58,295 bases of DNA from Leucothrix pacifica. Its GTDB lineage: Bacteria; Pseudomonadota; Gammaproteobacteria; Thiotrichales; Thiotrichaceae. Shown here one piece after another: positions 1 to 58,295 of the stretch (its first letter is position 1; the number at the start of each line of letters is the position of its first letter). Made by a program: the position numbers and the translations under genes. The notes below the pieces were generated by a model. It did not search any database and was not told the origin of the DNA. It saw only the letters and a list, made by a program, of their open reading frames with translations. The DNA lies in assembly GCF_003172875.1 (NCBI RefSeq), contig NZ_QGKM01000018.1:1-58295 (forward strand), in the 5' to 3' direction.

Positions 1-1281
1 ACTTATTAATCAGGTAACCATCCAGACTCTTCTTTTGGTTGTATCAGTATCTGCTTCAGCGTCTTAATACCTTATTAATAAGGTAACCATCCAGACAGAA
101 TTTAGAATGCCAAGATAGACCTTATATTTGTCTTAATACCTTATTAATCAGGTAACCATCCAGACTATACCTGCGGGGTGTAACGGAACAGTTGCGATTG
201 TCTTAATACCTTATTAATCAGGTAACCATCCAGACCAGGACTTACAGTTGGAGCAATCGCATTTTCTAATGTCTTAATACCTTATTAATCAGGTAACCAT
301 CCAGACGCTCCATTGATTTTAGAACGAAATGTTTTTGAAAGTCTTAATACCTTATTAATCAGGTAACCATCCAGACCATCTCAATGGATAAATATGAGAT
401 GCAAGGGCGTCTTAATACCTTATTAATCAGGTAACCATCCAGACTTTAAAAATTCTTTATTAGCACTAATAATAGTGTGGTCTTAATACCTTATTAATCA
501 GGTAACCATCCAGACGGGCGAGGCATGTTTATTGTAATTGGATGCGTATTGTCTTAATACCTTATTAATCAGGTAACCATCCAGACCTGAAAATTTTAAA
601 AAAAGGGTATTGAATAAGTAAGTCTTAATACCTTATTAATCAGGTAACCATCCAGACAGTTAGACCAGGTGGTCCGACACCGGGAGTTCCGTCTTAATAC
701 CTTATTAATCAGGTAACCATCCAGACCAGATCCATTTTGCATCCTCGTTGCGGCGGGGATGTCTTAATACCTTATTAATCAGGTAACCATCCAGACAAAT
801 GGGAATGGAGATTCTCATGTTTTAAAGATGGTCTTAATACCTTATTAATCAGGTAACCATCCAGACGGGTTCACTGTTGCATTATTCGTTAATGGCCTTG
901 GTCTTAATACCTTATTAATCAGGTAACCATCCAGACTTGTAAGCTTTATCATATCAACATTGTTAGCAATGTCTTAATACCTTATTAATCAGGTAACCAT
1001 CCAGACGGTGATTCCTTTCTTAAAAATTCTTTGAGTGTCGTCTTAATACCTTATTAATCAGGTAACCATCCAGACCGTCGAATTTCATTATGGCGTTCAT
1101 TTATGAAGTCTTAATACCTTATTAATCAGGTAACCATCCAGACAAAAATGCCTCTGCAAAAGAGATATACCCAAAGTCTTAATACCTTATTAATCAGGTA
1201 ACCATCCAGACATTAAGCAATTAGGGCTTGGAGTTATTTTGACTTGTCTTAATACCTTATTAATCAGGTAACCATCCAGAC
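1..1281 (-). CRISPR. CRISPR array 1 (36-bp repeats, 18 spacers, truncated by window edge)
   Basis: Eighteen complete 36-bp repeats start at 61, 130, 200, 271, 341, 409, 480, 551, 622, 691, 761, 831, 901, 971, 1040, 1108, 1176 and 1246, preceded by a partial repeat at 1-27. The 18 spacers are 32-35 nt and all different. On the plus strand repeats begin GTCTTAATAC and end CATCCAGAC. All are identical except the one at 61, which has A for C at position 20, and the edge copy, which departs at position 10. Degeneracy at the left end and a conserved leader at the right end imply leader-proximal growth on the right and leftward transcription. The variable spacer length resembles type III-associated arrays more than type I-E or I-F. 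The array may continue beyond the left edge. Confidence 0.98.
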
Positions 1282-1454
1282 CCTGCCACTTTCCAAAAAA
1301 ACGATGGTATCAGACACTTACAGCTGCCCTTTTTATATATCAAAAGAGATATACGACACTTAGTGTTTTTTTGGCTTGATACTCTCATTAAAACATCCGG
1401 TTCTATACTACTAAATGAACACTATTTCCACAACATAAAAACACAAACTAGCCC
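1282..1454 (-). promoter_or_regulatory. Leader of CRISPR array 1
   Basis: These 173 nt directly follow the last repeat and align without gaps to the 173 nt that follow array 2 (8753-8925). The core, 1316-1388, matches 8787-8859 at 72 of 73 positions, and the repeat-proximal bases also match closely. Conserved sequence adjacent to the newest repeat is the expected property of a leader read by Cas1-Cas2 and carrying the array promoter. It ends at the stop codon of the leftward 202-residue gene. Read leftward it has an A/T-rich stretch compatible with a promoter, but no start site can be assigned by eye. Confidence 0.85.
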
Positions 1455-2056
1455 GTTGATCTACCTTGCGAGGCATCATAAGGAAGCACCGAACCACTTT
1501 TTTTAGCTGCCTTTTTTTGTTGTCTTTCATAGAGCTTACTGGCACAAATTTTCTCAATGTCAGCAATAATATCAAACACCCTACTACAGTCTTCAACAAA
1601 ACACTTGCCGGGCACTTTATCATGCTGGATAGCCATTAAATCATCAATGATTACCAGCAACTGCCGATGGTATTGCTGAAAGATAGGAACAACACGTCCG
1701 TCACTGACCCGGTATAGTGATAAGTAACAAGCAATTTCCAGCGCTCTATACATCCTCAAGGTGCATGGGTCATCAACCTGAATAAGCAACTGACGTATGA
1801 CTTTTCTAATCTCTGAGATATGTACCTCACTGCCAATCCACTCAGCATAACGTAACCTCACGGTTAACAGCCAATAGCGACGTCGCAATGTGAAGCGTTT
1901 CTTAAGCTCAAGATTGCCCGTTACCTCAAGCCATTTACAGGCCACACTCACACCCTGTGAGCGAATCTGCTCCATCATAGACGCCATGCAAGTCACATAC
2001 TTGTCATTGCTAGCATCATCTGCATACCATACTTTTGTATTCATCGTATTATCCAT
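1448..2056 (-). CDS. Unknown helical protein next to CRISPR array 1 (202 aa)
   Basis: I do not recognise this family. The protein is largely helical and basic in the middle, with a Lys-rich stretch and a Gly/Ser-rich tail at the C-terminus. It shows no catalytic motif, signal peptide or clear membrane segment. The start was placed at 2056, not further upstream, because this ATG overlaps the stop of the upstream 409-residue gene (ATGGATAA) and has GGGAGC just before it. That overlap implies translational coupling and a joint function. The stop codon lies inside the leader of array 1 and the gene reads in the array's predicted direction, so read-through into the array is possible. Position between array and cas operon suggests CRISPR accessory protein, small effector subunit or regulator, all by context only. 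Confidence 0.75.
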   Translation of the reverse strand: MDNTMNTKVWYADDASNDKYVTCMASMMEQIRSQGVSVACKWLEVTGNLELKKRFTLRRRYWLLTVRLRYAEWIGSEVHISEIRKVIRQLLIQVDDPCTLRMYRALEIACYLSLYRVSDGRVVPIFQQYHRQLLVIIDDLMAIQHDKVPGKCFVEDCSRVFDIIADIEKICASKLYERQQKKAAKKSGSVLPYDASQGRSTG

Positions 2057-3278
2057 TATTGCTCCCTTTGCCGTAAGGACGAGCAAACTGTTTAAGTTGA
2101 TCAAACGTATCGAGCAGGTCAGGTTGCGTATATTCAACATGCTCTTTCAATTCTTTGAGACCCGCAGAAATATGCCGGGTAATTGATGCTTTCTTGAGCT
2201 TGCGTTCCAGCAGAATACACAGCACCCAAGACTCAACAAGCGGAAGTAATAATCTAAGCAAGCCCATACGAAGATGAACTTCATTGCTGGCCTTGACGTA
2301 TTCAGAAGTAACCTCAACCAGTCGACTAACTTTGCGAGTACTAACACCTTCCAACCGACTCCAGTCCAAACACGTTAATTGCTGATAGGTTTGGATCTCA
2401 TCATTCAACAAGCGTAGCCAATAGTTAGACAACTCCACATCTTCGACAATCTCCAGAATAGTTTCATTAAGATACTTACTTTCATCACTATTGCGGCCTT
2501 CAGCCATTGTTTTGAGATTTACAAAGGCACGAAATGCCGCTTGTTGAGCAGCAGATGTGATTTTCCCATAACGTAAGAAGCTAGCCTCCCAATGGATACG
2601 CTGAATGGCAGCTAATCCACTCGGCTCAAGTGTTGTCAAGGACGAAATAGAAAGTGGCGGATCGTCACTTTCTAACTCATGTATCAATTTCAGGCACTTC
2701 TGATGAAAAATATCTTTTTGTTTTTGGCTTTGGTTCGACGGGAAATAACGATCACGTTCCCGCTTTAACCAGATCTCATTATAAATCCTGATCAACTCAC
2801 CTTTAGTGCTAGGTAGCAATTGAATCGCAACTGATACAAGATGACCGACATAACGCGTGAACTCGACCTCTACAAACTTTGCTTGCTTGTAATAATAAGC
2901 AGCACGATCAGCCTCTTTGTGTATGCAATCAATTAGAAGGTGTGTCTTATTCATCAACATACGTTCAATGGAAGGTGTAATACTAACTCCCCAGTGGCTT
3001 TGCCCGTGAGGCACTTTCATAGACAGTAACTGCTTGCAGGCTCTAGCTATTTCACGACGTGTTGAAAAGGGTTCGTGTTCATCAATATCCTGAATTTTAA
3101 ACTGAGAAACATCAGAACAAGGAAGAAACTCAATACAAGCTCTGGCTTTTTCCAAAGCAGTTCTGAGAGTACCCGGCGCATCCAAATACGCCATTTCCCC
3201 ATGAGACATCATTAAGCCAAGACCATCACTAAACTCTGCATTGATCATGGCATGAACAATTCTCTTCATTGATAACAT
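2049..3278 (-). CDS. Unknown helical protein in CRISPR locus (409 aa)
   Basis: I do not recognise this family. The sequence is nearly all helix-forming, with no transmembrane segment, zinc-binding cluster, P-loop, HD, RRM/Cas7-like or nuclease motif that I can see. Hydrophobic runs near residues 335-355 look like buried helices. The start is the ATG at 3278, which has AGGAGG eight bases upstream; a GTG six bases earlier is too close to that site. It is the first gene of a leftward two-gene operon, overlapping the 202-residue gene by 8 bp. It is divergently arranged to the cas operon across a 228-bp A/T-rich gap, so the two units may be co-regulated. It could be a scaffold or a divergent effector subunit; nothing in the sequence decides this. 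Confidence 0.75.
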   Translation of the reverse strand: MLSMKRIVHAMINAEFSDGLGLMMSHGEMAYLDAPGTLRTALEKARACIEFLPCSDVSQFKIQDIDEHEPFSTRREIARACKQLLSMKVPHGQSHWGVSITPSIERMLMNKTHLLIDCIHKEADRAAYYYKQAKFVEVEFTRYVGHLVSVAIQLLPSTKGELIRIYNEIWLKRERDRYFPSNQSQKQKDIFHQKCLKLIHELESDDPPLSISSLTTLEPSGLAAIQRIHWEASFLRYGKITSAAQQAAFRAFVNLKTMAEGRNSDESKYLNETILEIVEDVELSNYWLRLLNDEIQTYQQLTCLDWSRLEGVSTRKVSRLVEVTSEYVKASNEVHLRMGLLRLLLPLVESWVLCILLERKLKKASITRHISAGLKELKEHVEYTQPDLLDTFDQLKQFARPYGKGSNNG

Positions 3279-3506
3279 AGTCACCGCCTCCTGTCGTTTT
3301 TATTCAACTGTCACGTCTGCACGCTGCATATTCCTTTTTTTAGTAGTGAATTAACTATAGATCTGAGATCAAAAAAACACCATCAACAAATTTTCAGAGC
3401 ATTTCTTGATATCAACAATTTCTTAAAAAACTGTCAATTCTCTAATCGAAATCATTAAAGCATCATCCTAATCATCCCCTGTTATAGCACTCAAGAGGAC
3501 GCAAAG
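3279..3506. promoter_or_regulatory. Divergent promoter region of the CRISPR accessory and cas operons
   Basis: This A/T-rich gap separates the leftward helical-protein operon from the rightward cas operon and must hold promoters for both. A perfect 10-bp palindrome, TTGATATCAA, lies at 3406-3415 and could be an operator. No convincing -35/-10 pair can be chosen by eye. Confidence 0.4.
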
Positions 3507-4604
3507 ATGATTTCGATACACTTTTTTAGACTCAGCTGGATTGTTCAGTTACTGGTAGGCATCTGCCTGTTTACAGTGTCATTTCTAATCGAAAAGCAAG
3601 TGCTGGAAGCATTCATTGCCACCCCCATGTTGGCGTTGTTATTAGCTGGCTCTTTGGAGCTTGGAAAAGCAGTCGCCATCATCTGGCACCGTTATATGAG
3701 TCACCAACCGATGACTCACTATCCCGGCTCAGTTCGACTTACCTCAAATGTCTTTCGAATGGGACTAGTACTGTTATCGATGCTTTGTTCATTACTTTTC
3801 CTATCAGACAACCTTGATCGGCCAAACTTAGAGTCAGTTCGTGAATCGGAAACGAAACGACAAGAAAATCAGCTCAACAAATATCTGTCTCGTATAGAAA
3901 AACAGAACAGTACCAAGTTAGCGACTCTGCAAAAGTCATTGCAGTCTGAATACGAGCATCTTGATGAGCGATTCAAAGACCGCATTGCGGTGATACAAAA
4001 AGAGCTCAATCTCGAGATGAACAATGTTGTCAATGGTACATTTAAAGGCCCTCGCTACGCGGAAATTGAGAGTCGCCTAAATAAGGAAAAAGCACTTCGA
4101 GATACTGAGCTAAAGAAACTACTAGAAAACAATAAGGCGGCTTATTCACTGGAGGCTAAGCGTCTGACTGCCGCACTTGAAGAGAAACAAGAGAGCGCCT
4201 ATTTGGCAGCTACTGCGTCTCATAATGCGATTCAAGTGAATGACTTTGCTGAGGATGAAAGAGCTAATGATAGCCGGATCGTATCGTTTCTCAAGGTCGT
4301 AAAATCAGTATCGGGTACGCAAGTGATGCCACTACAGTTTGTCTTTGCATTTTCATTACTGATTAGTCTGTTGATGGAAATCGGCATATTGCTGGCATTC
4401 AACACAATAACCTTATCCATCCTACCGGCGCTTAAAGCAACTCATGCCGCCGACCTTAGCAATGACATTATGCAGTCTGAATTTGATCAGGAAGTCCGAG
4501 AAGATGAACTCAGGCACAAAGAAGCGGTGAATAAAATACGCCGAACCGCTGATAACGTGATGGATAAAGCCAATGAATACATGCGAGCTAACCCTGCCCA
4601 ATAA
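3507..4604 (+). CDS. Membrane coiled-coil protein, first gene of the cas operon (365 aa)
   Basis: Three hydrophobic segments lie near the N-terminus (about 11-28, 35-58 and 84-101). A long charged coiled-coil region follows (about 105-240), then a fourth hydrophobic segment (about 276-300) and a charged tail. Acidic residues sit inside two membrane segments (LELGK near 50-54 and LMEIG near 279-283), which is unusual. The predicted product is an inner-membrane protein with a large cytoplasmic coiled-coil arm. The start has GAGG nine bases upstream. The next genes are a soluble coiled-coil protein 18 bp downstream, then two cas2 genes, cas1 and RT on the same strand. I do not recognise the family. 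By context it may anchor the adaptation machinery at the membrane or act as a membrane effector; both are inference. Confidence 0.8.
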   Translation: MISIHFFRLSWIVQLLVGICLFTVSFLIEKQVLEAFIATPMLALLLAGSLELGKAVAIIWHRYMSHQPMTHYPGSVRLTSNVFRMGLVLLSMLCSLLFLSDNLDRPNLESVRESETKRQENQLNKYLSRIEKQNSTKLATLQKSLQSEYEHLDERFKDRIAVIQKELNLEMNNVVNGTFKGPRYAEIESRLNKEKALRDTELKKLLENNKAAYSLEAKRLTAALEEKQESAYLAATASHNAIQVNDFAEDERANDSRIVSFLKVVKSVSGTQVMPLQFVFAFSLLISLLMEIGILLAFNTITLSILPALKATHAADLSNDIMQSEFDQEVREDELRHKEAVNKIRRTADNVMDKANEYMRANPAQ

Positions 4605-4622
4605 CCCAATGAGGACACTACA

Positions 4623-5333
4623 ATGAAACAGAAAACAACAAACCGTCATATCGGTACAAACCCTAGCCGCCGAACTTACAACACACCAGATGATGTTGTC
4701 CGCTCTGGTGATAGCAACGATCAGCAAGTGATCAATGCAATTCAGCGGCACAACCAAGCGCCCTTCCCCATGCTTAATCGATCAGAAAGGAAGCTAGTGC
4801 AGACCCACATGGTGCAAGAGCTGTCACAAGGTTTTGAGCACAGGCGACAAGCACTAAACATGGTTCTTGAAACAAAGCTTCACTCCATTCAAGAGGCTTG
4901 CAACCATGTTTTAGTCACAGGAAAAACGCATCTGCGACAACAGCGTCTTGAGTATTTTGGTGAAGTGTATAGCCAAGTTGAACAACGTATGAATGGCCTG
5001 GCTGATGATTTCCTGAAAGATATGGATGATCGCTTTGAGCGTCTAAAGGACTATAAAAGTGACGCTATAAAACATCGCGAGAAGCAACGCCTTGAAAAGT
5101 CAGTAGATGATTTTCTAGATACGATTGATCAGCTAATGGATGAGTTTCGCAGCATTATTAGCGAGCACATTAGTCACGGCCAAGATAAACCAGTCCAATC
5201 GACCAGAGAAGCCCCTGAGCCTATTTCTGAAACGGTCGAATTGACCGATGAGGAATATGAAAATGAATTCGGAATCAATGATGTGGTTGACCAATTCATG
5301 GAAGCTCAACTGAGAGAAAAGTGGGCTAAATAG
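4623..5333 (+). CDS. Coiled-coil protein in the cas operon (236 aa)
   Basis: A soluble, charged protein with a basic, polar N-terminus (about 1-45), a helical and likely coiled-coil middle (about 60-180) and an acidic C-terminus (about 195-225). No enzymatic motif or membrane segment is visible. GAGG precedes the start, and the gene begins 18 bp after the membrane coiled-coil gene and ends 8 bp before the first cas2, so it is firmly within the operon. The matching coiled-coil character of its upstream neighbour suggests the two proteins bind each other. I do not recognise the family, so a role as adaptor between the membrane protein and Cas1-Cas2-RT is inference only. Confidence 0.78.
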   Translation: MKQKTTNRHIGTNPSRRTYNTPDDVVRSGDSNDQQVINAIQRHNQAPFPMLNRSERKLVQTHMVQELSQGFEHRRQALNMVLETKLHSIQEACNHVLVTGKTHLRQQRLEYFGEVYSQVEQRMNGLADDFLKDMDDRFERLKDYKSDAIKHREKQRLEKSVDDFLDTIDQLMDEFRSIISEHISHGQDKPVQSTREAPEPISETVELTDEEYENEFGINDVVDQFMEAQLREKWAK

Positions 5334-5341
5334 GTGGTGCA

Positions 5342-5626
5342 ATGAAACGTAAAGCAGCAATTATTGCTTACGACATTGCCAGTAATAAGCGGAGACGTCA
5401 GGTGTTCCGTTGCCTCAAAGCATGGAGTCTGGATAGTCAGTACTCCTTGTTTGAGTGCAAGCTTACCCGGCGTGAAGCTGAAGAACTATTTATTCAGCTG
5501 TCGGATTTAATCAATGAAGATGAAGATACTCTGCTACTGGCTTGGCTCGATAAGCGCCACACAGTAAAGCTACTAACAAAAAATACAGGGGCTGGCTTTC
5601 AGGCTCCTGCTTGGTATTTAGGTTAG
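5342..5626 (+). CDS. cas2: CRISPR-associated protein Cas2 (first copy, 94 aa)
   Basis: Cas2 forms the dimeric core of the Cas1-Cas2 integrase that inserts spacers at the leader end of an array. This protein opens with the family hallmark, a beta strand ending in IIAYDI with Asp at residue 11, followed by a basic helix, and its length is normal for Cas2. AGGTGG lies just upstream of the ATG. A second, clearly different cas2 follows 67 bp later. The two share the strand-1 motif but little else that I can align by eye, so this is not a recent tandem duplication. It could be the structural partner of Cas1, a second-array-specific subunit, or a toxin-like Cas2 homologue. The family call is firm and the division of labour unknown. 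Confidence 0.88.
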   Translation: MKRKAAIIAYDIASNKRRRQVFRCLKAWSLDSQYSLFECKLTRREAEELFIQLSDLINEDEDTLLLAWLDKRHTVKLLTKNTGAGFQAPAWYLG

Positions 5627-5693
5627 TGAACAAGACTAACATTATTTTCAACGGGGTGCTTAATAGCACCCTGTTTAAGCTTAAAGGTGAGCT

Positions 5694-6032
5694 ATGAAAT
5701 CTTGGTACATTATCGCCTATGACATTCGCGAACCGAAGCGGCTACGTCGGCTTCATTATTTTCTGAAAAAGAAATCCATCGCCTTACAAAACTCTGTTTT
5801 CTTGGTAAAGGCCGATGCCCAGTATCTCAAGTACTTGGAAAGCAGTCTGGAAAAACTGATTAATATCAGAGATGACGATGTTCGTATTTATCCGGTGCTC
5901 CACCCCGATACATTGTGGGCTGCGGGAAAGCAAGCCTCAGCTTTTCAACACTTGTATGCGGGTAAGAAAAAGAGATCACGTAAACGAAAAACACCAACGT
6001 GGGTAAACAACCTGTTTGGGTGGTTGTCATGA
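5694..6032 (+). CDS. cas2: CRISPR-associated protein Cas2 (second copy, 112 aa)
   Basis: The N-terminus has the Cas2 strand-1 motif (YIIAYDI, Asp10), a basic first helix and the typical ferredoxin-like length. A basic C-terminal extension of about 20 residues, with a Lys/Arg cluster near residues 91-99, could add DNA or RNA contacts. The stop codon overlaps the cas1 start as ATGA, so this copy is translationally coupled to cas1 and is the more likely partner in the integrase. A 67-bp gap separates it from the first cas2; that gap holds a purine-rich ribosome binding site just before the ATG and no other gene. Confidence 0.92.
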   Translation: MKSWYIIAYDIREPKRLRRLHYFLKKKSIALQNSVFLVKADAQYLKYLESSLEKLINIRDDDVRIYPVLHPDTLWAAGKQASAFQHLYAGKKKRSRKRKTPTWVNNLFGWLS

Positions 6033-7045
6033 TGCTGATTCTTGATAAACGCGATACCGTGCTTCGCTATGAAACAGGTAGTCTACGCATCGAGCGCAAA
6101 GGTGAGAGACTGCAGCGCGTGCCTATAAAGCAGTTGGAGCAAGTCATCATATTTGGTAATGCAATGGTGGAAAGCAATGTCTGGCGTTACTTAGCAGATG
6201 AGTCTGTTTCTATGGTTATAATGTCAGCACGTGGAGCGCCTAAAGCGGCTTTTCTACATGGCAGTCTTGCAACACAATTACCATTCCGACGTATGCAACA
6301 TAGTGATGCATCTAGTGATCGGTTATCACTGATTCATGCCCGATATTTTGTGAGATTAAAATTTCAAAGCTATGCTTTGTCAGTACAAACGTTGACTAAC
6401 CACTACGACGTTGAACAGGAAGCCCTGAACGGTTTTTTAAATCAACAATCAGATACCTTAAAACGACTCGATGAAGCCAACTCGGTTTCGAGTCTTATGG
6501 GGTTGGAAGGTCAACTGGCACATGCTTGGTTTGTATTGCTTGCGCATTCATTGCCGTATCGCTGGAAATTTGCAGGACGGAACCGTCGCCCTCCTCGTGA
6601 CCCGCTGAATTCACTATTGTCTTTATGCTATACCTTAGTCAGCTCGGAGGTGAATCAATCGTTGCTTGCTTCCGGTTTTGATCCATCTCTGGGTTTTCTT
6701 CATCAGGACACGCCGGGTAGGGAGTCTTTGGTTTTAGACTTTGTCGAAATCTTTCGCTCTGCAGTAGACAGTTTTGCGCTCCAGTGGTTAGCCGAAGCCC
6801 CGCTTGACGATAGCAGCTTTTACTACCGACAAAAGGAAGGTTGCCGCCTCAGCAAAGCAAGTCGCCCGCTATTTTTTAAAGCATGGTCTCAGTACCGCTA
6901 CGAGTGGCCGCGCCCTATTCTCAATGATGATGCGACTGTCGAATCTATCATCGATTGGCCACGGGCTGAAATACGAGAAGTCATTAATGGTCAGATTATG
7001 CAGTGGCGTGAACTACTCAAAGAAAACCATGCGGTGGATGTATGA
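6029..7045 (+). CDS. cas1: CRISPR-associated endonuclease/integrase Cas1 (338 aa)
   Basis: Cas1 is the metal-dependent integrase that joins new spacers to the leader-proximal repeat. The expected catalytic set is visible: Glu160 in GLEGQ, His225 in LGFLH, and Asp237 with Glu240 in VLDFVEIFR. The N-terminal beta-rich domain (about 1-85) has the usual form and length is typical. The reading frame is open further upstream, but the ATG at 6029 is chosen because it forms an ATGA overlap with the preceding cas2. The 3' end likewise overlaps the reverse transcriptase start as ATGA. Cas1 and RT are therefore separate but tightly coupled proteins, unlike the fused RT-Cas1 of many type III systems. No Cas6 domain is fused to it. 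Confidence 0.96.
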   Translation: MMLILDKRDTVLRYETGSLRIERKGERLQRVPIKQLEQVIIFGNAMVESNVWRYLADESVSMVIMSARGAPKAAFLHGSLATQLPFRRMQHSDASSDRLSLIHARYFVRLKFQSYALSVQTLTNHYDVEQEALNGFLNQQSDTLKRLDEANSVSSLMGLEGQLAHAWFVLLAHSLPYRWKFAGRNRRPPRDPLNSLLSLCYTLVSSEVNQSLLASGFDPSLGFLHQDTPGRESLVLDFVEIFRSAVDSFALQWLAEAPLDDSSFYYRQKEGCRLSKASRPLFFKAWSQYRYEWPRPILNDDATVESIIDWPRAEIREVINGQIMQWRELLKENHAVDV

Positions 7046-7881
7046 AACAAAGTATTCTCCAACAAGCGATGTCACCAGAGGTCTTGAATCTAAGCTGGAG
7101 ACGACTCAAGATAGAACATACTCCTTGGTCACCAACAGTCAGCCGTGATCTGCTACAGAGTCATTTACTGAAATATATTTTGGAGTCACGTGAGCAGGTA
7201 TTAGATGGTCGCTACTCTCCTCAATCTCTACGGCAATTTCCGCTTAAAAAACCCGACGGCAGGCAGCGAATTATATCTGCCCAATATTTGCAAGATAAAC
7301 TCATACAACGCGCTGTGCTGACGGTGCTTGAGCCGCGCGCAGAAGCAATGTTTCATGACGACAGCTACGCGTACCGCCCGAAACGTAGTGTTGATATGGC
7401 AATGGCTAAGGTGAGAGAGCGAATCAGAATTGGTCAGGACTGGCTGGTCGATGCTGATATCACCAGCTTCTTCGACAACATCCCTCACAGAATTTTAATC
7501 AAAATCTTGAAGCAGTTTGTATCCGATAAACAAGCAATGCTGCTAATTGAAAAGTGGCTCAAAGCAGGGGCACATCAGAGCAGTTTGCTTGGCACTCGCA
7601 AAGGTATCTCGCAAGGAGCGATTTTATCACCACTGTTTTGTAATCTTTATCTCCACCAATTCGACATCGCTTTGACACGAGCCAATATTCCGTTTGTAAG
7701 GTTTGCTGACGACTTTTTGTTGTTCACGAATAGTGAAAGTAATGCCTTACGTGCTAAGGACTTTGCTGAGCAACGTTTGAACCAGCTAGGACTTGAGCTA
7801 CACCCGCTTAAAACTTGTGTTGCACGTAGTAGCCCCAAGTTGGTTTTTTTGGGAAAAAAGTTACCTAAACCAAGTGAGTAG
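7042..7881 (+). CDS. CRISPR-associated reverse transcriptase, free-standing (279 aa)
   Basis: A group II intron-like RT. Visible motifs in order are the RT1-2 region with KPDGRQR (70-76), SYAYRP (108-113), the catalytic Asp139 in DADITSFFDNI (137-147), the RT4/5 motif with SQGAILSPL (190-198), the active-site FADD (221-224) and an RT7 motif FLGKKL (269-274). The protein ends just after RT7, so it is a bare finger-palm unit with no thumb/maturase X domain, DNA-binding or endonuclease domain. It overlaps cas1 by ATGA, so it should act with Cas1-Cas2, presumably copying RNA-derived spacers as shown for RT-Cas1 systems. Array 2 begins about 13 bp after its stop, and array transcription would run antisense into this gene. 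Confidence 0.93.
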   Translation: MKQSILQQAMSPEVLNLSWRRLKIEHTPWSPTVSRDLLQSHLLKYILESREQVLDGRYSPQSLRQFPLKKPDGRQRIISAQYLQDKLIQRAVLTVLEPRAEAMFHDDSYAYRPKRSVDMAMAKVRERIRIGQDWLVDADITSFFDNIPHRILIKILKQFVSDKQAMLLIEKWLKAGAHQSSLLGTRKGISQGAILSPLFCNLYLHQFDIALTRANIPFVRFADDFLLFTNSESNALRAKDFAEQRLNQLGLELHPLKTCVARSSPKLVFLGKKLPKPSE

Positions 7882-7883
7882 CT

Positions 7884-7930
7884 GTCTGGATTGGATAGGT
7901 CAACCTTATTCATCAGGTAACGATCCAGAC
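7884..7930. repeat. Inverted octamer around the degenerate terminal repeat
   Basis: GTCTGGAT at 7884-7891, just after the RT stop codon, is the exact reverse complement of the repeat terminus ATCCAGAC at 7923-7930. The arms are 31 nt apart and enclose the degenerate terminal repeat. This may be a remnant of an inverted repeat copy or an array-end hairpin; chance cannot be excluded. Confidence 0.45.
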
Positions 7931-8752
7931 AATTTACTCTATACGAAGGACCTATTCAGGTCGTCCTAATACCTTATTCATCAGGTAACGATCCAGACCT
8001 TGGTTTCCTCCTCTCTAGTGCAATGCTAGAGGTCCTAATACCTTATTCATCAGGTAACGATCCAGACCTTGCTGAAGGGAAAACCCAATACTGGGGAATC
8101 GTCCTAATACCTTATTCATCAGGTAACGATCCAGACATGATCAAGTATGAGGATCACAACTTAATTCGTCCTAATACCTTATTCATCAGGTAACGATCCA
8201 GACGCAGTATTGATGAAGTAGCTGAATATGCCGTCTTGTCCTAATACCTTATTCATCAGGTAACGATCCAGACCATTTTATGCGGCGAAATCACCGGGTT
8301 TTATTTGTCCTAATACCTTATTCATCAGGTAACGATCCAGACTATTTTGTGGAGCCAAATGGTGAACCACGATTGTCCTAATACCTTATTCATCAGGTAA
8401 CGATCCAGACTTTAGCAGCTTTTACATTTTTAACTTTTCCTCTGTCCTAATACCTTATTCATCAGGTAACGATCCAGACGCTGTTTCTGCTGAAGCACCA
8501 CATTATGTTGGGTCCTAATACCTTATTCATCAGGTAACGATCCAGACTGTGATGGAGGTAGCACTATTCAAGCCAAGGCAGTCCTAATACCTTATTCATC
8601 AGGTAACGATCCAGACGTTCCTGAGTCAGAGTATCAAACGGCGCCAACGTCCTAATACCTTATTCATCAGGTAACGATCCAGACACCGTGAATTTTTAAA
8701 GAAATTCATGGAAACGGTCCTAATACCTTATTCATCAGGTAACGATCCAGAC
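7895..8752 (-). CRISPR. CRISPR array 2 (36-bp repeats, 12 spacers)
   Basis: Twelve identical 36-bp repeats start at 7963, 8032, 8101, 8168, 8238, 8307, 8375, 8444, 8512, 8581, 8649 and 8717. A thirteenth, degenerate copy at 7895-7930 keeps positions 9-36 but has lost the first eight. The 12 spacers are 31-34 nt. The repeat differs from that of array 1 at positions 4 (C for T), 17 (C for A) and 28 (G for C). Degeneracy on the left and the shared leader on the right give the same orientation as array 1. The degenerate end is followed directly by the RT gene. Confidence 0.98.
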
Positions 8753-8925
8753 CCTGTCACTTCCCAAAAACTCATCTCAGTCAAAGACTTACAGCTGCCT
8801 TTTTTATATATCAAAAGAGATATACGACACTTAGTGTTTTTTTGGCTTGATACTCTCATCCAAACTTCCTATTCCATGCTACTAAATGAACACAATTTAT
8901 ACAACAGAAAACCACAAGCCAGCCC
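8753..8925 (-). promoter_or_regulatory. Leader of CRISPR array 2
   Basis: The 173 nt following the last repeat align gaplessly with the leader of array 1, with a near-identical core at 8787-8859. The repeat-proximal bases (CCTGTCACTT here, CCTGCCACTT at array 1) are also conserved. Near identity of the leaders despite distinct repeats indicates that one Cas1-Cas2 integrase serves both arrays. Confidence 0.85.
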
Positions 8926-9024
8926 CATTCAATGACCTATCGCATTATCTCGGTCACTTCTCTTGCTTGTATTATTGTAGATCTTCTTGTTAACTTCATA
9001 AAGGGCAAATGAGGTAACGATGAT

Positions 9025-9270
9025 ATGTTAAAAGCAAAGGTAAAAATATCAGGTAGATTAAAGAAATTTACTCGCACACAAACCGCTGAAGAAGGACTGT
9101 ATGAAACTGCTAGCGAGTATCTCTGTGATCTAATTCAAATACATATAGCGCGCCAAAACAATCACAGTTGGACTGCTCTTAAGAAAGAGCTATTGCCTGG
9201 AATGAATGCGCCACGAAGTGAGTTTGTAGAGGTTACCACTGCCGACGTTATCGCAAGAAATAAACGCTAG
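9025..9270 (+). CDS. ParD-like ribbon-helix-helix antitoxin, apparently orphan (81 aa)
   Basis: A short protein resembling ParD-type antitoxins: an N-terminal strand, then helices with a SEYLCDLI segment (about 31-38) typical of the ribbon-helix-helix fold, and a C-terminal tail that would normally wrap a ParE toxin. GAGG lies 10 bases before the ATG at 9025; another ATG five bases earlier closes at once. No ParE or other toxin gene follows: after the stop comes a 22-bp hairpin and then a convergent gene. It may be a remnant of a toxin-antitoxin pair or a stand-alone regulator. Its position at the outer edge of array 2's leader is notable but may be accidental. Confidence 0.65.
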   Translation: MLKAKVKISGRLKKFTRTQTAEEGLYETASEYLCDLIQIHIARQNNHSWTALKKELLPGMNAPRSEFVEVTTADVIARNKR

Positions 9271-9309
9271 CATGTCAAAATTTTTTAATTGACAAACCAA
9301 AACCAGAGA

Positions 9310-9374
9310 GGCCACGCTTTAATCTCTCAAATCGATTCAAACGAAGTTTGTGTTTGAGAGATTAAAACGTGGCC
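9310..9374. terminator. 22-bp hairpin between convergent genes
   Basis: The arms 9310-9331 and 9353-9374 pair over 22 positions with a single mismatch, and the 21-nt loop itself contains a CAAAC/GTTTG dyad. It lies between the ParD-like gene and the convergent tpa gene, so a bidirectional terminator is the simplest reading. No flanking T-run is present, and the unusual length would also fit a REP-like or attachment element. Confidence 0.55.
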
Positions 9375-9397
9375 GCTCGATCTACAAGGTAACGCGC

Positions 9398-10780
9398 TTA
9401 CAGCACGACCTTAGCCAAGGCATTATCAACTGCCTCAACAATCTGATCCGCATCATCCTTCGTACAAATCAGAGCCGGACTAAAGCAAAGCGTATTATTA
9501 AACGTCTCAAAGCTACGATTAGTGCGCCCAATAATCACACCTTGCTGCATGCAGTCAGCAACCACACCTGCCGTCACCGACTCATCAACCGGTTCTTTGC
9601 TCTTGCGATCTTTAACCAGTTCCAGTCCCATAAACAGACCCACACCACGCACATCACCAATCACAGGATACTTATCCTGAAGCTCAGCAAAGCGACCCAT
9701 AAAGTACTCGCCCATGTTAGTTACGTTCTGCAGAAGATTCTCTTCTTCTATAATGCGTAGATTCTCAAGCGCTGCCGCCGGGCCACCCGCACAGCCACCA
9801 AAGGTACTGATATCGCGGAAGTAATTCATTTTTTCAGCCGGTGCATGCAGGAATTCATTAAACAATGCTTCGGTCGTTGCAGTGACCGAGATCGCGGCAT
9901 AACCACTGGCCACGCCTTTAGCCATGGTGACGATATCTGGCTTCACACCGTAGTGTTGATAACCGAACCATTTACCGGTACGCCCCATGCCACAGACCAC
10001 TTCATCAATATGCAGGAGTACACCATACTTAGCGCAGATTTCCTGAACGGTTTCAAAGTAGCCTTCCGGTGGTGGAATCACACCGCCACCTGCGGTAATT
10101 GGTTCAAGTATGATCGAACCGACGGTGTCGGGGTCTTCACGCAGAATCACCTTCTCGATTTCACAGGCCGCTTGTACCCCAAAGTCAGGATCATCACCAT
10201 TCGGTGAGCGGTAAGCCATACAGTGTGGCACTTCCACAAACCCCGGGGTGAATGGTCCGTATTGATCTTTACGTTGTAGCTGACCAGTCGAACTAAGCGC
10301 AGTAATGGTCGTGCCGTGGTAATCACGATCACGGTATAAGATCTTGTGCTTTTTACCGTCGTTTTTTAACGCGGCTAATTGGCGTACCAGCTTGTAGCCT
10401 TTTTCATTGGCTTCAGAACCTGAATTTGAATAATAAACGCGAGACAAGCCCGGCATTTTTTCAATCAGGCGCTCGGCAAACAGCCCACCCGGTACGTTAC
10501 CCGCAGAGTTGGCGAAGTAATTCATTTTTATTAGCTGGTCATACACGGCTTTAGCAATACTCTCGCGGCCGTAGCCAACATTAACGGTCCACACCGCACC
10601 GGACACGGCATCTAAGTGTTCACGTCCCGACGCATCCCAGACACGCATGCCTTTGCCTTCAACGACCATCAACGGTGCTTTGCCGTCTAAGGGTTGGTGT
10701 TGTGTCAGGTGGTGCCACATGTGAGCGCCGTCGGCCTCAATCGCTTGTTGGGTCAGTATATCTGGTCTGTTATTTGTCAT
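9398..10780 (-). CDS. tpa: Taurine--pyruvate aminotransferase (460 aa)
   Basis: A class III PLP-dependent aminotransferase. It closely resembles Tpa, which transfers the amino group of taurine to pyruvate to give sulfoacetaldehyde and alanine. Landmarks are the family-typical N-terminal region (HMWHHLTQHQP at 20-30, EGKGMRVWD at 41-49), the cofactor-binding NSGSEANE (119-126), Asp259 in HIDEV and the Schiff-base Lys288 in MAKGVASGY. The start at 10780 is preferred to an upstream in-frame start because GAGG lies seven bases before it and family members begin near here. The gene stands alone, facing away from dsrS; no sulfoacetaldehyde acetyltransferase or taurine transporter is seen nearby. 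Related omega-aminotransferases acting on beta-alanine or other amines cannot be fully excluded. Confidence 0.8.
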   Translation of the reverse strand: MTNNRPDILTQQAIEADGAHMWHHLTQHQPLDGKAPLMVVEGKGMRVWDASGREHLDAVSGAVWTVNVGYGRESIAKAVYDQLIKMNYFANSAGNVPGGLFAERLIEKMPGLSRVYYSNSGSEANEKGYKLVRQLAALKNDGKKHKILYRDRDYHGTTITALSSTGQLQRKDQYGPFTPGFVEVPHCMAYRSPNGDDPDFGVQAACEIEKVILREDPDTVGSIILEPITAGGGVIPPPEGYFETVQEICAKYGVLLHIDEVVCGMGRTGKWFGYQHYGVKPDIVTMAKGVASGYAAISVTATTEALFNEFLHAPAEKMNYFRDISTFGGCAGGPAAALENLRIIEEENLLQNVTNMGEYFMGRFAELQDKYPVIGDVRGVGLFMGLELVKDRKSKEPVDESVTAGVVADCMQQGVIIGRTNRSFETFNNTLCFSPALICTKDDADQIVEAVDNALAKVVL

Positions 10781-11028
10781 GTCAAATCCTCGGCGTACTA
10801 CACGCGAAAAACGATGGTAACGGCCCAATCTGTGTGGCTCACAGCAGGCGCGCACTTGGTGAATATACTCGATAGCATAACCGTGCTATTTACTCCGCCC
10901 ATAGAACCAGCGTTATCCCAAGTCTTAGGCCAAGCGTTTTGCCTGCACTATCTATTGAGGGTTACCGCAAATCGGCGACACTTCGTATATCATCATTTCT
11001 AATAAAGAAGTACTCAACGAGAGCCCGA

Positions 11029-12135
11029 ATGGAGCTGTGTAACGAAGACAATTTGCGACTCAATGTGCTGCTGGCGCAACCACTGCGGGCGATTCGTATC
11101 AATGAAAACACCTTGACGGTGGTGGGCCTGACTGAGCGCGGTGAGGCAACGGTTCAGCTCAACCCAACCGTGCGTGATGAGCAGTATTTGCGTTGGGTGC
11201 GTGAGTTACTGGCTCTCAAAGCGACTGGCTCTCCGGCAGGTTATCCGGTGTTTATGAAACGTTGGACGCGTATTGGCCAGATCAAAAACAATCTCAAACA
11301 GATGCTGTTACTGGGTGAGCCTGAAGCAATTGTTGCGGTGTCTCACGCCCCAGATATGACGCTGGATATTGCGGAGTGCGCGTGGTGGGCGAATCCTTCG
11401 ACAGAGGTGGCAATGGGTTTGCTGCAGTATGCTGAAGTCTATGAAAGCGACTTGGGCAAGGCACTGGCCGCACACCTGATGGAGTTTTTGCCGTTTGAAG
11501 AATCACCAGTGAATATTGTGTACATGGTGCGCGCGTGTTTGCAGGGTGAGTTGCTGGACGAAACACAGCGCTTGAGTTTGTGGCGACGGGCTAAGCGGCG
11601 TCATCCTTTTTATGTCGGATTTACCTTTGCAGAGGCGCGGCAGATTCCACTTGATGCAACTGACTCACCAACCTATGAGACGCTAACTGCCCTGCTGGCA
11701 ACGCAGCTGGCAGAGGGCAATGCGTTTGCCAAGGTGTTTGCTTATCAACTCTCAGCAGCGGGACAAGCCTGGTTACAGCTGCTTGCCTTAGCCCTCAAAA
11801 AGCCGGTTGATCCGGATGTGGTGGTGGCTTTGTTTCATGCGGTTGATCAGCGCTTTGACTGCCCTGCCAAACCTGACCGGGGTGTGCGAGATATTAACGA
11901 CATCGACATTGACGCGGTCAGTGCTGAGTACCCTGAGCTTGCTGAACTGCGTGACACAATCAATGAGTCACAACAAACATTGCTTGAGGCCGGACTCCTG
12001 TTGGCGATGGTCGGCGAGCATACGCTCAACCCCATTTTTGGTGGTAATGACTCCGTGGGTACCGTGATGCGTAAACGCTTAGCCCCGCTCACTGAGCCTT
12101 TATTAGAAAAAATTGATATACTAACAAACCACTGA
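11029..12135 (+). CDS. dsrS: DsrS-like sulfur oxidation protein (368 aa)
   Basis: The sequence resembles DsrS, the last gene product of the dsr cluster of purple sulfur bacteria. DsrS is a soluble cytoplasmic protein whose exact role is unsettled; a regulatory role has been proposed. Support is the characteristic N-terminus (ELCNEDNLRLNVLL at about 2-15, RAIRI at about 19-23) and a length close to the family's. No catalytic motif or membrane segment is visible. The start is the ATG at 11029, where the family similarity begins; the open frame extends further upstream without support. It leads an operon with two small unknown genes and cysG. The recognition rests on memory of the family. Confidence 0.72.
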   Translation: MELCNEDNLRLNVLLAQPLRAIRINENTLTVVGLTERGEATVQLNPTVRDEQYLRWVRELLALKATGSPAGYPVFMKRWTRIGQIKNNLKQMLLLGEPEAIVAVSHAPDMTLDIAECAWWANPSTEVAMGLLQYAEVYESDLGKALAAHLMEFLPFEESPVNIVYMVRACLQGELLDETQRLSLWRRAKRRHPFYVGFTFAEARQIPLDATDSPTYETLTALLATQLAEGNAFAKVFAYQLSAAGQAWLQLLALALKKPVDPDVVVALFHAVDQRFDCPAKPDRGVRDINDIDIDAVSAEYPELAELRDTINESQQTLLEAGLLLAMVGEHTLNPIFGGNDSVGTVMRKRLAPLTEPLLEKIDILTNH

Positions 12136-12156
12136 CACACACACACGAGGACGATC

Positions 12157-12393
12157 ATGGCTTACTATGTTTTTAAAATTACTCAACCGACTCCGATCAT
12201 GAAGAACCTTGAATATCAGGAGTCGTTTGAAGAGTACAAACAAGCCCGTACTTTTACCCGCAGTCTACGCGCTCAAATCCCACCGGGTAGCGGCATTGAT
12301 GTGCGGATGGTACACGCTGCCAATCAACTGCAAGCCGAAGAAATGCTCATGGAAAAACGGGAAAAGCCAGTGCTTATGGAATGGGAAAAGTAG
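12157..12393 (+). CDS. Small conserved-looking protein in the dsrS-cysG operon (78 aa)
   Basis: Unrecognised. A small soluble, charged protein beginning MAYYVFKI, with GAGG seven bases before its start. The gene begins 21 bp after the dsrS stop and 12 bp before the next gene. It has no cysteine, so an iron-sulfur role is unlikely. Its tail is helical and Glu/Lys-rich. The tight spacing and strong ribosome binding site make it a real gene. Its placement argues for a role in Dsr-dependent sulfur oxidation, which is inference. Confidence 0.75.
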   Translation: MAYYVFKITQPTPIMKNLEYQESFEEYKQARTFTRSLRAQIPPGSGIDVRMVHAANQLQAEEMLMEKREKPVLMEWEK

Positions 12394-12405
12394 GCCCGAC
12401 TGAAC

Positions 12406-12858
12406 ATGGATGAAGATCAGTTCCGGGAGACTTATCACGCGCTTAATCCACAGCGTTGTGCCTTTGAAAAGGCCATTATTAATCAACGCTGCGATTGCTC
12501 AGAAAAACGCAAGTTTTTACTGGCGACACGTGAGGGTGTGGCATGCGAAGCGGCTGACGGCCCTGCTTTGTGTAAAACCGTTCTGGATAACCTTCGTCAA
12601 TCCGCTCGGTTTGCTTTGAAATCGGTATTAGTTGATGGCCCGTTGCCACATAATAAAGAGCTGCAGGTTCAGGCTGGCGGATTGATTGGTTTACATCGAC
12701 TAGTCTCCGCGACGGCTGATGATTCTGTTAATATTCACGCTACGTTGCAAGGTGCTTTGCAGCGATATAAACAGCCGGATGAGTTTCCTTATCAGGACTT
12801 AATCCAGAGCATTTCAAGTTATAGAGCGCGTAAGCGCCGTCAGGATAAACACACATGA
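12406..12858 (+). CDS. Cys-containing unknown protein in the dsrS-cysG operon (150 aa)
   Basis: Unrecognised. The N-terminal third carries a cysteine group (Cys18, Cys28, Cys30), with further cysteines at about 46 and 56; the C-terminal half is helical and ends in a basic tail. The pattern could bind a metal or an iron-sulfur cluster, or take part in thiol chemistry. No signal peptide or membrane segment is present. The stop codon overlaps the cysG start as ATGA, so it is translationally coupled to siroheme synthesis. Together with dsrS upstream this suggests a sulfur-metabolism role, by context only. The ribosome binding site is weak. Confidence 0.75.
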   Translation: MDEDQFRETYHALNPQRCAFEKAIINQRCDCSEKRKFLLATREGVACEAADGPALCKTVLDNLRQSARFALKSVLVDGPLPHNKELQVQAGGLIGLHRLVSATADDSVNIHATLQGALQRYKQPDEFPYQDLIQSISSYRARKRRQDKHT

Positions 12859-14279
12859 AGCATTTCCCGATTTTTGTCAGTATTCGAAACAAGCCGTGCG
12901 TAGTGATTGGTGGTGGGCCAGTGGCTAGTCGCAAGATCGGTAATTTGTTAGAAGCAGGTGCACAAATCACAGTTGTCTCTCCGCAGATTACTGAAGAAAT
13001 AAAACAATACCTCGCCGCAGAGTCCATTACTTACTTACCGCGTGAATACACTGAAAGCGATCTGGAGGGAGCATTTTTGGTGTTTGCCGCCACGGATAAT
13101 CGTGAGGTCAACTCCGCTGTCGCAGCACTCGCCACATCACGCGATCAATTAGTGAATGTGGCTGATGAGCCCGATGAGTGTACGTTTGTGTTGCCGTCGG
13201 TATTAGATCGCTCGCCGGTGCTGGTCGCGGTATCTACCGGTGGTGCCTCTCCGGTGCTTGCCAGACAATTACGCATTCAATTGGAAACCTTGATTCCCTC
13301 TGCCTGCGGACGTTTGGCGGGTATTACGGAGGAGTATCGTGAGAAGGTTAAACGCTTTTTCCCGAAGCAGGTGCAGCGTAAGAAGTTTTGGGAAAACGCC
13401 CTGCACGGCCCCGTCTCTGAGCTGGTTTATGCAGGACAAGAAGGCAGCGCCCGTACCCGTTTAGATGAGATGCTGGAGCAAGGTCTGGATAAAGATCCCA
13501 TGGGTGAGGTGTATCTGGTCGGTGCCGGCCCCGGTGACCCGGACTTATTGACGTTTAAAGCGGTGCGTTTAATGCAGCGTGCCGATGTCATGGTGTATGA
13601 CCGTCTGGTATCCCAACCTATTTTAGACATGGCGAATCCAGACGCTGAGCGTTTGTATGTGGGTAAGCAAAAAGATGATCACGCCGTGCCGCAACACAAG
13701 ATTAATGACCTACTGGTGGATCTAGCCAAGCAAGGTAAACGCGTACTGCGTCTAAAAGGTGGTGACCCGTTTATCTTTGGTCGTGGTGGCGAAGAAATTG
13801 AAACACTCACCGACAATGGCGTACCGTTCCAGGTAGTGCCTGCAGTCACCGCTGCCTCCGGCTGCTCCTCTTACGCAGGTATTCCACTAACGCATCGTGA
13901 CTACGCGCAATCCGTCACCTTTGCGACAGGTCATCTAAAGGACGGCACGGTCAATCTGGACTGGCCACATCTGACCCAACTCAACCAGACCTTAGTATTT
14001 TATATGGGACTGTCTGGTATCGCAGAAATTAGTAAACAATTACAGGCACATGGGATGTCACCGGATATGCCAGCGGCTTTGATTGAAAAAGGCACGACTC
14101 GCCACCAACGCGTACACATCGCAACACTGGCCACGCTCCCTGAGAAAGTGGTTGAAAGCGGTGTTCGGGCGCCGACATTAACAATCATTGGTGAAGTCGT
14201 GAAGCTGCATGACAAACTGCACTGGTATGAGCCGGAGCGCCATGTCAAAGACAGCGACTTCAGCCTTCATCAGAGTTAG
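12855..14279 (+). CDS. cysG: Siroheme synthase CysG, trifunctional (474 aa)
   Basis: CysG makes siroheme from uroporphyrinogen III. The N-terminal precorrin-2 dehydrogenase/ferrochelatase part (about 1-210) has the NAD-binding GGGPVASRK motif (19-27), the [12 protein letters not shown] segment and a [11 protein letters not shown] motif. The C-terminal SAM-dependent uroporphyrinogen methyltransferase (about 215-465) shows [48 protein letters not shown] and the later GHL segment. Length is that of the fused enterobacterial enzyme. It overlaps the preceding gene by ATGA. Linkage with dsrS suggests the product serves sulfite reductase of the Dsr type, though assimilatory sulfite or nitrite reductase could also use it. 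Confidence 0.95.
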
Positions 14280-14289
14280 GTGGTTGGCA

Positions 14290-14362
14290 GGCTGACGGTA
14301 TTATGATGGCTACGCCGACTCCCTGCGCTCGTAAGGACTTCGCAATCATAATCCCGACAGCC
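14290..14362. repeat. Palindromic element copy 1
   Basis: Imperfect arms at 14290-14307 and 14345-14362 (about 16 of 18 pairs) enclose a loop carrying a 21-bp core at 14316-14336 that begins CGACTCCCT and ends CGTAAGG. The same core occurs inverted in a second hairpin 180 bp away, whose arms are unrelated. Shared loop with unrelated arms suggests a short repeat unit lodged in hairpins. Confidence 0.7.
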
Positions 14363-14480
14363 TGCTGGAAGCTTTGTGGGGCGCGGCGGGGTAGTTTTGC
14401 TTAGCTCATAGCACCAATCTCAGCAACAGTACTCTTGATGTAAACCTGTTCTGAGCTTCGTGCGACGCCAAATTACACTA

Positions 14481-14559
14481 GCGCTGGTTCGGTACTTTGT
14501 TGACTGAGACCTTACGAGCGAAGGGAGTCGGGGAAGGCAACAAAGTACCGAACCAGCGC
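14481..14559. repeat. Palindromic element copy 2 (22-bp perfect arms)
   Basis: Perfect 22-bp inverted repeats at 14481-14502 and 14538-14559 flank a 35-nt loop. The loop holds, at 14510-14530, the reverse complement of the 21-bp core of copy 1 with one mismatch. The intervening 118 bp hold nothing I recognise. The pair fills most of the 318-bp gap between cysG and the S24-like gene and may also end cysG transcription. Confidence 0.75.
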
Positions 14560-14597
14560 GACCAAATCCAAAGGAACACGAATCTCAGGAGGGAAAC

Positions 14598-14975
14598 ATG
14601 CAAGAAACCAAAATATCAATACAGGAGGCATTCAAGCCGGATATTGCTCAGGAGATGAGTCAGGGCAGTAGTTGTTCCGAATCCGAGCCATTTGCACTGC
14701 AAGCCATTGATGACAGCATGGAACCGGAGTTTGATGCAGGCTGCATTATCATTATCGACCCGACCGGTGTCGCGCGTGACGGTGCGTATGTGTTTGCCAA
14801 AGACAATCAGGGTGAATACATTTTTCGTCAGCTACGCATTATCGATGAGCGTTATTATCTCGCGCCATTGAATGACCTGTATGAAACCTTTGAGATATCC
14901 GGCGTTAAACAGATCGAAGGGGTAATCACTCAACGTGCTGGCAAGAAACGCAGCTATCACAAGAGCTACTACTAA
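14598..14975 (+). CDS. S24/LexA-like peptidase-fold protein with Lys-to-Arg change (125 aa)
   Basis: This is the C-terminal peptidase fold of the LexA/S24 family without any N-terminal DNA-binding domain. The nucleophile motif DDSMEPE is present (Ser40), followed by the typical stretch up to VARDGAYVFA. The residue 37 positions later, where LexA has its catalytic Lys in VKRL, is Arg77 (FRQL). Autocleavage is therefore doubtful. A clear AGGAGG-like site precedes the ATG. The stop overlaps the MoxR start as TAATG, so the protein is coupled to an AAA ATPase and a VWA protein. It may act as a peptide-binding sensor or adaptor for that pair; this is inference. Confidence 0.75.
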   Translation: MQETKISIQEAFKPDIAQEMSQGSSCSESEPFALQAIDDSMEPEFDAGCIIIIDPTGVARDGAYVFAKDNQGEYIFRQLRIIDERYYLAPLNDLYETFEISGVKQIEGVITQRAGKKRSYHKSYY

Positions 14976-16018
14976 TGCGCCCTGCTCATCTCAATACAGT
15001 GCTGGATCAGGAGTTTTTGGGTGCGCAGCAAGACACGCATACGCCTGTGATGTTGTGGGGGCCACCGGGCGTTGGTAAGTCACAAATCATTACACAAATT
15101 GGAGCGAGGCATAATGTGCCGGTGATTGATATTCGCTTGTCGCAAATGGAGCCAAGTGACTTGCGCGGTATTCCGTTTCGTGAGGGGAATGCGGTGGAGT
15201 GGGCGATTCCGGCAATGCTACCGGATACCGAGCGGCATGGCACACAAGGCATTTTATTCTTGGATGAGATTACTTCGGCTGTACCGAGCGTATCGGCAGC
15301 AGCTTATCAGCTGATTCTGGATCGTCGTCTGGGGGAATATGAAGTACCAAACGGCTGGGCGATTTTTGCAGCGGGTAACCGTCAGGGTGACCGTGGTGTA
15401 AGTTATACCATGCCTGCGCCACTGGCCAATCGCTTCTCGCATTATGAGGTAGATCTGAATCTGGATGACTGGGTAAGCTGGGCCTATTCCTATGGTATTG
15501 ATGAGCGGATCATCGCCTTTTTACGTTTCAGGCCAGAGTTATTATTTGATTTTGATCCGGCGCACAATCCAGTGGCTTTCCCCTCACCTCGTTCCTGGGA
15601 GTTTGCTCATCGTGCTCTGCAGAAGTTTGACCAAACACCATCCGTGTTACTGGGTTCACTGCAGGCTTGTGTGGGCGGAACCGCGGGAATTGAACTAAAG
15701 GCTTATCTGGATAATCTGACCTCAATGCCGGATATTGACGCGATTTTACGCGGCGAGCGCGTTCCTGCTCCGGTGTCGATTGACCTGCAATATGCAGTGG
15801 CTAGTGCATTAATAAGTCGTGCAACGCGTGCTGAATCCTCGCTGCCTGCTTCTGAAATCTATGGCAATATTTTGAATTACGCCTCAGCGTTTCCGCAAAA
15901 GGAAATGGGCGTGATGCTGGTGTCAGATTTACTGCGTGCAGTGGGCGATGAGATTTTTGCTCAGCCGGAGTTTGCAGACTGGGCGGAGGCCATTGGTGAG
16001 ATATTGTTGTATCACTAA
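14975..16018 (+). CDS. MoxR-type AAA+ ATPase (347 aa)
   Basis: An AAA_5/MoxR-family ATPase, a group that generally remodels partners and works with a von Willebrand factor A protein. Walker A is GPPGVGKS (29-36), Walker B is ILFLDEI (Asp97, Glu98), and an asparagine sensor follows in FAAGNRQGDR; the arginine-rich ANRFSHYE region comes after. The C-terminal helical lid is present, and the length is normal. It overlaps the S24-like gene by one base and is followed 18 bp later by its VWA partner. A chaperone role in metal insertion or complex assembly is typical of such pairs; the client here is unknown. Confidence 0.9.
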   Translation: MRPAHLNTVLDQEFLGAQQDTHTPVMLWGPPGVGKSQIITQIGARHNVPVIDIRLSQMEPSDLRGIPFREGNAVEWAIPAMLPDTERHGTQGILFLDEITSAVPSVSAAAYQLILDRRLGEYEVPNGWAIFAAGNRQGDRGVSYTMPAPLANRFSHYEVDLNLDDWVSWAYSYGIDERIIAFLRFRPELLFDFDPAHNPVAFPSPRSWEFAHRALQKFDQTPSVLLGSLQACVGGTAGIELKAYLDNLTSMPDIDAILRGERVPAPVSIDLQYAVASALISRATRAESSLPASEIYGNILNYASAFPQKEMGVMLVSDLLRAVGDEIFAQPEFADWAEAIGEILLYH

Positions 16019-16036
16019 GTCTGTGATGATCTGCTG

Positions 16037-17332
16037 ATGACTGATTCCACTAACGACCAACGCAGCCAACAAATCGAAAACAAACTCAGTGCTGCCCGCA
16101 CCAAACTGATTCTGGACAAGCCGTTTCTCGGGACATTAGTGCTGCGCTTACCGCTGCAGGCGGCTAATCCTGCGTGGTGTCCAACCACGGGGACTGATGC
16201 CCGCAAGCTGTATTACAATGCAGAGTACATCGAAGAGTTGCGTGCAGATGAGTTGCAGTTTGTACTTGCGCATGAGGCACTACATTGTGGATTGTCACAC
16301 TTTTCTCGTCGTCAGCATCGCGTAAAGCATCGTTGGGACTTAGCTTGTGATTACGCTATTAACCCGATTCTGCTGGCAGAAGGATTGAAACCGCCACCGG
16401 GTGTGATGGTCCTGCCACAATATGAAGGTATGAGCGCTGAAGAAATCTACCCGCTGATTGATGACAATGATATGTCTGAATCGATGGATCAGCATCTTTA
16501 CGACAAGCCGGATCAAACTCAGGAAGGTGGACAAGATCAGGATGACAATCCACTGGATGATCAGCCGTCCAAGAAAAATCAATCACCAGATAAACCTGCT
16601 GATAATAAAGACAGTGACAGCAATAGCGGTGCATCTAAACAAGCGTTCGATGAATCCGCTGGTGGTAAAGACAAACCGCCTCCTCCACTGGATCAGGCGG
16701 AGGCAGAGCAATTAAGTCTTCAATGGCAACAACGTCTAGCCAGTGCATCCCAGCAAGCGGAACAATCCGGTAAACTCAGTGCAGTTTTAAAGCGTTTAAT
16801 AGAACAACAGCGCCAGTCATTACTCCCCTGGCAAGCCTTGTTAGCACAATACCTGAGTGCGACAGCGCGGGATGATTATAGCTATCAGCGCCCTTCTTCA
16901 CGCCGGGGTGACCCAGCGATTTATCCCACCTTAAAAAGCTCGCAAATCAATATAGCCATTGCACTGGATGTCAGCGGCTCGGTGAGTGATAAGGAATTAA
17001 ACCAGTGTGTCGCTGAGATGAATGCCCTGAAGGGGCAGCTTCGTGCACGAATCACTTTACTAGTTTGCGATGCGGATATTATCGAAGGATTTCCAATGGT
17101 ATTTGAGCCTTGGGAAATGGTGGAACTGCCACAACAAATCGCCGGCGGCGGCAGTACCGATTTTAAACCGGTGTTCGAGTGTTTGAATAGGCAGGATCAG
17201 CAGCCCGATGCGCTGGTGTACTTTACCGATGCCTTAGGAACCTTCCCGCAGTATGAGCCTAATTATCCGGTACTTTGGTTAGTCAAAGGTAAAGGTGACG
17301 TGCCTTGGGGTCAGCGAATTCAGTTTCATTAA
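16037..17332 (+). CDS. VWA-domain protein with metallopeptidase-like N-terminus (431 aa)
   Basis: A DUF2201-type architecture. The N-terminal part has a zinc-peptidase-like HEALH motif (79-83) and resembles putative metallopeptidases. A long acidic, Asp/Gln/Ser-rich and probably disordered linker follows (about 140-225). The C-terminal VWA domain has the metal-dependent adhesion site DVSGS (Asp311, Ser313, Ser315) and a downstream GGGSTDF with the conserved Thr and Asp. It starts 18 bp after the MoxR gene and should be its partner. No signal peptide or membrane helix, so it is cytoplasmic. Whether the HEALH site is catalytic is not known. Confidence 0.88.
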   Translation: MTDSTNDQRSQQIENKLSAARTKLILDKPFLGTLVLRLPLQAANPAWCPTTGTDARKLYYNAEYIEELRADELQFVLAHEALHCGLSHFSRRQHRVKHRWDLACDYAINPILLAEGLKPPPGVMVLPQYEGMSAEEIYPLIDDNDMSESMDQHLYDKPDQTQEGGQDQDDNPLDDQPSKKNQSPDKPADNKDSDSNSGASKQAFDESAGGKDKPPPPLDQAEAEQLSLQWQQRLASASQQAEQSGKLSAVLKRLIEQQRQSLLPWQALLAQYLSATARDDYSYQRPSSRRGDPAIYPTLKSSQINIAIALDVSGSVSDKELNQCVAEMNALKGQLRARITLLVCDADIIEGFPMVFEPWEMVELPQQIAGGGSTDFKPVFECLNRQDQQPDALVYFTDALGTFPQYEPNYPVLWLVKGKGDVPWGQRIQFH

Positions 17333-17395
17333 CATGCTCAACTTCGCCCTATATTGCCCGAATCAAAAAGCTACTTGGCCTTTTGTTTACTGACC

Positions 17396-17809
17396 TTAAA
17401 GATCTAACCAGTTCTCCACTTCCAAGCCATCAGCCCTCTCAAACTCACGTACATTTCGGGTAACAACACAAAGACCAAGAGATAGTGCGTGAGCAGCAAT
17501 CAATAAGTCATTACCACCAATGGGCGTGCCCTGCTTTTCAAGCGCGTGACGAATTTGCCCATACTTCTGCTCTGCTGGCTTTTCCAACGCTAACACATCA
17601 ATTGCAGAAAGAATCACTGATAATCGTTCTTGCAGCTTCACAGAACCTTTTTTCTGGACACCAAACTCCAATTCAGCAGCAACGATAATGCTCGTGCAGA
17701 TAGCTTCCTCACCGACTTGTACAATACGCTTTGCTACTTTGCCTTGTGGGTTTTTCATTAGGTCGGAAATAATATTGGTATCTAACAAATAGCGGTATTG
17801 CTTGCTCAT
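17396..17809 (-). CDS. vapC: PIN-domain ribonuclease toxin, VapC family (137 aa)
   Basis: VapC toxins are Mg-dependent RNases, usually cutting tRNA or rRNA. The acidic PIN-domain residues are visible: Asp in LLDTNIISD near the N-terminus (residue 10), Glu in AAELEFG (about 46), and Asp in GGNDLLIAA (about 99) followed by TRNVREF. Length is normal. The start overlaps the stop of the upstream antitoxin by four bases (ATGA), the classic arrangement. Both genes appear intact, so this should be a working toxin-antitoxin pair. It sits next to the scar of a lost restriction-modification system. Confidence 0.92.
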   Translation of the reverse strand: MSKQYRYLLDTNIISDLMKNPQGKVAKRIVQVGEEAICTSIIVAAELEFGVQKKGSVKLQERLSVILSAIDVLALEKPAEQKYGQIRHALEKQGTPIGGNDLLIAAHALSLGLCVVTRNVREFERADGLEVENWLDL

Positions 17810-18048
17810 AGGTCGATATCATCCAGTGGTAAATCATCAATCTCAGGCACTGACTCTTCCATGGGGGCAAGTGATGCTAATAGCTCTAGCAAAGTAGGCT
17901 TGGTTACAGGTTCTATCACCAAGGTATTACCCACTCGACGAATGACTGCCTCTGAGCCTTCCAGCTCATACTCCTTTGGAATGCGGATAGCTTGATTACG
18001 ACCATTTCGAAATAGGCTGACTTTTCTTTCAGTGTTTGAAGCTTGCAT
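17806..18048 (-). CDS. vapB: VapB-type antitoxin (80 aa)
   Basis: A SpoVT/AbrB-like swapped-hairpin antitoxin: the N-terminal half contains the typical LFRNGRNQAIRIPKEYEL and the following basic and acidic strands that bind DNA. The acidic C-terminal tail would occlude the VapC active site. It precedes vapC with an ATGA overlap and should autoregulate the operon. Two palindromes immediately upstream are good operator candidates. Confidence 0.92.
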   Translation of the reverse strand: MQASNTERKVSLFRNGRNQAIRIPKEYELEGSEAVIRRVGNTLVIEPVTKPTLLELLASLAPMEESVPEIDDLPLDDIDL

Positions 18049-18066
18049 TGCTAACTCCTATAATGC

Positions 18067-18089
18067 GACATATGTCTTTAGCATATGCT
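18067..18089 (-). promoter_or_regulatory. Candidate VapB operator
   Basis: Two perfect 10-bp palindromes, GACATATGTC (18067-18076) and AGCATATGCT (18080-18089), both centred on CATATG and 13 bp apart, lie just upstream of vapB. Paired dyads at this position are what VapBC complexes normally bind. Confidence 0.6.
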
Positions 18090-18170
18090 TACTATTTAAA
18101 GAAAGCAAGTTGCAACTTTGTGACATAATACCGTAGCCCAAACTCTCGAAAATGAAACAGGAAAACAGAA

Positions 18171-18355
18171 ATGCCCACACTCAACTGGATTGGTAAGGAA
18201 GCATTTTAATTGTTGAATACAAAGGTGGTGATCGCTGGAAGGCTGCCGAATCAGACCGGAAAATTGGAAAGCTATGGGCAGAACAGTCTGCTGGAAAGTG
18301 CCAGTATATTATGGTGAAGAATAAGGAGTGGAGTGACATTAGTAGCTTGCTTTAA
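18171..18355 (+). pseudogene. Scar of a type III restriction-modification operon
   Basis: The first 12 codons (from ATG 18171, MPTLNWIGKEAF) match the usual N-terminus of type III adenine methyltransferase (Mod) and end at a stop. In another frame, 18206-18355 encodes 49 residues (VEYKGGDRWKAAESDRKIGK near its start) that look like the very C-terminus of the matching helicase-nuclease (Res) subunit. The two ends of a mod-res operon thus appear fused, with several kilobases of interior deleted. Neither piece can be functional. Family assignment rests on remembered sequence patterns. Confidence 0.7.
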
Positions 18356-18799
18356 GGTAAGAATTAGGTCTCTTCAAGTTCTGCTCTAGCATGTGGCTTT
18401 ACGAAGGCATAAGCTGGTGATTTAAGTATGCCTATTCGAAATTGAAAACTATCACTCGATCATTTTATGGTCTGGTTTGAGAATAAACTGACAAACTATC
18501 TATAAACTCAGGATGACATTTACACAGCAAGATTTACAGACTCCAATGAGGTGTGACAATCCCTCTTCAAAATTAGTCACTCAGTGACAATGGCACAGCG
18601 TTGTGTCAACAACTGACCTTATTCTGTCAGTAATTCCGTCTCTCAGAAAAACATCTAATGATCGATTAATATCTATTTTACAACAACTTAGGATTAAATA
18701 TTAAAAGTTGGCATCCACATTGCAAGTTAATAATCACAAGCAACGACAGACCTACAATAATAAAAACGATAACAATAAGAACTATACCCCTGTCCCCAA
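18356..18799. other. Intergenic region without recognisable gene
   Basis: A/T-rich, with stops in all frames and no gene that I can support. It separates the restriction-modification scar from the structured RNA candidate and may contain that RNA's promoter (a TTGGCA at about 18707 is a possible -35 element), but no convincing promoter pair is clear. Confidence 0.5.
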
Positions 18800-18942
18800 G
18801 CAGTGCCCTGATCTTACCCCGGTGAAGGGCACGAACTTTAAAGACATAGTTTATTCAGAATTTACCAGCAAGCCCCCGAGATAAATAAGCATTATCTCAT
18901 TTGATACGCCCTCTGCTTCCCCCGGCAAAGGGCGTTTTTTGC
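18800..18942 (+). ncRNA. Candidate small RNA with two similar hairpins and a terminator
   Basis: Two hairpins about 100 nt apart share a pattern. The first has arms GTGCCCT (18803-18809) and AGGGCAC (18826-18832). The second has arms ACGCCCT (18906-18912) and AGGGCGT (18929-18935) followed by a T-run, which makes it a good intrinsic terminator. Both loops contain a CTT-CCCCGG-like segment. No open reading frame lies between them and no upstream gene on this strand needs a terminator, which suggests an independent short transcript. I cannot name a family. Confidence 0.45.
18906..18940 (+). terminator. Intrinsic terminator
   Basis: A perfect 7-bp stem (18906-18912 with 18929-18935) is followed by six T residues ending at 18940. 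It faces right, toward the convergent end of the transglutaminase-like gene, and would end the candidate small RNA. Confidence 0.75.
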
Positions 18943-19028
18943 ATCTGGCTGTTGCATAGATAACTGTCTGTAACTGCAAACCAGCTAAGGCTAATCAGCA
19001 GATACAGACATAGCAGTCAATCCATCAA

Positions 19029-20486
19029 CTACTGACGGGACAGTTCAATCAAGCGCTCAACAATTGCTGCCAGAGGTGAACTGTCTGAGATTGAAGCCTG
19101 TTTCGCAGCATTTTGCCAATGTGCAGGTACTGACTCATTAGCAGCCCAACTACCCGTGGCATGCGCATCAAACCGTGTCACCGCTTTGGCGGTTGCATTA
19201 GGCGTCCATAAGAAATCGGGATGCTTATTCATATACCACTCACCACCAATGATCTCGTCATTCGCATCCAGCTCAAGGTCGTAGTAATAATCCACCTTTT
19301 GAATCAAATCATTCTCTGGCGTGTCTGGTGTGTTTTGTGTGGGATCAGTCTCCACCACATAAGCCAGCTCCATATGAATGCCAACCAGACTACGCGCATT
19401 GCTGCTACGATATTTGCTGAAACGATCATTCGACAGACCACTCATCGGCACTTTGGCCTCTGCCAGTGAGTTGGCGTAAGTAAATGATTCCGTATTGAAA
19501 TAGCGATAGGTATAAGCATGAATCGGCTGATTCCACACTTCATAGTCGTAGGTCACATCCAGCACCACACTGCGCTTAGAGTGGCCGATTTGATTCACCA
19601 CAGACATATGCCAGGTGCCAGGATTAGTATCAAAGCCTTCCTGAGACGTCACACGACCATTCTCATCCTGCGCTGGCTCTTTCTCATTACAGCGACCACC
19701 AATAAACTTGGTACGCGGCATCACCTTTGCCCATAGTAATGAGGCGAGTGCTTTGATATCCGCAGGGTAAAACGTGATGGTTGTGCCATCGGCTGCTCTG
19801 ACTTTGATGGCTTTTTGAGGGCGATCCAACATGTAAGCTGCCGGTGCCCAGCCGTGGCAGATACCCATCCATGATTCGACTTCACCGTATTGCTCGTAAT
19901 AACCCTGACCTTCTGCCCACATGGCGCGGGTAAGGCTATAATTCTTATCACCGACTAAAGCATCGTATTTTTCTGAAGGCGACAGTCTGTCAATTTTACT
20001 GGCACTGCCTGACTGAAGTATTTTGTCCGGTCGGTTTGCTGCGACGTAATCGTAGTTTTCTTTCCAATCAGACGAGGCAGGAAATTCAGGATCCGCATAA
20101 CGCTTACCTAATACGCCTGTGTAAAGCGCCCAGTAGTCATCGGACCAAGGCGACTCGCCTAATGAGGCCTCGGTGAGATTCGCACTTTCCATAGACTCAA
20201 GGTCTTTATAGCGCAGCTCATCCACTAAGTTTTGTGCTAAGTCATTGGACTGAAAAGCGGCCCGTGCACCCATGTCCTCACCCGCTGACAACATGGCGCG
20301 GAAGCCATCGCGTATCGCAATATAGTCCATTTGCTCTACATTTTTTTCAGAAAACAGACTGCAACCTTCGACGACTTCACCGTCGGCATCCATCTTTGCA
20401 GGATGCTGATTCATAAAGGCTACTGAATCTTTTAGAAACTCCTGAAGCGATGCATTTATCTTATCTTGTCGTTTTTGATCTGACAT
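19029..20486 (-). CDS. Transglutaminase-elicitor-like protein (485 aa)
   Basis: The central part resembles the transglutaminase elicitor family first known from Phytophthora. A papain-like triad can be proposed: Cys210 in GICHGWAPAA, His293 in GTWHMSV and Asp310 in VVLDVTYDYE. The N-terminal 110 residues are helical and unrecognised. There is no signal peptide, which is unusual for this family and suggests an intracellular protein or an unconventional exit. GGGAG lies eight bases before the ATG. It starts 45 bp after the 2054-residue CHAT/hydrolase gene in the same direction, so the two probably form an operon. A cysteine protease or crosslinking enzyme is possible. Confidence 0.7.
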   Translation of the reverse strand: MSDQKRQDKINASLQEFLKDSVAFMNQHPAKMDADGEVVEGCSLFSEKNVEQMDYIAIRDGFRAMLSAGEDMGARAAFQSNDLAQNLVDELRYKDLESMESANLTEASLGESPWSDDYWALYTGVLGKRYADPEFPASSDWKENYDYVAANRPDKILQSGSASKIDRLSPSEKYDALVGDKNYSLTRAMWAEGQGYYEQYGEVESWMGICHGWAPAAYMLDRPQKAIKVRAADGTTITFYPADIKALASLLWAKVMPRTKFIGGRCNEKEPAQDENGRVTSQEGFDTNPGTWHMSVVNQIGHSKRSVVLDVTYDYEVWNQPIHAYTYRYFNTESFTYANSLAEAKVPMSGLSNDRFSKYRSSNARSLVGIHMELAYVVETDPTQNTPDTPENDLIQKVDYYYDLELDANDEIIGGEWYMNKHPDFLWTPNATAKAVTRFDAHATGSWAANESVPAHWQNAAKQASISDSSPLAAIVERLIELSRQ

Positions 20487-20531
20487 TTGAATCTCCCTTG
20501 CTCGCGCTTTAAATCATTGGTTTTTAAATTC

Positions 20532-23500
20532 TCACAACTTACCTAAGCCAACAGCAACTGCCGCCAGTACTTTGGCTTTGTAGCTATTATCGGCCTTACT
20601 GCTTCCTCCTTTGGGTTTAATCTTTTTAAGAAAATCACTTAAATAATGTAGCTGCTCCACGGCTGACGAAAACTGCCGGTTGCTTCTCGGTACATCCTGC
20701 ACGGACTCTTTGTATAAACACAGTAATCGCTCGGCATGCTCATCCGTATCCCTATCCCTATCAACATCGTCAGGTAAATCATCGAGTAAGAACAGCGCAA
20801 CCTCAGCATCGGCAACCATGACCGCGGCAAAGAAACTATGCTTTTTCTTGAAACTACGACGCGATGCTTCCTGCGCTTTCTCCACTAGCTGGCGATAGTT
20901 TTTTACTTCCTCGCCCAACAAACCACTGAGTTGCAGATGATTAATCATGGCATATGGATCAAAATTATAGTCAAAGGAAACACCTTCTGCCTTGCGATAA
21001 GCCTCATTACTCAGATTCAGCATTTGAGTAATCTTATTCCAACTCGGCCTTTGCTTTCTTGAAAGGATGACGGCTTTGCGTTTGTAGGCACTACCGAGCA
21101 AGGCATAGCGCTCGGTATTGATTGCGCCATTACTGGCATTGCTCTCGCTCATCCCAGCTAACTCATGTATTTCCTGGGTGATATTAAGCAGTCCTTTTAA
21201 TCGCTCTATTGCCTGATCGATTAGTCGGTTGGATTCATCGGTATTTTGATTCTTTAACGCCAGCAAACGCTTTTTAGTGTCTTCATTGGTTTCTTGCTTG
21301 ATTTCAATTTCAAGTTTTTTCGCTTCTGACGACAAGGCTTCGGCCTGTTTGGCTTCAAGATTTCCCAGATTTTGCACCGCTTCGATCGGCACACGCTTAT
21401 CAAAGTCACGCTCATGAATCGCTCGCTGGAAGGCTTGTCGCGCTTGCGCGAAACCTTCCGGAAGAATGCTGCCGTATAGGCTTGCCAGTTGATATTGTGT
21501 GCTCGGCCGGTCTATCCATTCCTTAGGGACTTTAGCCAAACGCTGCTCAATATTTCTGGACAGCTCTTCAAAACTGTAAGGCTCTGAGGTCGCTGTTTTA
21601 TGTTCTAAATCAACCCCGATACTGGTCAGTTGGGAGCTTAACTCCTGCGGCGCCACTGGCATCCAGCTGCTATCGTCATAAGCGGTGTCCTCGGTAGCTT
21701 TGAGCACATAGTTCGGATCACCATAGGCTTGATACGCGCCCCAAGTGTTTAAATTGGGATGCATTTTGTAGGTATTCTTTCGGGCTTCAAATACCGCATC
21801 ACCAAAAGCAATACCCTTACCAACGAATTGCTCAAAGAAGGTTTCAGAGAAGGTACAAGCCGCTCGGTCATCAACCGCCCAGCCTGCCGCAATCACACAG
21901 CGCACGCCCATTTCTATCAACTCACGCGACACACTGTAAGCCAGGCGATTGTAGCTGGCATTTGCTGAACCATCAGTCTTGGCCAGATGGCAGCAATTCA
22001 GGAATACCAAATCTGGCACAACTTCCATCTGCCCTATTTCAGCAGCGGTCAGCATTACTCCATCCGATAACACTACACCGGTGCGTAACTTGCCGTCGTT
22101 GCGACTGCGGATATTCACTTCACCATGCGCTGCAATCATCAGAATACGATAAGGCTTTTTAAATAACACGTTGAACACATCCAGCGCACTGTGATGAGCC
22201 GGATCGCTTTCCTGATGGGGATACAGTTTTTCAACCTGATACTCATGATTGACCAGAGTATCCGTCACTTGTTTGGCTTCTTTAACGGCGCCTGTTAGTG
22301 AGGTCAGACTGCCATCGCTATCTTTGTCCGGTTCATGGTTAGTATCAAAATGGTGAAGGAATCCGGCGGTTGAAGGGTTACCAATCACACAAGCATTCTG
22401 ATCAGTGCTAGCAATCACATTTTGACGGAATCGGGTAGATACCAACTGACGTACCATGGCTACTTTCTGAGCCAGCGGCTCATCATCGGCTTGCAGCATT
22501 TCCCACGGCAGATTCGCCGTGTAGCCATCCAGCACCAGCAATAAACGCTCGGTCTGGCGCATGGTCGATTTGAAATCAACCGGCATCATTAGCTGAAATA
22601 AAGTCCGGCAGATGTCTTCATTATAATAACGGTCTGAAATTGCATCTTTAATCAATGCCTCAATCAGTCCCGGCTGGCGTTGCTGATTAATCGCCTCAGC
22701 CCTAGCCCGCTCTGACAGGTACACATACTTCAGGCGCTCCGCCACCACGGGCGGACGGGTAGCATGACTAAGTCCTTTATGGTCTTCATCCTTGTCTGCG
22801 CCCATTTGCTTTTTAACGGCATCCATCACCTGCTTAGGAATCGGCGATACCAGTTTGCTTTCATAGCACTCTGCCGGACACTGAGAATCTAATTGGTCAG
22901 CATCGGTCACCATCAGTCGCGACCAATAACCAGAGCCTGTTGAGCGTTCACTCAGACGTTCCCGCATACCTTTAAAGAACTGCAACTCTGACTCAGGCAC
23001 GATACGCGCTTCAAACTGCTTGAGGTCTTTTTCTAAGCGATGCGGTAAGTCGCGAACGGTGTAAGCGGCCGTGATAGCGGTATCACGATAGAACTCTATA
23101 AACTCCAGATTACCAATGGCACGGCCGGGTTGTTGCTTGGACTTTTTGTATCGGTACTGTTGATTAGCCGCACAGACACCCCGAACAATCGCCTCAATTG
23201 AAGCGGCCACCGTGATGTGTGTGGTCGAGTTGTAACCAATTAGCAGACTGCAGATTTTCAGGTCAGTCATGCCTTTATTATCATTGCTGGCCAATGCGTC
23301 AGCGTGTGCTGTTTGGCATTCGCTGGTATGTAACAGATACTGCAGCACACCGTCGCGCACGGTATTGGTCAGATTATCGGCCGTGATGGTATTCCAATCA
23401 CCCAATCCAACAATAATGGCTCCGCGACCACTTCCTCGCTTCACATCTTCTGTCGTGCGAGGGTTTAGCACTATCGTACTGGTACCGATTTCACCGGCAT

Positions 23501-26500
23501 ACACACCCAATCGCTCACGTTGTCTGAGGGCGCCATTCACCAAATTCAAATCAATATGATGCTCCGCCCCTGCAATGGAATCACTGACGTAATGCCCGCA
23601 CATTAGAGGGCTCTGCACAAACCGCAGGTCAGTCGCTTTCACACTAACATTCAGAACCTGTGTGGTATCCGGAATCGGGTTGCGATGAGGTCTGCCACCA
23701 AAGAATGACAAGGCGATATCTTCAGCACCCGGTTGCAATACCGGGCCGGCATCATAGCGATAAGAGGCAACCGAACTGCTGCGGGTACGTGGCGGTTTAT
23801 CACTGAGCTGTGTGGTTTTACCTTTGCGCAACAGATCGGTAATTGCTGCAAAATACTCAGAGCTGTTGGTCAGATTAGAGTGCGGTACCGGCATATACCA
23901 GTAGCGATCATCAGCCAGTGACTCGAGGCGACCAGAGTCCCAGCTAACCGAACCATCACCGCGAACTGTGCCGTGCATATATAGCCGCTCGTCTTTATGA
24001 CTGATCCCGCAAGGCGTGTGACCATCTAGACCAAACACATAAGACACTTTGTTCGCATACGGGAATCCACCTTCCTGATGCTGACGTTCCAGCAATTTCC
24101 ACAGGGCTTTGACTTCGGCCAAATCATCCGGCGTTGGTTGAGACCCTAACTTACCTTTTTTGTAACGGAACCAGAGATCACTATTGTATTTGCGCAGGGT
24201 TTCCCAAGTACTCTGCTGATCATAGTTCTCCAGCGCTAAGTGCTTGCTATCCAGCCCTTGCAGACCTGTATCACTAAACCCTTTACGCGGCAGCAACTGC
24301 AAGGTTCCCTGAAAACTACCGATGATGCTGATGATTTCCTGAAGGTCATGATGGAAGTCGAGTACCGCCAGCTTTCTGACCGAGTCGCCCTTGCCCATGA
24401 GATTTTCAACCATGGAATGTGAGCCGTTGTTAGGCGTACCCAGCATTACAAAGTAACCGTCATGTTCTGTCGCGATGTCTTTCCATAAATCCGGATTGGC
24501 CGCAATCATGGTTCGCACGACCAGACCACCCATGCTATGGGCTAAAAAGCAGACCTGCCTATTTGATTGATCCTGAATTTTATCAATGCGTTTCTTAACC
24601 ACCTTGGCCAATTCAGCGGCAGATTCTCTAATGGATTGTCGCCAGTCATAGGCGAAGCTAATGACCTCATGTTCCTGACTCAGGTGGTTTTCCAGATCAC
24701 CGTAGTAGCGTTGGAATAGGCCTTCTGCCCTGACGTTCTCCTTGTCAATCACGATCTGACCAATACCGCCGGCAGCCAAGTCAAAAGGATCGAACCAAAC
24801 CCGATCACCCTCACCCTTGCCTTGCTCTGGCTTGGCGATCTCCAGATGACTTCCCATAATTCCCGGCAGGTAAAATATAATGGGTGCGTCATCAGGTAGC
24901 TTGACGGCACTGCGGTCAACCGCAACAGTGCCTTCCAGCGGCTCGTCCAGCTTTAATTCGAAGTCGGTGGGAATGGGGCTGAAAGTAGCGAGTTCTTGTG
25001 GCTTGTCTGTTGTTATCCAACTGCACAAGGCACGACGAGTATCCGGTCTTTCAAAGTAGCGAAAGTGATTGACCTGCTGACCTTTGGCGTAGTACTCGCG
25101 CGTTTTATTGCGTCGTGCCAGACCTGCGCGCATGGATTGAGTATCCACCACGAAATCATTATCGAAGTGGTCAAACATGATCCAGTCAGTCATCATAACA
25201 GCGATTCGCTTCAGCACACCGCCACTATCACCATCCGCATCACCGGCAATGACCGCCATATCGATGCCTTCAGTTCGTTTTGCCTGTGCCAGTAGCACAG
25301 TCATTGGTGAACTTGGCAACATGGCCTCAATACCCGGTATCAAACGCGGATCGATCCGCTTTTGTGCCACCTCCAACACGATACGACGAAAGGCTGACAA
25401 GGTCGCCCCCCCCACAGTACCAACAGCAGGAATCAAACCGATACCGAAGTTAAGGAGTGACAACATACTGGACAAAAACAAGTCCAGGTTGTCCGCCAGT
25501 AAGGTCGTTCCACTGGCTGGCGAGGCCACGCGCATATAGCGTTTAATCGTGAAGTTTTTTTCTTTAAGAATATCGCGCAACTGTCTTAGCTGCTTGCGTT
25601 CTTCTTTGCTGATGGCTTCGCGTAATTTGGTATTTTCTTCAGACTCCCTACCCTCATTCACCCCGTCTTCTTCTAGTACCGGCTTGCGCTGGAAACGACT
25701 AATCATGTCGTCAGTAAACTCAGCAATACACAATAAGTCGCCGACTAAGCCTCCGCGTGAGTGAGTGATGAGCGAGAGAGTGGTGTTTTTTGGGAGTGTT
25801 TTTGCCAGTAAAATGGCATTTTCTAAGGGGCTCTCAGAGAAGGTGCGATGTTCAAAACCATACACGTGACCGGCAAAGCCATGCGTTAGATTATCCCAGC
25901 AACCCTCATCATTGCCTTCGCGCAGCTTGCCGAAACTCCCGACAGTGCTTGAGGCTGTGCCATGAATGAATACCAGTATTGGTTGCTTCTTCTCTGCTGC
26001 TTTGACTAGAGATTCATTATCTGCATCCACACGATTCTTTTGCTGAATCTGTGCCTGCGTGCCCCACTGGTACAGTCCCGGCTCACCATCTAAGCGCGAT
26101 TCAATCGCCCACATTAAAGCTTTAGCACCCGCCCACGATGCACTGGCATGAGCCAGATTTTCAAACTCTTCACCCACTTTTTCTTTGAGCAATTCGAGCG
26201 CTTTGTCTTTCGCCGCTTCCACCAAACCATCCGGTTTAATATTGAGCACTGACAGCGTCGACCAAATCCAGTTGCCGATACCCCGCGCTGCTGCCTCTTC
26301 ATCTTGCAGCACATTAAGATTAATCTGTTCTGTTCCATCAGCCGATGGCTCAACAGCAGAGTCCGGATACAAGCGTTTTAAATCCGCTTTTAGTTTGTCA
26401 GCACGAATAATGATGGTGGTGCCATCGGTGGCTTCCAGTGTCAGCAGACGATTATCTTCGATCGTTTTTTCACTAACGCTCGCCTCACTGTCTCGTGCTG

Positions 26501-26696
26501 CACCGCTTACATCGAAGACAGACTCAACATCAATCACCCGTTCGTTAACAAAAGGATCACGGCTACTTCCGGCTGAACGTGTGCTGCCACCGAGCACTTT
26601 CGGCAATACTTTACCGAGTGATTGGTGCTCAACACCGCGGCTGGCACTGCCTTCTGGCAGAAGAAACTGGATTGAAGATGAGTGTTGATCAGACAT
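20532..26696 (-). CDS. Giant protein: two alpha/beta hydrolases, CHAT domain, helical repeats (2054 aa)
   Basis: Domain order by eye: an unrecognised N-terminus (1-235); a first alpha/beta hydrolase with FIHGTASS (243-250) and nucleophile motif THSRGG (Ser313); a second, LCAT-like hydrolase with YLPGIMGS (609-616), AYDWRQS and AHSMGG (Ser721) and LGTPNNGS; an unrecognised middle (about 1000-1390); a caspase-like CHAT domain (about 1390-1670) with His1524 in AAHGE and Cys1569 in FLNCCH; then a TPR-like helical tail (about 1700-2054). There is no signal peptide or membrane helix. CHAT proteins are often regulated proteases. Joining a protease fold to two lipase-like folds and a helical sensor resembles effector or defence proteins, but no such role is shown. 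It leads an operon with the transglutaminase-like gene. Confidence 0.88.
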   Translation of the reverse strand: MSDQHSSSIQFLLPEGSASRGVEHQSLGKVLPKVLGGSTRSAGSSRDPFVNERVIDVESVFDVSGAARDSEASVSEKTIEDNRLLTLEATDGTTIIIRADKLKADLKRLYPDSAVEPSADGTEQINLNVLQDEEAAARGIGNWIWSTLSVLNIKPDGLVEAAKDKALELLKEKVGEEFENLAHASASWAGAKALMWAIESRLDGEPGLYQWGTQAQIQQKNRVDADNESLVKAAEKKQPILVFIHGTASSTVGSFGKLREGNDEGCWDNLTHGFAGHVYGFEHRTFSESPLENAILLAKTLPKNTTLSLITHSRGGLVGDLLCIAEFTDDMISRFQRKPVLEEDGVNEGRESEENTKLREAISKEERKQLRQLRDILKEKNFTIKRYMRVASPASGTTLLADNLDLFLSSMLSLLNFGIGLIPAVGTVGGATLSAFRRIVLEVAQKRIDPRLIPGIEAMLPSSPMTVLLAQAKRTEGIDMAVIAGDADGDSGGVLKRIAVMMTDWIMFDHFDNDFVVDTQSMRAGLARRNKTREYYAKGQQVNHFRYFERPDTRRALCSWITTDKPQELATFSPIPTDFELKLDEPLEGTVAVDRSAVKLPDDAPIIFYLPGIMGSHLEIAKPEQGKGEGDRVWFDPFDLAAGGIGQIVIDKENVRAEGLFQRYYGDLENHLSQEHEVISFAYDWRQSIRESAAELAKVVKKRIDKIQDQSNRQVCFLAHSMGGLVVRTMIAANPDLWKDIATEHDGYFVMLGTPNNGSHSMVENLMGKGDSVRKLAVLDFHHDLQEIISIIGSFQGTLQLLPRKGFSDTGLQGLDSKHLALENYDQQSTWETLRKYNSDLWFRYKKGKLGSQPTPDDLAEVKALWKLLERQHQEGGFPYANKVSYVFGLDGHTPCGISHKDERLYMHGTVRGDGSVSWDSGRLESLADDRYWYMPVPHSNLTNSSEYFAAITDLLRKGKTTQLSDKPPRTRSSSVASYRYDAGPVLQPGAEDIALSFFGGRPHRNPIPDTTQVLNVSVKATDLRFVQSPLMCGHYVSDSIAGAEHHIDLNLVNGALRQRERLGVYAGEIGTSTIVLNPRTTEDVKRGSGRGAIIVGLGDWNTITADNLTNTVRDGVLQYLLHTSECQTAHADALASNDNKGMTDLKICSLLIGYNSTTHITVAASIEAIVRGVCAANQQYRYKKSKQQPGRAIGNLEFIEFYRDTAITAAYTVRDLPHRLEKDLKQFEARIVPESELQFFKGMRERLSERSTGSGYWSRLMVTDADQLDSQCPAECYESKLVSPIPKQVMDAVKKQMGADKDEDHKGLSHATRPPVVAERLKYVYLSERARAEAINQQRQPGLIEALIKDAISDRYYNEDICRTLFQLMMPVDFKSTMRQTERLLLVLDGYTANLPWEMLQADDEPLAQKVAMVRQLVSTRFRQNVIASTDQNACVIGNPSTAGFLHHFDTNHEPDKDSDGSLTSLTGAVKEAKQVTDTLVNHEYQVEKLYPHQESDPAHHSALDVFNVLFKKPYRILMIAAHGEVNIRSRNDGKLRTGVVLSDGVMLTAAEIGQMEVVPDLVFLNCCHLAKTDGSANASYNRLAYSVSRELIEMGVRCVIAAGWAVDDRAACTFSETFFEQFVGKGIAFGDAVFEARKNTYKMHPNLNTWGAYQAYGDPNYVLKATEDTAYDDSSWMPVAPQELSSQLTSIGVDLEHKTATSEPYSFEELSRNIEQRLAKVPKEWIDRPSTQYQLASLYGSILPEGFAQARQAFQRAIHERDFDKRVPIEAVQNLGNLEAKQAEALSSEAKKLEIEIKQETNEDTKKRLLALKNQNTDESNRLIDQAIERLKGLLNITQEIHELAGMSESNASNGAINTERYALLGSAYKRKAVILSRKQRPSWNKITQMLNLSNEAYRKAEGVSFDYNFDPYAMINHLQLSGLLGEEVKNYRQLVEKAQEASRRSFKKKHSFFAAVMVADAEVALFLLDDLPDDVDRDRDTDEHAERLLCLYKESVQDVPRSNRQFSSAVEQLHYLSDFLKKIKPKGGSSKADNSYKAKVLAAVAVGLGKL

Positions 26697-26965
26697 AGGC
26701 TGTGCGTCTCTTTGTCACATGAGGGGCGGGAACACGGTACTGATTTGCCAAATATAACTAATTATCTGAAGATAATCATTATAAATCGGTCATAAATCAT
26801 CCATAAACGATAACCAAGCTATTCCTCAAGCATAGCTTATTAGCACTCAATATCAAGTCACAGCCATCTCCAATATTAAGTGATCCTGATACGCTTCTGG
26901 TATTCCAACATAAGATGAGCCTGAACGACTGACAACCTGTTCATGATCAGGAGATGAAAACGATC
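26697..26965. other. Upstream region of the CHAT operon
   Basis: These 269 bp lie between the divergent CHAT gene and the decayed transposase. A/T-rich stretches just upstream of 26696 could hold the leftward promoter, but nothing specific can be assigned. The right part may include the end of the insertion element; no terminal inverted repeat was found. Confidence 0.4.
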
Positions 26966-28076
26966 ATGAATCTAGACTCACTGGAAACACTTGAACAGAT
27001 AGAAGAATTCTTGTCAGCCACGCAACCGGTTGCTTTCGGTATCGCCAGTACCAAACCAGACCCGGAGTCGCCGTGAACGTGGCTTGCTAATGCGCTTCAT
27101 GGCACGAGTCAGTGGGTACTAACCCACCCAACTGTAACGATTGATTAAACAGCAACGAGACACAAGTATCATCACTCATCTTCCCGCAAGGAATAGTGGT
27201 TTTAAACGTCAATACACCGATGCGGATGTCCGCCTGCTGGCAAGGGTTGGTAAGTTGTATGGGACACCCAGTGGCGGTGTCACAATTGTATCTGATGCGT
27301 AAGACCAGACACCATCAACTCACCCATACCAAGACGAATCCAACCAAAGTCGCTATCGGAGAACGACGCAAGCCTCATCCTGAGGGGCAACCAGGCAACA
27401 TCCGAATCGATACCGTACATCAGGGCGACCTGGATAAGCAGAAAGGGGGTTACCACATTAATGCCGTTGATGAAGTAACGCAGTTTGAAATATTGGCCAC
27501 GGTGGTGGCTATTAGCGAACGGTTCCTAATGTCTGCGCTTGCACAACTGCTCATTCAGTTTCCCTTTACTCTCAAAGGCTTCCATTCGGATAATGGATCT
27601 AAATATGTCAATTATCAGGTGGCTGAACTATTGGAAAAGCTGCGGATTGAGTTTACTAAGTCTCGCGCTCTTCACTCCAATGACAACGCGCTGGCTGAGA
27701 GTAAAAACGTCACTGTCGTCTGAAAGCTTTATGGGTATGCTCATATACCAAAACACTCGGCAGGCTAGATCTATGCGCTGAATCAACAGGAGGTGTATCG
27801 CTATCTAAACTTCCACCGATCTTGCTACTTTCCTGTCGTTGAGACGGATGAAAAGGGAAACAACGAACGCGGTATCCCTACGAGGCCATGATGACACCGT
27901 ATGAAAAACTCAAGACATTGGAGGGTTGGCAAGGTTATCTAAAAGCCGATATCACTGTAAAACAGCTGGAAGCATTTGCTAATGAAATGACGGATAATGA
28001 AGCGGCCGAGCAATTAGAGAAGGCTCGACGCACTTTATTTAAAACCATTAATGAACAGGAACAGAAAAGGGCTTAA
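26966..28076 (+). pseudogene. Decayed DDE (rve-type) transposase
   Basis: Pieces of one transposase lie in three reading frames: an N-terminal part from ATG 26966 that begins MNLDSLETLEQIEEF and stops at about 27075; a catalytic-core part in 27196-27723 with Asp in RIDTVHQGD, Asp in HSDNG and Glu in LAESKN; and a C-terminal part 27888-28076 ending in EQEQKRA. Frameshifts and at least one deletion separate them. The catalytic triad survives, but the gene cannot give a full protein. I found no terminal inverted repeats or target duplication, so the ends are set by the coding remnant only. Confidence 0.82.
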
Positions 28077-28191
28077 CCGCTGGAACAATCTGGGACTGTT
28101 CAGGATCATTTCTATGTTAGAAAATATTCTCTGAGAATGTTGATATAATGCTGTCCCTATCAGTCAACCATCAGCTTGTAGTAGGTAAAGC

Positions 28192-29766
28192 TCAAGCGTG
28201 ACGCCTTCTTAGTAGCAGCAAGCTGCTAAGCAACGATAATCCCAGCAAGGAAAACCAGTCAATAACACCACCGCCGCCGGTACTGACACCACCATTTCCA
28301 CTACCGCCACCGGTACTAGCATCAGTAACAGTAACGTGAATACGAGCACCAAAGACCGTTCCTGAGGAGTCTTTAATGCTGTACCAAAACACATCAGTAC
28401 CGCGATAACCGCTATCTGCCACATAACGAATTTTGTTATTTACAATCGTCGCTGTTCCATTATCTGGGTTATCCAAAGTATTAAAGGTGATATCAGAGCC
28501 TGTATCATTTCCCATTGCATCAATGTCCAACGCACTACTGGCAGATGCTGTGACATAGTCATCAACCGCAGAAAGGCGTAAATTAATGGGTGGCACGTAG
28601 TCCAGTGATGGATTAACCGTATGCCAGTCACGTGGCACTATCTCATAACTAGACACATGTGCGTCCATATAAGGTGCATCTTCAGAGCGAGGCATGTGAT
28701 AGAAAGATACCCCTACCCACGCGACAATATCTTGTCCCTGAATAGACTCACCATTGACAAATTCATCCAGATTATCAGTAGCGCAGTCGTACACACGCTT
28801 GTTATGAGAGGCAACTTTTTCGCAGCTTTTCGATTTACTGATGTAGATATCGTTTTCTGTGAATGGCTCAAAGCTTGGACCAATCTCACGCTGACCAGAC
28901 TCATTCATACGAATCTCATAGGAAATACTGTGACCCTTGCGGTTTGTTGAGTCACCATCCTTGATCAACCAACTACGCATGGTGGTTGGATTGACTGAGC
29001 GCGCGACTTCATTGTTAAAAGAAGTCATTTGTCGGTAACGCTTTCCGGCATACTCACTGTAGTTGATTTCTTGCACCTGATCATTAGATCCAGATCCATT
29101 CAAGTCAAAGTCCAGACGCCAGTAAAAGTTGTGCATGTGAGACAAGCCGATACTTGACGTGCCCGCGATTAACCAACCGTGTTGTTCCGCACTGGCACCA
29201 CCGTAACGCTGCAAAGCCCCCGTCGCAATGATCGAAGGAACAATGCGGCCATCTGAATAAAAACGCCACTCCGCTGCGTACAAATATTCACCCACACGGG
29301 ATACGCTAAACACTTTCAGCATATGCAGGTCCTGTCTGACTTCATTATGACGGTAAGCAGAGCCATCCTTACTCATTGAGCGGCAAATAGCTGCTTTTGA
29401 ATTGTAGTAGCTACGCGTTCCACCAACACAGTCGCCTGCGCTCAGCGATAACAGGTTTTCATCACCCAAACCATAATCAGATACATCGTGATAGCGAGCG
29501 CCGTTATCATCATATGGCACATGTATTTGTGCGACGGATGCATCATAAAGCACCATACGGCGGGAGTCGTCTTTAGGTGTGTAGTGAATATTGTGATAAC
29601 GGACACCCTGTGCAGCATCATGGGTCCAGCACATATCCCAGCGAGTACCGTTGGGCATCGTCTGATCGATATAGTATTCATCTGCGCAGAACTCAGCTGC
29701 ACTCACCTTAGACACTGATAATATCGACAAGAGAATACAGGCTACCGCCAATAACTTTTTATTCAT
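28192..29766 (-). CDS. Secreted copper amine oxidase homologue with C-terminal membrane anchor (524 aa)
   Basis: A signal peptide (about 1-24) precedes a copper amine oxidase-like catalytic domain (about 30-390). Copper-ligand candidates are His210 and His212 in SHMHN and His357 in FYHMPRSED. The topaquinone site, normally Asn-Tyr-Asp/Glu, reads Glu160-Tyr161-Leu162 in VGEYLYAAEW, so cofactor formation is uncertain. A cadherin/Ig-like repeat (about 400-482), a Gly-rich linker and a hydrophobic segment with RRR (about 486-522) follow; this tail matches the GlyGly-CTERM type removed by rhombosortase. Start 29766 is chosen because the signal peptide begins there. The gene stands alone. Possible roles are amine oxidation at the cell surface or a non-enzymatic derivative. 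Confidence 0.75.
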   Translation of the reverse strand: MNKKLLAVACILLSILSVSKVSAAEFCADEYYIDQTMPNGTRWDMCWTHDAAQGVRYHNIHYTPKDDSRRMVLYDASVAQIHVPYDDNGARYHDVSDYGLGDENLLSLSAGDCVGGTRSYYNSKAAICRSMSKDGSAYRHNEVRQDLHMLKVFSVSRVGEYLYAAEWRFYSDGRIVPSIIATGALQRYGGASAEQHGWLIAGTSSIGLSHMHNFYWRLDFDLNGSGSNDQVQEINYSEYAGKRYRQMTSFNNEVARSVNPTTMRSWLIKDGDSTNRKGHSISYEIRMNESGQREIGPSFEPFTENDIYISKSKSCEKVASHNKRVYDCATDNLDEFVNGESIQGQDIVAWVGVSFYHMPRSEDAPYMDAHVSSYEIVPRDWHTVNPSLDYVPPINLRLSAVDDYVTASASSALDIDAMGNDTGSDITFNTLDNPDNGTATIVNNKIRYVADSGYRGTDVFWYSIKDSSGTVFGARIHVTVTDASTGGGSGNGGVSTGGGGVIDWFSLLGLSLLSSLLLLRRRHA

Positions 29767-30334
29767 TTTGTTCACCGCGCATACCAATCGGTTTGTTATG
29801 AGTATTTATTATTTGGGATAGTTTTGATCAAGTAACGCGCAGAGCGGATTAAGGGAAGACCGTGCCCGATGATCGGCGAGAGTCAACTGAAGTGCCATAA
29901 AAAAACGCGACATAATGACCGAATTCCTTTCCATCATTGATGCCGCGTAAAAATCACTCAGTTAACTAGTTTTAGGGGGGATGAGTGAAACATTACTATC
30001 TAATCTACAAATTTAGTATAGTGTAAAATGGTGCATTCGATATTAAATATCGGTAAGCATGACACGCCTGTCATACATTAATCAAAACGACAATTACACA
30101 CCATAGATTTGACGCGTTAATGCGGTCGGTATGCTTTGATTTTCGTGACGCCAGATTTAAGAAGACAGGCTGCATATGATTGACTTATAAGACCTTTATC
30201 GAAAAATAACAGCTACTGATTTTTCTGATCTAATGGCTCAAAGTGAGAATACAATTTGTTCATTGACCTGCGTCACTAATTTAACGTCGGCTCGCTCATT
30301 AAGTTGACTTATTATGTCAGTCATTTAGCGCATA
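29767..30334. other. Intergenic region with one dyad
   Basis: No gene can be supported in these 568 bp. The dyad ATGACA-CGCC-TGTCAT at 30059-30074 resembles an operator. The part next to 29766 should contain the promoter of the amine oxidase gene, which is not assignable by eye. Confidence 0.4.
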
Positions 30335-30859
30335 TTATGTACCACAACTCGTTCTAAACGTTGCCCGACTGTTATCAGCAAATGTTGTAGTGACAGGGGC
30401 TGTTCCATCAATCGCCAACTCAACCTCGCCACCGCTCACCTCAGACCCTGAAACGATAATCATGCCGCGATCACTCACCGTCAGCGTGTCGTCGACGTCA
30501 ATCGTAAAACTTGCCTGTTCATTCGTTTTCAAGGATTTAATCGCGACTGACAAACTAGAATCTCCATCTTTAACGCTGGTTCCGGGGGCAAGTCTCAAAC
30601 TTCCTTCAGTCACCTCAAAAGGCTGAAATACCTCAACCCCGGCACCTGAACCCGTGATATCAAAAATTAATTTACCCTGACTGGTTGATAGATCAAACGT
30701 TACCGTTAAGGCATTGAGGTCACATTCGCCCTGGTTGGTAATAATAAAGCGGTCTTTAGGAGCACCTTCGGAAAAGTAAACGTCAACATTCGCCTGAGCT
30801 GCAGATACTGCGCAGAATACCGATAAACTCATTACACTGCTTAGAATAGTTCTGATCAT
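30335..30859 (-). CDS. Secreted protein resembling aggregation factor core protein (174 aa)
   Basis: The first 24 residues form a signal peptide ending near AAQA. The mature part begins VDVYFSEGAPKDRF, is beta-rich, and contains GAGVEVFQPFEV and a FTIDVDDTL segment. This pattern recalls bacterial proteins annotated as aggregation factor core (MAFp3-like), which are small extracellular proteins of unknown function. Start 30859 is chosen because AAGGAG lies eight bases upstream; an earlier in-frame ATG has no such site. Two cysteines (in GECDL and near the C-terminus) could form a disulfide. Role in cell-surface adhesion is inference. Confidence 0.65.
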   Translation of the reverse strand: MIRTILSSVMSLSVFCAVSAAQANVDVYFSEGAPKDRFIITNQGECDLNALTVTFDLSTSQGKLIFDITGSGAGVEVFQPFEVTEGSLRLAPGTSVKDGDSSLSVAIKSLKTNEQASFTIDVDDTLTVSDRGMIIVSGSEVSGGEVELAIDGTAPVTTTFADNSRATFRTSCGT

Positions 30860-31036
30860 TGGATATACTCCTTTACTTGGTGAATACACTCATAATAGCT
30901 GCAACGCAGTCCTGCCACTAATGCACGGGAATACAAAGGGTTAAACAAGCAATATGACTCGTAAATAGTTTGCGCCATTCATATAAACAGGCGCAGGATA
31001 AAATAGATCGGGGATGATGCCACTAAATTGCGGGCA

Positions 31037-31063
31037 CAAAAAAACCAGCATGACGCTGGTTTT
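31037..31063 (-). terminator. Intrinsic terminator of tRNA-Leu
   Basis: Stem ACCAGC (31044-31049) with GCTGGT (31055-31060) and, read leftward, a T-run of seven. It lies just downstream of the leftward tRNA gene. Confidence 0.8.
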
Positions 31064-31069
31064 AGAATG

Positions 31070-31156
31070 TGGTGCCGAAGAGAGGACTTGAACCTCCACG
31101 GGCCAAAGCCCACCAGCACCTGAAGCTGGCGCGTCTACCAATTCCGCCACTTCGGC
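31070..31156 (-). tRNA. tRNA-Leu (anticodon CAG)
   Basis: The leftward strand begins GCCGAAGTGGCGGAATTGGT and ends CTTCGGCA followed by an encoded CCA. The 7-bp acceptor stem pairs perfectly, the anticodon loop TTCAGGT gives CAG, a long class II variable arm is present and the T-arm has GTTCAAGTC. It reads CUG codons. An intrinsic terminator follows. Confidence 0.97.
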
Positions 31157-31239
31157 AAGTGGTGTAGAATCCTCGTCTCAACGAGAGCGCGCAATTTACA
31201 ACTCCATTCAAATTTTGTCAACGGAATAATTACAGATAA

Positions 31240-32319
31240 ATGACAACCAAACATCTCTTAGTGGACCTATCCAGCCACGGCTTTGGCCACTTTGCACAAA
31301 CCTCGATGGTGATGAATGCACTACACCGCTTAAATCTGCCTATACGGGTTACGCTACGCAGTACGCTACCTGAAAAAATCATTCAGGAACGTCTTGAAAT
31401 GCCGGTCACCGTCATTAATCATGCCTTAGATATTGGCATGGCAATGCACAATGCTGTGGACGTTGATGCAAAAGCATCTTATGCTTATTACGATTCATTT
31501 CATCAGGATTATGAACAAGCCGTTAAAGCTGAGGTCATAGCACTAAAAGAAATTCAACCCGACCTGCTATTAGCAAACGTCCCCTATGTCTCCCTCTCTG
31601 CAGCCGCTGAACTGGATATTCCATCAGTTGCGATGTGCTCATTAAATTGGGCTGAGATATTCGAAGGTTTCTGCGAATCATATAATCATTCCGAACGCAT
31701 TATCAGCGATATCCGTCAGGCTTATTCTAAGGCTGTGCATTTTTTAACAGTGACACCGTCGATGCCGATGACGGGACTGAATAATCTTCGCCCCGTACCG
31801 CCGATTACTCACTACGGCAAGAAACAAACGGATGTATTGAGGCAGTTGGTAAATAATGCTGATGCTCGATTTGTCATGGTTAATTTAGGCGGTATACCTA
31901 CCCAATTTAGTACAGAGCAATGGCCAGTGCTAGATAATGTGTATTGGGTTGTTGGTTCAGGCATCCAGTCAGACCGCAAGGATGTACTCTCGCAGGATAC
32001 TATCGCCCTGCCCTTTATTGATTTGTTATCTAGCTGTCATACGGTACTCACAAAAACAGGTTACGGTATGTTGGTAGAAGCAACCGTTAACAAAGTGCCC
32101 GTAGTGTGTATTGAGCGCGGTAACTGGCCAGAAGAACCAGCATTATTTGATTGGGTACGCCAACAGGGTTACTTAGAAACCATTCGAATGCGTGATCTTG
32201 AAACAGGCAATTTCGCGGCCGAGGTTGAGCAATCCTTGCATACAGTCTGGCAAAAACCGCCAGCACAGAGTAATGGCGCTGAAGTCGCTGCCTCGCTAAT
32301 TAGCGAGTATTTAAAATAA
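31240..32319 (+). CDS. Glycosyltransferase-like protein (359 aa)
   Basis: A GT-B-like protein. The N-terminal domain starts with the glycine-rich turn DLSSHGFGHFAQ (9-20), typical of MurG/UGT-like enzymes. The C-terminal half has a VNLGGIP segment and a later TKTGYGMLVEA with downstream Glu residues, where such enzymes bind the nucleotide sugar. It also resembles the N-terminal domain of L-arabinokinase-like proteins. There is no membrane segment. It lies between tRNA-Leu and rnr with 73 bp to the latter. Substrate and pathway are unknown. Confidence 0.65.
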   Translation: MTTKHLLVDLSSHGFGHFAQTSMVMNALHRLNLPIRVTLRSTLPEKIIQERLEMPVTVINHALDIGMAMHNAVDVDAKASYAYYDSFHQDYEQAVKAEVIALKEIQPDLLLANVPYVSLSAAAELDIPSVAMCSLNWAEIFEGFCESYNHSERIISDIRQAYSKAVHFLTVTPSMPMTGLNNLRPVPPITHYGKKQTDVLRQLVNNADARFVMVNLGGIPTQFSTEQWPVLDNVYWVVGSGIQSDRKDVLSQDTIALPFIDLLSSCHTVLTKTGYGMLVEATVNKVPVVCIERGNWPEEPALFDWVRQQGYLETIRMRDLETGNFAAEVEQSLHTVWQKPPAQSNGAEVAASLISEYLK

Positions 32320-32392
32320 CGGGGAAAAACATACCCTGATCAAAGATTTGCAGTAGAATGCATGTCTCAATAAATAGGATAAAAACATAATT

Positions 32393-34690
32393 TTGAAATA
32401 TAAAGACCCACATAAAGCCAGAGAAGCAGAAAATTACGAGCGCCCGATTGCGAGCCGTGAGTTAATTCTGAAGGTACTAACCGATAGCAGCGCGCCACTG
32501 GGCTTCGCTGATCTGGCTGATCAACTAGACATTGAAGATCCCGATCAACGGGACGCACTAAAGTACCGTCTTCGCGCGATGGAGCGTGACGGACAAATTA
32601 TATTTAATCGCCGCAAACAGTATTTGCCGGTGAGTAAAGCGGATCTTATCTCCGGCCGCGTTAGCGGACACCCTGACGGTTTCGGATTCTTGATCCCTGA
32701 TGATGGCAGTGATGATTTATTCCTGCATGCCAAACAAATGCGCAAGTTAATGCATGGCGACAAGGCTTTGTGCAGTGTTACCGGCGTAGACAAGAAAGGT
32801 CGTCGCGAAGGCGCGGTGATTGAGGTTTTAGAACACAATACAGAGCAAGTCGTCGGACGCTATTTTGTGCGCGGCGGCATCGGCTTTGTTGAGCCAGATA
32901 ATAAACGCATCACCTCTGATGTACTGATTCCACCGGGTAATAACGGCAAAGCGAAGCATGGCCAGATTGTCAGCGCCGCGATCATTGAACACCCGACTAA
33001 TCGTCAGCAGGCCATTGGTAAGGTTGTTGAGATTCTGGGTGAGCACATGGCACCGGGCATGGAAATCGACATTGCCCTACGTTCTCACGATCTGCCGCAT
33101 GAGTGGAATGATGAGATTCGTCAGGAAACGCTGAAACTAGGCGATGAGGCGACCGAAGCAGATAAACAAGGACGCGTTGATTACCGCAATATACCTTTAG
33201 TGACTATCGACGGTGAGGACTCTCGCGATTTTGATGACGCAGTCTACGTGGAGCGTAAAGGTGATAACTGGAAACTGGTGGTTGCCATTGCTGACGTATC
33301 TCATTACGTACCAGTTGGCAGTGCATTGGATCAGGAGGCCTGGAATCGCGGCACCTCGGTGTATTTCCCAGCGCAAGTGATTCCGATGTTGCCGGAAGAA
33401 ATCTCAAATGGCCTATGCTCACTGAACCCAAGTGTTGATCGTTTGTGCATGGTATGTGAGGCGATCATTGATGAAGATGGTGACATATTAAGCTATGAGT
33501 TTAAGGAAGGAGTAATGCATTCTGCGGCGCGTCTGACCTATACCAAAGTCGCAGCAATGCTAGTGGACAAAGACCCTGAACTTCGTACTGAGTACGAAGA
33601 ATTATTGCCTCACTTAGAAGAGTTATATGCGCTTTACAAAGCGCTAAGACGTGCGCGCGACGTACGTGGGTCGATTGATTTTGAAACCACTGAAACCAAG
33701 ATTGAATTTGGTAAGGACCGTAAGATTCAGTCGATTAAACCGACTGAGCGTAACGATGCACATAAGGTAATTGAAGAGTGCATGATTGCAGCCAATGTGT
33801 GTGCCGCACGTTATCTCAAGAAACACCGTATCCCTGCCCTGCACCGTGTGCATCCTCAACCTGATATTGAGAGTCTGGAGAAAGTACGCGAGTTTTTAAG
33901 TGGTATTGGTTTAAGTCTGGGTGGCGGCGTTGAGCCTGAGCCTAAGGACTATGCAAAGCTGCTGGCGAGTGTACAAGGCCGTGCTGATGCTGATTTGATT
34001 CAAACCGTATTATTACGCAGTTTGTCACGGGCGATGTATAGTCCGGTCAGTACAGAAAAACCTGAAGCGGCGCGTCACTTTGGTCTGGCGCAAAAGGATT
34101 ATGCTCACTTTACCTCTCCGATTCGTCGTTACCCTGATTTATTGGTGCATCGCGCGATTCGTCACTTGATTCGCGGTGGTAGCGCAGCAGACTACACCTA
34201 TTCGCCGGTGGATATGGCAGAGATGGGTGAGCACTGCTCGATGACAGAACGCCGTGCGGATGACGCAACCCGCGATGTTATGGCTTGGCTGAAGGCTGAG
34301 TACATGATGGATAAAGTTGGCGAAGTATTTGGTGGGTTTATTACCGCAGTCACTGGCTTTGGTTTATTCGTTGAGCTAACGGATATTTACGTGGAAGGCT
34401 TGGTACATGTCACCTCGCTAAAAAGTGATTACTACCGCTTTGACCCGATGTTGCATCGTTTGACCGGTGAAAGTTCGGGCCGTAGTTTCCGCTTGGGTGA
34501 TCCGATTACGGTACAGGTAGCACGGGTTGATCTGGATGAGCGCAAGATTGACTTTACCCTGCCGGGCGCTGACGGTAGCAAAGGCGAAAAGCCACCGAAG
34601 AAGTCAAAGTCCAAGAAATCCAAATCTGACGGAAAGCGAACTAAGTCTGATGGCAAGAAGCCACCTAAACGTAAGAAACGCAAATCATGA
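32393..34690 (+). CDS. rnr: Ribonuclease R (765 aa)
   Basis: A processive 3'-5' exoribonuclease of the RNB family, acting in decay of structured RNA and in quality control. The N-terminal helix-turn-helix-like region (about 20-80) and cold-shock domains precede the RNB catalytic domain. That domain has the signature DGEDSRDFDDAVYVE with the catalytic Asp residues, and HFTSPIRRYPDLLVHR. An S1 domain follows (GGFITAVTGFGLFVELTDIYVEGLVHV), and the tail is a Lys-rich segment of about 35 residues, as usual for RNase R. The start is a TTG with AGGAT upstream; no in-frame ATG is near. It overlaps rlmB by ATGA. Confidence 0.96.
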   Translation: MKYKDPHKAREAENYERPIASRELILKVLTDSSAPLGFADLADQLDIEDPDQRDALKYRLRAMERDGQIIFNRRKQYLPVSKADLISGRVSGHPDGFGFLIPDDGSDDLFLHAKQMRKLMHGDKALCSVTGVDKKGRREGAVIEVLEHNTEQVVGRYFVRGGIGFVEPDNKRITSDVLIPPGNNGKAKHGQIVSAAIIEHPTNRQQAIGKVVEILGEHMAPGMEIDIALRSHDLPHEWNDEIRQETLKLGDEATEADKQGRVDYRNIPLVTIDGEDSRDFDDAVYVERKGDNWKLVVAIADVSHYVPVGSALDQEAWNRGTSVYFPAQVIPMLPEEISNGLCSLNPSVDRLCMVCEAIIDEDGDILSYEFKEGVMHSAARLTYTKVAAMLVDKDPELRTEYEELLPHLEELYALYKALRRARDVRGSIDFETTETKIEFGKDRKIQSIKPTERNDAHKVIEECMIAANVCAARYLKKHRIPALHRVHPQPDIESLEKVREFLSGIGLSLGGGVEPEPKDYAKLLASVQGRADADLIQTVLLRSLSRAMYSPVSTEKPEAARHFGLAQKDYAHFTSPIRRYPDLLVHRAIRHLIRGGSAADYTYSPVDMAEMGEHCSMTERRADDATRDVMAWLKAEYMMDKVGEVFGGFITAVTGFGLFVELTDIYVEGLVHVTSLKSDYYRFDPMLHRLTGESSGRSFRLGDPITVQVARVDLDERKIDFTLPGADGSKGEKPPKKSKSKKSKSDGKRTKSDGKKPPKRKKRKS

Positions 34691-35424
34691 AAACCTTTTT
34701 GAACGGCGTGCATTCGGTTCAGAATGCACTCGAACATGACGCCTCGAATATTACGCAACTGTGGGTTGCAGAAAATAAACGCAACCCACGCATTGATAAA
34801 CTATTGGCGCGCGCAGACAAGCTGGGACTCCATGCGCAGAGCACGACACCCTCTGCCTTAGATCGCATGACAGGTAGCAGAAAGCATCAGGGTATTGTTG
34901 CTGAATACATGGCACCAGATGCGGCCAATGAAAATGACCTTGTCGAGTTGATCACGAATGCCACTGAGCCTTTATTATTATTGGTTCTGGACGGCGTAAC
35001 CGATCCGCATAATCTGGGTGCGTGTTTACGTACCGCTGAGGGTGCGGGTGTGGACGCGGTAATCGCACCTAAAGATAAATCGGCCAGCCTGACACCAACG
35101 GCCCGCAAAGTTTCCTCAGGGGCAGCAGAGCGTATTCCGTTTGTTCAGGTGACTAACTTAGCGCGCACACTGGATCTGTTAAAAGATTCCGGCGTATGGA
35201 TTACCGGGACTAGTGACAAAGCTACCCAGACTTTATATGACTGTGATTTTAAAGGTTCCAGCGCCATCGTTATGGGGGCTGAAGGCAAAGGTGTGCGTAA
35301 TCTCACTGAGAAATCCTGTGATTTTCTGATTTCCATTCCAATGGCTGGCTCTGTTTCCAGCTTGAATGTATCCGTTGCAACCGGTGTGGTATTGTACGAG
35401 GCCGTGCGCCAACGCCAGACTTGA
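34687..35424 (+). CDS. rlmB: 23S rRNA Gm2251 2'-O-methyltransferase RlmB (245 aa)
   Basis: A SpoU/TrmH-family enzyme that methylates the ribose of G2251 in 23S rRNA. It has the short N-terminal substrate-binding domain (about 1-75) and the C-terminal trefoil-knot domain, with VLDGVTDPHNLGACLRTA (about 99-116), MGAEGKGVR (about 195-203) and a final SLNVSVATGVVLYE. Length is normal. The gene is translationally coupled to rnr by an ATGA overlap, the usual neighbourhood in gammaproteobacteria. Confidence 0.95.
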   Translation: MKTFLNGVHSVQNALEHDASNITQLWVAENKRNPRIDKLLARADKLGLHAQSTTPSALDRMTGSRKHQGIVAEYMAPDAANENDLVELITNATEPLLLLVLDGVTDPHNLGACLRTAEGAGVDAVIAPKDKSASLTPTARKVSSGAAERIPFVQVTNLARTLDLLKDSGVWITGTSDKATQTLYDCDFKGSSAIVMGAEGKGVRNLTEKSCDFLISIPMAGSVSSLNVSVATGVVLYEAVRQRQT

Positions 35425-35460
35425 GCGCCTGTTTATAGTGTTAAGAAGTGACCCCATTCT

Positions 35461-36129
35461 ATGTTGACCTTATACCAATTTAATTCTTGCCCATTTTGTT
35501 GGAAAGTCCGTTCTTTATTGAATTACGCGAAGCAACCTTACGATATCGTTGAGGTGACGCCAATGGGTATGCAGGAGCTGGACTTTACAGACCATGCAAA
35601 AGTGCCGGTGCTAAAGGATGACGATAAAGTGATTGTCGAGTCTGCGGCCATCGTTGATTACATCAATGAGCACTATGCACAGGCACCTAAGAGCGAAGAC
35701 AGCAAGCGCTGGACTGACTGGGTGGATGAAACACTGGTGCACTATTTACCGCCGTTGATACACCCTAACTTCACTACTTCATGGAAGAACTTTGGTGCGA
35801 TTATGCTGGCAGATCAATACCCGGCATTTAAAGGCTTTATTGTGCGACTGGGTGGTTCAATTGTGATGCCTAAAGTAGCGAAGCGTATGAAAGCTAAGTA
35901 TGACATCAATGATGAAAAAACTGAGTTCTTAGCGGCCATTGATCAATGGAGCGATGAAGGCTTGACAGATAAGTCTTTTTATGGCGGTGATAAGCCTGAT
36001 TTTGTTGATTGTAGTGTTTTTGGTGTGTTGCGCTCAGGGGATCAGTTAGGCATTGTAGATATGGCAAAAAATCACAATTCTACCTTTGCTGCGTGGTATG
36101 ATCGCTGCTACCCGATAATGTCTGAGTAA
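35461..36129 (+). CDS. Glutathione S-transferase-like protein with CxxC (222 aa)
   Basis: An N-terminal thioredoxin-fold domain (about 1-75) contains a CPFC redox motif (9-12) and a cis-Pro/ESAAIVDYI glutathione-binding segment. An all-helical GST C-terminal domain follows, including a GGSIVMPKVAKRMKAKY stretch. The overall pattern resembles the soluble part of prostaglandin E synthase 2-like GSTs, which bind glutathione and sometimes heme. No signal peptide. Its natural substrate here is unknown. It lies 36 bp after rlmB and just before a lipoprotein gene. Confidence 0.8.
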   Translation: MLTLYQFNSCPFCWKVRSLLNYAKQPYDIVEVTPMGMQELDFTDHAKVPVLKDDDKVIVESAAIVDYINEHYAQAPKSEDSKRWTDWVDETLVHYLPPLIHPNFTTSWKNFGAIMLADQYPAFKGFIVRLGGSIVMPKVAKRMKAKYDINDEKTEFLAAIDQWSDEGLTDKSFYGGDKPDFVDCSVFGVLRSGDQLGIVDMAKNHNSTFAAWYDRCYPIMSE

Positions 36130-36138
36130 TACACTTAT

Positions 36139-36762
36139 ATGTTGAGCATGCGCCCCCTGCTGTTTAGTTGTTTGATTGGATTAACCATAACTGCTTGCGA
36201 GAAAGTTGAGGAACCGGTTAAAGATGAGCAAGGTAACGAGCTGGTTAAAGTAAGCCTTGAGACAGCGATCCCTTCGACAACTTATGATGAAGGTGGTTTG
36301 TTGTTCGACTATCCTTCAGATTGGACAGTACTGGAAGACTCAGTGCAGGATTCTGTGCGTTATGTGTTTGTTGAAGGCGCTGATGAAGCCCTGTCCGTCA
36401 TTCAAATATTCAGAAAAGACGAAGCTCCTACGCTGGAAGATTTCTCACTGAGTTACTCTGAACAAACGCAAGTAGCACCCGTATCAGCAGAAGGCGAACC
36501 CCTTGAGATAGATCCCAGTGCGGCTTTGCAGTCTGACTTTATGGCGATCACGCGTGACTTAAACGGCATCTCGTATGAGTGGATTGTTGAGACGATTCCG
36601 GGCAGCGTGGGTGGCGTGAATACCAATGACTATCGTGAATATTTCCGTAAAGACAGCGAACGCTTCTCTGCGTTTCTGATTAATCAGGTAGATAAAGACG
36701 CCTTAGATAAACACGAAGGTTCGTTTGAGATGATTTTCCGCACGCTCCAGCCCATGGAATGA
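36139..36762 (+). CDS. Predicted lipoprotein of unknown function (207 aa)
   Basis: A short signal sequence ends in a lipobox (LTITAC), so Cys20 should be lipidated. The mature part is acidic, without recognised domain; a segment from about 45 (LLFDYPSDWTV) recalls the PsbP/DUF1795-like fold of small lipoproteins. The start at 36139 has no clear ribosome binding site, and the ATG at 36148 is an alternative. It begins 9 bp after the GST-like gene, so co-transcription is likely. Confidence 0.7.
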   Translation: MLSMRPLLFSCLIGLTITACEKVEEPVKDEQGNELVKVSLETAIPSTTYDEGGLLFDYPSDWTVLEDSVQDSVRYVFVEGADEALSVIQIFRKDEAPTLEDFSLSYSEQTQVAPVSAEGEPLEIDPSAALQSDFMAITRDLNGISYEWIVETIPGSVGGVNTNDYREYFRKDSERFSAFLINQVDKDALDKHEGSFEMIFRTLQPME

Positions 36763-36817
36763 TAGCAGTCTGGAATCAAATCCTAACTAAGTTGCATGCC
36801 TAACCGGTCACTCACCG

Positions 36818-37498
36818 TTATTGGTTCTGCTCCAAAAAAACCAGATAGCCCTCGATAAATTCCAGACTTTGTTTGGCATTGGCCAGTTCTTCTGATGATT
36901 GCTGCGTCAGACCGCTGATCAAATTCCGACCCTGCTCGATTAATGCCTTGGTTTGCTCAGCGTCAAAAAGCTGCACAGCTTGAGCCAGATCAGACTTATC
37001 AGCACTCAGAAGTGTTGGTAATAACTGCTCTGCCGGAATAACATCCTCATCACTCAATAAATCCGCAATAAGATCAGATTGAAGTAATTCAAAATGGGCT
37101 TTTCTGGCTTCGGTTTCTTCGGCTAACTCTAACAAAGCGCGCTCATCATCCGCAGCACCCTTACGAATCGAGTGCATGATAGTTTCAATCAGCCCGGCGA
37201 TATATTTTTTTATCTCACGCTGATCTTCCGGCAAGCTGCAACTGGCATTGTATAAACGATCTAAATCTGCTTTTACCGCCAATAGCACATCACTTTCTTC
37301 ATTGGGTTTAAAATCGGCTGCGCGTTCCAGCACCTTCTGAAGCTCTCCCATAAAAGGCTCTATGAGTGCCTGATCATTGGCCTTAGCCTGAACCAGCATC
37401 AGTTCATCTGCCTGAGTTGCAAACAATAGAGGTGATTTTATTTGACGTAAATATTGACGCTCATAAGCACCAGCAAACTGACTTACAGAAATGGACAT
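36818..37498 (-). CDS. Hypothetical helical protein (226 aa)
   Basis: Not recognised. The protein is almost entirely helical, acidic and soluble, without signal peptide, membrane segment or catalytic motif. It converges on the lipoprotein gene (56-bp gap) and diverges from trpD. Codon use and length without stops make it a real gene. The ribosome binding site is weak. Confidence 0.7.
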   Translation of the reverse strand: MSISVSQFAGAYERQYLRQIKSPLLFATQADELMLVQAKANDQALIEPFMGELQKVLERAADFKPNEESDVLLAVKADLDRLYNASCSLPEDQREIKKYIAGLIETIMHSIRKGAADDERALLELAEETEARKAHFELLQSDLIADLLSDEDVIPAEQLLPTLLSADKSDLAQAVQLFDAEQTKALIEQGRNLISGLTQQSSEELANAKQSLEFIEGYLVFLEQNQ

Positions 37499-37653
37499 AA
37501 AGTTAATACCGGAGATTTTGATTAGCAGAAATGATGAATGTTTATCAATAGTCTAAGCCTGCTTATTTCAGAGGCTATACACTTAGATAATTTCATAAGA
37601 ATTCCCGGCATGATACCATGCGCATTCGATTATCGATAACCACCTGAAGTGAT

Positions 37654-38667
37654 ATGAATATTCAACAAGCCATTGCTAAATTACTGGAACAAGAGTCTTT
37701 AACTGCCGATGAAATGACGGATGTGATGAATGAAATCATGACCGGAAAAGCAACCGACGCACAGACTGGTGGCTTTTTGATTGCCTTACGCTTAAAGGGT
37801 GAAACCGTCGATGAAATCACCGCGGCAGCACAGGTAATGCGCAACTTGGCAACACCGGTAGATATTCAGGCTGATAACCTGGTCGATATTGTTGGCACAG
37901 GTGGCGACGGCAGTGGTACTTTTAATATCTCAACGGCCAGTTGTTTTGTGGTGGCAGCAGCTGGTGGTCATGTCGCTAAACATGGTAATCGCTCAGTATC
38001 AAGCAAGTCTGGCGCAGCAGATGTACTGGAAGCGGCAGGCGTCAATCTCTCTGTATCACCAGAACAAATTAAAGCCTGTGTTGAAGAGATTGGTGTGGGC
38101 TTTATGTTTGCATTGAACCATCACAGTGCGATGAAATATGCCATCGGTCCACGTAAGGAAATGGCAGTTCGCACGGTCTTCAATGTGCTTGGTCCACTAA
38201 CCAATCCAGCCGGTGCGCCTAATCAATTATTAGGGGTATTCAGTCAGGAACTAGTACGACCCTTGGCTGAAGTATTGAGACAGTTGGGCAGCAACCATGT
38301 GTTAGTGGTTCACGCTCAGGATGGCCTGGATGAAATCAGTATTGCCACCCCAACCTTCGTTGCAGAATTAAAAGACGGTGATATCACAGAGTACACGATT
38401 AAACCGGAAGACTTCGGTTTGACCAGTCAGTCGCTGGATAGCATTAAAGTGGAAACAGCTGAGGAAAGTTTAGCAATGCTCAAAGGAGTATTAGCTAACG
38501 AATCTGGTGCAGCTAAGGACATCGTCTGCCTGAACGCAGGTGCAGCCATTTATGCATCTGGCCTAACAAGTTCATTAGAAGATGGCATAAAGAAAGCCGC
38601 TGACACGATTGCAAGCGGTGCAGCGCTCGAAAAATTAAACGCATTGATTGAGAAAACAAACGCATGA
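37654..38667 (+). CDS. trpD: Anthranilate phosphoribosyltransferase (337 aa)
   Basis: TrpD transfers phosphoribosyl from PRPP to anthranilate in tryptophan synthesis. It shows the PRPP/Mg-binding [17 protein letters not shown] (about 78-94), [19 protein letters not shown] (about 109-127), an [14 protein letters not shown] segment and [11 protein letters not shown]. Length is that of the monofunctional enzyme. It overlaps trpC by ATGA. The absence of trpE and trpG here fits the split trp operons common in gammaproteobacteria. Confidence 0.97.
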
Positions 38668-39488
38668 GTGATTCACAAGTTTTTAATACCCCCGGCGCAC
38701 CGGATATTCTGAAAAAGATCATTGCTGAGAAAGTGCGGGAAGTGAGTCAAATAAGCTCACAGACGCCCGTAGAGAAGCTAATGGAAATCGCGATTACAGA
38801 AGCCTCGACCATTCGCCCTTTTGTAGGTGCTATGGAGGCAAAACTCGCCAGTGGTTTATCAGCGGTGATTGCTGAAGTGAAAAAAGCCTCACCCAGTAAA
38901 GGGGTAATTCGTGAAAATTTTATTCCTGCCGACATTGCAGCCAGCTATGAACAAGGTGGCGCGGCATGTTTATCAGTACTGACCGATGCCCAGTTTTTTC
39001 AGGGCAGCACGCAATACCTGAAGGAAGCACGGGCAGCCTGTAGTTTGCCGGTGATACGTAAAGATTTCATTATTGATCCTTACCAGATATACGAAGCACG
39101 GGCGATGGGCGCGGATTGTATATTATTAATTGTGTCGGCCTTAAGTCAGGAGCAGCTGTACTCCCTGTATGATGTAGCGCTTTCACTGGAGATGGACATA
39201 TTGATTGAAGTACACGACGCAGATGAACTTCGCACTGCACTGCCTTTAGGAGCAAAACTGGTCGGCATCAATAACCGCAACCTTCGCACCTTTGAAACCT
39301 CACTGAATACTACTGTCGATCTACTGGAAATCATTCCCGATGATCGAATTGTTGTGACTGAAAGCGGCATTCATACCGCACAGGACGTCGCGTTTATGCG
39401 TGAGCACAAGGTTGATAGTTTCTTAGTCGGAGAAGCATTTATGCGAGCAGACGAACCCGGCACACAACTCCGTTCTTTATTCTTTTAA
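38664..39488 (+). CDS. trpC: Indole-3-glycerol phosphate synthase (274 aa)
   Basis: TrpC closes the indole ring from CdRP in tryptophan synthesis. The TIM-barrel signatures are [13 protein letters not shown] (catalytic Glu and Lys) near 70-82, VIRKDFI (second catalytic Lys), [12 protein letters not shown] and a late ESGI phosphate-binding loop. Length is normal for the monofunctional enzyme without TrpF. It is translationally coupled to trpD. Confidence 0.97.
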
Positions 39489-39504
39489 GGCAAGGCGCTA
39501 ACAC

Positions 39505-40311
39505 ATGCTTACACATCCTGGGTTCGATCCCGTAGCCATCAAGTTTACCGATACGTTTGGCGTGCATTGGTATGGCCTTATGTATGTTATTGGCTTTATA
39601 GCATTCCTGCTCATGGGAAAGTACCGCGCTAAAAAGCCCGGCAGTCCGATAAAGCCTGATCAGGTTGATGACATTCTGTTTTATGGTGCGCTCGGTGTCG
39701 TACTGGGTGGGCGCCTGGGTTATATCTTCTTTTATAACTTCTCAGAGTTTCTTCAAAACCCGATGATTCTGCTGCGCATCTGGGAAGGAGGGATGAGCTT
39801 CCATGGTGGTCTGATTGGCGTCACCGTAGCCTCTTTGCTACTGGCCCGAAAGTTTGGCTTACCTCTGCTTAAAGTCTCGGATTTCGTTGCACCTCTAGTG
39901 CCGCTTGGCTTGGGTGCAGGACGTATCGGTAACTTCATCAACGCAGAGCTTTGGGGGCGTCCAACGGATGTGCCTTGGGGAATGGTTTTCCCTACGGTAG
40001 ACCAACTCCCTCGTCACCCGTCGCAACTCTATCAAGCTGCCTTAGAAGGTTTGGCGCTATTCCTTATCGTCTGGATCTTTTCTAAGAAACCACGCCCAAT
40101 GGGCACAGTCTCTGGTCTGTTTTTAATGGGCTATGCCATCTCCAGAATCATCGTTGAGTTTGTACGCGTACCCGATCAACACATGGGTGAAAATGGATTC
40201 ATTGCCTTCGGCTGGATGACACAGGGCCAGCTATTATCAGTGCCAATGTTCTTGTTAGGTGTTGCATTGTTTTGGTGGGGCTACAAAAAGCACCCGGTTA
40301 AAGGGGCTTAA
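39505..40311 (+). CDS. lgt: Prolipoprotein diacylglyceryl transferase (268 aa)
   Basis: Lgt attaches diacylglycerol from phosphatidylglycerol to the lipobox Cys of prolipoproteins at the inner membrane. Seven hydrophobic segments are visible. Family motifs present are HWYGLMY near the N-terminus, [22 protein letters not shown] with the catalytic His region, and [14 protein letters not shown]. It lies 16 bp after trpC and 5 bp before thyA; the lgt-thyA pairing is widespread in proteobacteria. Confidence 0.97.
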
Positions 40312-40316
40312 TCGAT

Positions 40317-41111
40317 ATGAAACAATATTTAGCATTAATTCGTCATGTAAAAGAGCATGGCAATGTCCGAACAGACCGCACAGGCACCGGTACAACCTCT
40401 GTTTTTGGTTATCAGTCACGCTATGATTTGAGTGAAGGTTTTCCGCTGGTAACCACTAAGAAAGTCCACTTGCGCTCTATTATCCATGAGCTGCTATGGT
40501 TTCTGAAAGGTGACAGTAACATCGCTTATCTAAAAGAAAATGGTGTCTCTATCTGGGATGAATGGGCAGATGAATCCGGCGATTTAGGGCCGGTCTATGG
40601 CGTGCAATGGCGCTCATGGCCTACCCCGGACGGCGGGCATATTGATCAGATTAGTCAGGTGATCGACCAGATCAAACACTCTCCGGACTCCAGACGTATT
40701 TTGGTGAATGCATGGAATGTTGGATTAGTTGATCAGATGGCTTTGCCGCCCTGTCATGTTCTATTTCAGTTCTATGTGGCTGATGGTAAGTTGTCATGCC
40801 AGCTATACCAGCGAAGTGCCGATATCTTTTTAGGCGTGCCGTTTAATATCGCATCCTATGCTTTATTAACGATGATGATAGCTCAGGTCTGTGATTTAGA
40901 GGCGGGAGAGTTTATTCACACACTCGGCGATGCACATCTCTACAGTAATCATATGGAGCAAGTTGATACCCAGTTATCACGTGAACCTTATGCACTGCCA
41001 ACGCTTAAGATAAATCCGGATGTGAAGGATATTTTTGGATTCACCTATGATGATTTTGAGCTAGTTGGCTATCAATCTCATCCACACATTAAAGCGGATG
41101 TCGCTGTCTGA
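40317..41111 (+). CDS. thyA: Thymidylate synthase (264 aa)
   Basis: Converts dUMP to dTMP using methylenetetrahydrofolate. Visible are the N-terminal RTGTGT phosphate-binding turn, [11 protein letters not shown], the catalytic Cys in [12 protein letters not shown] (about 146), [21 protein letters not shown] and [12 protein letters not shown]. Length of 264 equals the short E. coli form. It follows lgt by 5 bp. Confidence 0.98.
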
Positions 41112-41181
41112 TATCACAGATTGATTTTGTGCAGATTCGCCAGCGTACCAGACTGTTATTCAACCATTAACATTGATAACA

Positions 41182-41217
41182 AACCAGCATAATCTTACAC
41201 CTCTGATTATGCTGGTT
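41182..41217. terminator. Bidirectional hairpin between thyA and the ACT-domain gene
   Basis: A perfect 13-bp stem (41182-41194 with 41205-41217) and a 10-nt loop lie in the gap between two convergent genes. There is no strong T-run on either side, so termination efficiency is uncertain, but position and symmetry fit. Confidence 0.65.
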
Positions 41218-41227
41218 CCGTGGCTAA

Positions 41228-41758
41228 TTAGCTTTCGTTTTCAGCCGTGGATATCGTCACATCAATCTTGTTATTGCGTAGGTTTTCTGCCGCTCGGTTT
41301 AACTCTTCCATGCCTAATGTCGCGCGACCTTTAATGATATTCAAAAACTCTTCTTCCTTGCCTTCTCCACCTTTTCCCAACAGGTCAGAATGCATGCTAA
41401 GTACATCTAAACCGGCATCGTTTAAAATCGCCATGCAGTAAGAGAACACGCCAATCCGATCTGTTCCGTGGATATGTACAGTGACTTCCGGGAAGTCATG
41501 CGTCGGATCAAATTCGTCAATCCGGTCTACGATCAACTGCAGTTCGTTAGCATCAGAGGTGGGCTGCAGCAAATCACGCTGTTCCGTCTTTGATAAATCG
41601 CTGTTCACGATCATCATAATGACAAAGTTACCACCCAGAGTAAAAGATGAGGTTGCCATAAGGTCACAACCTTCCTGAGCCAAATCCGTTGATAATCTCC
41701 GCAAAATGGAGATAGACCGATTGCTGCCGATGACAACCACTCGATAAGTATTTTTCAT
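41228..41758 (-). CDS. ACT-domain protein, GcvR family (176 aa)
   Basis: Two tandem ACT domains with no DNA-binding domain, as in GcvR, which controls the glycine cleavage operon through GcvA in E. coli. The first repeat has VVIGSNRSISILRRLSTDLA and SSFTLGGNFVIMMIV; the second has VHIHGTDRIGVFSYCMAILNDAGLDV. GAGGAG lies nine bases before the ATG. There is no gcv gene next to it, so the target is uncertain; other ACT regulators look alike. Confidence 0.78.
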   Translation of the reverse strand: MKNTYRVVVIGSNRSISILRRLSTDLAQEGCDLMATSSFTLGGNFVIMMIVNSDLSKTEQRDLLQPTSDANELQLIVDRIDEFDPTHDFPEVTVHIHGTDRIGVFSYCMAILNDAGLDVLSMHSDLLGKGGEGKEEEFLNIIKGRATLGMEELNRAAENLRNNKIDVTISTAENES

Positions 41759-41906
41759 GTAAAACTACTCCTCACTTGCTAGGGTGTGATTGATCTAAGC
41801 ACTAATACTACCTTAGAGCGCTGCATTAGTGTTAGACGAATTCGCAACCCCGTTATCAGTCGTCTATAATTGGTGTTTAATAAATAACTCTAAATCCTGG
41901 CTTCCT

Positions 41907-43982
41907 GTGCATATTGATAACCCTCTGCTAGACACCGTGACATCCCTAAAAGGGGTGGGGCCAAAAATGGCAGAAAATCTTGAAAAATTAAATATCTCTT
42001 CAATTCAGGATTTATTGTTTCATCTGCCAAGCCAATATCAGGACCGCACACGCGTTCAGCCTATCGCGACCCTGCAAGGCGGCCATAATGTACTGATTGA
42101 AGGGGTTGTTGAGCATACCGAAGTCGTATTCCGTGGTCGTCGTATGATGTTGTCACGTATCAGTGATGGGACAGGAAAGCTCACGCTCAGATTTTTTTAC
42201 TTTGGAGCAGCCCAGCAAAAAAGCCTGAGCGAAGGAACAAAAATTCGTTGTTTTGGAGAAATCAGGCAATCGATGTATCAGACTGAAATGATTCATCCGG
42301 AATACACTTTACTGGACAATGACTTCCCTGCTCCCTTGGCATCCACATTGACAGCGATCTACCCCGCTACAAAAGGTCTGCAGCAACGCACCATAAGACG
42401 TTTGATGGGTGAAGCCTTGAAGAAACTCTCAGGCATCGAAGACTTACTGCCCGGACACGTGAGATCAAAACACAATATGCCAGCCTTGAGCGATGCACTT
42501 AAAGATATTCACCAACCGGATGCACAAAGCAACCAAGCTGTGTTAGATGGCGAACACCCCGGCATTAAGCGACTCGCGTTTGAGGAAATGTTGGCTCATC
42601 AACTTAGCCTGAGGCAATTCAGACTTCAGGTGCATGCGCTGCCCGGTATAGCGATGAAACCTCAGGGTATTCCACTAAAAGCGTTGCAGGCATCATTACC
42701 CTTTGCACTGACCAAGGCACAACAACGCGTTATCAAAGAAATTAAGCATGACTTGGCACAACCTTCACCAATGTCCAGATTAGTTCAGGGGGATGTTGGT
42801 TCTGGTAAAACTCTGGTTGCTGCAGCTGCCGCTCTACTGGCTATAGAGGCTGGGTATCAGGTAGCACTCATGGCACCAACCGAAATTTTGGCCGAACAAC
42901 ACTTGAAAAGCTTTGAAGCATGGCTGGAACCGCTTGGGTTTAAGGTTGGGAGCTTATCCGGCAAACAAAAAGCCAAGGAGCGTCGCGACCAGTCTGAGCG
43001 CGCAGCATTGGGGATGAGCCACTTAGTCGTAGGAACTCATGCCTTGTTTCAAAATCATGTCAGCTTTGCCAAACTAGGTTTGATCATTATCGACGAGCAG
43101 CATCGTTTTGGTGTAGAGCAGCGTCTTGCACTGCGCGACAAGGGTAATGAACAAATTGGCTATCCTCATCAATTAGTGATGACTGCTACACCTATACCAC
43201 GCACCTTAGCCATGACGGCTTATGCGGACATGGATTACTCCATCATTGATGAACTTCCCCCGGGCAGAACACCGATTAAAACGGTCGTGATTGCCAATAG
43301 CCGACGTGATGAAATCATCAGTCGTATTCAATCAGTGTGTGAAAGTGGCGCCCAGGTTTATTGGGTGTGTACCCTGATTGAGGAATCTGAAGCACTGCAG
43401 TGTGAAAATGCCGAAGAAACAGAATCCATGCTCAAAGAACAGCTACCAAGTGTCCGTGTGGGATTAGTTCATGGACGGATGTCAGCTCAAGAAAAACAAG
43501 AGATCATGCAACAATTTAAGTCTGCGGAGATCTCACTGTTAGTGGCGACAACGGTTATTGAAGTGGGCGTTGATGTCCCGAATGCTAGCCTCATGATTAT
43601 AGAAAATGCAGAACGCTTAGGACTAGCACAATTGCATCAGTTACGAGGGCGTGTCGGCAGAGGCAGTGCGGCAAGTAGTTGTGTCTTGATGTATCAGCCA
43701 CCCCTATCAAAAACAGCCCGTAAGCGTCTCGATGCTTTGCGTAATAGTAGTGATGGTTTTGAAATTGCGCAGATTGATTTGGAGATTCGTGGACCAGGAG
43801 AAGTTTTTGGAACTCGGCAAACAGGAGAGTTGCAATTTAGAATAGCAGATCTGGTACGTGATCAAGCCATGCTACCAGAAATACAAAAAACAGCAGACTT
43901 GTTATTGGCAGAATATCCTGAAACAATTAGTGTATTAATTAAACGCTGGATTCGACAGTCCGAAGTTTTTATTAAAGTATAG
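41907..43982 (+). CDS. recG: ATP-dependent DNA helicase RecG (691 aa)
   Basis: RecG remodels stalled replication forks and branch-migrates Holliday junctions. The N-terminal wedge domain opens with a helix-hairpin-helix-like SLKGVGP and LLFHLPSQYQDRT. The helicase core shows QGDVGSGKT (Walker A), APTEILAEQH, IIDEQHRFGV (DEQH box), MTATPIPRT, and the C-terminal motifs VATTVIEVGVDVPNA and QLRGRVGRG. The open frame begins at 41829, but the GTG at 41907 gives 691 residues, near the usual 693, and starts where family similarity does; its ribosome binding site is weak, so the start remains open. Confidence 0.95.
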   Translation: MHIDNPLLDTVTSLKGVGPKMAENLEKLNISSIQDLLFHLPSQYQDRTRVQPIATLQGGHNVLIEGVVEHTEVVFRGRRMMLSRISDGTGKLTLRFFYFGAAQQKSLSEGTKIRCFGEIRQSMYQTEMIHPEYTLLDNDFPAPLASTLTAIYPATKGLQQRTIRRLMGEALKKLSGIEDLLPGHVRSKHNMPALSDALKDIHQPDAQSNQAVLDGEHPGIKRLAFEEMLAHQLSLRQFRLQVHALPGIAMKPQGIPLKALQASLPFALTKAQQRVIKEIKHDLAQPSPMSRLVQGDVGSGKTLVAAAAALLAIEAGYQVALMAPTEILAEQHLKSFEAWLEPLGFKVGSLSGKQKAKERRDQSERAALGMSHLVVGTHALFQNHVSFAKLGLIIIDEQHRFGVEQRLALRDKGNEQIGYPHQLVMTATPIPRTLAMTAYADMDYSIIDELPPGRTPIKTVVIANSRRDEIISRIQSVCESGAQVYWVCTLIEESEALQCENAEETESMLKEQLPSVRVGLVHGRMSAQEKQEIMQQFKSAEISLLVATTVIEVGVDVPNASLMIIENAERLGLAQLHQLRGRVGRGSAASSCVLMYQPPLSKTARKRLDALRNSSDGFEIAQIDLEIRGPGEVFGTRQTGELQFRIADLVRDQAMLPEIQKTADLLLAEYPETISVLIKRWIRQSEVFIKV

Positions 43983-44067
43983 AATTCTAGTAGTTAAAGC
44001 ATTATTGCTTGCCAAAACAAACATTCAGTCAACTGAAAACTAATAATATAATAAGAGTTGCAAGAAA

Positions 44068-44559
44068 ATGAAGATAAGAACACTGGGACTAATTTTGTGC
44101 ATTGCCTATATAAGTGTTGGCTGTACGGTTGTTCCTACCCAAAGTGTCTATTTTGCGGGCGTAAGTTACCACACGAACAGTGACCATCCTGACACAAACG
44201 AGGGGCACATGAAATACTTTGGTTTTTCACAGGATTTTGAGAGAAACGATTGGCTCTATGAAAACACTATGTCTACTTTCGTCGACTCGTACAGCCTGCG
44301 CAGCTACATGTTAACCAGCAATGTATCACATAAGAGCTGGCTTTATTATGGCTACCTCAGACCTATGATAGGCTTAAACTGTGCCTATAAAGGGTATAGT
44401 CATAAACATGAAAAACGACGCTGGCTTTGCACACCACCGCTGAAGTTAAGAATTGGGAAAGAGACCGGCTTTTTTGCTAATATCATGGCAACACCGAAAG
44501 TTGGCGATATCACGAATGGTTTAGTCGCTGCTGAATTGGGTTATAAATTTAATTGGTAG
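44068..44559 (+). CDS. Small lipoprotein/outer-membrane-like protein (163 aa)
   Basis: A signal sequence ends in a lipobox-like VGC (Cys19), suggesting lipidation. The rest is rich in aromatic residues and ends in an aromatic residue (KFNW), reminiscent of small beta-barrel outer membrane proteins. Two further cysteines (in LNCAYKG and LCTPP) could form a disulfide. I do not recognise the family. It stands alone between recG and the RDD operon. Confidence 0.65.
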   Translation: MKIRTLGLILCIAYISVGCTVVPTQSVYFAGVSYHTNSDHPDTNEGHMKYFGFSQDFERNDWLYENTMSTFVDSYSLRSYMLTSNVSHKSWLYYGYLRPMIGLNCAYKGYSHKHEKRRWLCTPPLKLRIGKETGFFANIMATPKVGDITNGLVAAELGYKFNW

Positions 44560-44628
44560 CGCTTTATCACTAATACTCCAGCGACTATAGACACACTTTA
44601 TTCCATCAATACCCCTGAAGGCATTGCA

Positions 44629-45261
44629 TTGAAACTCGCACCGGCAGGTCCGGTGTTGAGGTTTTATGCCTGGTTTATTGATAGTTTGATTCGTGGCACT
44701 GTGATGTTCGCTATGTTGTGGGCACTAAGCTTTTTTGACCGTGCTGGTACCGGTGTTTTCTTGATACTTGCATTTCTTATTGAATGGTTTTATCCCGTCT
44801 ACTTTGAGATTTTTCATCAGGGAAAAACTCCCGGCAAATCCATGTTTGGTCTGTATGTCGCTCAGGAAAATGCCAGTCCGGTCACACCGGTTTCTTCGCT
44901 GATTCGTAACCTACTGCGTTTCGTAGACTTTATGCCGTTCTGCTACGGCTTCGGTCTTATTTGCTTGTTGAGCAATTCACGCTTCCAAAGAATCGGTGAC
45001 ATCGTGGCAGGCACTGTCGTGTTACACCAGGATACCGAACACAGGGTATCCGAAGAAACAACAATTGCCCCCGTCGTACCACCCGTACCACTTCAACTCA
45101 ATGAACAACAAGCACTAATTAGTTTTTATCAGCGCAGACCAATGCTCAGTGAAGAGCGTGCGGATGAATTAGCCAAGCTCAGTGGTCCATTGGTAGGCGA
45201 TCGCGCAGCTGCTGCCGACTACCTGTCTGGTATTGGCCGATGGATTATAGGTAAGCGATGA
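44629..45261 (+). CDS. RDD-family membrane protein (210 aa)
   Basis: The RDD domain occupies the first 140 residues: FYAWFIDSLIRG with the Arg/Asp-type first-helix motif, three to four hydrophobic segments and GKTPGKSMFGLYV between them, then RIGDIVAGTVVL. The C-terminal 70 residues are soluble. The start is a TTG with GAAGG upstream. It is the first gene of a six-gene operon that continues with SpoIIM, DUF4129, DUF4350, MoxR and DUF58 genes. The RDD fold may act in ion transport; its role in this operon is unknown. Confidence 0.88.
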   Translation: MKLAPAGPVLRFYAWFIDSLIRGTVMFAMLWALSFFDRAGTGVFLILAFLIEWFYPVYFEIFHQGKTPGKSMFGLYVAQENASPVTPVSSLIRNLLRFVDFMPFCYGFGLICLLSNSRFQRIGDIVAGTVVLHQDTEHRVSEETTIAPVVPPVPLQLNEQQALISFYQRRPMLSEERADELAKLSGPLVGDRAAAADYLSGIGRWIIGKR

Positions 45262-46253
45262 GCTCAGGTCGTCAGGAACAATTTACTCAGCGCCATGAGT
45301 CACTGTGGCAGCACTTCGAGCAAGTACTCGATTATCGCGCCTTGCCACGAAGAAAACGTAAAGGTGAGGAGACTCCTGAGAGTCTCGACTTACCAACAGC
45401 CTACAGGCAGATTTGCCAGCATTACGCCTTGGCAAACTCACGCATGTACAGCCCGGTGCTTGTTGAACGTTTAAACAGACTAGTCGTTCGAGGCCATCAG
45501 GCACTTTATGGCAGCCGCAGTCAGTTTTTAAAATCGATTCTGACATTCTTTGCCTCAGAGTTTCCGGCATTAGTGAGAAAAGAGTGGCGTGTAATGGCCA
45601 TCGCCTCAGCGCTCTTTTACCTACCGTTTTTTGTGATGATCGGACTCATCCAGTTTATACCCGAATTGGTTTACAGCGTGCTAGATGCCGAAAACGTACG
45701 CTCTATGGAGTCGATGTACGACCCGTCAAATGATGTGATTGGCCGTGAGCGTGGCTCAGATTCTGATTTATTGATGTTTGGGTACTACATACGTAACAAT
45801 ACCGGTATTGGTTTTCAGGTGTTTGCCGGTGGAATGCTGTACGGCTTAGGCACCCTATTCTTTTTGTTATTCAATGGCGTCGTGATTGGTGCCGTCGCTG
45901 GCCACCTCACTCAGCTAGGATTTATTGAAACCTTTTGGGGATTTGTTCTGGGGCATGGTGCCTTTGAATTAACAGCCATTGTGATCTCTGGTGCCGCCGG
46001 TCTCAAACTAGCCATGGCGTTGATTGCGCCGGGCAGAAAATCACGCATTAAAGCCCTAATCGATAACGGAAAAATCGGCATCAAGATCATGTATGGTGCA
46101 GCAACGTTATTTATTATTGCTGCCTTTGTTGAGGCATTCTGGTCATCAATGGTGTTACCTGTTGGCATAAAATACAGTGTAGCGGCCTTCTTCTGGGCAT
46201 TAGTTGTCGCGTATTTTTGGTTTGCTGGCCGAGGGTATCACCATGCAGCTTGA
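45258..46253 (+). CDS. SpoIIM/DUF95-family membrane protein (331 aa)
   Basis: A soluble N-terminus of about 105 residues precedes five to six hydrophobic segments. The family signature GHGAFELTAIVISGAAGLKLA is at about 233-253. The name comes from stage II sporulation protein M of Bacillus; in Gram-negative bacteria members occur in operons like this one and have no sporulation role. It overlaps the RDD gene by ATGA and the next gene by 11 bp, so the operon is translationally coupled. Confidence 0.88.
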   Translation: MSSGRQEQFTQRHESLWQHFEQVLDYRALPRRKRKGEETPESLDLPTAYRQICQHYALANSRMYSPVLVERLNRLVVRGHQALYGSRSQFLKSILTFFASEFPALVRKEWRVMAIASALFYLPFFVMIGLIQFIPELVYSVLDAENVRSMESMYDPSNDVIGRERGSDSDLLMFGYYIRNNTGIGFQVFAGGMLYGLGTLFFLLFNGVVIGAVAGHLTQLGFIETFWGFVLGHGAFELTAIVISGAAGLKLAMALIAPGRKSRIKALIDNGKIGIKIMYGAATLFIIAAFVEAFWSSMVLPVGIKYSVAAFFWALVVAYFWFAGRGYHHAA

Positions 46254-47802
46254 GACCATCACAGCCAATATTCGCAGTCGCTCACCTTGGGAAGCAATTG
46301 ATCTTGGTTTTGCCATGGTACGAGCGTGGTGGATTAGTATTTATACGCCCCTGGCTATATTGTTGCTTGCAATAATCACCGTGCTATTGTTACTGGTTCC
46401 CTACGAATTCTACTGGGTCAGTCTGGTGATTCTGTGGTGGCTGAAGCCACTTTATCACCGGCTAATTTTGTATGTGATTAGTCATCAAATGTTTGGCGAG
46501 TCCCCCTCATGGTCTGCTAGCTTAAAAGTATTGCCGGATTTGGTGCTGCATTCAGGGTTATTCAGCGAATTAACATGGCGTCGGTTTTCAATGAGTCGGG
46601 GATTCCGATTACCCATTTGGCAATTGGAACGATTGAGAGGCAAAGACCGCCGGGATCGTCAGCAATTATTGCTGGCCAACGTTCACTCCCCGGCAATCTG
46701 GCTAAATATTGCTATCTTTAGTTTCCAGTTAATTCTGACAGTTTCCTTCTTTATGCTGATCTGGTTATTCATACCGGAATATTACGCAGAAGACTTATTC
46801 TATAAGCTTATCTCAAACCAGTTGACAGGTATTGGTTACTCCGTTGAAGTCATCGCAGTCATGGGGTTTGTGATGGTCATGGTATTCCTTGAACCTTTTT
46901 ATATAGCCGCCAGTTTTGCTATGTACCTAAACCGACGCACCCAACTGGAAGCATGGGATATCGAACTCAGTTTTAGAAAGATGGCTAATCGTCTGAGTAA
47001 ATTAAAACAGGCACTGAGCGTAGCGATAACAGGGGCGTTGATGGTCTTGTTCGTGACAGGCATTAGCGCTGAAACCAGCTATGCGAATGACGACTACAAT
47101 GAAGATACGTCAGTTGAGTCCAGCTATACAGAACATCTTTCCGAGACACGCCTGGATGTGAGTGAATCCAGAGCGGTAATAGATGCGGTCATGCAAAACG
47201 AGCACCTCAAGCAAGAGGAAATCGTCAAGCGTTGGCGCCTGAAAAACAATGATCTGTCTGAAGATGAGTCCACACCACCTTGGGCGGGAACATTTTCTGC
47301 GATATTCGCCATGATCATTGAGTATGCATTATGGATTGCGATCGCCGTCGGTATTATCGCACTTTATATCTACCGAAAACGCTGGATGCCATTATTGGTT
47401 CGCGTGCCAGAAGAAGCCGAAATACTTAAGCCTGATATTTTGTTTGGGATGGATCTTCGTAAAGAGAATCTTCCCGGTGATGTCGTTGCTGCGGCAAGCG
47501 CACTGTGGAGCGAGGGTAAAGTTCGTGATACCTTGAGCCTTTTATATCGCTGCGCGCTAGCACAATTAGTTAACCAAGAATCGTTACCGCTGGAACACAG
47601 CCATACTGAAGGCGATATTCTAAAACTGAGTCAGTCCGCCCTCTCTGAAACTCGCCATACGTATTTGCAAAGACTCACTCAAAGCTGGGTTCAAGTGGCC
47701 TATGCGCATGAATACCCAAGCAATGAGCGAATGAGTTACTTACTGGGCAACTGGAGTAGTGAATTTGCCAGTACTCGTAGCTCATCAGGTGAGCAACAAT
47801 GA
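46243..47802 (+). CDS. DUF4129-domain membrane protein (519 aa)
   Basis: The protein has several membrane segments in the N-terminal half, another around 265-285, a periplasmic or loop region of about 80 residues and a further membrane segment near 360-380. The C-terminal soluble DUF4129 domain (about 420-500) includes an ALWSEGKVRDTLSLLYR helix pair. The start at 46243 is the ATG within the end of the SpoIIM gene; the open frame extends 13 codons further up without a good start. DUF4129 proteins resemble the transglutaminase-associated segment next to MoxR-DUF58 genes. Confidence 0.85.
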   Translation: MQLETITANIRSRSPWEAIDLGFAMVRAWWISIYTPLAILLLAIITVLLLLVPYEFYWVSLVILWWLKPLYHRLILYVISHQMFGESPSWSASLKVLPDLVLHSGLFSELTWRRFSMSRGFRLPIWQLERLRGKDRRDRQQLLLANVHSPAIWLNIAIFSFQLILTVSFFMLIWLFIPEYYAEDLFYKLISNQLTGIGYSVEVIAVMGFVMVMVFLEPFYIAASFAMYLNRRTQLEAWDIELSFRKMANRLSKLKQALSVAITGALMVLFVTGISAETSYANDDYNEDTSVESSYTEHLSETRLDVSESRAVIDAVMQNEHLKQEEIVKRWRLKNNDLSEDESTPPWAGTFSAIFAMIIEYALWIAIAVGIIALYIYRKRWMPLLVRVPEEAEILKPDILFGMDLRKENLPGDVVAAASALWSEGKVRDTLSLLYRCALAQLVNQESLPLEHSHTEGDILKLSQSALSETRHTYLQRLTQSWVQVAYAHEYPSNERMSYLLGNWSSEFASTRSSSGEQQ

Positions 47803-49001
47803 ACACACAGCTCAGACAAGGTCTGATCGCGGCTGCAGTAGCGGTCGGTATCGGGTTAGTATTGTGGGCAATTTCACTTAATTTTGAATATAAAGAAGAA
47901 AAGGATTGGCGTCCGTTAACGGGTGAAGCCAGACAAAACCCGTTATACGCCAGTCGCCTGTTTCTGAAAGGCATGGGTATACCTACAGAAACCTTAGAGA
48001 GCTTGCAAAGCCTTTCTTCCCTGCCCGATACTGACACCGTGATTGTTATCGACACATCTCGCTACACACAGCGACAACAGCAGTTTGATGAAATCATCAC
48101 GTGGGTAGAATCTGGCGGACACCTCATTTCCAGAGGCGTATCTGATTGGGAGTTCTTTGATCCGGAGCGGGCAGAGGATGCGTTTGAGGAATCTGACAAC
48201 GGCTCAAAAATAAGTTCTGACCCATTACAGCGATATCTCAAAGTTCATACCGGCGAGAGCATCCCATTCAAACAAAAAGACTATACAGAAATCCAGTTAA
48301 CTGACGCAGGTAAAACCCTAAAAGTTGGCTCAGACTACTTCCAAAGTCTTCTATTAGACAGTGACAATGAACAAATCGGTTTAACACAAATTAAGATTAA
48401 TAATGAGAACTTCATCATTCAACAGAAAGCCGGACAAGGACTGATTACATTGGTCTCTGATTTGTCCTTCATTGAAAACTACAGCATTGATGACTATGAC
48501 CACGCTGAACTTTTCTGGTACCTGGTCCATGCAAACACATCCTCGCCCATCAAAGCAGTCTGGCTGATACACTCGGATGAAATGCCCAACTTGTTCAAAA
48601 TTATCTGGCAACACTTTTGGGCTCTGTGCATTATGTTGGCCGTGTTATTCGCAGCGTGGGTGTTGAGAGTCTCACGTCGATTTGGGCCAATGATTCCAAA
48701 AGATGATGAGGATCGTCGCAATCTGATGGAGCACATTGATGCAAGTGGTAATTACTACTGGCAGCTCAAGCAACAATCCATGCTGGTTAACAGCACCCGG
48801 GCAGCAGTACAACAGCGTTTGATACAGCGCATTCCCGGCTGGCAAGCCATGAATAATGATCAACAAGCGATGCTACTGGCAGAGCGCCTCTCAATAAAAG
48901 AGCAACATGTTCTTAAGTTACTTCACGGGGATATTAGCCATAATCCACATGAATTTACTGAAGTGATTAAACAACTCGAACAAATCAGGACAACAGTATG
49001 A
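47799..49001 (+). CDS. DUF4350-domain protein (400 aa)
   Basis: A first membrane segment (about 10-28) precedes a soluble domain that begins with ARQNPLYASRLFLKGMGI, the DUF4350 hallmark, and contains the VIVIDTSRY strand; a second membrane segment lies near 270-288, with a cytoplasmic tail. ATGA overlaps join it to both neighbours. The fold is thought to be a glutamine amidotransferase-like Rossmann domain without clear catalysis. It is a membrane partner of the MoxR/DUF58 unit. Confidence 0.87.
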   Translation: MNTQLRQGLIAAAVAVGIGLVLWAISLNFEYKEEKDWRPLTGEARQNPLYASRLFLKGMGIPTETLESLQSLSSLPDTDTVIVIDTSRYTQRQQQFDEIITWVESGGHLISRGVSDWEFFDPERAEDAFEESDNGSKISSDPLQRYLKVHTGESIPFKQKDYTEIQLTDAGKTLKVGSDYFQSLLLDSDNEQIGLTQIKINNENFIIQQKAGQGLITLVSDLSFIENYSIDDYDHAELFWYLVHANTSSPIKAVWLIHSDEMPNLFKIIWQHFWALCIMLAVLFAAWVLRVSRRFGPMIPKDDEDRRNLMEHIDASGNYYWQLKQQSMLVNSTRAAVQQRLIQRIPGWQAMNNDQQAMLLAERLSIKEQHVLKLLHGDISHNPHEFTEVIKQLEQIRTTV

Positions 49002-49966
49002 CAAGCATGCAAGCAGACCAAGCGAGCCAATTAATCGACTCGATAAAAACTGAAATGAGTCATGCCATCATTGGACAAAAAGCTGTGATCCACCAAAGCT
49101 TGTTAGCACTCATAGCCGGTGGCAATGTGTTAATCGAGGGAGTACCTGGGCTAGGAAAGACCTTATTAGTCCGCGCCTTAGCAAAGACTTTTGAAGGGCA
49201 ATTTTCACGCATACAATTCACACCTGACTTGATGCCAGCTGATGTCACGGGTCACACCATGGTTGATTTAAAGAGTAACGAATTTAATCTGCGCCGTGGT
49301 CCGGTGTTTACAAACCTGCTATTAGCCGATGAAATCAACCGTGCACCTGCTAAAACTCAATCTGCCTTGCTTGAGGTAATGCAGGAGCGCCAAGTGACAA
49401 TCGACGGACATTCTCACCCCGTGCCTTTGCCATTTATGACGCTAGCGACACAAAATCCCTTGGAACAAGAAGGCACTTACCCACTACCAGAGGCACAGCT
49501 TGACCGCTTTTTACTAAAATTATACATAGAATACCCTGCTCTGGATGAAGAAAGCCTGATGGTTGCAGCCGTCACCAATAAACAGACAGGTGATGGGCTC
49601 AATCTGTCAAATGTCTCAGCTGTTGCATCGCCACAAGACATACTGGCGCTGCAATCCATGGCTGCCAATATTCAGGCTGATAAGCAAGTAATTGACTATG
49701 CGGTCAATGTAGTTAGAGCGACACGCCAATGGCAAGGGCTTAGTCTAGGCGCAGGTCCGAGAGGTAGTATTTCCTTAATTCGTGCCGCGCGTGCTGAAGC
49801 CTTATGTCAACAACGTGATTTTATTACACCGGATGATATTAAAAGCGTCGCGCTGCCGGTACTGCGTCATCGTGTTGCCTTAGCACCAGAAATGGAACTG
49901 GAGGGGTATTCCACTGACCAGATTTTGGAGTCAGTTTTGCAAAGTATTGACGCACCAAGGCAATAA
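48998..49966 (+). CDS. MoxR-family AAA+ ATPase (322 aa)
   Basis: A MoxR chaperone-like ATPase. Walker A is EGVPGLGKT (about 46-54), Walker B is LLADEINRAPAKTQSALLEVM (about 107-127), and sensor 1 lies in LATQNPLEQEGTYPLPEAQLDRF with its arginine finger. The C-terminal lid has LGAGPRGSISLIRAARA. It is translationally coupled to the DUF4350 gene and followed by DUF58, its typical partner. This is distinct from the MoxR gene at 14975, which has a VWA partner. Confidence 0.95.
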   Translation: MTSMQADQASQLIDSIKTEMSHAIIGQKAVIHQSLLALIAGGNVLIEGVPGLGKTLLVRALAKTFEGQFSRIQFTPDLMPADVTGHTMVDLKSNEFNLRRGPVFTNLLLADEINRAPAKTQSALLEVMQERQVTIDGHSHPVPLPFMTLATQNPLEQEGTYPLPEAQLDRFLLKLYIEYPALDEESLMVAAVTNKQTGDGLNLSNVSAVASPQDILALQSMAANIQADKQVIDYAVNVVRATRQWQGLSLGAGPRGSISLIRAARAEALCQQRDFITPDDIKSVALPVLRHRVALAPEMELEGYSTDQILESVLQSIDAPRQ

Positions 49967-49973
49967 CTACGTA

Positions 49974-51287
49974 ATGACTTTGCCGATACCCGGAACCTCG
50001 CTCTATAAGCTCCTCGCAGCATTGACACTCCTTGCGCTGCTAGGTAGCTTCTGGTCACCTATGATACTTGTTTGGCAAGTAGCATCTGGGTGCGCAATGA
50101 TTTTGGTATTGCTAGATTTATTTTTGCTTTATCAGCGGGGCATTCCGGAGATTAACCGCGAGTATCAAAACTCAATCCCGCTCGGCGTTAAACGCACGAT
50201 TAGCCTGATTGTTATCAACCACTCTAAATATCCCTGCACCTTTGATCTTTACGATCATTACCCGCTGGAACTAGAAGCACAAGGTCTTCCGGTTCATCTG
50301 AGTTTACCCGCTGATGGCAATGCCAAAATTCAATATCAGGTCACTGCAAAGGCACGTGGCAAATATGAGTTTATCGGTGTGCAATTACATCTATGGTCAC
50401 GCTGGCGGTTTTGGCAGCGCGATTATCGAATGAGTCTAGCGGGTGAGATACACGTCTACCCTAACTTCGCAGCAATCCCTCATATCGCGCTACTGGCAAC
50501 GGATAATTTTCTAAGCCAGATGGGCATCATCAAAAAGCCCAGACGTGGGCAAGGTCAGGATTTTCATCAACTCCGTGAATATCGTGAAGGTGACAGCATG
50601 CGCCAGATTGACTGGAAAGCAACATCGCGGATTCGTAAAGTAATTTCACGTGAGTATCAGGACGAACGAGACCAAGAGATTATATTTCTACTGGACTGTG
50701 GACACCGTATGCGTGCCAGAGACGCAGGGCTATCTCACTTTGATCACACACTGAACGCATTACTGATGCTGTCGTATGTGGCTCTCAGACAAGGCGATGC
50801 GGTTGGACTGAATACCTTTGGTGGAAGTAGCCGCTGGGCGTCGCCCAAAAAAGGTCACCACACCATTCAAAGTCTATTAAACACGGTCTATGATCTCCAG
50901 CCCGGAACCGCAGCACCTGACTATACCCAAGCTGCCAGTGACTTATTGGTGCGCCACAAAAAGCGCTCTTTAGTGATTATTCTCAGTAATATACGCGATG
51001 AAGATAATGCAGAACTTCAGGCAGCTGTCGGGCTATTAAAGCGACGACATCTGGTACTAGTGGCTAGCTTAAGAGAGAAAGCGCTGGATCAAAACCTACA
51101 AGATGCACCAATAGACATGACTGAGGCACTCAGAACCAGTGCCATTCATCACTATTTGCAGGAACGCAAAGCTGCGTTTGATCGATTAAGTAATCAAGGT
51201 GTCATTGCGGTTGATGTGGAGCCGCAGCAGCTAGGTGTTTCTCTAATAAACAGTTACTTAGGCATAAAAGCAAGTGGGAAACTTTAA
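49974..51287 (+). CDS. DUF58-domain protein, MoxR partner (438 aa)
   Basis: Two membrane segments at the N-terminus (about 10-50) are followed by a soluble part with the DUF58 signature GQGQDFHQLREYREGDSMRQIDWKATSR (written in the family as two adjoining motifs, GxDF-LReYxxGD and IDWkaSAR), then a VWA-like fold with IIFLLDCGHRM. The ATG at 49974 is seven bases after the MoxR stop and preferred to a TTG at 49947 inside the MoxR gene. It closes the operon. A role in envelope assembly or stress is likely for such operons, but not established here. Confidence 0.9.
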   Translation: MTLPIPGTSLYKLLAALTLLALLGSFWSPMILVWQVASGCAMILVLLDLFLLYQRGIPEINREYQNSIPLGVKRTISLIVINHSKYPCTFDLYDHYPLELEAQGLPVHLSLPADGNAKIQYQVTAKARGKYEFIGVQLHLWSRWRFWQRDYRMSLAGEIHVYPNFAAIPHIALLATDNFLSQMGIIKKPRRGQGQDFHQLREYREGDSMRQIDWKATSRIRKVISREYQDERDQEIIFLLDCGHRMRARDAGLSHFDHTLNALLMLSYVALRQGDAVGLNTFGGSSRWASPKKGHHTIQSLLNTVYDLQPGTAAPDYTQAASDLLVRHKKRSLVIILSNIRDEDNAELQAAVGLLKRRHLVLVASLREKALDQNLQDAPIDMTEALRTSAIHHYLQERKAAFDRLSNQGVIAVDVEPQQLGVSLINSYLGIKASGKL

Positions 51288-51810
51288 AGTAAATCCTGAT
51301 GTAGCTTGATGCTCAGATAGATTATAAATTATTTTTGCATCATCACATCAAACTCATCAGGAAGATAACCGATGTCCATGGAGTGGTATTCTGCTCTACC
51401 TCATCGCGGATGATATCGAAGATACCAAAAGGCTTTACAGACTCGGGGCACGGTCAGCGCTGTTTTAACCAAAATGCAAGTGGATTGGTTTAGCTACAGT
51501 GCAAAAGCATGTACCAAACTGATAACAGCTGAGTTGTTATTATGGGGGACCTTCAGCACACGCTGAGATAGCAAGAACCTGAAATAAAACGCGTCTCATA
51601 AAATCCTTTTTATCGTTAACGTGTTTGTTAGTAGTTACGGCACAGTCTTAACTTATCTAATTTCGACCGCTCATCATTGCTGCGCTCGACTAAGCGTTAA
51701 ATATAAGAGATAAACGGTTTATAGATTAATTTATCAGCACTCATATTTATAAACCACAACATCGACAGCATGATAAACTCTCTCACACTCTATTAATCAA
51801 TCACTCAATC
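51288..51810. other. Intergenic region without recognisable gene
   Basis: These 523 bp contain no coding sequence I can support. A 32-codon open frame from about 51472 looks like chance or an unidentifiable remnant. The right part should hold the promoter of the GTPase genes; no element is clear. Confidence 0.5.
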
Positions 51811-53286
51811 ATGAAAAAAGCCGGATCTTCATTCAGACGCGTACTCGCGCTGCTGGTTGCCATTGCATCAGTCCTGTTTTTGCTATTTATCTTTTTTGCG
51901 ACCCGCAGCGTGTTGGATATTTGGGACCGCATGCAACTCCTGCCTCCCACCCTGTTCTATACCTACACTACAATAATAGTTGCATTTGTATTAGCAACGA
52001 TTTGGTTAATCTGGAAATTACTTAAACCAGTATCTACAAACTCTTCGCATGATATTGATAATATTAGTAAAGAGAGTGTAATTGAAGATATTGAACATGC
52101 TGAAAAACAAGGCATGGATACCGCACAATTGCGCCGTGAGCTGGAAGAATTAGAGTCTCGCAAGGAAACGGGTACCATATTTGTTGCATTGTTTGGAAAT
52201 GTGAGTACCGGTAAAAGCTCTATAATCAAAAGCTTATTGCCGAATGCTGAAATCGATATTAGCGTGCGAGGTGGCTCCACACAGGAAATCTCACAATATA
52301 CCTGGTCATCCTCATCCGGAGATCGTTTAGTGTTGACGGATCTGCCGGGGAGAAATGAGGCCAGCGGCTCGCTGGATGAACTGTCCAATGATGAAGCCGT
52401 GCGAGCACAGATCGTGATATACGTGACGGATTCAGACTTATCACGCACTCAGTTCAATGACATTAAAGAACTACAGAGTTTTGGTAAGCCGCTCATTATT
52501 GCTCTGAACAAAAGCGATCGTTATAACGACGAAGAAAAACAACTGCTTAAACAACGCTTTGAGGAGCGAATTGAAAGTGATGCGCAACTTGTTTTTGTGC
52601 AATCCGGCGGTGAAGAAGAAGTGATACGCATTGATAAGAATGGTGTTGAATCGGTACAAGTCAGACCTCGTAAAGCGAAAATAGAAGAACTAGCAGAAGC
52701 GGTTCAACAAGAAATTGATACACAAAGTGGTCTGCTGAACCAACTTCGCGACGCCTCGGTCTTTGTACTCGTCAAACAAAAACTTGATGCAGAAAAAGTT
52801 GGCTTCCGACAAGAAAAAGCCGCCGCTATCGTCAAAAGCTCAACCCGCAAAGCGGTCATGGGTGCTATGGCTTCTGTCAGCCCCGGCGCAGATATCGTGG
52901 TTCAGGGATATTTGGGAACGCGTATGGTCAAAGACTTGTGTGAGCTTTATAACGCCCCTGTTAAGCAGCTAGACATCGATAAGTTTTTAGACTTTAGTCA
53001 GGATCAGCTTAAAAAGAGTATTCCTATCATACTGGCTGTTGCCGGTAATGGTCTGAAAGCTTTTCCGGGGATTGGCACAGTGGCAGGCGGATTAGTTCAC
53101 GCTGTAGCGTACGGAATGATTTTTGATGCATTGGGCAAATCGGTGACTAAAACCCTGGAACAACGTGGTCAACTACGAGCTGCACCAGCAGCACTGACTT
53201 TTAAGGAGATGTTGAGTGAAAATCTGGAATCACGTGCAAAATTATTTGCCAGACTGGTTTTCGAACAACGAGAAGAACACAAGTGA
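51811..53286 (+). CDS. Membrane-anchored GTPase (491 aa)
   Basis: Two N-terminal membrane segments (about 10-31 and 48-71) precede a helical linker and a GTPase domain: G1 GNVSTGKS (129-136), G3 DLPGRNE, G4 NKSD. The C-terminal half holds hydrophobic, glycine-rich helices like the DUF697 region of Era/HflX-related GTPases, able to associate with membrane. There is no clear ribosome binding site. The downstream GTPase gene overlaps its end by 71 bp. A membrane-remodelling or stress role is common for such proteins, but the function here is unknown. Confidence 0.82.
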   Translation: MKKAGSSFRRVLALLVAIASVLFLLFIFFATRSVLDIWDRMQLLPPTLFYTYTTIIVAFVLATIWLIWKLLKPVSTNSSHDIDNISKESVIEDIEHAEKQGMDTAQLRRELEELESRKETGTIFVALFGNVSTGKSSIIKSLLPNAEIDISVRGGSTQEISQYTWSSSSGDRLVLTDLPGRNEASGSLDELSNDEAVRAQIVIYVTDSDLSRTQFNDIKELQSFGKPLIIALNKSDRYNDEEKQLLKQRFEERIESDAQLVFVQSGGEEEVIRIDKNGVESVQVRPRKAKIEELAEAVQQEIDTQSGLLNQLRDASVFVLVKQKLDAEKVGFRQEKAAAIVKSSTRKAVMGAMASVSPGADIVVQGYLGTRMVKDLCELYNAPVKQLDIDKFLDFSQDQLKKSIPIILAVAGNGLKAFPGIGTVAGGLVHAVAYGMIFDALGKSVTKTLEQRGQLRAAPAALTFKEMLSENLESRAKLFARLVFEQREEHK

Positions 53287-54607
53287 TGCAGCGTCAGCTG
53301 TCAACACAGATAAGCCAGAAAAAAATGGTGACAACCATCTTGGTTTAGCAAAAGAAAGCCTGAGTCAGTTACTCAACGATGAGCGCGTACCTGAAGCAGT
53401 TCGGGAAAGCCTGCAGGCAGACTACCAACTGATTCGTCAAATGCTCGACAAGCTGGAACAAGGCCAGTTACACATCGCAGTGTTTGGACGCGTGAGTGTG
53501 GGTAAATCTTCTGTATTGAATGCCTTGATCGGTCGGGAAGTATTTAGTGTCAGCCTATTACATGGCGAAACCAAAACTGCTGATATGGAAGCCTGGAAGG
53601 AAGTTGACGCCGGTGGTGTCTACCTCATCGATACACCCGGAATTAATGAAATCGACGGCGAAGAGCGCGAAGCACTAGCCCATGAAGTGGCAGGCCGCGC
53701 TGACTTACTCTTGTTTGTGGTTGATAGTGATTTAACCGATGTTGAGCTAAAAGCCCTACAAACCGTTGCGGAAACCAACCGCCCTATTATCTTAGTCGTC
53801 AACAAAGCGGACCAATACAACGAGTCACAACTTATTGACCTTCGCACAATCATTCGTGACCGCGTCAGCGGACTTATCGCCCCTGAAAATATTGTCTTCA
53901 CGGCTGCATCACCCGGTACTCAGATCATTATCCGTGAAGATGAGTTTGGCAATGAACACGAATCAACACGGCAAAAGCCCGTTGATCTGATCAACCTAAA
54001 AACGCGCCTATGGGACATTGTCGAAGCTGAAGGAAAAACACTCTCTGCGCTCAATGCCTCGATGTTTGCAGGTCAGCTAAGTGAGCAAGTCGGCGAGCGC
54101 ATGCTAGAGATCAGAAAAGAAATTGGTGAACGCGTCATCAAGATGTACTGCGTGGCCAAGGGTGTGGCGGTTGCATTAAACCCGATTCCGGTTGCAGATC
54201 TGGTCGCTGCAGTTGCGATTGACGTCAGCATGATCATCCACTTATCACGTATTTACGGCTTGCCGATGAGTAAATCGGAGGCGGGTGAACTGATTAAGAG
54301 TATTGCAGCACAAATGATTCTACTTTACGGCTCTTTTTGGGCTGTTAATCTGGCTTCATCAGCACTTAAAGTCACCACCGCTGGATTATCCACTGTACTG
54401 ACAGGCGCCGCTCAGGGCGCGATTGCCTGGTATAGCACGCTGGTCATTGGACGCGCGGCAGAGAAATATTTGGCCAAGGGTAAGTCATGGGGTGATAGCG
54501 GCCCCAAACTGGCCGTTGCAGAGATTCTGGACAGTCTTGACCGTGATTCTGTGATGAAAGAAGCCAAAGAAGAAATTATGACGTATTTAAAACAGGGCAA
54601 AAAATAA
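53216..54607 (+). CDS. GTPase with DUF697-like C-terminus (463 aa)
   Basis: The domain order matches the preceding gene but without the N-terminal membrane segments: G1 GRVSVGKSS (91-99), G3 DTPGINE, G4 NKAD, and a C-terminal region with membrane-associating helices (about 320-420). The start is a GTG at 53216 with AAGGAG seven bases upstream; this places the first 71 bp within the end of the previous gene, and no later ATG fits the domain. The two GTPases likely form a heteromeric pair. Confidence 0.82.
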   Translation: MKIWNHVQNYLPDWFSNNEKNTSDAASAVNTDKPEKNGDNHLGLAKESLSQLLNDERVPEAVRESLQADYQLIRQMLDKLEQGQLHIAVFGRVSVGKSSVLNALIGREVFSVSLLHGETKTADMEAWKEVDAGGVYLIDTPGINEIDGEEREALAHEVAGRADLLLFVVDSDLTDVELKALQTVAETNRPIILVVNKADQYNESQLIDLRTIIRDRVSGLIAPENIVFTAASPGTQIIIREDEFGNEHESTRQKPVDLINLKTRLWDIVEAEGKTLSALNASMFAGQLSEQVGERMLEIRKEIGERVIKMYCVAKGVAVALNPIPVADLVAAVAIDVSMIIHLSRIYGLPMSKSEAGELIKSIAAQMILLYGSFWAVNLASSALKVTTAGLSTVLTGAAQGAIAWYSTLVIGRAAEKYLAKGKSWGDSGPKLAVAEILDSLDRDSVMKEAKEEIMTYLKQGKK

Positions 54608-54608
54608 T

Positions 54609-55139
54609 ATGCGGTTTAATAATCGAAGGATGATGAATAAGCTGGTTCGTATCGCTGCTGGCGTGGTGGTCGCGGCCATAGTCGGTGGCTATAACTACCT
54701 CACCAAATCTGATGACGCTGGCTCAGCAAATTTCAATCAATTTCCTAGCAAGGCCGAGTCCTCTCAGGGTAAAGCTGGCAACTCACCAAAGCTTGAAAAT
54801 CAGGCTGCCCTGCTCAAAAAAATTCGCGCAGCAAAAGAAGATGTCAACTCACGCTTCTGGATGACTGCTGAAGGCACAGTGATCAAGATCCTGAAAGATG
54901 ACACTAAAGGTAGCCAACACCAGAAGTTCTTATTCGAACTGGCACCAGATGTCACATTACTCGTAGCTCACAATATTGATTTAGCGCCACGTGCACCAGT
55001 CAGGGAGGGTGATAGCGTCACCATTAAAGGTCGCTACGAGTGGAACAATCGCGGTGGTGTCTTGCACTGGACACATCATGACCCTAAAGGCCGTAAACAA
55101 GAAGGTTATATATACGCAGCTGGAAAGTATTACCGATAA
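54609..55139 (+). CDS. DUF3465 protein (176 aa)
   Basis: An N-terminal membrane anchor or signal segment (about 10-28) precedes a low-complexity linker and a DUF3465 domain. Typical features are LKDDTKGSQHQKFLFEL, TLLVAHNIDLAPR, RYEWNNRGGVLHWTHHDP and a C-terminal YIYAAGKYYR. The domain resembles an OB-fold-like nucleic-acid-binding protein exported to the periplasm; its function is unknown. It begins two bases after the GTPase stop and may start at the inner ATG at 54630, which has GAAGG just before it. Confidence 0.8.
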   Translation: MRFNNRRMMNKLVRIAAGVVVAAIVGGYNYLTKSDDAGSANFNQFPSKAESSQGKAGNSPKLENQAALLKKIRAAKEDVNSRFWMTAEGTVIKILKDDTKGSQHQKFLFELAPDVTLLVAHNIDLAPRAPVREGDSVTIKGRYEWNNRGGVLHWTHHDPKGRKQEGYIYAAGKYYR

Positions 55140-55278
55140 GCTGCTCACTGTATAAGTTCTGGCCATAGCTTAGGGTATTAATTATCGATTCAGTGGTTTC
55201 GTGTTACTTTGGACTAAAATAATAATGCACCCCCAGCTATATTGAGTGCAAAACCCACATCCAAAGTAGCCAAACCTC

Positions 55279-56204
55279 ATGAACGAATTTTGTTTTGATT
55301 TTAAGGACGTTGTTGAAGAAGCTGGTGACATTATCGTCATCACTAAAGCATACCCATATACCCTGCCCGGCCCAGAAATCGTTTATGTTAATAAAGCCTT
55401 TACTGACTTAACCAGTTACAGCTTCGAAGAGGCCGTTGGCAAAAACCCGCGCATGTTACAAAAAGGTGACGTCAATCCTGAAACCAAAACCATCATTCGA
55501 AATGCCCTTAAAAACAACAATCAACACGCGTAACGATTCGCAACTATAGCAAGCAAGGCGTCGCTTACTGGCTTGAAATGAGTATCCTGCCCCTGCGTGA
55601 TAAAAACGGTGTTGTGACTCACTTTGCCGCCATTGAACGCGATGTCACTGAAAGCAAGGAACGTGAATTAGAGCTTGATGAGATGAGTCGTCACGATGCG
55701 CTCAGTGACCTTCTAAATCGTCGGGCTTTTGACCAGCTGCTTGAGGATGCATTTGCTAAATTTCAGGATACTGGCGAAGTATTTTCTGTCTTAGCCATTG
55801 ATATTGATCACTTTAAATCCGTCAACGACCAATACGGTCATCACTGCGGTGATCAGGCGATCTGTAAAGTCGCTGAGATCTGCAAAAAAGTATTCAACAC
55901 TAGCGGCAGTGTTGGCAGAACGGGTGGCGAAGAGTTCAGTATATTGATCCCGAACAAGGACGCTTCCGGTGCTGCTCTGATGGCTGAACACCTACGCCGT
56001 AATATCGAAGCGGCTAGCGTGATCACAGAAAAAGGCGCGATTAGAATAACAACCAGTATCGGTGTGTCTGAAGTCGTTATCTCTGACACCAAACCACTTG
56101 ACCTGATGCTAAGAGCTGACAAGGCGCTTTATACCGCTAAGCATAATGGACGTAATCAGGTACGCGAATTTGAGCCTGAAACCAGCATTTGTGATCTAGC
56201 CTGA
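55279..56204 (+). pseudogene. PAS-GGDEF diguanylate cyclase with an internal frameshift
   Basis: The first part (55279-55533, 84 codons) is a PAS domain ending in a premature stop. The second (from before 55578 to 56204) continues the PAS domain and carries a GGDEF domain with an intact GGEEF active site and the preceding DIDHFKSVNDQYGH substrate loop. The frames are joined by one base lost or two gained near 55527; in the second frame the sequence RVTIRNYSKQGVAYWLEMS bridges the gap. The PAS residues NPRMLQ lack the Cys of a LOV domain, so it is not a blue-light sensor. Either a pseudogene, a sequencing error or a programmed shift. Confidence 0.85.
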
Positions 56205-56246
56205 GCTTGGTTGCATTAAACAGCTCGTAACTAAGAAGCCACAGTA

Positions 56247-57530
56247 TCAATGCAAAGATGCCCTTCCCTGACGACGATGCTTTGTCTTCAACGTTGATTC
56301 ATCAATCTCAATCAATTCATCAATGAGTTGTGCCGACGTCATATCATTCTGATACCAAGCCTTATTCAACATCGTCTGAAAAAAGGACGAGCGTAGTGGA
56401 TTTGATACACCGAGAAATGTACTGATTTTTTTCTCTGTATTCAGCCAGAGCTGGTAACTCTTCCTGCTACAAACATCAAGCTTATCAGGAGCAACTTTAG
56501 TCACCGGAATACTGCCTTTTTTTAGACTGTAGTGAATCTGTACCTCATTATCCAGTGCGGCATCCAACAGTATTTTCTGACCCTGTTGAAGATGGGGCTC
56601 ATCCACATTTAGCATCATAAATGAGTCGATTGCATAAATCATATTGCCATTGGAACCCGGACTAAGAGAGCATAAAAACTCCTTGCCTGCGGTCAAATCC
56701 ATGTTAGTCAATTCGGCCTTGGCAAAATCACCCATAACCTGCATAGCCACTTGTTGTTTACCAACCATTCTGGCAGATCTTGCCCAATCACGATACGGTT
56801 GCTCTGGGTCACTCAGTATCTTGAGTTTGCGAAATATACTCATGCTCTTGATGAACGGCTCACGAAGATGCTTCATTGATTGATGCTTTTGATAGAGCTG
56901 TTGAAAGCGTGCAAAACCCAGCTGTTCCATCATAATGGCATTAAACAGAATATCGAACTGCCACAGCTCATTACTTACAGCAAGCGGAACGTAACCAGCC
57001 TGTTTAATGAGTGGCGCTTGCGCTAATACTTGCTCCCAACTTGTTGGTAAGGGTAAGCTCAACTCCGTGTAAATCTTGGTGTTGTAGAGGGTATGGTTTT
57101 GGATATGAATACCAACCGGTAAGCTCAACAGCTCATCTTTACTGGTCACTTCTCTGTACACTTCATCCAGAAGTATATCTTTGATTGCATTGCCATTAAG
57201 CAAGGTCGGTAGTGGCTCTAGAGCATTGATACTGCGCAGCTCGAAAATATCTTCATCAACAAGCCACTGAGTTGCAGCAGGTGCATAACCGCTGGTAATA
57301 CGACTTATAATGCTGGAACGAAGCTTCTCCCAGCTTGGGACTCTGGTTTCGATAAACTTAGCGCCACGCGCTTCAACCGCTCGTTTTATGACATTTAAAC
57401 CGTCAATCTCACCCGGTTGATTCCACCAATGTATTAATTCGACCTCAGCTTGTTTGGCCTGACTAGCGGATGTCAGTAGCAGGCTAGTACTCAAACAAGT
57501 GATGATCAGTGAGTGTTTAAATAAATTCAT
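56247..57530 (-). CDS. Extracellular solute-binding protein, family 1 type (427 aa)
   Basis: A signal peptide (about 1-25) precedes a type I periplasmic binding protein resembling sugar ABC transporter SBPs: ELIHWWNQPGE at the mature N-terminus, SGYAPAATQWLVDED, and MQVMGDFAKAEL. No permease or ATPase gene is next to it. Instead the start overlaps the stop of an upstream GGDEF gene by four bases (ATGA), so it is probably a ligand sensor for cyclic di-GMP signalling instead of transport. The ligand cannot be told. Confidence 0.82.
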   Translation of the reverse strand: MNLFKHSLIITCLSTSLLLTSASQAKQAEVELIHWWNQPGEIDGLNVIKRAVEARGAKFIETRVPSWEKLRSSIISRITSGYAPAATQWLVDEDIFELRSINALEPLPTLLNGNAIKDILLDEVYREVTSKDELLSLPVGIHIQNHTLYNTKIYTELSLPLPTSWEQVLAQAPLIKQAGYVPLAVSNELWQFDILFNAIMMEQLGFARFQQLYQKHQSMKHLREPFIKSMSIFRKLKILSDPEQPYRDWARSARMVGKQQVAMQVMGDFAKAELTNMDLTAGKEFLCSLSPGSNGNMIYAIDSFMMLNVDEPHLQQGQKILLDAALDNEVQIHYSLKKGSIPVTKVAPDKLDVCSRKSYQLWLNTEKKISTFLGVSNPLRSSFFQTMLNKAWYQNDMTSAQLIDELIEIDESTLKTKHRRQGRASLH

Positions 57531-58295
57531 AAGCTTCTGGCAAATACTGGCCCGACGGTATCAGCTTTGTAAAAGCCAAAGCCGTCCCGTCCGTTTCTTT
57601 TAACCTCATACAACGCAGTGTCAGCTCTTTTAAACAACATTTTAAAGCTACTGCAGCCTTGCTGGTGCCCAAACGCCACCCCAATGCTACAGCTACACCT
57701 GATGTCATATTCGCTGATCTGGCGTGGTTTTTTTATCTCCTCTATCAGACTCTCCAAACGCTTCGTTAACTGATCCTGATCAACCTTTTTATCATAGAGT
57801 AGTGCAAACTCATCCCCACCAAGTCTGTAGGCTGACTCGTTACGCATGGGTGCTTTAGTGATATCTTTAGCTGCCTGAATTAACACTTTATCGCCGACAT
57901 CATGACCCAGTAGATCATTAATTTCTTTAAATTGGTCAAGATCAATCAGCACCAGACTACAGGCTTTAATACTCGTATGCTTACACTCTATTTTTTTAAG
58001 TTTGTTACTAAATGCAGCCCGGTTGAGCAGCCCTGTTAAGGAGTCATGATTTGCTTGATAGTCCAGCCGGGCATTCTTAGCCACGATTTGTTCATAGCTA
58101 GTAGCGAGTGAATCAGCCAATGGTCTGAGCGTGAAGTACCAGATAATCCACATTCCAATCAGCACTAAAGCAAAAATCATGGCGTAAATAACTCGCAAGT
58201 ATCGATTTTGATAGAGCGATGCTTCATAGACTAAGTGCTCTGTACACGACAATTTAGAAATCCACGATTGAAAAACCATAGCCATTCGTTGATTT
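57527..58295 (-). CDS. GGDEF diguanylate cyclase, 5' end probably beyond window
   Basis: The visible part has a short N-terminal segment, one membrane helix (about 32-52 from the ATG at 58285) and a GGDEF domain with intact RLGGDEF and the DLDQFKEINDLLGHDVGD loop, ending NGRDGFGFY. It should make cyclic di-GMP. The frame is still open at the window end, and the segment before the membrane helix looks like the end of a periplasmic sensor domain, so the real start is probably upstream. It precedes and overlaps the solute-binding protein gene by ATGA, suggesting that the binding protein controls the cyclase through its periplasmic part. Confidence 0.85.
   Translation of the reverse strand, partial: NQRMAMVFQSWISKLSCTEHLVYEASLYQNRYLRVIYAMIFALVLIGMWIIWYFTLRPLADSLATSYEQIVAKNARLDYQANHDSLTGLLNRAAFSNKLKKIECKHTSIKACSLVLIDLDQFKEINDLLGHDVGDKVLIQAAKDITKAPMRNESAYRLGGDEFALLYDKKVDQDQLTKRLESLIEEIKKPRQISEYDIRCSCSIGVAFGHQQGCSSFKMLFKRADTALYEVKRNGRDGFGFYKADTVGPVFARSL

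Follow-up and report, generated by a model that had tools for sequence, protein, structure and literature searches.

The window, i.e., the whole stretch of 58,295 nucleotides of Leucothrix pacifica DNA that was analysed (contig NZ_QGKM01000018.1), contains an operon with the gene order ccA-ccB-cas2a-cas2b-cas1-RT. It is followed by a CRISPR array, and the gene of the reverse transcriptase (RT) is the last gene. The reading frames of cas2b and cas1 overlap by 4 nt, as do those of cas1 and the RT, which have an ATGA in common. The features of the locus are listed below, with the residues of the RT discussed in the text. Collected loci, genomes and contigs carry numbers beginning with L, G and C, respectively.

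1..1281, minus strand: second CRISPR array, which runs off the contig start; its repeat is unlike that of the RT-adjacent array at 3 of 36 positions
1282..1454, minus strand: putative leader of the second array, from its likeness to 8753-8925
3507..4604, plus strand: ccA, 365 aa, with four predicted hydrophobic segments; found in 8 of the 15 loci checked
4623..5333, plus strand: ccB, a soluble protein of 236 aa; likewise found in 8 of the 15 loci checked
5342..5626, plus strand: cas2a, the first Cas2 (Pfam CRISPR_Cas2, 5.2e-14)
5694..6032, plus strand: cas2b, the second Cas2, with a C-terminal extension (Pfam CRISPR_Cas2, 9.6e-15)
6029..7045, plus strand: cas1, 338 aa from the conserved ATG (Pfam Cas_Cas1, 4.5e-69 on the longer frame from 5999)
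7042..7881, plus strand: stand-alone thumbless RT, 279 aa (N-terminal extension, fingers, palm), from the ORF, Pfam, PADLOC, the alignment and the model
7456..7458, plus strand: presumed catalytic Asp of RT3, D139 (VDADI), invariant in the 22-row alignment A2
7708..7713, plus strand: catalytic Asp pair of RT5, D223 and D224 (FADD, residues 221-224), invariant in A2
7810..7812, plus strand: K257, placed by sequence alignment with the RT-helix lysine K574 of the Thiomicrospira Cas6-RT-Cas1
7846..7854, plus strand: FLG of RT7 (residues 269-271, from the alignment), with 8 residues after it
7895..8752, minus strand: RT-adjacent CRISPR array of 13 repeats, its degenerate (trailer-like) repeat proximal to the RT
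8753..8925, minus strand: putative leader of the RT-adjacent array, at the end far from the RT, with 85% identity over 174 nt to 1282-1454

Between the leader of the second array and ccA there are also two overlapping ORFs (1448-2140 and, on the minus strand, 2049-3284), neither of which has a family match above a curated cut-off.

The ORF of the RT begins with the ATG at 7042 and ends with a stop whose last nucleotide is 7881. Its product matches the Pfam family RVT_1 over residues 69-272 (E 1.4e-35), and no second Pfam family was found in it at E<=1. The PADLOC model PDLC01136, which has 263 positions and is described just as 'RT (reverse transcriptase)', covers the protein almost whole (residues 6-276 on positions 2-260; E 7.9e-89). 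D139 is taken to be the catalytic Asp of RT3, by analogy with D73 of 8BGJ. The residues D139, Q191, G192, D223, D224 and K257, together with FLG, are invariant in the 17-row family alignment. The motifs are thus present and the catalytic aspartates intact, as in a CART. A sequence-only reading of this DNA had described a minimal RT of 279 residues that carries motifs 1-7, is without thumb or maturase domain and overlaps cas1; this description stands, and its coordinates were exact.

An AlphaFold model of the RT, built from 56 aligned sequences, has a mean pLDDT of 90.9 and a pTM of 0.88. Its residues 4-279 align with residues 2-279 (of 417) of the 6AR1 chain, with a Z of 30.6 and an rmsd of 2.3 over 274 residues, while the match to 8BGJ has a Z of 20.6. 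Residues 1-54 form the N-terminal extension; the model shows this part as mostly helical, with lower confidence at 21-40. Structure prediction had been proposed as a check on the minimal architecture and bears it out: in the model nothing is missing from the N-terminal extension, the fingers or the palm, and the predicted chain stops at the palm/thumb boundary, where a thumb would start. The domain names used for 6AR1 follow in part PMC8102632. The structure 7KFT was not among the best 50 matches of either fold search and was matched by sequence instead.

Such an end could also be that of a truncated gene, in which a frameshift or the growing array had removed the thumb and left the RT as a remnant. 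The degenerate repeat that starts 14 nt past the RT stop leaves no room for more, and a broken RT copy is known in another genome (L034). The relatives of the RT argue against it. Among the 17 family RTs with a visible stop, i.e., the window RT and 16 others with 45-75% identity to it, FLG is followed by 6-13 residues in 16 (8 in the window RT) and by 28 in one, that of L026, so that 15 of the 16 others lie in the short range. The tree has 18 family rows, the stop of L068 not being visible since that sequence is cut by the contig end; L006, a near copy of L005 that was left out of the tree, has 6 residues after FLG. The corresponding number in group II RTs is 118-150, in eight of eight, two of which are near copies. 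A tail the size of a thumb occurs in none of the 17 family rows with a stop, the window included. The truncation by the array that the sequence-only reading had allowed for, to be recognized by close relatives carrying a longer RT, was therefore not borne out, none of the 16 relatives having a thumb-sized tail.

The relation of the RT to the array argues in the same direction. Where an array was detected, the gap between the RT stop and the first repeat varies from 14 nt in the window to 879 nt in L027; L030 has a repeat-like match 933 nt past the stop, before a masked stretch, and no downstream array was found in L005 (within the 1.8 kb to the contig end) or in L036. The putative leader of the window array is at its far end, whereas L026 and L007 have short leader-like matches (35-36 nt) right at the RT end or immediately past it. 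Judged from these sequences, the orientation of the array relative to the RT appears to differ between loci, and the RT ends alike at any distance and in either orientation of the array, and also where none was found. Moreover, the RT is under strong purifying selection in the relatives, with a dN/dS of about 0.07 (0.066-0.082 in six pairs, which share sequences); the pair of the window RT and its nearest relative has a saturated dS. Finally, a thumb lost downstream by a frameshift or by array growth, which had been put forward as something to look for, left no trace: tblastn with two group II thumbs found none in positions 1-12000 of the window (best E 0.11, at 4891-4977). As a positive control, this search did recover the thumb behind two viral group II-like RTs with frames that stop at RT7. 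These two (L080 and L089) are the only ones of 80 viral RTs whose frame seemingly ends at RT7, and the thumb follows in the same frame behind the stop. A third viral RT (L112) ends 41 residues past RT7, with a partial thumb match in another frame. We regard truncation as highly improbable, and the RT gene of the window is complete, its minimal form being natural and not the result of damage.

Two loci of the family show damage or unusual ends of their own. In L026 (8370-10138; G038) cas2a, cas2b and the beginning of cas1 are apparently deleted in part, and the 28-residue tail of its RT, the longest in the family, is basic. In L034 (9005-9559; G061) the broken RT copy is a second one that lies between arrays, in a genome that also has an intact RT.

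With a threshold of E 1e-40, 15 of 144 genomes hold a relative of the RT, its own genome counted and one of them (G043) holding a group II RT; at 1e-60, 8 of the 369 genomes of the class-wide sample do, its own again counted. The named relatives are MAGs that bear the titles Gammaproteobacteria and Deltaproteobacteria. In the 29-row RT tree the family is on one branch, with support of 100/100. The 51-row quick tree, which used 8 CRISPR references and 17 of the 51 viral rows and whose support is unstarred, sets the family and eight other CRISPR RTs opposite 25 group II-like RTs with an SH-aLRT of 93. A grouping of the window RT family with other CRISPR RTs is thus probable on the aligned sequences. 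Among the viral contigs scanned with the RT no relative was found, and the viral profile scans gave, among the best 80 of 163 in one and the 8 loci of the other, RTs at <=37% identity only. RTs that are separate from Cas1 are described for clade 13 of Toro and branch 7 of Silas.

An RT of a group II intron that arrived recently beside cas1 would share much with what was observed, as the nearest solved folds among the matches listed and the best NCBIfam match (a group II RT/maturase model) are all group II RTs, and a true group II RT is encoded by another member of the taxonomic family (G043, L037). The fingers/palm fold of group II intron RTs such as GsI-IIC (6AR1) is common to the window RT, the N-terminal part included, but the thumb, the maturase domain and the intron RNA of these enzymes were not found for it. 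The NCBIfam score of 233 bits is below the cut-off of 300, the RT has no GIIM domain, and around its ORF, in positions 1-16000 of the window, Rfam gave no match for an intron RNA at the gathering score. The maturase family GIIM has one match only in the genome, on contig C68, beside another RT match. In view of the fully supported separate branch and the conserved synteny as well, a recent arrival of this kind is scarcely conceivable.

The absence of a thumb has been described for RT-Cas1 proteins (PMC8102632 and PMC11014452), and the window RT therefore poses no special puzzle in this respect. In the Thiomicrospira Cas6-RT-Cas1 with Cas2 (7KFT/7KFU), the RT consists, like that of the window, of fingers and palm with FADD and without thumb/X, and works with Cas1-Cas2 (PMC8102632). 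Its RT-helix lysine K574 (chain position 577, from which an offset of 3 was deduced) points into the Cas1 active site, and its mutation abolishes RT activity; the counterpart in the window RT is K257. The Thiomicrospira RT is fused to Cas6 and, via about 60 residues, to Cas1, and is accompanied by one Cas2, whereas the window has a separate RT and two Cas2. In the RT-Cas1 of Marinomonas mediterranea, Cas1 is fused directly where the canonical thumb would be; according to PMC11014452, the protein tails RNA and makes cDNA for spacer acquisition, and a limited processivity is suggested for it. The window RT is unfused. Being a separate ORF downstream of cas1, it is not an RT-Cas1 or Cas6-RT-Cas1 fusion, and since the order cas1-RT is opposite to that of the RT-Cas1 fusions, a simple split of one is unlikely.

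Stand-alone CARTs are a class listed in PMC10415136, with Maridesulfovibrio zosterae as an example; the window RT may be likened to this class. CaCART of Caloramator australicus (8BGJ) is without the N-terminal extension and fused to a Prim-Pol, while the window RT has the extension and is unfused. The cyanobacteria Nostoc (WP_104902139.1) and Gloeothece (WP_012599795.1) have, like the window, a separate RT beside cas1 and cas2 that is too short for a thumb. These two differ from the window in the order RT-cas1-cas2, in the 45 and 37 residues after RT7 and in the one Cas2 annotated, and they look like split fusions. In sum, a thumbless stand-alone RT is of a known kind and is what is expected for a CRISPR RT.

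The module around the RT is more distinctive. Of the 15 loci counted, 13 have both Cas2 genes; L006 and L025, which are without the upstream genes, and L066 and L068 are not among the 15. The two exceptions are L029, whose cas2a is frameshifted in its assembly, and the damaged locus L026. A dual-Cas2 operon with an RT after cas1 was not found described in open-access text, and the figures or supplements of the clade surveys may show it. The plasmid pALVIN01 of Allochromatium vinosum (L163 6310-8029) resembles the window in carrying a pair of cas2 genes together with a related Cas1 (37%) and, behind them, an array; over the 15 kb of sequence read, no RT was matched. In Allochromatium tepidum there is a cas2b-like match only (E 5e-15), and cas2a was unmatched. 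The window thus holds an ordinary RT domain within a distinct dual-Cas2 adaptation module. Upstream of cas2-cas2-cas1 on pALVIN01 are csm6 and csx16.

The two genes at the head of the operon were named in the sequence-only reading as possible partners in place of a thumb, and the 'coiled coil' of ccB is a term of that reading, not a computed feature. No Pfam family was found for ccA above the cut-off; three of its hydrophobic segments are near the N-terminus and one is near residue 280, and they are probably membrane-spanning. ccB had no match in plasmids. If ccA and ccB replaced the thumb, they would hold template and primer at the membrane, and they do head the operon in 8 of the 15 loci, where profile searches found both (the window, L004, L005, L007, L023, L026, L032 and the divergent L035). 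The same profiles found neither in the other seven (L027-L031, L033 and L036; in L030 the sequence more than about 4 kb upstream of cas2a is masked). The RTs of these seven are just as thumbless, and the probably membrane-spanning segments of ccA also speak against such a role. The coiled-coil proteins are accordingly very unlikely to substitute for the thumb. In two loci without ccA and ccB another ORF is found beside the cas2 genes (L031 11664-12437 and L029 12349-13113); at its start is CxxxCxxC, a motif like that of radical-SAM enzymes.

The gene that accompanies the RT most closely is cas1. In the class sample of 369 genomes, the eight best Cas1 places (E<1e-90, the window included), four of which went into the Cas1 search model, all adjoin an RT, and eight of the nine RT places have a family Cas1. 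The ninth, in G136, has no family Cas1 at E<=1e-60 in the genome and none in 12 kb, while its RT (L025 609-1442) is intact and near two arrays and genes that look type III by eye; the pairing of RT and Cas1 is hence not absolute. With this exception, the RTs of the family are encoded beside cas1/cas2 and arrays, as CARTs are. A transfer of the thumb to the N-terminus of Cas1 was also considered and rejected: the Cas1 proteins of relatives align from the ATG at 6029, without an extension.

These observations bear on whether the RT acts with the integrase or free of it. In the latter case it would be a short-range polymerase or primase that does not dock, and its products would reach Cas1-Cas2 by diffusion. 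Isolated CART-CAPP RT domains, which comprise palm and fingers, are polymerase and primase in vitro without partners (PMC10415136, where the word 'thumb' is absent from the text), those of CaCART-CAPP and GlCART-CAPP (aa 1-271) being active alone. The need for another protein in place of the thumb, which the sequence-only reading had supposed, is accordingly not strict. A free RT would be consistent also with the lack of a Cas1 linker and of any tail beyond 8 residues, and with G136, which keeps its RT without a family Cas1. On the other hand, the overlap with cas1 and the eight best Cas1 places, all adjoining an RT, suggest a stoichiometric partner, and K257, which matches the Cas1-contacting lysine of the fusion, is kept. 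The latter point is weak, since K257 is invariant also in the five group II rows of the 22-row A2, so that this residue alone is no proof of docking. Overall, we consider an RT free of the integrase unlikely, and by analogy with the fusions Cas1-Cas2 is the likely docking partner.

The RT architecture and its preservation in a family that forms one branch, the selection in relatives and the synteny are results of computation. The explanation that we favour, and hold to be quite probable, is that of a complete stand-alone CRISPR RT which supplies prespacer DNA to Cas1-Cas2 for a type III effector. By analogy with the characterized systems the RT probably makes prespacer DNA. We infer that it would copy short pieces of RNA (and DNA), or prime DNA on them, and that the product would be passed to the Cas1-Cas2 integrase as new spacer material, some spacers then being of RNA origin. 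Since this RT lacks the linker that joins RT and Cas1 in the fusions, any docking on Cas1-Cas2 would be non-covalent and in trans. Short templates together with a low processivity would make a thumb dispensable.

A more specific proposal is that of an asymmetric split RT-integrase, in which Cas2a and Cas2b would form a heterodimer with two unlike faces and the free RT would therefore dock on one side only, as a plug-in, with a directional hand-over of the prespacer. We put this forward tentatively, as a possibility that is more doubtful than not. If it were true, the RNA-templated prespacer would be handed directionally to Cas1, and dual-Cas2 integrases would gain or lose an RT, the module of A. 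vinosum being one without it. On the favoured explanation, a very small and naturally separate RT would allow its dependence on Cas1-Cas2 to be examined just by mixing the proteins, an experiment that fusions preclude, and the paired Cas2 genes are an unusual handle on how an integrase might receive RNA-derived spacers.

The new spacers of the favoured explanation would serve the type III effector whose III-D-like genes are on contig C143 of the same genome. The array on this contig has exactly the repeat of the second window array, which differs from that of the RT-adjacent array at 3 of 36 positions, and the leaders are 77% alike over 92 nt. Beside the array there are profile matches to Cas7_IIId, Cas5_IIId, Csx19, Cas10 and Cas6. 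From this likeness of repeat and leader across contigs, the adaptation genes of the window and the III-D-like effector may act jointly from separate loci; for RT modules, adaptation genes and effectors at different loci were suggested to act together in PMC5513706. The III-D-like operon is headed by a 2TM / Cap15-like effector (L053 18926-19633). When the spacers of the two window arrays and those of C143 were compared with the loci collected for the analysis, with self-array rows dropped, one spacer had a 16-nt match, which is present in two viral contigs. Contig C63 of the same genome holds a second RAMP locus (L055), whose arrays have a different repeat.
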